Source: a virus. From it: a DNA stretch of 38,879 nucleotides. The DNA lies in IMG/VR virus record IMGVR_UViG_3300029448_000124, positions 1 through 38,879 of that record, one strand, 5' to 3'. The position numbers were made by a program, and so were the translations under genes. Under the pieces are notes generated by a model that saw nothing but the letters and a program-made list of their open reading frames with translations, did not search any database and was not told the origin of the DNA. Positions within the stretch are counted from its first letter, which is position 1, and each line of letters begins with the position of its first letter. Shown here one piece after another: positions 1 through 38,879 of this stretch.

Positions 1-215
1 AAATCAAAAATATCAGCACCATTTCGTTTAAGACTACTAATAATATTCCTAAAGTTTATAGCTTGTTCTGCACTTATAAATTCATTTCCTTCTGCAGCAT
101 TTACATAATTCAAATACTCATCTAGATAATCATTTAAGCCGTCTAAAGTGGTAGCCGTAATACTAAATTCTGGTAATGAAAATATTTGTAAGCCTTCTAC
201 GTCTTGTTCTAAACC
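1..215. repeat. Left copy of duplicated segment (matches 38052-38266)
   Basis: The first 77 bases of the window are identical to 38052-38128. The match continues with scattered differences to about base 215 and includes another long identical block around 110-180. The duplication lies inside coding sequence and encodes the LPEFSITATTLDG repeat and the stretch ending NGADIFDL. The window starts inside this copy. Confidence 0.9.
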
Positions 216-3200
216 TTTTATTATTTCTCTTGCTTCATTAAATTTTCCCGAATAATAATTTCTATCGTTTTTCCAAAACTCTCTATTTGTTTTTGCCCTT
301 AGTGCATCTTTTACCGTCTCTAACACTTCGGCTTTTTGTTGCTCTGTTAATGGACTGTTGGCTAATGTAACATTTTCGTAGTTGTCCATATACTCATTTA
401 TCCAAGAGCCTCTATCACCTTCCCTGTCTTCTGGTTCTGACCATAAATCGGCTTCTACATCATAGTTGTAACCCATGGAAGACATAGCTTCATTGTAGTT
501 AAAATCGGGTAATTGGTAAGTTTCTAAAGTTTCTAGTCTATCTTTAGCATCTTCTAAATTTGTATTTGCATCATTTAAAGCTTTTTGTCCCAGGACTAAT
601 TCAGATGCGCTATTGTATAAAGCATTATATTGCTCTTGATTAATTAATTCTGCATTTAAATCATTATCCAGAGCCGTTTGATATGCACTTAACGTACCAT
701 CTAAATCTTCAGCGGCTACGCCTTCAATAGTGAAATCTGGTAATGTATAGGTTTCTAGTTCTCCAATACGAGATTGTGCTGAAGCAATATCTTGTGTAGC
801 CTTAAATATATTAAATGAATTAGTAGCTAATGACTTTTCTAGTTCTCCTTGCTCTGACGTGATTTCTCCATTTGTAACTCTATTATCTATATCTTGATTG
901 AAAGCATCTAAGTCATTTTGTGCGCCCTCTATATCAGTAGCAGTAACCTCAAAGTTATCTAGCTCTACGTATAAATCTGCTTTAAGTTTTGCTATTTCTA
1001 TCTCATTTTCACCTAATTTTTCATTAGCAGTAGTTAATTCAGTATTAGCCTTATCGTATTCTTCTAAGTATTTTTTATAGTCCTCGTAATATTTATCTCT
1101 TTCTCCTGTTACAATTTGTAAATCTGTTTCTGATTGTGCTAAATTTGCTACATTGACTAATATTTGGTCTGCATTCTCTATAGATAAAAAGTTTCCAAAC
1201 TCTTCTGTAGTGCCTTTCCTAACTTCATCAACAAAGTTTTGCATATAAGCACTTCGGTCTTCTGCATCCAAATATGCAATTACATTAAACTCTGGTATTT
1301 CGTAGGTTTTTATTTTATCTATTCTAGCCTGCAAATCAGCAGCAGTCTGTGATGATGCACCTTCACGTATTTCTGCGGCTTCTTTAGCATTTTCTGCTGT
1401 AGTAATTGCTAAACTTTTAGCAGTTAAAGTATTTATTTCCGATAGCTTTGAATTGTAAATAGCATTTGCTAAATCAATTTCATATTGCTCTTGTCCTTCA
1501 GATAAGTCGGCTGCAGTAATTTGATTTAATCTAGTCTGCAATTCAGTATCTAAATCAGTTATGTTATTAGCAGTTACTGTAAATACACCTAAGTCTATAA
1601 AGTCACTTGTAGCTTCTTCTTGTGCTTGTAAAATTAATTGCTTAGATGTAGAATCTAAATTTAAAAAAGCTTCTCTTGATTCAAATAAATTGTAAGCACT
1701 ATCTTTTAAAAATTCTCTTGTTTGAAAATCAAAACCCGAAGCATCAATAGTATCTAACCTATCTTGATATGCGTTATTTAAATCATTAAAGTTATCATAT
1801 TCTATAACATTAAAGTCTGGAAAATTATAAAATTGCTGTACTTCATTAGTATCTGTAAAAGGTGTTTCTGTTAATTCAGTAACAATGCTATCAAAATTAA
1901 TAGGTTCTATTAAATCATAAAACTCTGAAACTTCCCCAAAGCTAGTAGAAAATGGAGAACTGCCTGCCCATTCTCCAAGTAAACCTTCGGTTGTCGTATT
2001 TGGCTGTCCAGGGATTACACCATATCTTATGTAATCTCTTTCTGCTGCGGCATCTTCGGCGCTATATTGTGCAACTCCTAGAAAAAAACTTTTGTCTATT
2101 TCAGCTGCCTCTGACATAGTTAATTTTCCTTGTTCTATCATTGCTTTTAAATACGAATGCCTAGAATCTTTGTCTAAAAGAAAAGATGGATTACGGTTTG
2201 GAATCATTTGACCCACTCCACCATATCCTCTTATAATATCAAACCGACTTAAAGAAGGTAACTCAGCTTTTTTGTAACGTAAGCTTTTTATGCTAGGTTC
2301 ATCAAAAAAGTATTGGTTATTTGCGGTATCTAATTTATCGGGGTCAAATTGTTCCTGCATTCCATAATACAAATCAGTAATCGTTTGGTATCCACCTGCA
2401 TTAGGTTCGCTTAAAAAATAAGGTCTTGACTCATATACATCTTGTACTACTAAATCTTCTAAATAAACGATGTTATCTAGTGCGACTTCAAAATTTGCAT
2501 CTACGTAACCTTCATCTTGTAATAAATCTTGTACATCTGGTAGATACCCTAACGCATCACGCATACCTGTTTGAAAGTTTTTAAATTCTTGCGTAGCTGT
2601 TTCGGGATTTTGTTCGTAATAATAGTCATACGCTCCTGTTGAAAGCCTTTCTAAACTATTATCATCTGTTGCTTTTTGAGTCATCCAAGCATCAGCATCT
2701 TCTTTAGTAAAACCTGCGTATTTTTGTAAAAAATAGGAGCTTACTTCGTCTTGTATAAATCTGTTCGCTTGTGAAGTAGCATCAAGACCAGAAAAGTAAA
2801 TATGGTTAGTGAGGTCCTCTGGAGGATTAACAAGTTTTATTAACTCAGAAAGTTCTAGTTTCCCAGTTTGTACTAATTCTTTTATTACCCTTCCATTCTT
2901 TTTAAGATTAGCGTTAAAACTAGTTTCTGTTAGTTTGTTAGATTGCCTTAAATCATTGGCAGTAATACTAGGAAAATTATACAAATCATTTTCCGTGCCA
3001 GGATTATTTACAAGTCTACTAGCATCGTAAGAAAAATTTAAACCTGTAAGATTGTCGTATATTAAATCTTGTCCTTCTGAATCAGTTCTATATTCAAATT
3101 GTCTTGCGGTTACTGGAACATCTGGTAGTTGCACAACATAAGCATCATCGTCAGCATAATTTTCCGCAAAATAAGTTACATCAGATGTAGTATCAAAACC

Positions 3201-5429
3201 TACTCCATCTGTAAATGCTTCTCCAGTTTCTCCGTCACTTATTAAGTAATTGAAACCTGCTTCGTATTCTGTATCAGTAATCTCTGGAAAAGCTTCTTTT
3301 AAATTAGCTACTGTGTCTGAATCAAAATAATACTCATTGTTTTCCCCAAATGTAACTTGTCCTGGGTTATTAATTTTTAATTCGTTTTGTAAATATTCTT
3401 TATATTCATTAAAACTGTATGGTGGTACTCCAAAAGCACTTAATGTTTGATTTACTTCTTTTAATCTTTCGGATAATTTTGTGTCATCGGATAATAAATC
3501 ATTAAATTCATCTCTATCAATAGAACTTTGTACTTGGTCGTTTAATACAGAAATTAATTCCGCAGGTTGCATTCTATCCATATCCTTGCCAGTAATTTCT
3601 TTTACATAATTATTTAAAGAAGATAAATATTTAGCAGGTAATCCACCTTCACTAGTGTCATCTAATAAAACATTTAATCCAGTCTTTCCAGAAGGTTGAT
3701 ATTCATCGCTTTCAAGATAATCATCTAATGTGCTTCTCCACCAAGATATATCCGATGCTTGTACGTCATTAGGGTCTATGCCTTTATTTTCTAAATACCT
3801 AACCCAATCTTTTGCACTATTAGGTCCTAAACCGCGAGAAATTCCATCAAGAAGAAAAGATACTGGATAACCATCAAATATTGCTTGGTCAATAATTAAT
3901 TTAGACAAATTAGGTCCGAATATTTTTTGTCCCGCTACACCAAGTCCTTGAATATATGCAGTAATATTATCAAGTTGTCCTACTATACCAGTTCTTCTAT
4001 TTGCTTCTATTCCTTCAAATTTACCAGCTTGAGATTGGTCTTGTACTGCATCTAAAACATTACCCTCTAATAAAACATCAGCAATGTTTTGAAATACATT
4101 TTCTCCAGTTGGGTCAAATTTTCCTAATTGAGGTCCACCCATTTCTATTAAAGACAATGTTGCTTCTGGGTTATGAAAAGGCATTAAATATTTAGCCTTA
4201 TCCGCTATTCCTTCTAATATTGGATTTCCATCTTTATCAATAAATTTTTGGTTTAGTATTTCAGCAGCGACTTCGTGTAAATTAATATTAGGCAAATCAA
4301 ATCCTAACCCAGTCATTTTATTTACTACTCTTTCTATTCCATTTACTACGTAATTATAACCTGCTTGAGTAACATACAAACTTGTTCCTACCCCCGCCAT
4401 ACCTAATAAATCTAAAGCTATTGCTACAAAGTAACCAGAGGGAGTAACAGTTTCTCCTGTGTTTTGTCCAAATGTTAAATCTATTGTATCAATAGAATTT
4501 TGCACATCCTCTTCAGTAACTTCATTAATTCCATATCTAAAGTCTTCTATTAATCCTAAATCATTTATAGGTTTACCATAATTTGGATTATCAAACTCTT
4601 TTCCGTATTCTGGCATATCTGGAGTATAGCCAAAGCTTTCATCATTTATATATGTTTCATTTTCGTCAATTACGCTAAATCTACCATCGTACGCTTCAGA
4701 TTCTATAAAATCCCGCATTGTATTGTTAAAAATACTTTCTGCATTTTGTAATGCTGTTTCAGATTCTAATTCTCTATCGTGATATGTTCCTACACCCACC
4801 ATTCTACCAGTTGCTGTGTCGAATTCAGTTTGAGATGTTAAAAATCCTCTAAATTTAGAAATTTGATTACTGATACTATCTTGAGTGCGTTTTTGCTCTT
4901 GATACTCTAACTCTGCTCTTGCGGCAGCTAAAGCCTCTAATTGTCCATCTAGGCTTGTAGCGCGTTCATTAATTGCTCTTCTACGTGCAATAGATGGATT
5001 TGAACTTGGATTTATATTGTCTCCGTTTTCTAACGCATCAACAGCGCCTTCTCCAAAAGCATCAGTTATAAAACCATCTGCATCTACGCCAATATTATTT
5101 AAAAAATTTCTATCTTCTGGAGTTAAAAAATCTTGAAAAAGGTCTTTATCTAATACATCAAATATACTACCAACTTCATCAAACCCAATAGTAAATCCTC
5201 CATATTCTGGTTGAGAACCTATGGTAAAAGAACTATCGAAACTATTTTCATCGAATGGTGTATATTCAGGAGTTTCAACTGGCATCCACCAATGACTATT
5301 AGCTCCTAGACTACCAAAACTGGTAGAAGTTGGATTATCGTAAGCACCAAAACCTGCACCTGGACCACCTCCAAATAAAGACTGAGAGTCTACGTAATTC
5401 CCATAGTCACTTGTTACGCTTTCAGCCAT
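1..5429 (-). CDS. Giant repeat-containing virion (ejection-type) protein, N-terminal part, runs off the left edge
   Basis: The frame is open from the ATG at 5429 to base 1, giving 1809 residues with no stop, so the gene is partial. The N-terminal part is Gly/Ser-rich, followed by a coiled-coil-prone Arg/Ala/Glu segment (about residues 135-175) and one hydrophobic stretch near residue 330. The last third has repeats of roughly 70-130 residues, each opening with a variant of LPDFTV (LPDFTIEG, IPEFNVIA, LPDFNYNE, LPEFSITA) and followed by acidic, Asn/Gln-rich helical sequence. It starts one base after the tail fibre gene. Being last in the virion block and so large fits an ejected internal protein or long tail appendage; this is inference, as I recognise no catalytic domain. 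The frame continues in phase into the right edge of the window, so it is probably the front of the gene ending at 35405. Confidence 0.85.
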   Translation of the reverse strand, partial: MAESVTSDYGNYVDSQSLFGGGPGAGFGAYDNPTSTSFGSLGANSHWWMPVETPEYTPFDENSFDSSFTIGSQPEYGGFTIGFDEVGSIFDVLDKDLFQDFLTPEDRNFLNNIGVDADGFITDAFGEGAVDALENGDNINPSSNPSIARRRAINERATSLDGQLEALAAARAELEYQEQKRTQDSISNQISKFRGFLTSQTEFDTATGRMVGVGTYHDRELESETALQNAESIFNNTMRDFIESEAYDGRFSVIDENETYINDESFGYTPDMPEYGKEFDNPNYGKPINDLGLIEDFRYGINEVTEEDVQNSIDTIDLTFGQNTGETVTPSGYFVAIALDLLGMAGVGTSLYVTQAGYNYVVNGIERVVNKMTGLGFDLPNINLHEVAAEILNQKFIDKDGNPILEGIADKAKYLMPFHNPEATLSLIEMGGPQLGKFDPTGENVFQNIADVLLEGNVLDAVQDQSQAGKFEGIEANRRTGIVGQLDNITAYIQGLGVAGQKIFGPNLSKLIIDQAIFDGYPVSFLLDGISRGLGPNSAKDWVRYLENKGIDPNDVQASDISWWRSTLDDYLESDEYQPSGKTGLNVLLDDTSEGGLPAKYLSSLNNYVKEITGKDMDRMQPAELISVLNDQVQSSIDRDEFNDLLSDDTKLSERLKEVNQTLSAFGVPPYSFNEYKEYLQNELKINNPGQVTFGENNEYYFDSDTVANLKEAFPEITDTEYEAGFNYLISDGETGEAFTDGVGFDTTSDVTYFAENYADDDAYVVQLPDVPVTARQFEYRTDSEGQDLIYDNLTGLNFSYDASRLVNNPGTENDLYNFPSITANDLRQSNKLTETSFNANLKKNGRVIKELVQTGKLELSELIKLVNPPEDLTNHIYFSGLDATSQANRFIQDEVSSYFLQKYAGFTKEDADAWMTQKATDDNSLERLSTGAYDYYYEQNPETATQEFKNFQTGMRDALGYLPDVQDLLQDEGYVDANFEVALDNIVYLEDLVVQDVYESRPYFLSEPNAGGYQTITDLYYGMQEQFDPDKLDTANNQYFFDEPSIKSLRYKKAELPSLSRFDIIRGYGGVGQMIPNRNPSFLLDKDSRHSYLKAMIEQGKLTMSEAAEIDKSFFLGVAQYSAEDAAAERDYIRYGVIPGQPNTTTEGLLGEWAGSSPFSTSFGEVSEFYDLIEPINFDSIVTELTETPFTDTNEVQQFYNFPDFNVIEYDNFNDLNNAYQDRLDTIDASGFDFQTREFLKDSAYNLFESREAFLNLDSTSKQLILQAQEEATSDFIDLGVFTVTANNITDLDTELQTRLNQITAADLSEGQEQYEIDLANAIYNSKLSEINTLTAKSLAITTAENAKEAAEIREGASSQTAADLQARIDKIKTYEIPEFNVIAYLDAEDRSAYMQNFVDEVRKGTTEEFGNFLSIENADQILVNVANLAQSETDLQIVTGERDKYYEDYKKYLEEYDKANTELTTANEKLGENEIEIAKLKADLYVELDNFEVTATDIEGAQNDLDAFNQDIDNRVTNGEITSEQGELEKSLATNSFNIFKATQDIASAQSRIGELETYTLPDFTIEGVAAEDLDGTLSAYQTALDNDLNAELINQEQYNALYNSASELVLGQKALNDANTNLEDAKDRLETLETYQLPDFNYNEAMSSMGYNYDVEADLWSEPEDREGDRGSWINEYMDNYENVTLANSPLTEQQKAEVLETVKDALRAKTNREFWKNDRNYYSGKFNEAREIIKGLEQDVEGLQIFSLPEFSITATTLDGLNDYLDEYLNYVNAAEGNEFISAEQAINFRNIISSLKRNGADIFD
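567..735. repeat. Second duplicated segment (matches 38711-38879)
   Basis: Bases 567-650 are identical to 38711-38794, and similarity continues to the last base of the window. It encodes the block FTIEGVAAEDL to LVLGQKALNDA in this copy and the FTVEGVVAEDL version at the right end. With the 1-215 pair it gives the protein order A-B...A'-B', a tandem duplication of about 250-280 residues. Confidence 0.88.
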
Positions 5430-5430
5430 A

Positions 5431-6177
5431 TTATTCCCCTACCGCTGTATAATAAATTTTGTTTATGCCTGCATGGTGATTTACTACTGCCTGCGTTAAG
5501 CTTACAGATTTTAATGAAACACTATTTGTAAATACTACATCATCGTTTTTAAGACCTGTAAGCTGTACTGAAAAAACTGTATCAAAGGCTATAGTGCCAT
5601 CAAAGTCTATTGTTGATTGTGTAACTGTTCCATCGGAAGGTGCTACCTCTCCGAACTTCATTATTAAACCATTAGGAAATTTAGTATACTTGCTACTATT
5701 ATCAACTGCTGCAGGTAACAATCCAGGGTTGGAATCTACATAAGCTTTAGTAGCTTTAGCACTAGGTATAGTATCATCATTAGAACTTACTACAGCTAAG
5801 TCTGTATCAATGTCTACTTCTTCAACTACTCCAGTTCCTGCGGTTGTTCTACCTAATAATTTAGCTGTTGCTGAAACATATTGTATTTTTGCATATGTTA
5901 CACCATCTGTAGTACCAGTAGAATCTGGTAGCTTTGCAGTAGTAATAGCATCATCTGCTATTTTAGCAGTAGTTACTCCTGTAGTTGCGCTTGTACTTGT
6001 TTCTATTAAAGAAGTAGTAATAGCACCATCTTGAATACTTAATAACCCTGCATTAAGGGCAAATGTATTTGTAATTGAATCCGTAGATAATCTAAGGTTA
6101 TCTGTAATGTTATTTAATACAGTATGTGTTACTGTATCTCCAGATGCGAAGTTATTTTTTCCTGTAAAAAATGCCAT
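5431..6177 (-). CDS. Tail fibre-like protein
   Basis: This 248-residue protein has the usual look of a short phage tail fibre. The N-terminal part carries tandem short repeats of the type GAITTSLI, DDAITTAKLPD and VTYAKIQ, which in known fibres form trimeric beta-structured shafts. A DDTIPSAKATKAYVD block follows, a common neck element. The C-terminal 100 residues are beta-rich (KFPNGLIMKFGEV onward) and resemble receptor-binding tips. It lies directly between the tail nozzle gene (1-base gap) and the giant repeat protein, in the same operon. Its role in host attachment comes from family resemblance; I see no chaperone or enzymatic domain. Confidence 0.8.
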   Translation of the reverse strand: MAFFTGKNNFASGDTVTHTVLNNITDNLRLSTDSITNTFALNAGLLSIQDGAITTSLIETSTSATTGVTTAKIADDAITTAKLPDSTGTTDGVTYAKIQYVSATAKLLGRTTAGTGVVEEVDIDTDLAVVSSNDDTIPSAKATKAYVDSNPGLLPAAVDNSSKYTKFPNGLIMKFGEVAPSDGTVTQSTIDFDGTIAFDTVFSVQLTGLKNDDVVFTNSVSLKSVSLTQAVVNHHAGINKIYYTAVGE

Positions 6178-6178
6178 A

Positions 6179-8410
6179 TTATTCTAGCTTGTTTAGTGAT
6201 TTAAATGTTAGTGCGCCAGCTATTTTTAATTGATTCAAACGGATTCTTCCATTTGTTGCAATTATTTGTGCTTGCGCTCCATACGCCCTAATGTTTCCTA
6301 TTCTACCACGGAAGGAAACCCCCGAATTGGATGTTGTATATGTTGTAGCGGTATTTTGTGTATCTCTATTTTCAAAAACAAAAAATATTGCAGCAGTACA
6401 ACTTGTATTATTTAACGAAGAACCAAAAACTAATTCATAATTATTCCATTTTTTTCTATCCATAGTTCCTAAGTTATATTGTCTAGTATGCAACCTAGTA
6501 TAAATATGTTTTAAATTAGTGCTACCTCCTACGGTAGATATTGTAGAATCTTGAATATCGCTACTTGAAGCTTCTAATTGATGAACTCCACCTTGACTAT
6601 TTACTGCATATACTCCACGCTTTTCTCCTGTTCCTGCTACAATTAATTTATCAATAGCAAAAAAACGGTCTACATAAAAATCATCACTTTCCCAGGCTTT
6701 GGTTAAAAAGTTATAAACTAATACGTGATTATTAAAACTCTGTGTTCCATCAGCTCCTCCAAAATTAAATTGACTATCCATAGGAACAGCTAAATAATAT
6801 CTATTATCAAAATAAACAGCAGTAGATTTTTCCCAATTTTTCTTATCTATATTTCCTATTGTAGAGTCAATAGGTTCGCTTAATGGAACTTCATTACCTC
6901 TTAAATTATATAAGTCTTGGAAGCTTACTCCATATACTCCGTTATCTGATAAAAATAAAATTTGATTACCGACTTGTACAATGGAATCTTTTGATACTAA
7001 TCCTATTTCTTTTGTTAGAGTTTGTACTTTTGCATCTTGGAAATTTATGCTATCAATTCCCGTTACTACAGAAATGCTCTTTCTATTAAACATCAGTAAT
7101 TTATCTTCAGCAAAAGAAAATGCAGCAACAAAAGAATCATTTTGCCCGCCTGCAGTTACAAATGTACCGAATGTAGTATCGAATTTTTCAGCATTAAAGG
7201 GATTAGAAATTAATAATTCATCTGTAACATTTCTTGCCGTATACGAATTATCCCCTGCATTTACTGTATTTCTATAAGGAACAACTAATCTATTTCTGTG
7301 TACTATACCATCACTTGGTCCAGGAGCGTGTATAAATCCAGCTCCACCAGAAACTCTTCCTATAATAGAAACACTTTTATTTGATGCTTCTGTAGGTGCT
7401 TCAGCATAAAAACTAACACTAGTATCCGTTTTTTCCGCAACTTGATATGTAGAATCAACAGATACTCCAGTCATATCAGATGCTACTACAACTATTTCAT
7501 CTCCTACAACAAGCGCTCCAAAGCCAGTATTTGTTATGCTTGCTAACGTAACTAAACCCGCTGCAGTTGCTGTTGCTTCTGTACTTGCCTTTATAGTGGG
7601 TTGAGTATAAGTTCCACTTTGCATTTCTACAAAGTTATTTGAAAAATTTAAATCCCAAGATAAAGGCACGTTGCCTTCTTCAAAAATTAAAATTTTATTA
7701 AATGCTTGTATTGCACTTACATTAACATCATCGCTATCAATAACTGTACCCGCGGGATAATCTATTGATGTTGTTGAACCATCGCTTAATTTAACTGCTT
7801 TAGCAGAAACTGTTCCAATTAATAAAATATACTCTTCATCATTATTAGCAGGGTCTACGAAATTTGTAGAAGCTACTACTCTCGTATCTTGAGAGTTAGA
7901 TAATTTAGGCGCACTTATAGTAGGCGTACCGCTTACAACTCCAGTAGTTGTAACAGGAATGTTTATACTTATACTTGTAGCACTTTCTCTAGTTGCTATA
8001 TAATTGCTTCCAGAAACATATCCTACTACATTGTTAATTGTTCCTGTTACTGATACTAAAGTATTGTTAATAATACCATTTGAAGCATCTGTTCCTGTAG
8101 TTGTTGTTACTCCAGCAAAAATTAATTTACCACCAGATTCAGTTGTACTAGTGGCTGCGTCATCTGCATATAAATTAAAAGGTAAAGTAAACCTAGTATT
8201 AGTATCTACGGCAAAGGGAGCAGATATAACATTAACCGCTTTACGAGTTTCGGCTAATCCATTAGTATCAAACCTAACATTGTGAGCGACAGTAAACATA
8301 CCAGGTTCTAATGAATCTGGTCTAGACCTATCATTAAAGCCCTTAAAGCTACTATCTATGTCCTCTATTATTTGGTCATCAGTAGCACCATATGTATCGT
8401 AGCGAGCCAT
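6179..8410 (-). CDS. Tail nozzle/hub protein (T7 gp12 / P22 gp10-like)
   Basis: This 743-residue protein starts at an ATG 5 bases after the preceding gene. It opens with a conserved-looking region (MARYDTYGATDDQIIEDIDSS, then SLEPGMFTVAHNVRFDTNG), continues as Thr/Val/Ser-rich beta sequence, and near the C-terminus shows NNHVLVYNFLTKAWES, VYAVNSQGGVHQLE and RKKWNNYELVF. This pattern of repeated beta-propeller-like blades is typical of the nozzle or stabilisation proteins that close the short tail of podoviruses. Length and position after the adaptor and before the fibre agree. The assignment rests on pattern and context, not on alignment. Confidence 0.75.
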   Translation of the reverse strand: MARYDTYGATDDQIIEDIDSSFKGFNDRSRPDSLEPGMFTVAHNVRFDTNGLAETRKAVNVISAPFAVDTNTRFTLPFNLYADDAATSTTESGGKLIFAGVTTTTGTDASNGIINNTLVSVTGTINNVVGYVSGSNYIATRESATSISINIPVTTTGVVSGTPTISAPKLSNSQDTRVVASTNFVDPANNDEEYILLIGTVSAKAVKLSDGSTTSIDYPAGTVIDSDDVNVSAIQAFNKILIFEEGNVPLSWDLNFSNNFVEMQSGTYTQPTIKASTEATATAAGLVTLASITNTGFGALVVGDEIVVVASDMTGVSVDSTYQVAEKTDTSVSFYAEAPTEASNKSVSIIGRVSGGAGFIHAPGPSDGIVHRNRLVVPYRNTVNAGDNSYTARNVTDELLISNPFNAEKFDTTFGTFVTAGGQNDSFVAAFSFAEDKLLMFNRKSISVVTGIDSINFQDAKVQTLTKEIGLVSKDSIVQVGNQILFLSDNGVYGVSFQDLYNLRGNEVPLSEPIDSTIGNIDKKNWEKSTAVYFDNRYYLAVPMDSQFNFGGADGTQSFNNHVLVYNFLTKAWESDDFYVDRFFAIDKLIVAGTGEKRGVYAVNSQGGVHQLEASSSDIQDSTISTVGGSTNLKHIYTRLHTRQYNLGTMDRKKWNNYELVFGSSLNNTSCTAAIFFVFENRDTQNTATTYTTSNSGVSFRGRIGNIRAYGAQAQIIATNGRIRLNQLKIAGALTFKSLNKLE

Positions 8411-8415
8411 TCATC

Positions 8416-8718
8416 TTAACCGCGCATTCCTGGCATTTGAGGACGAGGCATACCTCCACCTTGTCCCATTTGAGGTCTAGGCATAGGAGGACGTGGCATA
8501 GCACCACCTTGAGGCATTTGAGGTCTACCCTGTGCCATCTGTGGTCTAGCTCCTTGTGGGGCTTGTGGTCGTGCTTGTGGTCGTGCTTGTGCAGGTCCAC
8601 CAGATAGCTTCTTCTCTAATGCAGAGATACGTTGCTCTAGCTTTGCTATTTTACTACCACCTGTAGCCTTTGGAGCTTTCTTGGTAGTTTTCTTTTTAGT
8701 TGGTTTTTTTACAGCCAT
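8416..8718 (-). CDS. Basic, Pro/Gln/Arg-repeat small protein
   Basis: This 100-residue protein has three parts. Residues 1-20 are Lys-rich and histone-H1-like (KKPTKKKTTKKAPKA). Residues about 22-40 form a short amphipathic coiled coil (SKIAKLEQRISALEKKLSG). The rest is a low-complexity tail of RPQAR, RPQMAQG, MPRPPMPRP and GGG units. There are no acidic residues outside the coiled coil. It belongs to a run of small basic proteins in the late operon. A DNA-binding or virion role is inferred from charge only; I recognise no named family. Confidence 0.75.
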   Translation of the reverse strand: MAVKKPTKKKTTKKAPKATGGSKIAKLEQRISALEKKLSGGPAQARPQARPQAPQGARPQMAQGRPQMPQGGAMPRPPMPRPQMGQGGGMPRPQMPGMRG

Positions 8719-8719
8719 A

Positions 8720-8812
8720 TTATTTTTTCTTTTTCATTGCACGCCCTTTAGACTTGGCAGCCTTTGATGGTCGTCCAACTTTTGTTCCGTATGTTCCTTT
8801 TCCGTAGGGCAT
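8720..8812 (-). CDS. 30-residue Lys/Gly-rich peptide (MPYGKGTYG type)
   Basis: A 30-residue open frame fits exactly between the genes at 8718 and 8817. It begins MPYGKGTYGTKVGRPSKAAK and ends in a run of lysines. Peptides with this MPYGKGTYG opening are common beside structural genes of marine phages, to my recollection. The tight packing, the AGGAAAA-poor but continuous operon context and the biased composition support it as a real gene. Function is unknown. Confidence 0.6.
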   Translation of the reverse strand: MPYGKGTYGTKVGRPSKAAKSKGRAMKKKK

Positions 8813-8816
8813 GATA

Positions 8817-9206
8817 TTATTTGATTTGAGATGAACCAAAGTAGAATCCTACAATGGCAAGTAAGGTTTGTCTAACTTCGGGTAGTATAACATAACCTGC
8901 AAGGGTTTCCCAAGTTGACCATTGAAAAAATAAAAAGTTTTTTGCCTCTAGTACAGTTACACCTTGCTCTGTAAAAGATAAAATAAATGGTACTAATATA
9001 AGTGCAAATAAAATAGCTCCTACAATAGTTCTTCTTACTATGACCCCACCGTTCCTAGCAGCAGCTCTATCTGCACTAGAGTCAGCCATATCTTGTTTTT
9101 CTAGAATTGTTTGTACAGTTGCCCTCTGAGCTTCTACTAAACTTCCAATAAGCTTAAATACAAAGCCCATTGCTCCACCTAATCCTAATGCTTGTAAATC
9201 GTCCAT
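8817..9206 (-). CDS. Small membrane protein, candidate holin (3TM-type)
   Basis: This 129-residue protein has an N-terminal amphipathic part (LGGAMGFVFKLIGSLVEAQ), a polar linker rich in Ala/Asp/Arg, a clear membrane segment at about residues 62-80 (VGAILFALILVPFILSF) and a weaker hydrophobic segment near the C-terminus (QTLLAIVGFYFGSS). The layout resembles 3TM holins of phages and gene-transfer agents, including the final FYFGSS motif. It lies in the late operon beside another small membrane protein (9605-9778). Holin function is inferred; no endolysin is adjacent, since the only lysozyme-like gene is in the early block at 23351. Confidence 0.6.
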   Translation of the reverse strand: MDDLQALGLGGAMGFVFKLIGSLVEAQRATVQTILEKQDMADSSADRAAARNGGVIVRRTIVGAILFALILVPFILSFTEQGVTVLEAKNFLFFQWSTWETLAGYVILPEVRQTLLAIVGFYFGSSQIK

Positions 9207-9340
9207 TATTTTTTCTTCTTTCCCTTTTTAGGAAATCCCGCTTTCATATTTGCATATGCTTTAGGACTTATTGTTGATTTAGATTTAGGTCTACTTGTAC
9301 CTGCTTTTTTTCTTTTATTTATGTTTCTATATAAACTCAT
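9206..9340 (-). CDS. 44-residue Lys/Ser-rich basic protein
   Basis: A 44-residue frame beginning MSLYRNINKRKKAGTSRPKS and ending in KKGKKKK. Its start overlaps the stop of the preceding gene as TAATG, and its own stop overlaps the next ATG the same way. About 17 of 44 residues are Lys or Arg. It is one of four adjacent small basic late proteins. Function is unknown; nucleic-acid binding is suggested only by charge. Confidence 0.65.
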   Translation of the reverse strand: MSLYRNINKRKKAGTSRPKSKSTISPKAYANMKAGFPKKGKKKK

Positions 9341-9633
9341 TAGCACTTCCATCTCCTTCTGGCTTGTCTTAGTCTTGAATTAGGGTCTTTCGCAGCTTTA
9401 GGAAACTTCTTCATTTGTCCTGCGCTTCTAGCACAATAAGACTTTCTACGCTTTGCATCCTTGCTACCTTTCTTAGGATTGCCCGTAACGGCTGTTTTGA
9501 GCTTAGACCCAGGGTTTTTACGTCTATAGGCTTCTACGCCCTTCTTGGTCATTCCTGCGCCTTTCTTGGTCGGTCTATAATTACCACCTTTACTCGTGGT
9601 ACGTCTAATCGGATTTTCCTTTTTTCTGCTCAT
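9340..9633 (-). CDS. DUF6321-like small basic protein
   Basis: This 97-residue protein shows the pattern GGNYRPTKKGAGMTKKGVEAYRR, then LKTAVTGNPKKG, RRKSYCARSAGQ and a C-terminal RRRWKC. It matches my memory of the small protein family DUF6321 found in cyanophages and other marine phages, whose function is unknown. The two conserved cysteines (in YCARS and at the final residue) are present, and nearly a third of residues are basic. The start is the ATG at 9633, inside the end of the upstream gene (29-base overlap), which suggests translational coupling. Confidence 0.75.
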   Translation of the reverse strand: MSRKKENPIRRTTSKGGNYRPTKKGAGMTKKGVEAYRRKNPGSKLKTAVTGNPKKGSKDAKRRKSYCARSAGQMKKFPKAAKDPNSRLRQARRRWKC

Positions 9634-9778
9634 CTATAAGTTTCTTTATTCCTAGTGCTGCGTGTACTATTGTAACAATAGATGCAATACTTGCTAGTAT
9701 TAAACTTATATCCATTAAACCCCAAGACGCTAAAACTCCCATAAATGATACTCCCAATCTGTTAAATAAATCTTCCAT
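9605..9778 (-). CDS. 57-residue single-span membrane protein, holin-like
   Basis: A 57-residue frame that starts by TAATG overlap with the stop of the gene above and overlaps the DUF6321-like gene below. It reads MEDLFNRLGVSFMGVLASWG, then a strongly hydrophobic stretch (residues about 18-44, ISLILASIASIVTIVHAALG), then a charged tail (KKLIDEQKKGKSD). Small size, one or two membrane spans and a charged cytoplasmic tail are typical of holins or accessory lysis proteins. This is a structural inference only. Confidence 0.65.
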   Translation of the reverse strand: MEDLFNRLGVSFMGVLASWGLMDISLILASIASIVTIVHAALGIKKLIDEQKKGKSD

Positions 9779-10170
9779 TAGTGCGTCATTTCCAATACTA
9801 CCAATCTGATTTGTTCGGATTGTGCATTTGTATTTCCAAATTTTGCTTTTCGTAAAACATCTGGACTAAAATAATATATTTGTTTTTCAGCTATAATATG
9901 ACCTAGTGATTTACCATCTGCTCCATTATTAAAACTTGGGTCAGTTCCATCTATTGTCATTCTAAGTTGTTGCTTTTTAACTCTATTAACAGATGGAGAT
10001 AATAATTGAACCTTACATACTCTAGTTCTACCTGCAAATGGATTACCTTGGAACTGTCTTATAATATGTGAGTCGTAACCACTTAACCACGAACGAACGT
10101 GCCTACCATCTGCAGCCCTCTTAGGTCTAGGAGTAGCTACGTTAAATCTATTGACCTCCCTAGAGTTCAT
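9778..10170 (-). CDS. Small late protein, paralogue of the upstream gene
   Basis: This 130-residue protein starts at an ATG overlapping the previous stop (TAATG). Its second half aligns by eye with the 109-residue protein upstream: LRMTIDGTD / SFTIDGST, then IYYFSPDVLRKAKFG / SYYFNSDTIAVGKFKG, and both end in EMTH. The first half is Arg-rich (TPRPKRAADGRHVRSW). The beta-rich sequence and the place between adaptor and nozzle genes suggest a virion surface or tail accessory protein. I do not recognise a family. Confidence 0.7.
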   Translation of the reverse strand: MNSREVNRFNVATPRPKRAADGRHVRSWLSGYDSHIIRQFQGNPFAGRTRVCKVQLLSPSVNRVKKQQLRMTIDGTDPSFNNGADGKSLGHIIAEKQIYYFSPDVLRKAKFGNTNAQSEQIRLVVLEMTH

Positions 10171-10499
10171 TAGTGAGTCATTTCCGACAGATACATTTTA
10201 GCTGTTGCACTATTTCCAGGTGTTCCTTTAAACTTTCCTACTGCTATAGTATCTGAGTTAAAGTAATAACTGTTACCTGCATACAATCTATGTGATAATG
10301 TATTATTGACTGTACTACCATCTATAGTAAAAGAAATTCCTCCACCAAATACTGTTATATAAACAACTCTTGTTCTATCATTAAAAGCTGTAAATTGATA
10401 TTCATCGCTAGAGCCAGCACCTGTATGTGGGATACTGATTGATTGAGCAGTTGCTCCAGGAGTAGGTTTATTGTATCTGTTTACTACGTATGTATTCAT
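10170..10499 (-). CDS. Small beta-rich late protein (paralogue pair member)
   Basis: This 109-residue protein is Thr/Ser/Gly-rich with few charges. It contains TRVVYITVFGGGISFTIDGS and a YYFNSD motif, and ends SEMTH like its downstream paralogue. It follows the adaptor gene by 2 bases and overlaps the next gene by TAATG. A small beta-sandwich structural protein is likely from composition and position; function is not known. Confidence 0.7.
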   Translation of the reverse strand: MNTYVVNRYNKPTPGATAQSISIPHTGAGSSDEYQFTAFNDRTRVVYITVFGGGISFTIDGSTVNNTLSHRLYAGNSYYFNSDTIAVGKFKGTPGNSATAKMYLSEMTH

Positions 10500-10501
10500 T
10501 G

Positions 10502-11512
10502 TTATCTTGATTGGGTATTAACGTAAGTTGAAAATCTAGTTGTTAAGTTATTATTGTTGTTGATTATATCATTCTGTTCAAGCTCTAAGTCTAAAGAACT
10601 TTGAGCTAACTGTTCTTCAAGCATAGCCTTTTGATGTTGACCATCCATACGTAAAAAATCTGCATATGCTGAATGAGCTATAAATGGAAAAAATTCTTCT
10701 GGAACATTTTCTGTAGATGTTTCAAAACTAGATGATGTGGTAAATTGTGTAAATTTCTTTTTATAGGTAACATAGACATTGTTATCTGTACTATTAAGAA
10801 CATTTAAAATATGAGCGCCTTCTGAATCTACATAAAAATTATACTCTATTGATGATTTATTTAAAAATGCTTTATCTTTATTTATTCTTATAAATTCGCC
10901 TATAGTTGATAAAAAAGTTTCATCATATGGAACAATACTAGATTGTCTTACATTCATTGTCGTTGTCTCTGCACTAAAAATTTCTGACCAACTTATTGCG
11001 TCCCAAGGTTCAGCGCTAGTTCCAGCGGAATTAGCTGCTCTGGAATCTCCACTTATAGCTACATAATAATTACCATTAGTTTGTAAAGTTAAGGTTACAT
11101 TTGAACGTGAATCTACTAATTGCCAACTCCATTTAGTAGCACTTAAGTATTTTCTTACAAATAATTGAGTAGGTAAATTACTTGATAAAGTGCCACCAAT
11201 TTTTGCATATATGTTATTTGTTGTTCCAGTACCATCATTATTTTGAGATTGTGTTCCAAATTTATAATAAGCACCAGGAAGCAATAAATCAGAAGCATCG
11301 GTGCTTGCCATATCGGACATTACTAAAACCCCTAATTTTCTTCTTTGAGATGGTAGTATATATCTAGCCCAATTAGGAGACTGATTAAACGCTTGTAAAT
11401 ATCTGCGATTTATAAATCTAGATATATCAGATTGTTCTTCTGTAGTAAAGGTATTTACACCAGCAAGTGACTGAATTAATTTAAATAAATCTCCGTAAGT
11501 TCTATTTTGCAT
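10502..11512 (-). CDS. Head-tail adaptor (T7 gp11 / P22 gp4-like)
   Basis: This 336-residue protein opens with a helical region typical of podovirus adaptors: RTYGDLFKLIQSLAGVNTFT, then EQSDISRFINRRYLQAF and ARYILPSQRRKL. The C-terminal helical part includes NVPEEFFPFIAHSAYADFLR, a pattern also seen in gp11-type proteins. The middle is a beta-rich insertion. Such proteins bind below the portal and connect it to the nozzle, and it is encoded between capsid genes and the nozzle gene as expected. The start overlaps the upstream stop. Confidence 0.75.
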   Translation of the reverse strand: MQNRTYGDLFKLIQSLAGVNTFTTEEQSDISRFINRRYLQAFNQSPNWARYILPSQRRKLGVLVMSDMASTDASDLLLPGAYYKFGTQSQNNDGTGTTNNIYAKIGGTLSSNLPTQLFVRKYLSATKWSWQLVDSRSNVTLTLQTNGNYYVAISGDSRAANSAGTSAEPWDAISWSEIFSAETTTMNVRQSSIVPYDETFLSTIGEFIRINKDKAFLNKSSIEYNFYVDSEGAHILNVLNSTDNNVYVTYKKKFTQFTTSSSFETSTENVPEEFFPFIAHSAYADFLRMDGQHQKAMLEEQLAQSSLDLELEQNDIINNNNNLTTRFSTYVNTQSR

Positions 11513-11823
11513 TATATTTTATTGGGCGACAAATCGCTAAATTTTTTATTATAATATTTTAAAAATTCTTTAGAATGCACTTCTTTGTGTCCATACTTAC
11601 TCGTAAGTCGGAAAAATTCTCTAGCAGGCATAGTAGCTACGCATTTACCTAGAGCAGGATGCGTCTTACCTTTTTCTTGTAGTGCTTCTTTTCGTGCTTG
11701 TTCTACACGTAAATGTTCGGTTTCTTTTTCTAACTTGAAACCACTTTTAATTTCGTTCATAAAAGCTGCGTCTAACTCTCCGTCAGTAAAGCTTCTAGGT
11801 ATTTCTGTAATTATATCGACCAT
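11512..11823 (-). CDS. Small charged late protein of unknown function
   Basis: I place the start at the ATG at 11823 (MVDIITEIPRSF), giving 103 residues. The frame is open further upstream, but that stretch runs through a strong terminator hairpin and would need a TTG start. The protein is helical and rich in Lys and Glu (LEKETEHLRVEQARKEALQ), with a C-terminal FFRLTSKYGHKEVHSKEFLKYY. It lies between the decoration-type gene and the adaptor. I recognise no family. Confidence 0.7.
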   Translation of the reverse strand: MVDIITEIPRSFTDGELDAAFMNEIKSGFKLEKETEHLRVEQARKEALQEKGKTHPALGKCVATMPAREFFRLTSKYGHKEVHSKEFLKYYNKKFSDLSPNKI

Positions 11824-11825
11824 AA

Positions 11826-11858
11826 AATAAAAGGTAGGGGGCTTTCGCCCCCGTACCA
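11826..11858 (-). terminator. Intrinsic terminator after the capsid genes
   Basis: Read on the minus strand, GGTACGGGGGC and GCCCCCTACC form a stem closed by a GAAA tetraloop, followed directly by TTTTATTTT. It lies between the decoration-type gene and the next ATG. It would partly uncouple abundant capsid transcripts from the downstream tail genes. Confidence 0.85.
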
Positions 11859-11867
11859 AAATAAGAA

Positions 11868-12350
11868 TTAAAGCTGAGCCATCTCGAAGAAAACAGTAAT
11901 ATTTCCTTGAGTTAGTTCGTTTAATGAATACGCAGTTCCACCACCTGCTGGAGTAAAGAGTAATTTAAACTCTTTACCTGCAGTTGTGTATAACTTACCA
12001 TTTGCAGTATTCGCATTTCCTCCAACTGTAAAGTATGTCCCATCATTGTAGGCATAAGTTACTTCAGTTGAGTCAACATGAATCTGTGCAGCTCCGATGT
12101 AACCTGCTGGGGTATCATCGTCACCAATTTTGATAGTTAATTGTGAACCAGCTCCACTATCATCAAAAGCCGTGTTTAATTTAAACGCAACTTTTTGGAC
12201 AATAGCACCTGCAGGTATAACATAATCAAATGATTTTGTTGCACTATCTGCAAGTGTACCAGCAGCCTGTACAGAAAAATCTGTAAAGTCTACTGTGTAA
12301 GCGTGAGTAAAGGTTGAAGAACCTGCTTGATTTATTGTTAATTGTGACAT
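11868..12350 (-). CDS. Capsid decoration-type or accessory head protein
   Basis: This 160-residue protein is Thr/Gly/Ala-rich and beta-structured, with almost no Cys or Arg. Segments such as DYVIPAGAIVQKVAFKLNTAFD and LTIKIGDDDTPAGYIGA resemble the beta-sandwich decoration or minor head proteins encoded next to phage major capsid genes. It lies 19 bases after the major capsid gene and is followed by a strong terminator, so it should be made at similar high levels. The role is inferred from position and composition. Confidence 0.65.
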   Translation of the reverse strand: MSQLTINQAGSSTFTHAYTVDFTDFSVQAAGTLADSATKSFDYVIPAGAIVQKVAFKLNTAFDDSGAGSQLTIKIGDDDTPAGYIGAAQIHVDSTEVTYAYNDGTYFTVGGNANTANGKLYTTAGKEFKLLFTPAGGGTAYSLNELTQGNITVFFEMAQL

Positions 12351-12369
12351 AGTATTATATTCCTTTCTA

Positions 12370-13386
12370 TTAAGCTACAATTTTACCGTGTGCTGCTGGG
12401 TGGTATACACCTAGAGTCAACGCACAATCAACAAATCCACGTTCGCCACCACCTAAGTTAGGTAAGCGTGTGCTTCCCATAGGGATGAGGTCGTGAATAC
12501 CGACATAATCTGGATTGATAATATAACCATCTTTGTGTGTTGTAGCACCAGATTCAACAGTTGCAGGTGCAGTAGCAGGGTTCATATTAACAACAGATAC
12601 TACTCCGTGGTCAGATTGGTAAAGGTCTACAGACAATTTAATTGTTGATTGACCTTGGTCCATATTAACTTGACGTAATGTATCAGCACCTGCAGCTGTT
12701 GTAGTTCTGGCAAAGTCAGAAATATCGCGGCGTAATGAGGTGTCTGCTACAAGCATCATATTACTTGATTGACCTGTTTGACGGAAGATACTTGATAACT
12801 GAGTATTAAGTTCAGTTTCGGTATATGTAGCTGCAGCAATATCGCAGTTATTTAATGTTGGTGTTGCATATGCGGCAGGAATATCTGCAGGTGTACCTGC
12901 GATAGTAGTGCCATCTGCTAACCATTTGCCGAGACCACGAAGACCATAAGAAGTTCCTGCACCATTCTCTACAGAGCGGTCATTAGAACTAAGGATAGTA
13001 GCTTCAACGTCACGTTTAAGTTCACGGATTGCTTTTGATTCAGCTTGGGCAACTTTAGCAGGTCCAACAGAGTCAACGACTTCTTGTAAATCAGAAACCA
13101 TATAATCTCTACGGAATTTTTGCACATAGTTACCAAGACGAGCGCGTTCTGCAAATTTGTCTGTAAAAGTGGTCACGTCAGCTCCTTCAGCTATACCAGT
13201 TGTACCTGGGTCAGCTAATTTGTCTACGGTCCACTCTGCAAACGTTGCAGTTGCTTTCGTCTTCGATGCGGATGATAGGACTGGTGTTTCTTCTGGCGCA
13301 AGGATTGTTAAGACATCTGTCAAATCCTCACGGTTAGAAACAGCAGAACCTGTATTAGTTGTATCGAATGTATTTGAAAACGACAT
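12370..13386 (-). CDS. Major capsid protein, SU10 type (DUF5309)
   Basis: This 338-residue protein carries the features I associate with the SU10-type major capsid family (DUF5309): an N-terminal SNREDLTDVLTILAPEETPV, then TATFAEWTVDKLADP, an RLGNYVQKFRRDYMVSDLQE segment, and AKAIRELKRDVEATIL-type helix (here SKAIRELKRDVEATIL). Such proteins have the HK97 fold and form the icosahedral shell. It follows the scaffold gene by 12 bases and precedes the decoration-type gene. No separate protease gene is seen. Confidence 0.88.
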   Translation of the reverse strand: MSFSNTFDTTNTGSAVSNREDLTDVLTILAPEETPVLSSASKTKATATFAEWTVDKLADPGTTGIAEGADVTTFTDKFAERARLGNYVQKFRRDYMVSDLQEVVDSVGPAKVAQAESKAIRELKRDVEATILSSNDRSVENGAGTSYGLRGLGKWLADGTTIAGTPADIPAAYATPTLNNCDIAAATYTETELNTQLSSIFRQTGQSSNMMLVADTSLRRDISDFARTTTAAGADTLRQVNMDQGQSTIKLSVDLYQSDHGVVSVVNMNPATAPATVESGATTHKDGYIINPDYVGIHDLIPMGSTRLPNLGGGERGFVDCALTLGVYHPAAHGKIVA

Positions 13387-13398
13387 AATTTTTAAGTT

Positions 13399-14448
13399 TT
13401 ACTTTCTATTTTGCTTTTGTAAGGTTCTAAGAGCTACAAAATCACTAACACTTCCAGAGTTCTGGAATTGTTTTGCAGTTTCACTAAGCTTTTTAGCTGT
13501 TCTTGGTACAGTTTTTTCAGATTTAGCTGCTACGGTAGAAGCACTTCTAGGAGGTGCGGATTTAATGGTACGAGGAGCAGTCCGAGTTGGTGGCACAACT
13601 TTTCTGCCGTACATACTGTTTGCTGCATGAGCAACTATGTATGGCATCTGTGCTGATACTTCTGGATTAATTTTCTGTAAATCGACTAACCTTCTATCGT
13701 TAATCATAGCATCGTACTTTTTGTACGCTTCGCTATTTTTATTTTTCATCCAGGGTAACTCTTCTTCGGCTTTTTTCGCAAAGGCATCTCTAGCTTGTAT
13801 AGCCACGTTTTTCTTTTGCAAAGTTTCCATTTGTGCAGGAATAAATTTGCGAAGAACATTTTGTGAGTGCCTCATTGTTTTGCGTACTTCAGCTTTGGTT
13901 AACTCTCTACCATCTACTGTAGCAATAACATCATCGGGCGAATAGTCTCCCTTTTCGTATAACAAGTCTTCAGCCCAGTCCACAACTTCTTGCGCACTAG
14001 TGGCTTGTTCTTGTAACTCTTGAGGGTTCTCGATGTGCTTTAAAGGATTATCTTTTACTACAGGAACTTTTTCTTTTTTCTCGCTTTGCAAGGTATTAAG
14101 TTTTTGTTCCATTTGTTCTAAGCGTTCTTCAGCATCCTTACGTTTCTTAGTAAGTTCGCCATAGCGTGCTACTGCACGACTATTTAGCTTAGAAGATAAT
14201 GATTTAAGTTCATCTTCCGATAAGTTATCTATATCTAACTGTGAAAGAACGTCTGCTTTGGTTTCTTCTACTTCAGATTCGGTTGCACTCTCATTAACAA
14301 CTTTCTCTTCAACTTTGGATTCCTCCGCTACTTCGGGTTCGCCTTGCGTTGAACCAGCCCGTTGAGCCATAAACTCTGCAGGCGTTAAACTGTTATCCGT
14401 ATTTTTTTGTTCTGACTCTACGTTGTCAGTCGTGTTTTGTTCTGTCAT
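13399..14448 (-). CDS. Capsid scaffolding protein
   Basis: I choose the ATG at 14448 (MTEQNTTDN), which has a GAAAGTGGA purine stretch upstream, over an in-frame start 24 bases earlier. The 349-residue product is acidic and helical. It has a long coiled-coil-prone middle (KKRKDAEERLEQMEQKLNTL, residues about 90-115) and a basic C-terminal end rich in Arg/Lys (APRTIKSAPP, KTVPRTAKKLSETAKQF). An acidic helical body with a basic capsid-binding tail, placed just before the major capsid gene, is the usual scaffold arrangement. It acts inside the procapsid and is then lost. Confidence 0.82.
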   Translation of the reverse strand: MTEQNTTDNVESEQKNTDNSLTPAEFMAQRAGSTQGEPEVAEESKVEEKVVNESATESEVEETKADVLSQLDIDNLSEDELKSLSSKLNSRAVARYGELTKKRKDAEERLEQMEQKLNTLQSEKKEKVPVVKDNPLKHIENPQELQEQATSAQEVVDWAEDLLYEKGDYSPDDVIATVDGRELTKAEVRKTMRHSQNVLRKFIPAQMETLQKKNVAIQARDAFAKKAEEELPWMKNKNSEAYKKYDAMINDRRLVDLQKINPEVSAQMPYIVAHAANSMYGRKVVPPTRTAPRTIKSAPPRSASTVAAKSEKTVPRTAKKLSETAKQFQNSGSVSDFVALRTLQKQNRK

Positions 14449-14503
14449 AATTGTCCACTTTCTTTGCGCCAAAGCGATTGCGATTAAAAGTCATTATACA
14501 ACC

Positions 14504-14734
14504 CTATACAAGCTTACTAAAAGTACCATCGTGTTTTTTACGAATGGACTCCCAGTCTGACATCTGAAGTATTTGGTCATACGTTAAAATTCTACCAGAG
14601 ATTTGTTTCATAGTGTCGCCATCTGCCTCGTGCAATTCGGCTATAGCTTCTTCTCTTAGTGAATGTATTACAGAAATAAACACAGCAAAGTGTTCATTGT
14701 GCTGTAAGAATTTAAGGGCTTCTTCTAGACTCAT
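14504..14734 (-). CDS. Small helical protein next to portal
   Basis: This 76-residue acidic protein (MSLEEALKFLQHNEHFAVFI, then EEAIAELHEADGDTMKQISG) overlaps the end of the portal gene by 4 bases (ATGA). It is mainly helical, with a C-terminal LQMSDWESIRKKHDG. Similar small proteins often lie between portal and scaffold genes in podovirus-like genomes, but I do not recognise a family with known function. Confidence 0.7.
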   Translation of the reverse strand: MSLEEALKFLQHNEHFAVFISVIHSLREEAIAELHEADGDTMKQISGRILTYDQILQMSDWESIRKKHDGTFSKLV

Positions 14735-16821
14735 TGATTAATACCTTGTGTTTGCATTCCACCCATAGATGCAGGTTGTGTACCTACTTTACCTATTTGA
14801 GCATTTTGTGCTTGCTGTTGCATAAAGGTATATTGACCAATGTATTTCTGTAACCTAGCTTGGAAAGCTTCATCAGTCTGCGCTCTTTGTGCAATATCTG
14901 GTTGCTTAACATAGTTTTGTACTACTTGCATTGCGACTTGCGCACCATTTGGTCTAGCAGGCATTTCAATTCCTGCAAAAATCTTAGCTAAGTCATCGGT
15001 AACATCTTGCATCATCTTATCCGCTGCTTGTTTACCTTCTTGTAAAATACTATCTGCCATTACAGGGTCAATAGAATTAGCTACAGTTTCTAGTAAAGCA
15101 TCCATATTGATGCGACCAGAGCGGTCTAACTGAGTAAGCGAAACTAAAGAATTTAGTTTTTTCTCTTGCGTATCCTTATCTGTATTCAATACATCATAAG
15201 ATACTACAATATCATAGTCTTCATTAGCATCTCCTTTAGAAAACTTCATAGGGTCTGGACTACCTGTTACTTTAAAAAATACTTCATCTGGTCCAAACCT
15301 TTGAAAGCACTTCCAAGTCATTTGTAACACTTCAGCTGCATGATTTAAAAACTTATCTGTTAAAAATTGTCTACGTATAGGGGCTAATGGATTTTGAAAA
15401 TCTAATCCTACTAAAGCATCTGCCTGTTCCTCTAAGGTTTTTTCTATTTCTATAGAACCTGTTGGTGGTGGTGGCGTAGGTGCAAAGTCTAAATCTCCTT
15501 TTCTTCTGTAAGGAATCATTCTGCCAGGACCCCAATCCGTTGGTGCTTGCCCTACTGGATGCAATATCGGAGGTAATGTAGCTAAACTGTTTCTATCTAT
15601 TCTAGAATCACGCTCTACCTTTACTTGGTTTTGTATACCACGTAGAACATCTGGAATAGTCATAGTATCGTAAAGTCTTTTAGAATCTTCAGATAGCTTA
15701 GTAACTACTACAGGGTAATCTTCGTATCCATTAAGTAATTCAAACTTAGCAAATGCAGGACTATCATCTCCTCCGCTATAATCTTTGTGAAATACTGTAC
15801 AATAAATACCTTCTGAACCATCTTCTTGGTCAAATAATCTTTGGTAGCCATAAACGATTTCAATTAAATCATCTGATTCATAAATAGTATCGCTTACATT
15901 ATTAGCTCTACGACCTTCTTGCTCGTTTTCTATAGAGTTTATATTGATACCTCGGTAGCGTTCAATCATTACATCTACAAAGTCTTGGTCCCATCCATCT
16001 GTTACTACTTTATTTTCTAACTCTTGCGATGTGTAGTACGTCCGCCAAAAACAATAAGGCGCTCTTTGTGGGTCTGTTACATAGCTAGGAAAAAAGAAGT
16101 CTCCATCGGGTGCAAGTGTTTTGACCTCTGGAGCATCTACTTGTCTTTTTACTGTAGGCAACTCTGCTTTTCCTGTGCTTCTTAAATCAGAAATAGCTTT
16201 ATTTGCTCTGTCTGTATTTACACCTGGGAATGCAGCTATTAAAAGATTAACTACATTTTCAGTATCGGTTTCATCTGCTATAGATTCTGCTACTTCTGGC
16301 GCTACAGCCGCTATTTGATTTAAATCTAGTTCTTGTAAAAATTTTCTATCTTCTCTTTGCCATCCAATGTATGTAACTAAAATGCCTCGTTCTAATAAAT
16401 AGTTAGCACCTAGTTCCATTTCTTTCTTAAATCTAGGTATGTATCCACTAGAAATCATCCACTTTAAAAAGTTAGATACTATTCTAGCTCTAGGAATATC
16501 AGAGGTTTCTGTTGGAAATGCTCGTACGTTTGCTCTAGATACAGCAGACATAAACATAGATACAAGTCTAGTAATGCGTTCATCAATAACGTGGGACTCA
16601 ATATCTGATGCTCCTTCCCAAGGAAAAGCATCTGCACCGTGTTTGCGGTGGTCGCGGCTTTTCCCATTCCACCAATTACGCCTATCATCATAACTTGTTC
16701 TGCACAAGTCAAAGTAATATTCTAGGTCGGAGATGGTTTTACTGTATGCGTAACGCAAAGTTTTTACGTCTGGCGTTTTACTTACATAAGTAAGTGCTTT
16801 AGAGACTTCTGTTTCTTCCAT
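14731..16821 (-). CDS. Portal protein (P22-like head-tail connector)
   Basis: This 696-residue protein has marks of large P22/SU10-type portals: an N-terminal DLEYYFDLCRTSYDDRRNWW, the HGADAFPWEGASDIESHVID motif, a middle helical core and a C-terminal Gln-rich tail (YTFMQQQAQNAQ). TLPPILHPVG and PRRKGDLDFAP-like segments (here YRRKGDLDFAPTPPPP) lie in the region of the portal stem and wing. It would form the dodecameric DNA channel at one capsid vertex. It lies 19 bases after a small IF2-N-like gene, downstream of the terminases, as is usual. Confidence 0.88.
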   Translation of the reverse strand: MEETEVSKALTYVSKTPDVKTLRYAYSKTISDLEYYFDLCRTSYDDRRNWWNGKSRDHRKHGADAFPWEGASDIESHVIDERITRLVSMFMSAVSRANVRAFPTETSDIPRARIVSNFLKWMISSGYIPRFKKEMELGANYLLERGILVTYIGWQREDRKFLQELDLNQIAAVAPEVAESIADETDTENVVNLLIAAFPGVNTDRANKAISDLRSTGKAELPTVKRQVDAPEVKTLAPDGDFFFPSYVTDPQRAPYCFWRTYYTSQELENKVVTDGWDQDFVDVMIERYRGININSIENEQEGRRANNVSDTIYESDDLIEIVYGYQRLFDQEDGSEGIYCTVFHKDYSGGDDSPAFAKFELLNGYEDYPVVVTKLSEDSKRLYDTMTIPDVLRGIQNQVKVERDSRIDRNSLATLPPILHPVGQAPTDWGPGRMIPYRRKGDLDFAPTPPPPTGSIEIEKTLEEQADALVGLDFQNPLAPIRRQFLTDKFLNHAAEVLQMTWKCFQRFGPDEVFFKVTGSPDPMKFSKGDANEDYDIVVSYDVLNTDKDTQEKKLNSLVSLTQLDRSGRINMDALLETVANSIDPVMADSILQEGKQAADKMMQDVTDDLAKIFAGIEMPARPNGAQVAMQVVQNYVKQPDIAQRAQTDEAFQARLQKYIGQYTFMQQQAQNAQIGKVGTQPASMGGMQTQGINQ

Positions 16822-16840
16822 TGCGAAAAATTATAACACA

Positions 16841-17218
16841 TTAATCAACACTAGGAGGCTGCACCCATTTAAATTTAGGTTCTTCTTCCTTGTTGTCTAC
16901 CTCTATATAAACATACTTGCCAACTGCACTTTCTCCTTGCATTCGTTTTGGCATTATAATTGGGACTTTGCGAAGCATTTCTTTTATGTATACATAAGAG
17001 AATTTAGGATTAGGGCAAACAGATAACACTTTTCCTCTGTATACTTGTGCTACAGGGATAGATGTATCCATTATATCTTGTCCTTCTTCGTTTATCCACG
17101 TGCTTTTACCACGTCCTGTGACCATATCTTCTTCAAGATGCAATGAGGATATTTCTAGTGCTTTATCAAAAGAAATCCCCATTTCATCCGCTATTTCTGT
17201 TAGTTTTCTTTTAGGCAT
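16841..17218 (-). CDS. IF2-N-like small protein
   Basis: This 125-residue protein starts MPKRKLTEIADEMGISFDKA. That segment resembles the small helical DNA/RNA-binding fold at the N-terminus of translation factor IF-2 and is followed by LEEDMVTGRGKSTWINEEGQ. The remainder is beta-rich (AVGKYVYIEVDNKEEEPKFKW). Its start overlaps the terminase stop (TAATG). The function in phage is not known to me; its position suggests a link to packaging or to gene expression. Confidence 0.7.
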   Translation of the reverse strand: MPKRKLTEIADEMGISFDKALEISSLHLEEDMVTGRGKSTWINEEGQDIMDTSIPVAQVYRGKVLSVCPNPKFSYVYIKEMLRKVPIIMPKRMQGESAVGKYVYIEVDNKEEEPKFKWVQPPSVD

Positions 17219-18873
17219 TAGTATCCTCCTTTAGATTTGCGGGTTGTAGTTAAATCATTTGCATTTACGTGGTCGGGACCTTCCCCACCATTTGCCATTC
17301 GTAAATATCTCAATACATCAAAAAAGTCTTTTAGTGCTTCATCGGCTTTACCTTTAGAGTTATAGTTAATTATACTATCTATAAGATTGCCGCAATCTCT
17401 GTGAATATAACAAAGAGGTTTGTTTGCTTGGTCTATTTCAATATTTGGATTATAGTTAAACCAATCATCCAGGGCAGATATACCCATATCTTCAGTCCTG
17501 CCATCAGAAGGTATAAAATCCATACCAAAATCGCTGAAGGTTGTAAACAAATCATCATTGTTTTCATTCTCTCGCGCAAAATATCTAGAGTCTCCGATTC
17601 TTTCATATACAGATATTTTTAAATCCTTTTCTATGTCCTTGAATAGTTCGACATAACCTTCGACATTGTATCCAAGTTTTTTTGAAGCTGGTCCGTATCT
17701 CCACTTTGGGTCGCCAAAAACAGCCCACTCCCCAAAAGTATCTCTATCTGGGAACTCTTTGCGAATAAAGATTTGTCCTTGTCTATCAACTGCAGCCCAT
17801 ATTGCAGTATAGTTTCTTGCTCCTGCGGGGTCGACCACTTGATAACAAGTAAACCGTTGTTTATTTGTAATATCTGGGAAGGTGTGTCCATATTTGTTTT
17901 TTGTTTCCGAAAGTACATTAACCTCAGTATTAAACAACGGAAGCAATGAGGTCATTGACTTTACTGGTACGCCATATGCACGAACTAATATTTCATCTTC
18001 ATTACGACCGCGGAGGTCTTTAGCTATTCTATCATAACCACCAAAAGGATTTTCGTCTGTGTGCAAGTAAACTATTGCCGCATCTCGCTCTGGACTATAT
18101 TGCTTTATAGGTACAGTTTTATCTAACAACTCAGCGTTTCTAGTTTCTTGGGTTTCGGCATTTTTTAAATAGTCTGCAATAAAAGGTGTATAACCATCAA
18201 TAGGTGTAAACCCTACAAGTAACTTAGAGTTACGAGTCGCAAGACGAAACCGCAAAGTGTTTACTAAGGTTGCATCTCCAAGGTACTCGTCAAGCCATGC
18301 TCCTATGTTTGGACCCGTAGGATTTTTAAATCCAAATTCAAAACCTTCTAAAATAGTCTGATTGTTACTAAATTGTGTATAAGTTTTAAAGTCTACTCTA
18401 GTCTTTGTATCTGGAAAGATAAATGATTGCCCTGTAAATCCATTCTGCATAGAGTAATTAATATAACCCTCTGTACTCTTTGTCTTTCGTCTGAACTCTT
18501 TAGGCATCATATCCCACATAGCTTTTTGCTGAATCTTTATACTTGTATCTATATTTTGCGAAAAACATATAAGGTGTCCACCTTCGTTTTCCATTACAGC
18601 TTTCATTACTAATTTTGCGCAACCTGTTGTTTTACCACTACGATTTCCGCCAAGGACAAGGCATTCATTATATTCAGCAAGACCCTCATACATTCTGTTC
18701 CAACCCGCAAGGTCAAAGCCATATCTTATAGGGTCTTCTTCTGAAGCGCGAATTCTGCCTTCGTGCGCATTAAAAAGGTCTTTTAAAAGCTGCGGGTCAT
18801 TCTCACCAAGTGATACAATCTCTTCATCTGTAGGCGGCTGCAATATAGGATGCGGCGTAAAACTAAGTTCCAT
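17218..18873 (-). CDS. terL: Terminase large subunit
   Basis: This 551-residue protein has the packaging ATPase Walker A motif LVLGGNRSGKTTG at residues 73-84 and the Walker B-like IGAWLDE at about 190-196. The C-terminal nuclease domain begins near YQVVDPAGARNYTAIWA, where Asp348 is the likely first metal ligand. It cuts and pumps concatemeric DNA into the procapsid through the portal. The order small terminase, small acidic protein, large terminase, portal supports it. It overlaps the preceding gene by 11 bases. Confidence 0.95.
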   Translation of the reverse strand: MELSFTPHPILQPPTDEEIVSLGENDPQLLKDLFNAHEGRIRASEEDPIRYGFDLAGWNRMYEGLAEYNECLVLGGNRSGKTTGCAKLVMKAVMENEGGHLICFSQNIDTSIKIQQKAMWDMMPKEFRRKTKSTEGYINYSMQNGFTGQSFIFPDTKTRVDFKTYTQFSNNQTILEGFEFGFKNPTGPNIGAWLDEYLGDATLVNTLRFRLATRNSKLLVGFTPIDGYTPFIADYLKNAETQETRNAELLDKTVPIKQYSPERDAAIVYLHTDENPFGGYDRIAKDLRGRNEDEILVRAYGVPVKSMTSLLPLFNTEVNVLSETKNKYGHTFPDITNKQRFTCYQVVDPAGARNYTAIWAAVDRQGQIFIRKEFPDRDTFGEWAVFGDPKWRYGPASKKLGYNVEGYVELFKDIEKDLKISVYERIGDSRYFARENENNDDLFTTFSDFGMDFIPSDGRTEDMGISALDDWFNYNPNIEIDQANKPLCYIHRDCGNLIDSIINYNSKGKADEALKDFFDVLRYLRMANGGEGPDHVNANDLTTTRKSKGGY

Positions 18874-19108
18874 CTTCTTCGTCCTCCAACTCAGCTTCTT
18901 CCCACATTAAATCTATATCATCTTTATTCATTTCAGATAAAGTCTCTCTGCAAAGAGTTTTACCTATGTAATAATTAGTATAATCATATGACAAGGCAGC
19001 TTCGTCGTCTATGACGATTATAGCCCAGTTCGGGAAATGCTCAGATAAAATAGCCTTTGCTTTTGCAAATGCTTCTTCTTCTTGGTCTGACATCTTATTC
19101 TTCAGCAT
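18863..19108 (-). CDS. Small acidic protein between the terminase genes
   Basis: This 81-residue protein starts at the ATG at 19108, which has a strong GGAGG six bases upstream; a second in-frame ATG at 19093 lacks such a site. It is acidic throughout, ends ELEDEEDGT, and contains FPNWAIIVIDDEAALSYDY. It overlaps both terminase genes (14 and 11 bases), implying coupled translation. I recognise no family; an accessory packaging or inhibitor role is only a guess. Confidence 0.7.
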   Translation of the reverse strand: MLKNKMSDQEEEAFAKAKAILSEHFPNWAIIVIDDEAALSYDYTNYYIGKTLCRETLSEMNKDDIDLMWEEAELEDEEDGT

Positions 19109-19637
19109 CTATTACCTCCGCGTCTATTATTTTGAGTCTTTCCTTGGCTTTCCTTATTGTTTCTTCGTAATCTTCTTGCGTTACTACATTCCTGCTTTCA
19201 GTTATTGAACTTGCTTCGCCCCTAGCAGTTAATGCTTGGCGCGCAGCGTTAGCTTTGGCTATACTTATTTCTTTTATATCTCTTGGTGTAGGTTCGTATT
19301 CTCCAGTATGTATCTTTTCTCTGACAGTTTCTATCAAATCTTCTTCTAAACTCTCTAAATTTATATAACTTTTAGCTGATAATTGACCTCCTAGTTCTCT
19401 GAATGCGTTCTTATAGTCCGCATAATCGACTAATGTATTGATTATAGTCCCTCGGTCAAAGCCATATTTACGTACCATAGCTGTCTGTGACACTCCAATA
19501 GCGTGCAAATATAGTATTTTAGCTACCTTTTCGGGCGCGTGCCTAGATAAACTGCGCACTTTCGCAAGTTCTTTACTCTCAGCAACTTGCGTTATTGCTA
19601 ACTTTATCTCTTCTTCTAACTCTTTTTCTGCACTCAT
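19095..19637 (-). CDS. terS: Terminase small subunit
   Basis: This 180-residue protein has an N-terminal helical region, then a helix-turn-helix-like segment at residues about 49-70 (VSQTAMVRKYGFDRGTIINT), then a central helical domain (INLESLEEDLIETVREKI) and an acidic C-terminal end. This is the usual layout of small terminase subunits, which recognise the phage packaging site. It is the first gene of the leftward late operon. Upstream, 19640-19651 holds a perfect palindrome that overlaps its leader. Confidence 0.82.
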   Translation of the reverse strand: MSAEKELEEEIKLAITQVAESKELAKVRSLSRHAPEKVAKILYLHAIGVSQTAMVRKYGFDRGTIINTLVDYADYKNAFRELGGQLSAKSYINLESLEEDLIETVREKIHTGEYEPTPRDIKEISIAKANAARQALTARGEASSITESRNVVTQEDYEETIRKAKERLKIIDAEVIDAEE

Positions 19638-19639
19638 GC

Positions 19640-19651
19640 GGTAAATTTACC
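19640..19651. promoter_or_regulatory. 12-base perfect palindrome in the late leader
   Basis: GGTAAATTTACC lies 2 bases upstream of the small terminase start codon and within its leader. A perfect 12-base palindrome at this place could be a protein-binding operator or could affect ribosome access. No regulator can be assigned. Confidence 0.5.
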
Positions 19652-19698
19652 TCATCCAAGGGGCAAATCTTGCGCACCTATACCAAACAAGGTAACAA

Positions 19699-19740
19699 AC
19701 AATAGTATAATGGGCAGCACCTTGTCAAGCCCTATAGGGC
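19699..19740 (-). promoter_or_regulatory. Candidate late promoter with abutting palindrome
   Basis: On the minus strand a perfect TTGACA (19728 to 19723) is followed by a possible -10 TATTGT at 18 bases (19704 to 19699); a better match, TATACT, lies at a too-short 13 bases. The perfect palindrome GCCCTATAGGGC (19729-19740) touches the -35 on its upstream side. The small terminase start is about 60 bases downstream. A sigma-70-type promoter with an operator is the simplest reading. Confidence 0.55.
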
Positions 19741-19929
19741 ATCTAATTTTTTAGGGGGCAATATATATATATATATACCGAACGCGTAGCAGGAAGTCGA
19801 CCCCCGCCCCCCCTCGCGCGCGCGCACGGGCGTTACGCTACGCGCACACACGCGCGTATAATGCCCCGCGCATTACGCGTGTACTATTAATTTATTTAGG
19901 CGAGCTAGAACGTATTTGTGGCGCGGTTT

Positions 19930-19954
19930 GGGTTTGGGTTTGGGTTTTGGGGGG
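19930..19954 (+). other. G-quadruplex motif
   Basis: Four G tracts (19930-19932, 19936-19938, 19942-19944, 19949-19954) are separated by loops TTT, TTT and TTTT. This is a textbook four-tract quadruplex sequence with telomere-like GGGTTT units, on the plus strand at the divergence point. The last tract runs directly into the first GGGTACCC palindrome. Confidence 0.8.
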
Positions 19955-20043
19955 TACCCGCTTTTTGCTTTTTGGGGGTACCCGCTTCCCGCTTGTTTTG
20001 GGGTACCCGTAAAAAAGTTAAATGATTGCTTGACGGGGTACCC
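19952..20043. repeat. Cluster of four GGGTACCC palindromes
   Basis: GGGTACCC occurs at 19952-19959, 19976-19983, 20001-20008 and 20036-20043. Each is preceded by extra G and followed by a G (GGGGTACCCG), and the centres are 24-35 bases apart. They lie just upstream of the first early gene. Unlike the downstream intergenic copies, they are not followed by long T runs, except for a TTTT after the last. Confidence 0.85.
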
Positions 20044-20103
20044 GTTTTATGATTCTATCCTTTCAACGTCGCAATTAAGCGGCGCAATTAAACCAAAAAA
20101 ATA

Positions 20104-21096
20104 ATGAATCAAACAGACTCAAAATTGCTAGCCAATACGGCTATGAATCCGCTTAAAACCATAGGTTTGGAGCTAGAATATCACGATTACAGCAACAGCG
20201 CGAAGTCGCATATGCTTGCGCGCAAATTGAACGAGCGCGGGCTAAACGTTAGCATCAATCTCAACTCGCATCTCGGCGGGTTTACGGGCGAGGGCGACGG
20301 TTGGCACATCAAGCGCGACGGTACCCGCGGGCGCTTTCCAATACGCGAGATTGTATCAACGCCAATGTGTGCTGAAAAGTTGTTTTTTCAGTTATACATT
20401 TTGACTGAAGTAATCCGCGAACTTAACGAGGAAAATTTGCAAGCTTACCGCGCTGAAAATGCGGAACGCGAGGAAATATTTAGCGTTGATAGGGATTGCG
20501 GTTTGCACGTGCATTTTGACGCGAAAAGATACAACGAAAAGCGCTTGCGTTATATGGTCAATAATTGGGTTAAAAATGAGAATAATTTTCTCAGTATTAT
20601 TGCCCCAAGTCGACGCAATAACGGGTTTTGCCGCACGTTTGCGCCGCATTTAGACGACAGTTTAAACTATATGCAATGCGAGGGCGAGCGCTACCATCAC
20701 TTAAATTTAAACGCTTATCGCAAGCATAAGACGATTGAAATTAGAAGCCATCAAGGGACGCTAAATTTTGCGAAAATCGTTTATTGGACGGCCTTTTGTC
20801 AAGGTATCGTTGAAAGCTCGCTTACAAGCGTAAAGCGTACCGCGGGTTACAATAACCCAATGTGTAACTATTTGTTACAGGGCAAGTGGGCTACCCGCTA
20901 CCGTCCAAGCAATGACGCGCCTTGGGGCTTGCTTGCTAAGAACGACGCGAGCCAAGCGCTTCTCTTTTACGTGAGCGCGCGTATGAATCACTTTGGGGTA
21001 CAAGCCGCGCCCGTTATCTACGACCGCAACGAGGTACAAACGACCGCGCCAAGCGCGGTTGACGTTGTCCGCGATGGGGATTTATGCAGCGCGTAA
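20104..21096 (+). CDS. Amidoligase (Amidoligase_2 family, glutamate-cysteine-ligase-like fold)
   Basis: This 330-residue protein has motifs of the phage/bacterial amidoligase family (Pfam Amidoligase_2): GLELEY at 21-26, a W-H-I-K-x-D segment at 67-72, REIVSTP at 81-87, DCGLHVHFDA at 131-140, YHHLN at 197-201 and TIEIRSHQGTL at 210-220. Such enzymes use ATP to join a carboxylate to an amine, and have been proposed to modify peptides, proteins or cell-wall material. It is the first early gene, and the next large gene encodes a glutaminase/cyclotransferase fusion, which fits a shared pathway. Codon use is much richer in CGC and GCG than in the late genes, suggesting transfer. No clear ribosome-binding site precedes the ATG, which follows an A-rich stretch. 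One GGTACC copy lies at 20320-20325. Confidence 0.88.
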   Translation: MNQTDSKLLANTAMNPLKTIGLELEYHDYSNSAKSHMLARKLNERGLNVSINLNSHLGGFTGEGDGWHIKRDGTRGRFPIREIVSTPMCAEKLFFQLYILTEVIRELNEENLQAYRAENAEREEIFSVDRDCGLHVHFDAKRYNEKRLRYMVNNWVKNENNFLSIIAPSRRNNGFCRTFAPHLDDSLNYMQCEGERYHHLNLNAYRKHKTIEIRSHQGTLNFAKIVYWTAFCQGIVESSLTSVKRTAGYNNPMCNYLLQGKWATRYRPSNDAPWGLLAKNDASQALLFYVSARMNHFGVQAAPVIYDRNEVQTTAPSAVDVVRDGDLCSA

Positions 21097-21108
21097 AACT
21101 CAAAATAT

Positions 21109-21144
21109 GGGTACCCCTAATCAAAAAGGGGGTACCCCCTTTTT
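21109..21144 (+). terminator. Two GGGTACCC hairpins after the amidoligase gene
   Basis: A GGGTACCC at 21109-21116 is followed by a 22-base perfect palindrome at 21123-21144: five A, five G, TA, five C, five T. The second can fold as a G/C stem flanked by an A/T stem with a T run, like an intrinsic terminator in either direction. It lies 12 bases beyond the amidoligase stop. Confidence 0.7.
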
Positions 21145-21170
21145 AACAAATTAAATTAAATTAAAACAAA

Positions 21171-21347
21171 ATGAAAAAAGAAATATTATACAGAATAATT
21201 AGATTCAGACAAAACAAGCCAAGTCAACGCGTACGCGGTTTAAATTATCTTACACGCGAGGAAGCGCAGCGCATATGCAGCGACCCGCGCACGAGCGGCA
21301 GGACGTGGTTTTACGGCTTCCAAGCGATGGAAGGGAGCGAAGTCTAA
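21171..21347 (+). CDS. Small protein with LTREEAQ...SDPRTS motif
   Basis: This 58-residue protein (MKKEILYRIIRFRQNKPSQR start) has the order RGLNYLTREEAQRICSDPRT, then WFYGFQAMEG. The pattern G-L-T-x-E-E-A-Q-x-x-C-x-D-P-x-T-S followed by W-F-x-G recurs in small phage and bacterial proteins of unknown function. Its GC-rich codons match the amidoligase. It sits between two terminators, and its stop overlaps the next tiny frame as TAATG. Confidence 0.7.
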   Translation: MKKEILYRIIRFRQNKPSQRVRGLNYLTREEAQRICSDPRTSGRTWFYGFQAMEGSEV

Positions 21348-21430
21348 TGCGCTCATTAAGATACACGCAGCGCGAACGAAGGCGCGCCCGATGGTTTAAG
21401 CGCATTGCGTACAAACTCAAGATTGCTTAA
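21347..21430 (+). CDS. 27-residue highly basic peptide
   Basis: The frame starts by TAATG overlap with the previous stop and ends 6 bases before a terminator. The peptide, beginning MRSLRYTQRERRRARWFKRI, has about 12 Arg/Lys in 27 residues. The exact fit between the coupled start and the terminator supports translation, but its short length makes it uncertain. Confidence 0.45.
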   Translation: MRSLRYTQRERRRARWFKRIAYKLKIA

Positions 21431-21436
21431 CACAAG

Positions 21437-21459
21437 CCCCGCAGAAATGCGGGGTTTTT
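21437..21459 (+). terminator. Intrinsic terminator with GAAA tetraloop
   Basis: CCCCGCA (21437-21443) pairs with TGCGGGG (21448-21454) around a GAAA loop and is followed by TTTTT. This is a classic rho-independent terminator on the plus strand, closing the amidoligase/small-gene unit. It is unrelated to the GGTACC palindromes that follow. Confidence 0.9.
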
Positions 21460-21469
21460 CTTTGCCTGG

Positions 21470-21795
21470 AATTTCACAGGAGCAAAAAGGGGGTACCCCT
21501 TTTTTTATTACTGGGAGAAATCTGGGAGCAAAAACTGGAGTCACCAGGTAGTCCCCAGAACGGGAGCAAAAGGGGGGTACCCCTTTTTTTTATTTCACCT
21601 GGAGGATTTTCTTTCTGTGTCTGGACGAACCAGGAGGACTAGAAACAGAACCAGAACGAGGGGGGTACCCCTTTTTTTGTTTCACCTGGAGAAATTAATG
21701 GCGCATATCCTGTGGCTGTGAACGAAGGGGGGGGGTACCCCTATTTTTCAAATGAAGGCTGGGCTGTTAACGAAAGGGGGGTACCCTATTTTTTG
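21470..21795 (+). repeat. Array of five GGGGTACCCC hairpins in a noncoding gap
   Basis: Palindrome cores lie at 21490-21499, 21574-21583, 21662-21671, 21732-21741 and 21779-21786. Most are preceded by a purine run (AAAAGGGG or GAAGGGG) and followed by a T run, so each could act as a terminator. The spacers also repeat: TTTCACCTGGAG occurs after the second and third copies, a GGAGCAAAA block precedes the first two, and GCTGTGAACGAA / GCTGTTAACGAA precedes the last two. A frame over 21712-21930 only translates these repeats and is not annotated. The whole gap 21431-21954 has no supported gene. Confidence 0.85.
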
Positions 21796-21849
21796 AAAAG
21801 CTGCTGGGTTTTGCTGTCGCGCAAGGGAAAGCAGGACGAGCTACGCTCG

Positions 21850-21905
21850 AAAAGTTTTTTAAAATTTTTGTTGACAAGGACGAGAGCCTGTGCAATATTA
21901 CTTCC
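21850..21905 (+). promoter_or_regulatory. Strong sigma-70-type promoter of the amidotransferase operon
   Basis: An A/T-tract stretch (about 21851-21869) resembling an UP element precedes a perfect TTGACA at 21871-21876. After 17 bases comes AATATT (21894-21899), preceded by TG at 21891-21892, an extended -10 element. The predicted start near 21906 gives a leader of about 50 bases to the ATG at 21955, which has AAAGGA upstream. Confidence 0.75.
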
Positions 21906-21954
21906 AATGCTCGATTCAGAGCAGCATTAAAACAATCAAACGAAAGGATTCAAA

Positions 21955-22938
21955 ATGTGTTTAATCATACACAAGCCACAAGGCAAACGTATTCCGCAGG
22001 AGTACATCAACAACGCGAAGCGTATCAATCCGCACGGATTCGGTTACACTTACCTCGACACGGGCGAGACACACCGTACGCTAAGTTACAACAAGGTCGA
22101 CAAGATTCTTGATACAGACAGACCGCTCGTTGCGCACTTCCGCTACGCTACGGTCGGACTCGTGAACAAGCAGAACGTACACCCGTTCCCGATTACCAAC
22201 GCGCCGAGATACGAGATTTACTCGAACGGCACGATTGACGGGTACGGCAACATTACTTGCAGCGACATTCGCTTCGTTGCAGAGCGCGTACTTGGTAATA
22301 AGAAACGCGAAAAGTGGGTACCCTTTCTTAAGAAAACGGACACCCGATTCGCTATCGTTGACACCCTAACGGGCAAGGTCAAGCGCGTCAATACGTGGCA
22401 CCTACGTAACGGGGTTTACTATTCAAAAGATAATTGCTTCGGCAGATACCGCGTCGCCGTGTACGGTACGCTCAAGCAAGGCTTCGGCAACTCGCACTTG
22501 CTCAAGACAAGTAAGTTTGTAGAAGCAGGTAGAACAAAAAGCAGGTACCCCCTTGTAGTTGACGGGCTTCCGTATCTGTTCGAAGAACAAGGGCGCGGTC
22601 AACAAGTACGCGTCGAGGTGTACGACGTATCGCACCGCGTGCTAGCTAGGCTAGACAGTCTAGAGGGACACCCTGCATTTTACGAGCGCAAGCAAATCGA
22701 CATCGAGCTTGACGATTGGAGCCAAACCAAGGCGTGGGTATACTTCGCCCGCAATGCTTCCTGCACAAGCGAGGACGGACACCATCACGCGGAATATTTC
22801 GGCGCCAAGGTTAACCGTTATTGGGAGAAGCCAACCGAGCAAGAACTACGCGAACTGAACGGAGACGATTGGTTCGTTGAAGACGAGGAAACTCAAGCCA
22901 ACTACGAGATGTCTCGTAGAGATTACTTAACACAATAA
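21955..22938 (+). CDS. Fused class II glutamine amidotransferase and gamma-glutamylcyclotransferase
   Basis: Two domains are visible in 327 residues. Residues 1-160 look like an Ntn-type class II glutamine amidotransferase: Met is followed by Cys2 (MCLIIHKP), the expected nucleophile after Met removal, then HFRYAT at 61-66 and NGTIDGYG at 91-98. Residues 165-290 look like a gamma-glutamylcyclotransferase/AIG2-type domain: VAVYGTLKQGFGNSHLL, VDGLPYLFEE and LARLDSLEGHPAFYERKQ. The first would release ammonia from glutamine; the second would cleave or cyclise gamma-glutamyl amides. Next to an amidoligase this suggests a route that makes and trims amide-linked glutamyl groups. AAAGGA lies before the ATG. 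GC-rich codons match the amidoligase. GGTACC copies lie at 22317-22322 and 22544-22549. Confidence 0.85.
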   Translation: MCLIIHKPQGKRIPQEYINNAKRINPHGFGYTYLDTGETHRTLSYNKVDKILDTDRPLVAHFRYATVGLVNKQNVHPFPITNAPRYEIYSNGTIDGYGNITCSDIRFVAERVLGNKKREKWVPFLKKTDTRFAIVDTLTGKVKRVNTWHLRNGVYYSKDNCFGRYRVAVYGTLKQGFGNSHLLKTSKFVEAGRTKSRYPLVVDGLPYLFEEQGRGQQVRVEVYDVSHRVLARLDSLEGHPAFYERKQIDIELDDWSQTKAWVYFARNASCTSEDGHHHAEYFGAKVNRYWEKPTEQELRELNGDDWFVEDEETQANYEMSRRDYLTQ

Positions 22939-22957
22939 TTAAACGAAAGGAAATAAA

Positions 22958-23194
22958 ATGATAAAAGACCCAATGATTCAAATCAGAAACAATAGATTTA
23001 AATCTATTAGAAACAAACTATGCACCGCGCTTGAAATGATAGATTCAGACAAGCTATGCGGACACGAAATTGACGAGGTGTACTGCATCGCAGACAACTT
23101 AATAGAAACATCGCAGCTTGAGGGAATGATTACATACAAGCACGCGAGCGAACTGAACGAATGGCTAGGCAAAATCGAGCAATACACAAACTAA
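22958..23194 (+). CDS. Small early protein of unknown function
   Basis: This 78-residue protein begins MIKDPMIQIRNNRFKSIRNK and is mostly helical, with CGHEIDEVYCIADNLIETSQ in the middle. A good AAAGGAAA ribosome-binding site lies just before the ATG. It follows the amidotransferase by 19 bases in the same operon. I recognise no family. Confidence 0.7.
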   Translation: MIKDPMIQIRNNRFKSIRNKLCTALEMIDSDKLCGHEIDEVYCIADNLIETSQLEGMITYKHASELNEWLGKIEQYTN

Positions 23195-23208
23195 AGAAAG
23201 GAATCAAA

Positions 23209-23349
23209 ATGAAACAAATGATTACAAAAAAATTTATTTTGTGGGTTGGGGGAATTGACAATCATTTCGACAACTTGCTTGACGCTGAAATTGCTTTAAT
23301 GGAATGGAAGCAAAAAGGGTATACTGATTTAATAATAGAAAGGAAATAA
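23209..23349 (+). CDS. 46-residue early protein
   Basis: I place the start at 23209 (MKQMITKKFILWVGGIDNHF) because GAAAGGAA lies 7 bases upstream; the open frame extends further but only into the previous gene. The product has the small-protein pattern FILWVGGIDNHFDNLLDAEI, then KGYTDLIIERK, seen in short phage proteins of unknown function. It ends one base before the lysozyme-like gene. Confidence 0.65.
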   Translation: MKQMITKKFILWVGGIDNHFDNLLDAEIALMEWKQKGYTDLIIERK

Positions 23350-23350
23350 A

Positions 23351-23752
23351 ATGAACATACAAATTATAAAATTAGTAATGGCACTCGCAGCGGTGGAGAC
23401 GGGCGGACACCCGAACCCGCCGCAGGCGATAGGCGACGGAGGTCGTAGCGTAGGAATCTTACAGATTAGCAAGGCGGTCGTAGACGACGTGAACAACTTC
23501 AAGGGGTACCATTACACCTACGAAGACAGAACGGACGTACAGTCGAGCGTAGAGCTATGTATTTTCTATTTAGACCATTGGGGTAATCATTATACCAAGA
23601 AGACGGGCAAACCCGCAGACGTTCGCACTCTCGCGCAGATATGGAACGGGGGCGCGCTTGCCTGGAAGAAGACAGACCCGAAGGTTGTTAAAAATTTAAC
23701 AGACTATTGGAACAAAGTTAGATTTGAATTAATAAAGAAAGGGGTACTATAA
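23351..23752 (+). CDS. Lysozyme/transglycosylase-like endolysin candidate
   Basis: This 133-residue protein resembles a goose-lysozyme/SLT-type glycosidase: Glu16 in ALAAVETGG is the likely catalytic acid, SVGILQISKA (33-42) matches the conserved G-x-x-Q motif and IWNGG (97-101) matches the usual Y/W-N-G-G substrate loop. It would cut peptidoglycan glycan strands. No signal peptide is convincing, so release would need a holin, or the protein acts as part of the cell-wall cassette with the amidoligase. It has AAAGGAAA before its ATG and GC-rich codons in the core. It is the only lysis enzyme I find, and it is oddly placed in the early strand. Confidence 0.8.
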   Translation: MNIQIIKLVMALAAVETGGHPNPPQAIGDGGRSVGILQISKAVVDDVNNFKGYHYTYEDRTDVQSSVELCIFYLDHWGNHYTKKTGKPADVRTLAQIWNGGALAWKKTDPKVVKNLTDYWNKVRFELIKKGVL

Positions 23753-24096
23753 TGCAATATGCAAAAAGATTAAAAGAAAAAGATTTATACCCACAAGGTT
23801 ACGTGGGTGTATCACGCAAGGACGGCGCGATTGACAAGTCAACGCACTTTCTTGTTTCGATGGACATACAAGACGGAGAGTTTCAATATACCGATAGATA
23901 CATCGAGGTATTCAAAGAACTCAAAAGTCACGACGAAGCCTGGAAGCAACTGAAAGAAGAAGAATGGGGGTACCTGGATTTCGACGAAGAGGACGAAGAA
24001 CACGAAGCCCGCGATTGGAATGATAGAAAGTTTAGTATAGGCATCGAGCATATTGATACACGGCATGTGCAAATACTTGAGAAATATTTACATTGA
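23752..24096 (+). CDS. Acidic early protein of unknown function
   Basis: This 114-residue protein starts by TAATG overlap with the lysozyme-like stop, with AAAGGGG upstream. It has a basic start (MQYAKRLKEKDLYPQGYVGV) and a very acidic middle (WGYLDFDEEDEEHEARDWND). A GGTACC lies at 23969-23974. It is the last gene before a terminator. No family is recognised. Confidence 0.7.
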   Translation: MQYAKRLKEKDLYPQGYVGVSRKDGAIDKSTHFLVSMDIQDGEFQYTDRYIEVFKELKSHDEAWKQLKEEEWGYLDFDEEDEEHEARDWNDRKFSIGIEHIDTRHVQILEKYLH

Positions 24097-24110
24097 TTCG
24101 TTTGATTCCA

Positions 24111-24145
24111 GGGGGTATCTCAGAAATGGGGTACCCCCTTTTTTT
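24111..24145 (+). terminator. Terminator built on a GGGGTACCCC palindrome
   Basis: GGGGGTA (24111-24117) can pair with TACCCCC (24132-24138), or the GGGGTACCCC at 24128-24137 can fold alone; both end in TTTTTTT (24139-24145). This shows directly that the palindrome family can take the place of a terminator. It separates the accessory cassette from the next transcription unit. Confidence 0.8.
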
Positions 24146-24174
24146 ATACTTATTTCTACATCTTGTGTTTTTTC

Positions 24175-24209
24175 TTGACAGAGGCACAAGATATTGCGAT
24201 ACTCCAACT
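24175..24209 (+). promoter_or_regulatory. Sigma-70-type promoter driving a leaderless start
   Basis: Perfect TTGACA (24175-24180), a 17-base spacer, then GATACT (24198-24203). Six bases later is the ATG at 24210, so the predicted first transcribed base is the A of that ATG. There is no ribosome-binding site between the -10 and the start. Confidence 0.75.
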
Positions 24210-24467
24210 ATGAACGACCCATATATTAAATTAATAAAACAAAAAGAAAGGGAATCCAAAGACGGATTCAAACGCGCAAGGGAAATAGTGAAAGCTTTTG
24301 CTAAATACATAAAGTTTCCTAGCGAGAAAGAAATCAATAAGTACAGAACCCCGCGCAACAATAGGCTTGACGCGGTGCTTGAGTACCTTACTGATACTTA
24401 CATATCAAAAGAACAATTAGAACACAAAGAAAGGATTAAAGAAAATGAGCAATATGACAAGCGATAA
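24210..24467 (+). CDS. Small helical early protein, probably leaderless
   Basis: I choose the ATG at 24210 (MNDPYIKLIKQKERESKDGF) rather than an upstream start, because the upstream stretch holds a terminator and a promoter. The 85-residue product is helical and strongly charged, with FAKYIKFPSEKEINKYRTPR and a C-terminal Glu/Lys-rich tail. It is the first gene of the replication/recombination operon. It has no known family; a DNA-binding or regulatory role would suit its charge and position but is a guess. Confidence 0.7.
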   Translation: MNDPYIKLIKQKERESKDGFKRAREIVKAFAKYIKFPSEKEINKYRTPRNNRLDAVLEYLTDTYISKEQLEHKERIKENEQYDKR

Positions 24468-24651
24468 ACTCCCCGAATTATTATACATCGAGGAATGCGA
24501 AGACTGCGGAGGACGCGGCGATTGGGATACTGGATTAGGAATTTATGACTACTCCGTTTGCTCCAGTTGCGACGGAACTGGGATAAATTCTTGGGCAGTA
24601 GAACAAAATAAAATCATACGAGAACAGAACGGGGGCAACGATGGAAGATGA
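24445..24651 (+). CDS. DnaJ-type zinc-finger small protein
   Basis: This 68-residue protein holds two C-x2-C pairs, ECEDCGGRGDW (Cys18, Cys21) and VCSSCDGTG (Cys39, Cys42), in the CxxCxGxG style of DnaJ zinc-finger repeats. Phages often encode such one-finger proteins of unknown function. It starts within the previous gene with a good AAAGGA upstream, and overlaps the next gene by 11 bases. Confidence 0.75.
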   Translation: MSNMTSDKLPELLYIEECEDCGGRGDWDTGLGIYDYSVCSSCDGTGINSWAVEQNKIIREQNGGNDGR

Positions 24652-24922
24652 ATTAATGCAGCACCCCGTCGTTTACGTTGTACTAACTCAACATCGTGGT
24701 AAGTATATGCCGCATTTCTTTTCTTGCGGCACAGAAGCAGAGGATTACTATCACGAATACCTGGAGCTAATGCGACCCAATAACGCTTTGCTTTGTGTAC
24801 TACAACAAGGCGAATACTTTGGTAAGAAATATTTATCCAAGGGATTACCTTTAGAATTACAAAGCAATGATGCAGCGGGTATTACACTTGACGAAATGGA
24901 AAGAGCGCAGTATGAAAAATAG
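24641..24922 (+). CDS. Small early protein of unknown function
   Basis: This 93-residue protein (MEDELMQHPVVYVVLTQHRG start) has mixed alpha/beta character and contains FFSCGTEAEDYYHEYLELMR and a C-terminal acidic helix. Overlap with the zinc-finger gene and a 2-base gap to the next gene support translation. I recognise no family. Confidence 0.65.
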   Translation: MEDELMQHPVVYVVLTQHRGKYMPHFFSCGTEAEDYYHEYLELMRPNNALLCVLQQGEYFGKKYLSKGLPLELQSNDAAGITLDEMERAQYEK

Positions 24923-24924
24923 TA

Positions 24925-25374
24925 ATGGAATATATAACAATTCAAACCAGGTACGCGGTAGAATTTGGGGTACCCCAAGCCATTGCTTTACATACAATCA
25001 CTTACTTTGTACTCAAAAATAAAAATGAAAACAGAAATAAAAAAAATGGAAAATATTGGACATTCAATTCCTACAAGGGGTGGCGAGAAGCTATGCCTTT
25101 CTACACCGAGCATCAAATCAGAACTGCGTTGCGTTCATTACGGGACAAGGGAGCAATCCTTACGGGGAACTATAATAAAATGGGGTACGATAAAACCTAT
25201 TGGTATACGCTTGCACCTCGATTGTTACAAGAAGCAGAAGCATCGGAATATTGGCGAAGTCGTATTAAAAAAGCTAAGTCAAAAGCTATTAATGCCACCG
25301 ACAAATCTGCCGCACCCACCGACAAATTTACCTCACCAATACCAAACAAGTATATAGAAATAGAACCGTATTAA
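24925..25374 (+). CDS. Winged-helix DNA-binding protein, likely replication accessory
   Basis: This 149-residue protein shows the phage winged-helix pattern often labelled replication protein: YAVEFGVPQAIALHTITYFV (10-29), WTFNSYKGWREAMPFYTEHQ (45-64), IRTALRSLRDKGAILTG (65-81), then NYNKMGYDKTYWYTL, the wing. The C-terminal tail is Lys/Thr-rich. It lies upstream of nuclease, annealing protein and helicase genes. A 14-base GGGGTACCCC-centred palindrome (24965-24978) sits inside its early codons. Role as an origin-binding or helicase-loading protein is inferred. Confidence 0.75.
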   Translation: MEYITIQTRYAVEFGVPQAIALHTITYFVLKNKNENRNKKNGKYWTFNSYKGWREAMPFYTEHQIRTALRSLRDKGAILTGNYNKMGYDKTYWYTLAPRLLQEAEASEYWRSRIKKAKSKAINATDKSAAPTDKFTSPIPNKYIEIEPY

Positions 25375-25433
25375 TGAGAACTATAAAATTACTAACTAAA
25401 AGAACTAGGGTAAAACCTAAAAAGAAAAAATAA
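25374..25433 (+). CDS. 19-residue basic peptide (tentative)
   Basis: A tiny frame starts by TAATG overlap with the winged-helix stop and ends one base before the next ATG. It encodes MRTIKLLTKRTRVKPKKKK. The exact fill of the gap and the strong basic bias, like the 27-residue peptide at 21347, make it worth listing, but length alone gives little support. Confidence 0.35.
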   Translation: MRTIKLLTKRTRVKPKKKK

Positions 25434-25434
25434 C

Positions 25435-26196
25435 ATGGGAGGACATTTTTACGATTGCAAGGGTACCCCTTATTTAACCGAAGCAAGAACACCCGTTCAA
25501 GCTCGTAAGCTCAAAGCTTATCCATCAGTAACTACTGTACTTAGTATTCAGATGAATGATTTCTTACATAACATTTGGATGCCGAGAAAGTTAGTTGAAC
25601 TAGCAAGAGACAACCCAACAATGCCCGTGCAAGAGATACAAGAACTCAAGTACGGACAACGTGTTTGCCCTGCTACTGGTAATAAAATAAGCTCATCATC
25701 ATTTGGTACATCAGTTCACGCTAGACTTGAAGAGGTATTGAATCATCGGATATTTGGCGAAGGATTAGAAAACGAGGGTACCCCCTTTGACGATTGGGCA
25801 GAACCTTTTATAGATTTCATAGACAAGAATAACATTAAGCCACTTGCTACTGAAAAGATTGTCTACTGCGACAAGATGAAAAGCGCAGGGTCAGTTGATT
25901 TGATTGCAGAAGTAGACGGCAAAGTACATTTGTTTGATTACAAATGCAGAGATACAAAAGGAACTGGAGGTAAGTTTTACGAAGAGAAGGACTGCACTCA
26001 GTTAGCGATTGAATCTAAATGGCTGCAGCAATCTATGGACTTGAGTTACGAGCCAATGATTACGAGCGTCTGTATATGCACAGAAAGCAAGAAACATTAT
26101 CACAAAAATTGGACTAAAACTCAGATGCGCAAAGCAGTCACGCGCTTCAGATATTTGAACAGATTGTACAGAATAGATTGGATGAAGGCGAAATAA
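25435..26196 (+). CDS. PD-(D/E)XK exonuclease (RecB/Cas4-like)
   Basis: This 253-residue protein has the nuclease layout of phage RecB/Cas4-type exonucleases: GTSVHARLEE (91-100), a Glu at 140, SAGSVDLIAEVDG (150-162) with Asp155, and FDYK (167-170) as the catalytic DxK, followed by a Gln motif in CTQLAIES (187-194). Such enzymes resect DNA ends to feed single-strand annealing proteins, and an Erf-like gene lies downstream. Copies of the palindrome at 25461-25468 and 25776-25783 encode Gly-Thr-Pro. Confidence 0.85.
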   Translation: MGGHFYDCKGTPYLTEARTPVQARKLKAYPSVTTVLSIQMNDFLHNIWMPRKLVELARDNPTMPVQEIQELKYGQRVCPATGNKISSSSFGTSVHARLEEVLNHRIFGEGLENEGTPFDDWAEPFIDFIDKNNIKPLATEKIVYCDKMKSAGSVDLIAEVDGKVHLFDYKCRDTKGTGGKFYEEKDCTQLAIESKWLQQSMDLSYEPMITSVCICTESKKHYHKNWTKTQMRKAVTRFRYLNRLYRIDWMKAK

Positions 26197-26447
26197 TGGG
26201 TAAATACGATTCAGCTATTATTATGTCTAGATGGCACGTAGATTTAGACGCGGAACAAGAAGAATATTTAGGAAGAAAGCTCACAGATGGAGAGTGGCAC
26301 ACACTTAGAGCAATGCTAGAGGGAGACCTTTATCGTTCAAGTGTCATAGAAAAGTATGTAAAATATTCGAGGTACTTTATTAAAGAACTTTCCAAAGGTA
26401 GAACCCCCGAAGATATAATGAGCAAACCAATTAGAATTATAAAATGA
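26196..26447 (+). CDS. Small early protein of unknown function
   Basis: I choose the ATG at 26196 (MGKYDSAIIMSRWHVDLDAE), which overlaps the exonuclease stop (TAATG) and has AAGGCG upstream; an in-frame start 18 bases earlier is possible. The 83-residue product is helical, with YLGRKLTDGEWHTLRAMLEG. It overlaps the next gene by ATGA. I recognise no family. Confidence 0.65.
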   Translation: MGKYDSAIIMSRWHVDLDAEQEEYLGRKLTDGEWHTLRAMLEGDLYRSSVIEKYVKYSRYFIKELSKGRTPEDIMSKPIRIIK

Positions 26448-26791
26448 ATTTTTGCGAAGACTTTAAGCACGACTTAGAAGTAGGACTTGTCGCCGAAAAA
26501 GAGATAGCAGATATGCTAGAGAACTCTACGGTAGAAGTTAAACGAGACATTATTGCTAAGACAACGGGGAGAATATTTGTTGAGTACAGTTATAAAGGTA
26601 GACCTAGTGGTATATCAAAAACGCAAGCAGACTTTTATTGCTTTGTTGTAGGGGACTTAATTATTTTTTACGAAACCAAGAAGCTTAAAAATTTAATTAG
26701 ACCTATGCTTGGAACCGATGCAGATATATGCGGAGGAGATAACGACCAAAGCAGAGGCATACTACTACCACTTAAAAAATTAATACCGTGA
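26444..26791 (+). CDS. PD-(D/E)XK-like nuclease (small phage type)
   Basis: This 115-residue protein contains VEVKRD (30-35), GRIFVEYSYKGRPSGISKTQ (42-61) and AD at 62-63. The order Glu-Val-Lys, then Val-Glu-Tyr, then x-P-S-G-I-x-x-T-x-A-D is found in small phage endonuclease-like proteins of the restriction-endonuclease/resolvase fold. It may act on recombination intermediates. The assignment is by motif memory and moderate. It starts inside the previous stop. Confidence 0.65.
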   Translation: MNFCEDFKHDLEVGLVAEKEIADMLENSTVEVKRDIIAKTTGRIFVEYSYKGRPSGISKTQADFYCFVVGDLIIFYETKKLKNLIRPMLGTDADICGGDNDQSRGILLPLKKLIP

Positions 26792-26952
26792 AGAAATACG
26801 AAATATTTTATAAGCATACAGATATGAACCCCGACTATACGGGTTACACTACAAAATGGGCGAACGATGAAAAACAAGCCAAGAAGTATGTTACAAAAAA
26901 TAAACCTTACATAAGAGTTACTGCAGTTAATGAAATACGTACCCCAAACTAA
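26788..26952 (+). CDS. 54-residue protein with GTG start
   Basis: A frame starting at GTG overlaps the previous stop (GTGA) and reads VKKYEIFYKHTDMNPDYTGY, then a helical Lys-rich stretch and a beta segment PYIRVTAVNEIRTPN. It overlaps the endonuclease VII start by 23 bases. The start-stop coupling, the position in a gapless operon and plausible secondary structure support it. Function is unknown. Confidence 0.6.
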   Translation: MKKYEIFYKHTDMNPDYTGYTTKWANDEKQAKKYVTKNKPYIRVTAVNEIRTPN

Positions 26953-27370
26953 ACTAAAACAGTGGAGAGAAGACAACGCCCCAGCAAAGTGTCCAATTTT
27001 GGGGGTACCCCTAAATGATGCAGTTGTAGACCACGACCACGATACTGGAATGATACGCGGAGTATTGCACAGACAAGCAAATGCTTGGGAGGGAAAGACT
27101 TACAACGCTTGGAAAAGATACGCTAAAAACAATAGTGACCTGGGGTTTATTGATTCCCTGGAGAACATGGCGAAATATTTAAAGAAAGGGGGTACTCAAT
27201 ATTTGCACCCTACTGGATTAGTACAACTCGGTAAACGTTTTGGTAGACTTAAAAAAGAAGAACAAGTGTTTGCATTAAAAAAGTTTGGAGTAAAAAAAGA
27301 TGAAATTAATTCTTGCAATAACTCTGCAGACAGAGTAAAACTTTATAAAAATGTATTAAAAAATTTATGA
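26930..27370 (+). CDS. Endonuclease VII-type (HNH) recombination nuclease
   Basis: This 146-residue protein has the endonuclease VII core CPILGVPLNDAVVDHDHDTG (21-40) and GVLHRQANAWEGK (44-56). The DHDH (34-37), His47 and Asn51 fit the His-Me finger active site. The T4 enzyme has four zinc-binding cysteines; here I see only Cys21 in this region, so the zinc site seems lost or changed. Such enzymes resolve branched DNA before packaging. The palindrome at 27002-27011 encodes LGVP within the core. Confidence 0.85.
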   Translation: MKYVPQTKLKQWREDNAPAKCPILGVPLNDAVVDHDHDTGMIRGVLHRQANAWEGKTYNAWKRYAKNNSDLGFIDSLENMAKYLKKGGTQYLHPTGLVQLGKRFGRLKKEEQVFALKKFGVKKDEINSCNNSADRVKLYKNVLKNL

Positions 27371-27804
27371 ACATCAAAGAAAAATTAAACATATTGCAGA
27401 CAAAACTGCACGTCCCTAAAGGACAATTTAATAAATTCGGGAACTATAAATACCGTTCCCTCGAAGATATAACACTAGCAATCAAAGCACCATTAGAAGA
27501 ATTAAAATGTATTCTTTTAATGCAAAGCGTAATTGAAGAGATAGGCGGCAAGAACTATGTGAAAGCCACCGTAACATTAGCCGACTGCGAGAGTGACGAA
27601 AGTATTTCAGTTACTGCATACGCTCGCGAAGCAACAGAATCTAAGGGAATGTCGCCCGCGCAAATGACGGGTAGTTCAGATTCCTATGCAAAAAAATACG
27701 CGTTAGGTGGTCTATTAAATCTTGACGAAAGCCAAGATGACGATGCCACAAATACACACGGCAAAACAATTTCTAACACTAAACCAAGAAAGGATATAAT
27801 ATAA
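27367..27804 (+). CDS. Erf-family single-strand annealing protein
   Basis: This 145-residue protein matches the Erf superfamily: KFGNYKYRSLEDITLAIKAP (23-42), a central beta sheet (KNYVKATVTLADC) and GSSDSYAKKYALGGLLNLDE (about 102-121) followed by DDDATN. These proteins coat and anneal complementary single strands during phage recombination. The exonuclease at 25435 would generate the substrate. The start overlaps the endonuclease VII stop by ATGA. Confidence 0.88.
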   Translation: MNIKEKLNILQTKLHVPKGQFNKFGNYKYRSLEDITLAIKAPLEELKCILLMQSVIEEIGGKNYVKATVTLADCESDESISVTAYAREATESKGMSPAQMTGSSDSYAKKYALGGLLNLDESQDDDATNTHGKTISNTKPRKDII

Positions 27805-28028
27805 TGTCAGATTATGATGATACTAATACCTTCGTACTATTCTCGGAAGAGGTAGAAGAGGGGTCAAAAAAACCAAACTGCACGGGTAAGATTAACATCG
27901 ACGGTAAGCAGATGCGCCTAGCAGGGTGGAGTGGCGAATCCAAAAACGGAAGACGCTACGTACGCGGAACGTGGTCGGAGTATAAAGCTAAGACTACTGA
28001 AACAGCTAAAGAGGAGGCACCGTTTTAA
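27804..28028 (+). CDS. Small acidic protein, DUF736-like
   Basis: This 74-residue protein has a short beta core, KPNCTGKINIDGKQMRLAGW followed by SGESKNGRRYVRGTW, which resembles the DUF736-type small proteins with an OB-like pattern. The N-terminal and C-terminal ends are acidic. Placed directly after the annealing gene with TAATG overlap, it might act with single-stranded DNA, but this is a guess. Confidence 0.6.
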   Translation: MSDYDDTNTFVLFSEEVEEGSKKPNCTGKINIDGKQMRLAGWSGESKNGRRYVRGTWSEYKAKTTETAKEEAPF

Positions 28029-28372
28029 TGACGGAGCTGCCCGATAGTGGAGCAAGGACTGCATTCGATACGGGTGCAGTCCGTGACTCTATGCTAGGAA
28101 AAGGGGTACCCTCAATGATTCCTACTTGTGCAATCAAAGCAATGGCTCGACGATTCGAGGACGGCGCAAGCAAGTACGGTAAGGATAATTGGAAAAAGGG
28201 TATACCTACATCAAGGTACTGCGATGCAGCTTTCAGACATTTGATGGCGTGCAAAGATGGCGAAACAGATGAAGACCATTTTGGAGCAGTCCTTTGGAAT
28301 ATGGCGTGTTGGTTAGAAACCAAGCGTATGATTAAAAATAAAGAGTTACCTACAGAATTAAACGACTTATGA
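28028..28372 (+). CDS. DUF5664-type dATP/dGTP diphosphohydrolase-like protein
   Basis: This 114-residue protein matches my memory of the DUF5664 (dATP/dGTP diphosphohydrolase N-terminal) family: DSGARTAFDTGAVRD (6-20), IPTCAIKAMARRFEDGASKY (31-50), GKDNWKKGIP (51-60), RH at 70-71, GETDEDHFGAVLWN (78-91). The conserved Glu, His and Asp residues suit a metal-dependent nucleotide hydrolase, and a role in shaping nucleotide pools during replication is likely. GGGTACCC at 28104-28111 encodes GVP. Confidence 0.75.
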   Translation: MTELPDSGARTAFDTGAVRDSMLGKGVPSMIPTCAIKAMARRFEDGASKYGKDNWKKGIPTSRYCDAAFRHLMACKDGETDEDHFGAVLWNMACWLETKRMIKNKELPTELNDL

Positions 28373-28536
28373 GTAAAGAAAATGATTACATAGACGAGTA
28401 CAAGAAAGCTCGTAGAGGTATAGCCATTGCAGGCAAAACCAAAAAAGAAGTTATCGAAAATTTTTACAAGCAAGCTAGGTCAGATATATATTGGGGTATG
28501 AAGAAACGATATATAGACGATAAACTAGGATTGTAA
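28369..28536 (+). CDS. 55-residue small protein
   Basis: A frame starting by ATGA overlap reads MSKENDYIDEYKKARRGIAI, followed by a helical Lys-rich part (KTKKEVIENFYKQARSDIYW) and ends exactly before the helicase ATG. It fills the gap between the hydrolase and helicase genes. Charged helical character only; function is unknown. Confidence 0.65.
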   Translation: MSKENDYIDEYKKARRGIAIAGKTKKEVIENFYKQARSDIYWGMKKRYIDDKLGL

Positions 28537-29862
28537 ATGACAGATAAAGCACTACAAGAACCGTATTCATTAGATGCGGAGGAAGCCGTTGTCGCTTGTT
28601 TAATCAAGTCAGACGACGAGAGTGTATACGATAGTATTACACAGATAATAAACGTAGACGATTTCTATATAGAGAGGACTAGAATACTGTACTCTATTAT
28701 AGATGAACTACATAAAATGAGCTACCCTATAGATGAAATAACTATCCTGGAAAGGGTAAAATCTAAAGGGTATGAGGAAAAAGTTGATGGCTTTTTAGGT
28801 ATACAGAACATACTTGAAAGAGTCGAGACTACTACATCGGCTCGTTATTACGCTAATATCGTCCGTGACAAGTCGATAGCTCGCAACCTTATACGTATGT
28901 CTCGTCAAACAATAGAGGCAATCGTAGGGGGTTCTGAGGCTCGCACAGAGGCAACTAATATGGAGGGCGCGTTGGCTATTATAGCAGACAGAACTCAAGT
29001 TGAAGATTCTTTCTCAGATGCAGGGGATTTATTGCAAGATAAGCTTACTGCAATGACAGAAAATCGTTACGAATTTACTGCACTTAGCACGGGAATCGGA
29101 CATCTAGACGATAAACTTGACGAGGGTGGTATTGGTAAAGGAGAGGTATTTGTTGTTTCAGCACCTACCTCTTGTGGTAAAAGTCAGTTGGCTTTGAACA
29201 TAGTTCTTAGGGCATCAGTACAAGACGGCATACCGATTGGTATATTTAGTTTTGAGATGCCCGCAGAGCAACTAATGAAACGAATGATACAAACGGCAAG
29301 CGCAGTAAACCTTAGACGAATCAGAGAGAACGTAGCAACAGACGAAGAGAAAACTCGCGTCTTTGATGCACTCAAGAAAGTTAAAGAATCGCCAATCGTT
29401 GTTGAGCATTTTGTTAGAAGCATAGATGAACTACGTTCAAAGGCTAGGTCAATGAAGCGAAAAAGTAATATAGAAGCGCTAGTAATTGATTATCTCCAAC
29501 TTATACCATATGATACTCGTATGAGTAAGCATGACGGAATAGCATTAGTTTCACATAGGATTAAACAACTAGCAATGGAACTAAATATTCCTATTATTTT
29601 GTTGGCGCAAGTCAATAGAGAGGGAGCAAAGAGAGACTCTGGTCTATCAATGCACGACCTCAAGGATAGTGGGGATATTGAGAATGATGCAGATGTCATA
29701 TTACTTATGTGGGCTAGGGGCGGCGACCTACAAAACTGCCGCGTGTTTGATGGTAAAACATCTTACCTCGAACTAGATTATAAAATAGCAAAAAACCGTG
29801 AGGGCGAAAGAGACCTTATGGGTAAATTTAAATTCATAAACCAAATAGGAAGATTCCAATAA
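28537..29862 (+). CDS. DnaB-type replicative helicase
   Basis: This 441-residue protein opens with a DnaB N-terminal-like domain (SLDAEEAVVACLIKSDDESV, then YPIDEITILERV). The RecA-like ATPase follows: Walker A SAPTSCGKS near residues 208-216, FSFEMPAEQLMKRMI, Walker B ALVIDYLQLIP near 314-324, ILLAQVNREG and a GDIENDADVILLMW sensor region. It unwinds DNA ahead of a host polymerase, since no phage polymerase is seen. It is the last large early gene. Full length for the family. Confidence 0.93.
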   Translation: MTDKALQEPYSLDAEEAVVACLIKSDDESVYDSITQIINVDDFYIERTRILYSIIDELHKMSYPIDEITILERVKSKGYEEKVDGFLGIQNILERVETTTSARYYANIVRDKSIARNLIRMSRQTIEAIVGGSEARTEATNMEGALAIIADRTQVEDSFSDAGDLLQDKLTAMTENRYEFTALSTGIGHLDDKLDEGGIGKGEVFVVSAPTSCGKSQLALNIVLRASVQDGIPIGIFSFEMPAEQLMKRMIQTASAVNLRRIRENVATDEEKTRVFDALKKVKESPIVVEHFVRSIDELRSKARSMKRKSNIEALVIDYLQLIPYDTRMSKHDGIALVSHRIKQLAMELNIPIILLAQVNREGAKRDSGLSMHDLKDSGDIENDADVILLMWARGGDLQNCRVFDGKTSYLELDYKIAKNREGERDLMGKFKFINQIGRFQ

Positions 29863-30050
29863 TGTCACAAACAACAACTTACAGAACACCAACCGAAGAT
29901 ATACTAACTCAAGGACTGCACCAAATGACTATAGCGTGCGAGTCTCTTACCAAGCAAAATGAGATTCTCAACAAAGATGTAGAAAATCTTAAAAATAAGT
30001 TGACAAGCGCTAAAGAAAAGCTTTTATGTAATAACATAGACTTTTCTTAA
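29862..30050 (+). CDS. Small coiled-coil protein after helicase
   Basis: This 62-residue protein starts by TAATG overlap with the helicase stop. Residues about 22-55 form a leucine-containing coiled coil (ACESLTKQNEILNKDVENLK). It is the last early gene before the convergent terminator. No family is recognised. Confidence 0.65.
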   Translation: MSQTTTYRTPTEDILTQGLHQMTIACESLTKQNEILNKDVENLKNKLTSAKEKLLCNNIDFS

Positions 30051-30190
30051 AGACTGGCTTGTGTGTAGGGAAACCTTCTCATATGTATATATTTAGGTAA
30101 GCCGTATGAGTAATCTGCGGCGGGAGAGTTTAAATCATTTCCTCTCCTAATTGAATCCTAGAAAAGCGCCTTCGCAAGAGGGCGTTTTTT
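30051..30190. other. Convergent intergenic region with possible RNA structure
   Basis: This 140-base gap contains two small inverted repeats, GCCG/CGGC (near 30102-30123) and GGAGAG/CTCTCC (near 30123-30147), before the terminator. It does not fit a tRNA cloverleaf on inspection. It may be a structured 3' end or a short RNA, but nothing firm can be said. Confidence 0.4.
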
Positions 30191-30192
30191 TT
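30166..30192 (+). terminator. Convergent terminator at the end of the early block
   Basis: CGCC (30167-30170) pairs with GGCG (30181-30184) around a short loop, followed by eight T (30185-30192). Four A precede the stem, so the minus-strand transcript would also have a stem followed by T. The early genes end at 30050 and the opposite-strand gene ends at 30191. Confidence 0.7.
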
Positions 30193-33100
30193 ATCTAGTA
30201 AGCATATAGTATGCTTCTTTAGTTATAACCTTCTTACCATATAACTCTTTAAAGTAAGCCGTGTTACCTTGGTATAAATCTTTTAAGATTCTTATTTGAG
30301 TATCAGATGAAAGTGCATCTATTGTTGCCTCAAAGTTTGTTAATCCTTTACGCGCATCCATTCTACTTCTCTTGTAGTAATTTAACATTTTCTTCTTTAA
30401 GAAAGGATTATCAACTGAACGAATTGCTTGCATTATTTTTTCGTTATTTACTTCTGTGTTAATAGTTAAATCTAAATCTAAACCATCAAATACTGATTCT
30501 GCAGTAACCCTTGGTGTTCTTGGTAAGCTAGGAATCTGACCTGCTTGTAGGTATGCTAATTCTTCAGAGCTTACACCTGCTGTCTTTAACATATCTATTG
30601 CCTTGTCCGCGCCGTGAAAGTATGTAAAATTATTAAGGTGCGTTCTCTGAACTTGCATCAAGTCTGTGTACTGCCTATTAGCTTCTTGGTATTGTGATTC
30701 GCCTTGGTCTGGTAATGCACGTAACTCTTCTAGTCTATGATTAATCATTGCGCCCCAATCAGATTTAACCGCTCTTACATCTTGGTATCCTTTACGTGCT
30801 TTTCTTTCTCCAGTCTCTACCATATCTCTAGGATTTACACGCCAACCTAACTGACGAGCGTACACTTGGTCTAATGAAAACCTTGAACCTGGCTTACCTG
30901 CCTTAATGAATTTGTCTAGCTCTCTTGCTTGTCCAGGCTTAAACATATCCTCTATAGCAAACTCCATAATCTCTTGGAACTTCTGAAAATCATTTGGGTT
31001 AGTGCTAATCTTTTCTCCGCTTTCTATATCTTTATTAAGTAAAGCTTGACCTACACCTACATAGAAAAATGCGCCTTCACCAACGAACTCTTGTCTTACA
31101 AGTCTCATCAATGACGTTTCATCTGTACCGTCCATACCTGCCTGGAATGCTTGAGCAATCATACGCTGCGGTACCAAGTAAGATGAATTAAGATAATTAA
31201 ATTTAGTGTTATCTTCGTCCATTGTCATAATCAACGGAGAGTTTGTCGCGTATTCTTCTACGTAGGACTCTAATAATTTAGCTCTTTTTTCATCTGTTAC
31301 ATTATTAGCTTTTTCGTAGCCAGAGAAATATGCAGTTGCGCCACCAAGTGTAGCAGCAGTCCAAGCCGCTCTGTGCGCACCTATTCTCATAGATGCCGCT
31401 TTGTCTACTCTGCCTAAATTAACGCCAAGCTGCTGACCTAAAGTACCTGCTAATAAATCTTTAATCTGTCTACCCTGGTTATACTGATTACGCAATAGCT
31501 CCATAGTAAACGTAGCGAACTGCGGAGTAAGACCATACTTAGTTGTTAAACGAGCAGCTGCATTTACCTTGTCATAGTTTTGGTATACATCATTCAATAA
31601 CTTAGCGGCTGCGTTTTTTAAATCTTCTGCGCGTTTAGGGTCTGCTAAATCTGGGTACACCTTTTTTAGTTGTAGCTGCATAAGCTTCCAACCGTAATAT
31701 CTAAATGCAGTATCTGGAACTTGGTATACTTTAGCAAATGGTTCTATTACTTTTTGTGCAGGACCGACTGCGTTTTCTAAATTACTTCTAATATCAGATG
31801 CAAATATATTACCGCCTTTAATTCCGTATCTTTCTGCGTCTTTTATTTCCGAAAGTATTTCTTTAGATAACTTTTGATTGCTTGCTAACATGTCAATATC
31901 AGACATAGCTACACGAAAACCATTCCATAAAGCAGGAACTTCCATGGGGTTTGCCATAGCAAGTTGAGCAATCGTAGCCATATTGCCATAGAACTGAACC
32001 ATATAAGAAGGTAAGTTTCCTAGAACCTTTACTGCTTTAGATAAACCTACTCCAGAATCTAGTGTAGTTTGCATACCATCAATGAATCCATTGACTGAGT
32101 TTTCTATATAATTACTAGCGTACAACTGATTAACGGCAATGTTTACTTCTGGACTTGTATACAATCCACTCTTACCGCCGCGCAAGTCTAACGAAATAAC
32201 TCCAGGTGTATCTGGATTTCTACTAGCTAGATTCATACCTTCTAGCATTTCAGTCATTCTTTTGTCGGCAGATGCACGTGCAACTAACCTAGTCAGTCTT
32301 GATACTGTACCACGTGCGCGCTCTCCTGGGTCTCTGACTACACCCATCATTCTCATAAGTGCTGCATTAGTGCTTTCATCTAATTCTCTTGCGCGAACAG
32401 GTGCATTAATAGGTTGTTTACCACCTCCTAATGCTTTACCTTTTCTAGTTGCTGCAGAGTTATCAATAATTTCTTGTACTAAAGATGCGGCTTTTTCTCT
32501 ATTAGAGAATCTTACACCTTGGTCATCCATAGATTTAGGACTACCTTTTACTAAAGGCTTTCCTTTATCAACATAATCTATTCTGTTTCTCAATGGCTGC
32601 CCTAAGCCAATTTTAGCTTCCTCAAGGTCACTAAATAAACTTGTTGTTTTCTGATAAGTAAACTCTCCAGAAACTGGGTCGAATACTTCTACTCCTATTG
32701 CTAGGTCATCTCCTGCGTCTAACTGTCTTTCTATTTCGTCAATAGCTTTTTGTTTTAACTTAGGGTCTACTACAAAACTTTCATTAGTATAGATTTCAAA
32801 CTCTTGAGCTAAGTAATCCTTGTCTCGAATAGAAGCATTTATCTTACCCATAAGAAGCATTTGGCTTTCTTCATCTAGTCCTTTAATAGCATCATCTCCA
32901 AGTAGTCTTGAAAGCACACGTTGCTGACTGTCAACAAAATCTCTCCACTCTGACAATGTGCCAAGCAATCCTTTCTCTACTAAGATAGGGTCTATCTCGC
33001 CTCCATCAAAAAACTTTTGAAACGCAGGCGCAGTCCTTGGGTCTAGCTCTGTCTCTCTAGCTACCGCTTGAGATACTCTACCTCCAATAGCTTCTCCAGT

Positions 33101-34117
33101 CTTAATTAAGTTTTTATAGTCTATACCTATGTCAGCTATTTGTCTACTGACAATAGACGGAGTAACTTGCGCAATCCACCTACGTGCAGTCGCAGGAAGC
33201 TTTTGATATATCTTAGTTAGGTACCCTACTTTATTAGGGTCGTAGCTAGATTGTGATACTCCTGTACTTGATACACCTATAGTTTGTGTAGACTCTTCTC
33301 TTATATTAGCTTGTCTGCTTCTTTCAAACTCGTAGTCAAATGTAGGAGATGGCTTCAACCTATTATTGTCTGCGCCAGAGTTAGTCATTAATTCAAATGT
33401 ACCTAGTCTTCCTTTAGAGTCTGTGTATATAGTGTTTTCTATTTCTGCAGGAGTTTTACCTTTAAGCTTTTTAGCTAGTCCTTTACCTACTGCACCTAGT
33501 GTACCACCAAAGCCCGCTCCTATACCTGCGTACAATGCAGTTTCTTTTGCGCCTGCAAGCTCGCCCTTATCTATAATAGATGTAGCTTGAGCTTCTACTA
33601 CACCTGTAGCTGCGCCTTCTAATGCACCATACTTGATGCCTTGCTCTGCCATTTTAGTCAATCCCTTGCCTGCGCTCTTACCAAGAACCTTAATAGACTG
33701 CGCACCTGGTGTAGGTATTAGATTAATTAAACCTGCAGATATTGCACGACCCCAACTAATCTCATCTCTACCTTCTATTTTTTGCGCAGCAAGACTACCT
33801 GCTATACCAGAACCAATAGCTCCTGCAGTATATCCAACTAAAATACCAAGAGGTCCCAAAAGCCCACCTGCGGCTGCGCCTGCGTATTTACCTGCTGTAC
33901 TAACAGCTACTTCGGTACCAAGACCTTGTACTATTTTACCTGCGCCTGGACCTTCTGTATCTGAAATAGGGGTACCCCTTTTTGCTACAGGTAAAGTGCC
34001 TGCCTGTTCTTTTTCTTTTAGTTTTGCATAAGCCGCTAAGATAGTTTTACCATCTTTAGTCTCTAGCTTGTCTTGGTTGTTAACAATCCAATTTGCATAG
34101 TCTTTGATAGTAGCCAT
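30191..34117 (-). CDS. Large internal virion/ejection protein (1308 residues)
   Basis: The N-terminus reads ATIKDYANWIVNNQDK followed by ILAAYAKLKEKE, a short motif common at the start of large podovirus ejection proteins. Residues about 70-210 contain several Gly/Ala-rich hydrophobic stretches (AAAGGLLGPLGILVGY, ALYAGIGAGFGGTLGAV), suited to inserting in a membrane. The remainder is helical with no recognisable enzyme motif. By size and place it resembles proteins that form the trans-envelope channel during DNA ejection (T7 gp16-like in role). Palindrome copy GGGGTACCCC at 33969-33978 encodes RGTP. Confidence 0.78.
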   Translation of the reverse strand: MATIKDYANWIVNNQDKLETKDGKTILAAYAKLKEKEQAGTLPVAKRGTPISDTEGPGAGKIVQGLGTEVAVSTAGKYAGAAAGGLLGPLGILVGYTAGAIGSGIAGSLAAQKIEGRDEISWGRAISAGLINLIPTPGAQSIKVLGKSAGKGLTKMAEQGIKYGALEGAATGVVEAQATSIIDKGELAGAKETALYAGIGAGFGGTLGAVGKGLAKKLKGKTPAEIENTIYTDSKGRLGTFELMTNSGADNNRLKPSPTFDYEFERSRQANIREESTQTIGVSSTGVSQSSYDPNKVGYLTKIYQKLPATARRWIAQVTPSIVSRQIADIGIDYKNLIKTGEAIGGRVSQAVARETELDPRTAPAFQKFFDGGEIDPILVEKGLLGTLSEWRDFVDSQQRVLSRLLGDDAIKGLDEESQMLLMGKINASIRDKDYLAQEFEIYTNESFVVDPKLKQKAIDEIERQLDAGDDLAIGVEVFDPVSGEFTYQKTTSLFSDLEEAKIGLGQPLRNRIDYVDKGKPLVKGSPKSMDDQGVRFSNREKAASLVQEIIDNSAATRKGKALGGGKQPINAPVRARELDESTNAALMRMMGVVRDPGERARGTVSRLTRLVARASADKRMTEMLEGMNLASRNPDTPGVISLDLRGGKSGLYTSPEVNIAVNQLYASNYIENSVNGFIDGMQTTLDSGVGLSKAVKVLGNLPSYMVQFYGNMATIAQLAMANPMEVPALWNGFRVAMSDIDMLASNQKLSKEILSEIKDAERYGIKGGNIFASDIRSNLENAVGPAQKVIEPFAKVYQVPDTAFRYYGWKLMQLQLKKVYPDLADPKRAEDLKNAAAKLLNDVYQNYDKVNAAARLTTKYGLTPQFATFTMELLRNQYNQGRQIKDLLAGTLGQQLGVNLGRVDKAASMRIGAHRAAWTAATLGGATAYFSGYEKANNVTDEKRAKLLESYVEEYATNSPLIMTMDEDNTKFNYLNSSYLVPQRMIAQAFQAGMDGTDETSLMRLVRQEFVGEGAFFYVGVGQALLNKDIESGEKISTNPNDFQKFQEIMEFAIEDMFKPGQARELDKFIKAGKPGSRFSLDQVYARQLGWRVNPRDMVETGERKARKGYQDVRAVKSDWGAMINHRLEELRALPDQGESQYQEANRQYTDLMQVQRTHLNNFTYFHGADKAIDMLKTAGVSSEELAYLQAGQIPSLPRTPRVTAESVFDGLDLDLTINTEVNNEKIMQAIRSVDNPFLKKKMLNYYKRSRMDARKGLTNFEATIDALSSDTQIRILKDLYQGNTAYFKELYGKKVITKEAYYMLTR

Positions 34118-34120
34118 ATA

Positions 34121-35401
34121 TTATTGTGCATCTAGTTTAGCGGATTCGACTAAGCTTTTTGTATCCAAAGCAGATGTTGTATCTTCTTTCAACATAGTAT
34201 CAAGTTCTCCTATAATGTCTACTGCTCTTGCCTTTAGTTCAAGTATTTTATTATCTAAATAATCTTTGTCCATAGATTCCCTCACTACAGGAACACCTCC
34301 AAATGTAGTCGGCTGTACGTTCATAGATTTTGTATAACCTCTATTATCTAACCTTTCTTGAAATCTTTCAATATCTTTTGTTATATCCTTTAATTCGTCT
34401 TTTAAATCATTTGCATAATTAACTTGGTCTTGAGTGGTTATACCTGCACTTAAATCTTTATTCTTGAAATTTGTATACGGCTTTAACTTTTTATCAGTTA
34501 TATCTTCTGTGCCTAAAGCCTCTAAAGCTGCGTCTTTAGCATCGGTATCATCATCTCCAGTATCTATTGTTGGTACGTCTGGTTTTGGAGTTTTATAAAT
34601 TCCAAATATAGCAGCCACTTCATCGGCGCTTCTATATTGTGTTGGTGTACCCGACAGAGCATCTCCTTTTGATTTTACTAAATACTCTGCGTATGTAGGA
34701 TTAGCTGATAATGCCTGTAAAGCACCCGCGGTATCTCCATCTAAAAATAGTCTTTCAAACTCTGCTATAGCCTTTTGATTTGTTGCAATCTTTGATTTGT
34801 ATGCAGAATCACTATCAGAAACTAAGTTCTGTCCGTATTGTTGTATGCCTGCAAAAATTCGCTCTTGCGCACCTGGAGTTAAATCCTTGGTACTCATATA
34901 ATTTAACATTGTTCTAGTTAAATCTGATTGTGTTACAGAATCAATTTCATCATCTGTAGCATTTTCTGGAAACTGTAATTTAATAATATCGGTAAGCGCT
35001 GATGCCGCAGTCTTAGTATCTTGTTGTTGCTGTAAAACATCAGCATTTTGTTTCTGAGTATTAGCAGCATCAATATAAGCATTTAGATTATTAACATTCT
35101 GAGGACTATAGTCTCCATTTAAGAATTTCTGATAAGACTTAGATGTCATATCAGTACCTTGCTCTAATCCTTGAAAAAGCATAGGATTTTGGGATATAGC
35201 AGCTTGCACTTTAGAAGCAGTAATTTGAGCTTGCTCAAACTTCGTCTGCATATCTTTGACATTTTGTTTAATCTCTGCGCTTTGTAAGTCTTTAGCTTGA
35301 GCGATTTTTCTAACGCCTTCAGCACCTGCTTCAAAAGTCTTATTGTAATCTAATGCGGCTAAACCTGCATTGTTCTTAGGTCCTTGTGTTACACTAATCA
35401 T
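34121..35401 (-). CDS. Internal virion protein-like, helical (426 residues)
   Basis: The protein is Gln/Ala/Asp-rich and almost entirely helical (FEAGAEGVRKIAQAKDLQSA, later LQQQQDTKTAASALTDIIKL), with no Cys or Trp evident in the first half. Such composition and position, between two giant virion proteins, match the middle ejection protein of three-protein podovirus ejection modules. It is separated by 3 bases on each side. No enzymatic motif is seen. Confidence 0.7.
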   Translation of the reverse strand: MISVTQGPKNNAGLAALDYNKTFEAGAEGVRKIAQAKDLQSAEIKQNVKDMQTKFEQAQITASKVQAAISQNPMLFQGLEQGTDMTSKSYQKFLNGDYSPQNVNNLNAYIDAANTQKQNADVLQQQQDTKTAASALTDIIKLQFPENATDDEIDSVTQSDLTRTMLNYMSTKDLTPGAQERIFAGIQQYGQNLVSDSDSAYKSKIATNQKAIAEFERLFLDGDTAGALQALSANPTYAEYLVKSKGDALSGTPTQYRSADEVAAIFGIYKTPKPDVPTIDTGDDDTDAKDAALEALGTEDITDKKLKPYTNFKNKDLSAGITTQDQVNYANDLKDELKDITKDIERFQERLDNRGYTKSMNVQPTTFGGVPVVRESMDKDYLDNKILELKARAVDIIGELDTMLKEDTTSALDTKSLVESAKLDAQ

Positions 35402-35404
35402 AGT

Positions 35405-38400
35405 TTAAAATCCCAGTCCATATAAATATCTTTCAAAAGAATCCTTATCTGCATAATTTACTGAGTTAGAAGCATTCATATTGAAAGAATTTGTATTTAT
35501 ACCAGAACGTCCTCCACCAAATATATTAGTTATACCACCAAATATATCTTTAACAGTACCGAAAGCTTGCTGTGCTGTACTCAATCCCAGGCTAATATTA
35601 TCTACTGTTTGTTTAGCTTGGTTAAGGTCATTCAGTATGCTTTTCGCTCTACTTGGTTCTTTCAATGCTACAGCTGTTTGATAGTCTCTATCAAGTTGAG
35701 CAACAGCCATTTGAGCTTCTTGTAGTCTTTGTTGATTTGCGTAGTCTACAGTACCTAAGTCCATAATACCTGCAATATTAAACGGTGTAGTAACATCCCC
35801 TACTCCTGCTCCATATGGGCTATCTGTACCTATGGTACTCATCAAGTCTCCATATAAACCTCTCTCTGCATTCATAGCAGCTATTTGCTGATTAGATGCT
35901 GTTGCGTCACGTTGGTCTCTAAATTGTGATTCTTCTCCAATTCTATTAGCTAAAGTAATAGGGTCGAAATCCCTACCTCTTTGTGCGCCAAAAATAGCAG
36001 AACTTTGTTCTAATCTAGATTGTTCAGCAGGGCTTAAATCTCCTCTTGCTTGGTCTGCACTACGTCTAGCTATCTCTTGCTGTGCTTGTAGTGCTTCAGT
36101 AGCTCCTGGATATAGCTCTTCTATTTGTTTCCTATAAGGGTCGCCAAACTCAGCCATAAGGTCTAAGTCTGATTGTCTTTTAAGTCTAGTAAGTTGGTCA
36201 GTTAAATCTTGTTGCTTGCCTGCAAGACCTGCTTGCATATCGAAAGCATCGTCTGCTTGTCCAAGCATAAATTTATTGACTACTTCTTGGAATTCTGCAT
36301 CGGCTAATCCTCGGCTTTTGCCTGTAGGGAACAAGTCTCTTGCTCCCGCTTCGCCTAATAACATTTCCGCTAATTGATAAGCTGGGTCTAGTTTTGCCAT
36401 ATAGTTTCCTGTTAGTATACCACTTGTATCAACACCTCCTCCTATAGTGCCATATTGGTCTGCGTAATTACCGTCGTCTACGTAATCTAAAAAGTCTCCT
36501 TGTGAAGATTCATCTGTTTCATCTTCGTTAATAGGGTCTGGAATAATTGCATAGTGTCCTTCTTTGGGCTGTATTGGTGTACGCCTTTCAAACTCAAAAT
36601 CAAATATACCTCGTGCGCCTTCCATTGCGCTAAAGAAATCAGTTATTCCAAGCATTCCAGATACTACATCTCCTTTTAGCCCTTCTTCGTATTCTGAAAA
36701 TAAGTTAGATATATCTTCTTGCCTTAACAATCCTTTAGTATCTTCAACTGCAAATTCTGGTAGCGTATAAGTACCTTGTAATCTAGCTCTTTCGGCATCA
36801 AATAAACTCTCTAGATTTCCTTGTTCAGTAAGAATATCAAAGTCCTCTGGGAAATATTCTTGGTCGCTAAACATTGTAAACCTATCTCGTGCCGCTTGCT
36901 CCATTTCTGCTAACTCTGCAAGTGATGAAGCAGGTGTAACACCAAAGTCTGGCATTGTATAAGTAGGTAGTATACCTTTTCTTCGTGCCGTGTACTCAGT
37001 TTCTAAGTCCCCTAAGAAACCATAATACTCACTTAGGCTAATATACCCACTATCTTTGTATTCCTCTAACCTTGTTAGCTCGTTTTGGTACGCAGTATCT
37101 ATTTCCGTAAAGTCATCTCCTTCTTGTAAGTCGCCATATACACTAAAGTCTGGCAACTCATACGTAGGGGCTATACCTTTTCTAGCATCTTCATAAGATG
37201 TTTGTAGGTCATTTAATTGAGTAATATAGTCTGATGCACTTATATATCCTTGTCGAGCATTTAATGTTAATTCATCAAAAGCAGTATTATATGCTGTATC
37301 TATATCCTCGAAAGTTCCTCCAGGCTCTAACTGCCCATATACTGTAAAGTCTGGTGCTTCATATACAGGAGTAATATCTCGTTTTTTAGTATCGTAAGCA
37401 GATTCTATCTGAGCCTCAAAGGAATCATATTCTTCTCTAGTGATGTAATCACTATCTAAGAAACCTTGTAGTTCGTCTATAAAAGATTGTTTCTCTGAAT
37501 CAAGGTTTGTAAACCCACCTTCAGCATCAAGTTCAGATACAGTAAATTCTGGCAATGTATACGCAGGTACAAGTGTTTCTTTCCTTGTATTGTACGATTC
37601 ATTTAAGGCTGATACATTTGCATCGTATTCTTCTTGAGTAATATATTCGTTACCTAAGAAACTATCTAATGTAAACATTGCTTGTTCATAAGATGTATTT
37701 AATCCAGTAAGGTCTCCGTCTGCTACTACATTAAAGTCTGGTGCTTCATATGTAGGTACATATAAATTTTCTCTACGCATTTCTGCCATACTTTCGGCAA
37801 ATGCTATCTGAGATGCTTTCATCTCTTCATCTAAGTCGGAGTCATTGATGCCCTGTATATAGGATTCAAGACCTGCATCTAAGTCACTAATATCATCATA
37901 TAAAGTAACATCAAAACCACTACCAATTACAGATATAGTTCCTGTTAAGTCTAATATGTCTTGTTCTTGTTTCTTTATATCTTCATCTAATCCTGTATTT
38001 ACTCCTTTAAGTCTATCTATTTCACCTTGTTTAGTTTCGTTTGCCGCCTCTAAATCAAAAATATCAGCACCATTTCGTTTAAGACTACTAATAATATTCC
38101 TAAAGTTTATAGCTTGTTCTGCACTTATGTTTTCATTTTCTTCGGCAGCATTTACATAAGTCAAATACTCATCTAGATAATCATTTAAGCCGTCTAAAGT
38201 GGTAGCCGTAATACTAAATTCTGGTAATGAAAATGCTTGTAAGCCTTCTACGTTTTCTCTTAAACCTGCTATTGTTGTATCAGTATCAGTTTTTAAGGTA
38301 TCGTATTGCGCTGTTTTAATTTTAGAATTATACAACCAAGCTTGTTTTGATTGCCAATACTCTACAGCGTATCTGTAGTCGTCCATAAGGTCATCTATTT

Positions 38401-38879
38401 GCGCTTCAGTAAGAACGGAGTTTCCTTCGGCATCGTAAAACTCCTCTCTTTTCATAGATACTAATTGTTCCCTTAAAGATTTTCTGTACTCATAATCAGT
38501 ACCTTCCCACGTTACAGGGACATCTGGCATTCTTAAAACTTCTGTGCCATCAACAACTTCCTCGTAATAACCAATTTCTTGTGATTGTATTTGGTTTCTA
38601 AAATTATCCCCCGTTACCCTCATGTCGGGTAACACGTAGTCTGTATATTCTGCCTGTAAGGCATCGTACTTATCGTTTAATCTTTTTTCTTTATCTGAGT
38701 AATCTGCTTCTGCATCATTTAAAGCTTTTTGTCCCAGGACTAATTCAGATGCGCTATTGTATAAAGCATTATATTGCTCTTGATTAATTAATTCAGCGTT
38801 TAAATCTTGAGTTAAAGCTTGTTGATATGAATTTAATGCAGTATCTAAATCTTCAGCGACTACGCCCTCAACAGTAAAG
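35405..38879 (-). CDS. Giant repeat-containing virion protein, C-terminal part, open at the right edge
   Basis: The frame is open from the last bases of the window to the stop at 35405, giving about 1157 residues; a Met at 38635 is internal, as coding similarity to 567-735 continues upstream of it. The first two thirds consist of about ten repeats of 60-80 residues with a Y-x-[LAM]-P-[DE]-F-x-V opener (LPEFSITA, APDFNVVA, LPEFTVSE, APDFTVYG, LPDFSVYG, MPDFGVTP, LPEFAVED), a middle GYISxxEY-like motif and an ExxYxxRRKGI-like end. The last 350 residues are Gln/Ala-rich, with SPAEQSRLEQSSAIFGAQRG and a Gly/Asn-rich tail. It likely continues the gene starting at 5429. Role as an ejection or long structural protein is inferred. 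Confidence 0.85.
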   Translation of the reverse strand, partial: FTVEGVVAEDLDTALNSYQQALTQDLNAELINQEQYNALYNSASELVLGQKALNDAEADYSDKEKRLNDKYDALQAEYTDYVLPDMRVTGDNFRNQIQSQEIGYYEEVVDGTEVLRMPDVPVTWEGTDYEYRKSLREQLVSMKREEFYDAEGNSVLTEAQIDDLMDDYRYAVEYWQSKQAWLYNSKIKTAQYDTLKTDTDTTIAGLRENVEGLQAFSLPEFSITATTLDGLNDYLDEYLTYVNAAEENENISAEQAINFRNIISSLKRNGADIFDLEAANETKQGEIDRLKGVNTGLDEDIKKQEQDILDLTGTISVIGSGFDVTLYDDISDLDAGLESYIQGINDSDLDEEMKASQIAFAESMAEMRRENLYVPTYEAPDFNVVADGDLTGLNTSYEQAMFTLDSFLGNEYITQEEYDANVSALNESYNTRKETLVPAYTLPEFTVSELDAEGGFTNLDSEKQSFIDELQGFLDSDYITREEYDSFEAQIESAYDTKKRDITPVYEAPDFTVYGQLEPGGTFEDIDTAYNTAFDELTLNARQGYISASDYITQLNDLQTSYEDARKGIAPTYELPDFSVYGDLQEGDDFTEIDTAYQNELTRLEEYKDSGYISLSEYYGFLGDLETEYTARRKGILPTYTMPDFGVTPASSLAELAEMEQAARDRFTMFSDQEYFPEDFDILTEQGNLESLFDAERARLQGTYTLPEFAVEDTKGLLRQEDISNLFSEYEEGLKGDVVSGMLGITDFFSAMEGARGIFDFEFERRTPIQPKEGHYAIIPDPINEDETDESSQGDFLDYVDDGNYADQYGTIGGGVDTSGILTGNYMAKLDPAYQLAEMLLGEAGARDLFPTGKSRGLADAEFQEVVNKFMLGQADDAFDMQAGLAGKQQDLTDQLTRLKRQSDLDLMAEFGDPYRKQIEELYPGATEALQAQQEIARRSADQARGDLSPAEQSRLEQSSAIFGAQRGRDFDPITLANRIGEESQFRDQRDATASNQQIAAMNAERGLYGDLMSTIGTDSPYGAGVGDVTTPFNIAGIMDLGTVDYANQQRLQEAQMAVAQLDRDYQTAVALKEPSRAKSILNDLNQAKQTVDNISLGLSTAQQAFGTVKDIFGGITNIFGGGRSGINTNSFNMNASNSVNYADKDSFERYLYGLGF
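38052..38266. repeat. Right copy of duplicated segment (matches 1-215)
   Basis: Identical to bases 1-77 over its first 77 bases, then diverged but alignable to about 38266. It encodes the LPEFSITATTLDG repeat and SSLKRNGADIFDL, here followed by EAANETKQG, which is the sequence missing beyond the left edge. Confidence 0.9.
38711..38879. repeat. Right copy of second duplicated segment (matches 567-735)
   Basis: Identical to 567-650 over 84 bases, then similar to the window end. In the other copy the next bases encode LPDF, so the sequence expected to follow the right edge encodes that motif, not the NGADIFDL found at the left edge. Confidence 0.88.

Follow-up and report, generated by a model that had tools for sequence, protein, structure and literature searches.

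Cluster A mycobacteriophages such as L5 and Bxb1 carry 24-34 stoperators per genome, most of them intergenic (PMC3029335, PMC5712189). In L5, a temperate phage, these sites are asymmetric 13-bp sequences to which a known HTH repressor binds, and in phages of this type one operator overlaps the early promoter Pleft and the consensus varies among relatives (PMC3029335, PMC5712189). In the temperate Bacillus phage SPbeta, the master repressor MrpR binds a few copies of the 15-bp element SPBRE, which in silico analysis had revealed well before MrpR itself was known (PMC10516654). Cluster K mycobacteriophages carry SAS/ESAS repeats ahead of many genes, with an inverted-repeat component and no assigned function (PMC3203893).

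We analyzed a 38,879-nucleotide stretch of viral DNA from IMG/VR (the window), and found 19 copies of GGGTACCC compared with a mean of 0.10 and a maximum of 2 in shuffled sequence. Eighteen copies lie within 19.95-28.1 kb, and one lies at 33970 in a virion gene. As in phages of the L5 type, more than ten copies of one site are dispersed, one copy sits at the main early promoter (20036, in the spacer of the predicted promoter P1), and the site sequence varies among related phages. Unlike the L5 type, the window's site has a dyad core of 8-9 bp and not a transcription-oriented asymmetric 13-bp sequence, several copies lie in genes, and neither a repressor nor an integrase was seen. By analogy, the sites appear most like L5-type stoperators in function; with a site that differs from the asymmetric 13-mer and no repressor found, we stopped short of filing them as an L5-type system. 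The sites resemble SPBRE as a repeated element at many promoters, but SPBRE is longer, has fewer copies and has a known binder. Similarly, they share with SAS/ESAS their placement before many genes and an inverted-repeat component, but SAS/ESAS lie at start codons, differ in sequence and have no link to an enzyme cassette. Our literature search found no paper describing the GGGTACCC motif or phage C75C1, a relative discussed below, and Rfam gave no match.

The array begins where the gene strand switches, with terS starting at 19637 (-) and an amidoligase gene, the first early gene, starting at 20104 (+). The original prediction had noted this switch and, beside it, an easily melted TA run, a CG/CA block, a G-quadruplex and four palindromes, and our analysis bore out each of these features. 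The TA run (16 nt at 19761) is the window's longest TA/AT run, the runner-up being 8 nt; a 22-nt alternating purine-pyrimidine run at 19839 (TACGCGCACACACGCGCGTATA) is also the longest of its kind, with a CG run of 14 nt at 19815; and the G-quadruplex motif starting at 19930 is the only four-tract G3+ motif on either strand of the window. The TA run, alternating run and G-quadruplex all lie within 19.76-19.95 kb, and next come the GGGTACCC palindromes at 19952, 19976, 20001 and 20036, in tandem on the same strand with spacings of 24, 25 and 35 bp. Sites 1, 2 and 3 of this P1 array (19951-19960, GGGGTACCCG; 19975-19984; and 20000-20009, all +) are kept in a sister genome, and site 4 (20035-20044, +) lies in the spacer between the P1 -35 and -10 elements. 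Given the 19 dispersed copies in the window, the four palindromes are the start of a dispersed set and not a local oddity. We read the odd DNA at this strand switch as the region from which an uncultured phage controls its early promoter. The prediction had proposed either a replication origin or a master control region; the latter is supported by the predicted P1 and its spacer site and by a conserved TTGACA on the late strand, and the former was not supported.

The remaining early-region copies, all on the plus strand, lie both between and inside genes. Two sites fall between the amidoligase gene and a 58-aa ORF (21109-21137), five form an array upstream of the predicted promoter P2 (21491-21786, with sites at 21491, 21575, 21663, 21733 and 21779, with a T run, in some cases interrupted, after each), and one (24129-24136) lies 81 bp ahead of the start codon of an 85-aa protein, p85. 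A further copy at 22316 is inside a gene that we term GATase-GGACT, and five more in-gene copies are spread over 24968-28111 (24968, 25461, 25776, 27003 and 28104). These six in-gene early copies compare with a mean of 0.18 and a maximum of 3 in 1000 synonymous-codon permutations of the window's early genes. In-gene copies exceeded synonymous shuffles in 7 of 7 lineages, with the observed count reached by 0 of 1000 shuffles in five, 1 of 1000 in L237 and 18 of 1000 in L223. The sister genome (L001/L086/L135) retains 17 of the 18 early-region copies intact; at the per-base identity of ~87% found here, an 8-mer would be kept by chance about one-third of the time. By the crude measure of per-base conservation, intergenic site cores (86/96) are slightly above background (1139/1316), and we preferred intact-site retention because gap placement depressed the per-base value.

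Intergenic copies share the flanks AAAnGGGT(n)ACCCnTTT, and the T run that follows downstream is the longer one. The site core is a dyad, and only the T-run flank is oriented. A G/C stem followed by a T run could act as a short intrinsic terminator or attenuator insulating early transcription units: a T run of at least 5 lies downstream of 58 of 149 intergenic copies, GGGGTACCCC copies fold at -10 to -12 kcal/mol, and a terminator scan flagged several sites. This T-run bias at intergenic sites would also be needless for a simple operator, and so counts against the operator reading set out below. However, where GGGTnACCC copies take these places they form hardly any hairpin (about -4 kcal/mol for two of the three tested) and still keep their GGGT/ACCC letters, a fixed loop is needless for a terminator, in-gene copies have no downstream T-run bias, and one copy is placed within a promoter spacer. 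Across relatives we did not find the stable hairpin with a free loop expected of terminators, and we consider such a role for the sites distinctly unlikely. An ordinary intrinsic terminator, GCCCCGCAGAAATGCGGGG followed by a T run, lies at 21434-21457 (+).

We instead propose that the palindromes are probably a dispersed early-gene operator system, read by a factor that binds DNA as a dimer and whose most likely effect is to repress the early promoter. Predicted promoter P1 (20030-20058, +) reads TTGACG-17-TTCTAT with a TG before the -10 element; its TTGACG is conserved and its -10 is weak. The fourth palindrome occupies the window's P1 spacer (TTGACG-GGGTACCC...) ahead of this extended -10, and TTGACG with a site in the spacer is also present in L001, L002, L005, L224 and L225. 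Across the relatives, the copy nearest the early promoter usually lies within its spacer. The same geometry is seen with TTGAAA-16-TATTAT in L007, TCGACA-16-TATTGT in C75C1 and TTGACA-18-TATTTT in L143, with poor P1 fits in L003, L067, L240 and L218. Across 16 lineages, the promoter-proximal site had a mean sigma70-like spacer score of 8.16, compared with 6.54 for shuffled flanks and 6.08 for other array sites, and none of 200 simulated means reached 8.16. Predicted promoter P2 (21871-21899, +; TTGACA-17-AATATT with TG) has a similar element in relatives, and the -10 of predicted promoter P3 (24175-24203, +; TTGACA-17-GATACT with TG) ends 6 nt before the p85 ATG. At most p85 loci a TTGACA/TTGCAA promoter-like element almost touches the ATG, so a leaderless mRNA is predicted in the window (24175-24212) and in most lineages. 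A permissive genome-wide promoter scan gave no significant association of sites with promoters (30 of 116, compared with 23 at random), and we therefore limit the operator claim to P1, P2 and P3.

In our model, a dimeric, sequence-specific protein would recognize AAAnGGGT(n)ACCCnTTT, and a copy bound between the -35 and -10 elements would block P1. Repression is the most likely effect at P1 because a dimer bound in the spacer would exclude RNA polymerase. Upstream arrays may aid this repression through cooperativity or looping, neighboring arrays would act on P1, on P2 before the GATase-GGACT gene and on P3 before p85, and copies between or inside early genes could serve as stoperator-like roadblocks or cooperative binding sites. 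We infer protein binding, its repressive effect and the activity of all three promoters from the computed properties of the sites.

A large-terminase scan of IMG/VR identified 292 related stretches, from which we kept 80 loci, and scans with amidoligase and GATase-GGACT alignments added further relatives. The only close named record was Phage C75C1 (L081). Where the window has its array, relatives show GGGTACCC, GGGTAACCC, GGGTCACCC/GGGTGACCC, or unlike repeats such as TTGCATTTGC. The site version switches by lineage, with GGGTAACCC in L026, GGGTSACCC in L067, L237 and L240, and a third version, GGGTAGCC(A/C), in L225, L230 and L226; L225-type sites are not palindromic. Copy numbers include 24 in 10 kb (L224), 19 (L237) and 18 in 5.2 kb (L240), and the layout recurs, with one array before the amidoligase gene, a second ahead of the GATase-GGACT gene and one or two copies upstream of p85. 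When we looked for GGGGTACCCCTTTTTT in other viral families, we saw arrays of at least three GGGTACCC only in contigs sharing genes with the window's phage group. L226 (G004) has seven CCTTAAGG palindromes in two clusters besides its GGGTAGCC sites, and L224 and L223 have three to four. In relatives that lack the amidoligase cassette, the same place holds TTGCATTTGC direct repeats (L012) or ATTAG/CTAAT-type inverted repeats (L020, L041).

In a whole-genome comparison, only three genes followed the motif. These encode the Amidoligase_2 protein (20104-21096, +; Pfam PF12224, E 6e-16); the GATase-GGACT protein (21955-22938, +), which combines a class II glutamine amidotransferase-like part with a gamma-glutamyl cyclotransferase (Pfam PF06094, E 9e-24, with a GATase_6 match below cut-off); and p85 (24210-24467, +), which is predicted to be helical and is preceded by a site, 67-181 bp upstream, at 17 of 17 loci. 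In the terminase-selected set, counting contigs whose upstream sequence was long enough, sites were present in 13 of 13 with the amidoligase and in 0 of 35 without it, and two further site-bearing contigs of this set end before the first gene. The corresponding Fisher value of 3e-10 overstates independence because the contig rows are related; on the TerL tree, the site/cassette label cannot be explained with fewer than 3-4 gains or losses, and on no bootstrap tree was a single change enough. On the operator reading, the sites travel with a specific enzyme cassette and come in no fewer than three sequence versions, which would make them a ready-made series for identifying the reader protein and its specificity code. 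The central base is mostly uniform within an array and the arrays look duplicated, as might be expected of a selfish, highly iterated palindrome spreading without function. Set against near-total retention in the sister genome, a fixed position in the promoter spacer and the perfect tracking of one cassette, we find that explanation very improbable. The amidoligases of L003, L007, L081, L067 and L002 share just 34-38% identity with the window's, although the terminases of these phages are far closer, which suggests that this gene was replaced.

The four tandem copies could also be read as origin iterons to which a winged-helix Rep binds, the TA run then serving for unwinding. The same-strand spacing of the copies and the adjoining TA run suit such an origin, as does a gene for a 149-aa winged-helix Rep-like protein (24925-25374, +; phrog_11233, E 5e-28, and fold), which itself contains the site at 24968. 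However, the repeats are not confined to an origin or a rep gene, but extend over 19.95-28.1 kb, into genes and to 33970. The Rep family was undetected in the motif-bearing L224, L223, L225 and G003, and L012 and L136 carry Rep but no such sites. GC skew, which the original prediction had put forward in cumulative form as a check, does turn locally at 20.0 kb, but it turns a second time at 30 kb, leaving arms of about 10 and 28 kb. Since both turns fall exactly at gene-strand flips, the skew tracks gene strand and may merely record transcription, from which it cannot separate replication. Overall, we give an iteron origin little credence. If the operator reading holds, the locus cautions that unusual DNA at a strand switch may mark a set of operators and not an origin.

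TerS and Rep were the only HTH-type proteins that we saw, and the distribution of the motif follows neither of them. Pfam and PHROGs scans identified no phage-encoded HTH repressor, with small unassigned ORFs remaining, and no integrase was recognized. We rejected TerS as the site binder, as the window's TerS has the same recognition helix as that of L012/L014, where the sites are missing, and Rep, as its window-type form is not detectable in four motif-bearing relatives and occurs without sites in two others. The p85 homologues are helical proteins of 80-90 residues and mostly acidic, and a fold search with p85 gave no match; we rejected it as a classical DNA-binding protein. No DNA-binding domain was recognized in any of the three cassette proteins (the amidoligase, the GATase-GGACT enzyme and p85), and we doubt that one of them is the reader of the sites, governing the cassette's own three promoters within a self-contained unit in lytic phages. 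A reader of this sort would represent a novel type of phage regulator, with a site specificity that changes between lineages.

A host regulator could instead bind these operators, so that host physiology and not a phage repressor would switch the cassette; the operator mechanism is the same as in our favored explanation. In favor of this, no phage DNA-binding-domain gene tracks the motif, and the motif versions could reflect different hosts. Against this, we found no host genome with such arrays, a scan of bacterial genome contigs for a host clue gave distant GATase domains only, and the regulator could just as well be a small phage protein that escaped detection. We regard control by a host regulator as possible but rather unlikely. 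If the operator reading is right, a widespread and mostly uncultured phage family runs its early genes by up to ~25 dispersed operators, without a recognized repressor or integrase.

On the late side of the strand switch, an element at 19750-19813 is kept across the wider phage family, including where TerS is only ~53% identical and the arrays are different or absent. It consists of TTTTTTAGGGG, the TA run, about 20 bp and then CCCCCGCCCCC. This TA run/C-tract element is older and family-wide, and probably separate from the palindromes, and its fixed place beside terS suggests that it is probably related to a late promoter or to packaging. The G-quadruplex and CG/CA block are present in some close relatives only, unlike the conserved TA run and C-tract. 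We predict a putative late promoter region at 19699-19744 (-), in which a 12-bp palindrome, GCCCTATAGGGC (19733-19744), abuts a late-strand TTGACA (19728-19723) that is conserved in close relatives. These relatives have a similar palindrome (GCCCCATAGGGC), and the palindrome may be a site for a late activator. Phage C75C1 has a DNA methyltransferase gene between its exonuclease and endonuclease VII genes (L081, 16131-17573), which the window lacks. One very long gene with internal PEFSITATTLDGLNDYLDEY-type repeats spans the ends of the window's record (1-5429 and 35405-38879), as in circular C75C1, and the window is probably a permuted circle.

Follow-up and report, generated by a model that had tools for sequence, protein, structure and literature searches.

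Lineage-specific palindromic words in the early region of a phage family and the enzyme genes that accompany them

The early region of the viral genome record IMGVR_UViG_3300029448_000124, whose full stretch of 38,879 nucleotides is here termed the window, is densely populated with palindromes centred on GGTACC. This raises the question of what these words do and why the genome keeps them. Literature searches recovered no report of this element, with word matches chiefly to cloning primers and unrelated papers.

Abundance and placement of the palindromes

GGTACC occurs 26 times in the window, with 22 copies falling within positions 19953-28105, and the full eight-base core, GGGTACCC, occurs 19 times, with 18 copies inside the 19.95-28.11 kb stretch (Table 1). 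The initial annotation had counted about 22 GGTACC-centred palindromes in this stretch, 18 of them with the full core, and the recount agrees. These numbers far exceed those of 600 order-2 Markov simulations: the early stretch (19638-30050) holds 22 GGTACC (simulated mean 2.9, maximum 9) and 18 GGGTACCC (mean 0.27, maximum 3), whereas the remaining 28,466 bases hold 4 and 1 (means 5.4 and 0.10, respectively). The four copies outside (31170, 33220, 33914, 33971) had previously been given as three. Of the 64 palindromes of eight bases that contain six G+C, GGGTACCC is found 19 times and every other at most twice. The window also fits the premise that phages avoid six-base palindromes, with 24 of the 64 palindromic hexamers absent, and intragenic copies do lie in several reading frames as the initial annotation described. 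The concentration in the early half of the genome extends to relatives (18/19 sites in the window, 22/22 in the L342 record and 9/9 in the L014 record).

Table 1. Palindromic sites, genes and promoter-like sequence in the window (S0, sites with the GGGTACCC core; S1, a version of the site found in relatives; GATase/GGACT, gene with amidotransferase and gamma-glutamyl cyclotransferase domains)
Feature	Position	Strand	Remarks
Four S0 sites (GGGTACCC at 19952, 19976, 20001, 20036)	19952-20043		Between leftward late and rightward early genes
Sigma70-like promoter: TTGACG, 17-nt spacer, TTCTAT	20030-20058	+	Ahead of amidoligase gene; read by eye
Amidoligase gene	20104-21096	+	PF12224, E 6.3e-16
GGTACC	20320		Within amidoligase gene
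S0 pair, 21 bp apart	21109-21137		Downstream of amidoligase gene
Five S0 sites (21491, 21575, 21663, 21733, 21779)	21491-21786		Non-coding, repeat-rich; upstream of GATase/GGACT gene
GATase/GGACT gene	21955-22938	+	PF13522 (E 6.5e-4), PF06094 (E 8.8e-24)
S0 site	22316-22323		Within GATase/GGACT gene; aligned place in C75C1 also S0
GGTACC lacking full 8-bp core	22544-22549		Within GATase/GGACT gene
GGTACC	23505-23510		Within SLT transglycosylase-like gene; retained in L006
GGTACC	23969-23974		Within ORF 23752-24096
S0 site	24129-24136		Upstream of small-protein gene; aligned S0 sites in L006 and C75C1
Gene for small all-alpha protein (85 aa)	24210-24467	+	Third gene accompanying the sites
S0 site	24968-24975		In replication-initiator-like gene 24925-25374
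S0 site	25461-25468		In exonuclease gene 25435-26196
S0 site	25776-25783		In exonuclease gene; aligned S1-type GGTCACC in L014 and L023
S0 site	27003-27010		In endonuclease VII gene 26930-27370
S0 site	28104-28111		In dATP/dGTP diphosphohydrolase-like gene 28028-28372
Sole late-half S0 site	33970-33977		In minus-strand ORF 30191-34117; homologous ORF of C75C1 has one

Site versions and selection on the DNA word

Relatives within this group of uncultured phages carry the site in three versions, namely S0 (GGGTACCC; carriers include the window and Phage C75C1), S1 (GGGTNACCC) and S2 (GGGTAGCC), which are mutually exclusive, each record being enriched for just one of them. S0 and S1 are dyad symmetric with A/T flanks, and the symmetry is only half kept in S2; both strands bear S2 copies in L342, L352 and L368, and all 16 copies in L341 share one orientation. 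At homologous places, S0 is frequently replaced by S2 between phages, now and then with an amino acid change. The alignable S0 sites that are S2 in L342 number five of six in L339, four of five in L340 and both of two in L349, though L339 offers an S0 partner for only half of the L342 S2 sites that could be aligned. L377, which was left out of the definition of S2, carries 12 copies of that version. Tandem S1 sites are spaced with a periodicity of 10.8 bp (47 spacings; none of 1000 jittered sets was equally periodic), and the S0 spacings show no significant periodicity (p 0.10).

The excess is unevenly shared among relatives: the initial annotation had named a lack of enrichment in related genomes as a refuting outcome, and this applies to some (the close relatives L007-L011 have no sites) but not to others, which have many. 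Nine partial contigs (L013, L021, L024, L025, L027, L029, L031, L032 and L033) have one to four S1 copies and show none of the enzyme genes described below. The bare word is not specific to that module, since most matches listed with three to nine bare-word copies are unrelated contigs without it (e.g. L226, L263, L328).

Within genes, the sites are selected as DNA words independently of protein sequence. Pooled S0 phages contain 42 coding GGTACC where 10.7 are expected from amino acids and codon usage. Given their amino acids, the S1 group contains 28 coding GGTNACC (6.8 expected) and the S2 group 13 GGTAGCC/GGCTACC (1.3 expected). Words not their own are near or below expectation in the S0 group, the S1 group and module-less phages, and the S2 group is also above expectation for GGTNACC (5 against 1.7). 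Control words deviated too in the first codon test (GGANTCC, z 5.3; GCTAGC, z 3.8 in the negatives). The codon-conditioned test and the set-wise swaps at homologous places together support the earlier proposal that it is the DNA or RNA, not the protein, that is under selection.

The accompanying enzyme module and candidate binding factors

The sites are associated with a clade of GATase-II/GGACT genes; an amidoligase gene is usually present too, and a gene for a small helical protein often. In the window, the GATase/GGACT gene combines an N-terminal match to class-II glutamine amidotransferases (PF13522), whose E-value misses the curated cut-off, with a gamma-glutamyl cyclotransferase domain (PF06094). 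Among 57 loci found with this protein, a single clade carries a version of the site in 30 of 30 loci (3-25 copies), and 26 more distant loci have at most two copies each; the last locus is the other end of a record already counted. In the GATase/GGACT tree, sites occur in 30/30 rows of the clade and 0/20 outside it (support 100/99). Scans blind to gene content, made with the words themselves, recovered at least four loci with at least 10 copies, each with amidoligase and GATase/GGACT genes. When six (near-)complete records with sites were compared with five lacking them, these two were the only early families to track the sites (6/6 and 0/5), and no further early family emerged as a binder candidate. 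Similar gene company is known from LUZ24-like phages, where amidoligase, class-II GATase and gamma-glutamyl cyclotransferase genes are described together (PMC3890496). LUZ24 differs in having separate GATase and GGCT genes, as well as ATP-grasp and COOH-NH2 ligase genes. Its 45.6 kb genome contains one, three and two copies of S0, S1 and S2, respectively, and its candidacy as bearer of a fourth version was unsupported.

The winged-helix protein encoded at 24925, proposed in the initial annotation as a binder, is a replication-initiator homologue whose distribution does not follow the sites: homologues occur in the site-less L007, L008, L010 and L011, and none was detected in the site-bearing L339, L340, L342, L349 and L352. 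Neither a repressor nor an integrase was recognised among the early proteins scanned or in the C75C1 annotation. The 85-residue helical protein is a weak candidate for a partner or regulator of the sites. Its AlphaFold model (pLDDT 75.8) had no match among solved structures at E 0.001 or below, and its best viral-model match stood at E 1.9; searches of profile libraries returned nothing convincing and matched no known DNA-binding fold. The charge of the protein varies and some members are acidic. A resemblance to LUZ24 gp20 was unsupported (E 0.18 in a three-protein search). A host and prophage scan of genome contigs yielded 19 loci, but found no host because the matches had 27-37% identity and were confined to the first 175 residues at most.

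Proposed regulatory sites and competing readings

Because the sites change as matched sets between lineages while accompanying the same enzyme genes, they most likely dock a putative DNA-binding regulator. There is about an even chance that a single trans-acting factor, sequence-specific and probably dimeric, binds the palindromes as double-stranded DNA, and among the roles previously proposed a binding site fits best. The factor may come from the host or be a phage protein, which the module may itself encode or recruit. Its specificity would change between lineages, and the sites would serve the early genes in the manner of scattered operators or stoperators: a few copies may be operators at early promoters such as that of the amidoligase gene, tandem copies may permit cooperative binding, and copies dispersed in early genes may, like stoperators, slow or silence early transcription, by which the phage could switch off its early genes or set their timing. 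Consistent with an operator, the site at 20036-20043 sits in the predicted promoter spacer upstream of the amidoligase gene. This layout is repeated in L331, in L341/L346 (S2 version) and in L334 (S1-type GGTGACC), and a site lies in or adjoins promoter-like sequence before the amidoligase gene in the window, L331, L334, L341, L346, L347 and L354. Further evidence in favour comprises the version-specific coding excess, the exclusive versions and their set-wise swap, the clade association, the dyad symmetry, the S1 periodicity and the S2 copies on both strands. Against the reading stand an only mild excess of TTGAC just upstream of sites (7 against 3.7 in the nearest filled bin; 404 relaxed sites), the S0 spacings without significant periodicity, the half symmetry of S2 and its single orientation in L341, the S1 copies in partial contigs that show no module genes, the deviating control words and the lack of a recognised binder among the early proteins.

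Comparable systems are known. In Cluster A mycobacteriophages (L5, Bxb1, Trixie), stoperators are described as some 20-30 dispersed sites, a few of them at promoters and most not, with a motif that varies, in correlation with the repressor, from one related phage to another (PMC6550527, PMC9283540). The likeness lies in the 3-25 dispersed copies per record here and the variation of version by lineage. Stoperators are 13-bp asymmetric sites of a monomeric immunity repressor, mostly oriented with transcription; in contrast, S0 and S1 are symmetric, S2 lies on both strands in three of four loci examined, copies occur inside genes and a scan of the early proteins yielded no repressor. The CIRs of Streptomyces phage phiC31 are early-region inverted repeats bound by the phage repressor. 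They resemble the present sites as inverted repeats across the early region, though phiC31 is a temperate phage whose repressor is known.

A serious, if somewhat unlikely, rival is that the words accumulate through a modification- or repair-linked bias of phage or host and drift between lineages with no direct regulatory role, as for HIP1. HIP1 of cyanobacteria is described as an 8-bp palindrome highly iterated in genes and reported with orphan methyltransferases recognising internal sequences (PMC4390886), a tie that favours such a bias. The present sites share the great excess of an 8-bp palindrome within genes. The rival stays serious because sister phages carry other genome-wide iterated palindromes: AGCTAGCT has 8-21 copies in 9 of 22 module-less records (ten others have 0-2, and the L036 and L038 records 4), CCAGCTGG has 24 copies in the L038 record, and both are in coding excess (25 against 2.6 and 8 against 0.3). 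However, HIP1 (GCGATCGC) is chromosomal, whereas the S sites cluster in the early half, have A/T-rich flanks absent from AGCTAGCT and CCAGCTGG, form tandem intergenic arrays and track the enzyme module. Furthermore, phage (not host) methyltransferase genes do not track the words in 28 records: the N6/N4 family is found in 0/28 records and 0/1 window, and the C5 family (PF00145) in 8/28 records other than the window, with and without sites.

It is unlikely that module and palindrome are two halves of one system, in which the module would make, or act via, a modified protein or DNA tag that is either deposited at the sites or recognised there; enzyme and DNA word would therefore have to co-evolve. 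If true, the pairing would represent an undescribed kind of regulatory or self-marking system addressed by sequence.

Less of the pattern is explained by terminators, restriction sites or a mobile palindrome. That short G+C hairpins with T tracts serve as distributed intrinsic terminators or attenuators is improbable as a general account. T occupies +3 to +7 in 69-81% of intergenic S0 copies, exceeding 5'-side A, a T run follows most sites of 21491-21786, and many window copies resemble AAAAGGGGGTACCCCCTTTTT. Against this, T tracts are weaker at intragenic copies, hairpin energies are modestly below those of shuffles (median z -1.5, -1.8 and -1.0 for S0, S1 and S2), and termination needs neither an exact word nor a lineage-wide swap. 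The suggestion suits some intergenic copies, those with a T run on the 3' side, but neither the intragenic copies nor the S2 copies on both strands. Replication sites, whether initiator iterons or priming sites, are still less probable: the array in the divergent late/early region, the nearby replication-initiator-like gene and the helical phasing of S1 are in keeping with them, but copies spread across about 8-10 kb, gene interiors included; some phages have an initiator homologue and no sites, and in some site-bearing loci no homologue was detected. A mobile or self-spreading palindrome is highly improbable; copy number and place vary among close relatives (L342 against L339, and L005 with few of the window's intragenic sites), but versions change in place by one base, reading frames remain intact and aligned empty sites show substitutions, not the insertions of a unit gained or lost. 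A role as restriction sites is disfavoured on the phage side, as sites are gained rather than lost and the distribution of phage methyltransferase genes does not follow theirs.

That one word is exchanged as a set across many sites, with amino-acid changes within genes, constitutes a natural experiment in the co-evolution of a DNA-binding factor and its targets. If the sites dock a trans-acting factor, each lineage's factor should favour its own word, and an enigmatic enzyme module, so far predicted only for cell wall or peptide modification, would be linked to control of the phage's own DNA. As the same broad phage family carries other iterated palindromes, why genomes keep such words becomes a question testable in small genomes.

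Abundance, versions and anatomy of the palindrome

The window is a single virus record of 38,879 bases. GGTACC occurs 26 times in it, and 22 of these copies lie within 19953-28105, together with 18 of the 19 copies of the longer palindrome GGGTACCC. This recount agrees with the initial annotation, which had placed about 22 GGTACC and about 18 full-core palindromes in this early stretch, except that four GGTACC rather than the claimed three lie outside it. The 18 early copies of GGGTACCC compare with a mean of 0.27 and a maximum of 3 in 600 simulations preserving trinucleotide content, and GGGTACCC alone is frequent in the window among 64 composition-matched palindromes compared. Palindromic hexamers are entirely absent from the window in 24 of 64 cases, which suggests strong restriction pressure by the phage's host; a scan of 84,980 species genomes found no host or prophage for it.

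Related viral loci (L-numbers) carry the site in three versions: S0 (GGGTACCC; window and Phage C75C1, L005), S1 (GGGTNACCC) and S2 (GGGTAGCC). The half-site spacings of S0 and S1 are one base apart, and S2 equals S1 in length with one half changed. Among 46 records counted per word, whole S0 records contain 3-25 copies of GGGTACCC and 0-1 of GGGTNACCC, and whole records with S1 contain 2-19 of GGGTNACCC and zero of GGGTACCC. Counted on both strands, GGGTAGCC reaches 13-22 copies in five S2 records and 0-2 in the other 24 of 29.

The extended sites are AAAnGGGTNACCCnTTT for S1 and GGGGTACCCC, with A/T further out, for S0. At intergenic copies, above all in S0, the T run on the 3' side is stronger than the A run on the 5' side, so some copies may also terminate transcription. 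Spacings between tandem S1 sites tend to fall close to multiples of 10.8 bp (R 0.55, n=47; none of 1000 jittered sets as high); periodicity of S0 spacings is not significant (p 0.10). S2 sites point in both directions in L342, L352 and L368 and in a single direction in L341. In near-complete records, the early part holds 22 of 22 sites in L342, 9 of 9 in L014 and 18 of 19 in the window; late-side sites number one in C75C1 and two in the L006 record.

Gene setting and association with the amidoligase module

The closest named relative of the window, C75C1, shows 81.8% identity over 51% of a 25-kb query. The early genes after the small all-alpha protein encode replication-initiator-like, exonuclease, endonuclease VII, Erf, SSB, dGTP-hydrolase-like and DnaB helicase proteins. 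Annotation and ORF lists place a C5 DNA methyltransferase gene between C75C1 early genes (L005 21912-23354), and none at the window's corresponding place.

Features of the early region of the window
Feature	Position	Direction	Remarks
Divergence point	~19.6-20.1 kb		late genes leftward, early genes rightward
Amidoligase gene	20104-21096	rightward	one of the first early genes, with the GATase/GGACT gene; PF12224
Non-coding repeat units	21452-21800		similar units, each a palindrome then a T run
GATase/GGACT gene	21955-22938	rightward	class-II glutamine amidotransferase start, gamma-glutamyl cyclotransferase end; PF06094
Promoter-like sequence (by eye)	24173-24210		ends ~10 bases or less from the small gene's ATG
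Small helical protein gene	24210-24467	rightward	

The non-coding units could be small RNA genes or duplicated regulatory DNA. Equivalents of the promoter-like sequence were seen by eye in L005 and L334, and its closeness to the ATG hints at a leaderless mRNA. Upstream of the amidoligase gene, a promoter-like sequence with a site in its spacer or adjoining it was recognized by eye in the window, L331, L334, L341, L346, L347 and L354; across all 404 relaxed sites, TTGAC directly ahead of the site shows only a mild excess.

A scan of viral contigs that used the GATase/GGACT alignment as query, and so took no account of the palindrome, yielded 57 loci. In a tree of 50 rows (39 different), one clade of 30 rows (support 100/99) has a version of the site in 30/30, and none of the 20 rows outside it has any version in excess. 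Counted directly, the 30 clade loci (L331-L357, L111, L368, L377) hold 3-25 copies of their own version, including 12 S2 copies in L377, the last counted; L381, the opposite end of the L348 record, has 2, and the remaining 26 of 57 have at most 2 of any version. Many clade loci are near-duplicates, so independent lineages number far below 30. S0 and S1 do not form single groups in this tree, and S0 requires at least two origins.

At least four copies occur in all 21 sequences with a tblastn match to the window's amidoligase and/or GATase/GGACT protein, and zero in the near relatives by helicase that lack the module (L007, L008, L010, L011). The exceptions are nine partial contigs (L013, L021, L024, L025, L027, L029, L031-L033) with 1-4 S1 copies and module genes absent from the examined stretch; L033, whose stretch includes neighbouring early genes, may be a true exception. 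An in-frame TGA stands at codon 40 of the GATase/GGACT gene in L341 (8001-), L346 (7274-) and L377 (8001-) and at codon 119 in L342 (4985-) and L343 (576-); either the gene is broken or the TGA is translated into an amino acid. In L367 and L378, with a distant GATase/GGACT gene, a long palindromic repeat built around TCGGTTTAATCGCCAATTAAACC is present 8-9 times. The divergent region of the palindrome-free L010 (2080-2180) has tandem TTTGCAGTTGCTTGC-like repeats, possibly replication iterons.

Selection on DNA and exchange of versions

When the amino acids and the codon usage of each genome are held constant, coding segments are enriched in the word of the phage's own version.

Coding-segment counts, observed (expected)
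Phages	GGTACC	GGTNACC	GGTAGCC/GGCTACC
S0	42 (10.7)	6 (6.7)	4 (3.1)
S1	0 (5.7)	28 (6.8)	1 (2.5)
S2	0 (1.4)	5 (1.7)	13 (1.3)
Without module	0 (5.6)	6 (4.2)	3 (2.2)

An earlier test with less careful gene limits was concordant, but control words deviated in negatives, among them GCTAGC, which is part of AGCTAGCT. Where S0 sites can be aligned with L342, S2 stands at the same place for 5 of 6 in L339, 4 of 5 in L340 and 2 of 2 in L349; conversely, 5 of L342's 10 alignable S2 sites are S0 in L339. In the exonuclease gene, GTG GGT ACC and TGG GGT ACC (S0) correspond to GTG GCT ACC and TGG GCT ACC (S2), a glycine-to-alanine difference with the site retained. Site places are not all common: the window's exonuclease sites are present in L006 and absent from C75C1.

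Related systems and a candidate mechanism

Sister phages without the module bear iterated palindromes of their own. AGCTAGCT reaches 8-21 copies in 8 of 22 records; two others have 4, and the remainder 0-2. Together with the L045 record (9 copies), nine records have at least 8. Such iterated words were noted in the records of L034, L035, L038, L041, L044, L045, L050, L053 and L055. CCAGCTGG has 24 copies in a single record (L038) and 0-3 in others. Both words spread record-wide without A/T flanks, and their excess persists given amino acids; they may represent something distinct, or indicate that iterated palindromes are common throughout this phage family.

No account of the element was found in open-licence papers. 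The closest working likeness is to the stoperators of Cluster A mycobacteriophages, as two papers describe them (PMC6550527, PMC9283540); however, the sites lack their orientation feature and no repressor was recognized among the early proteins scanned, and the palindromes are therefore not classed as stoperators. HIP1 (PMC4390886) shares iteration with the S sites but not the early bias, and LUZ24-like phages share the enzyme set (PMC3890496) but not the sites. Enzymes of this kind have been predicted to modify the cell wall, as cited in a paper on OM43 phages (PMC10580990).

A trans-acting factor is proposed to account for these observations. When gene families were compared between six large records that bear sites and five that do not, two early families occurred in 6/6 of the former and 0/5 of the latter, those of the amidoligase and of GATase/GGACT. 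Apart from these, sharing was seen for structural genes and for the small protein (4/6 by that method; two further lineages by profile or by eye). This comparison could have missed a fast-evolving regulator. The putative factor would read the double-stranded word, and its preference would have shifted in several lineages, dragging the sites along. The simplest use of the sites would be as operators and stoperator-like sites on early genes.
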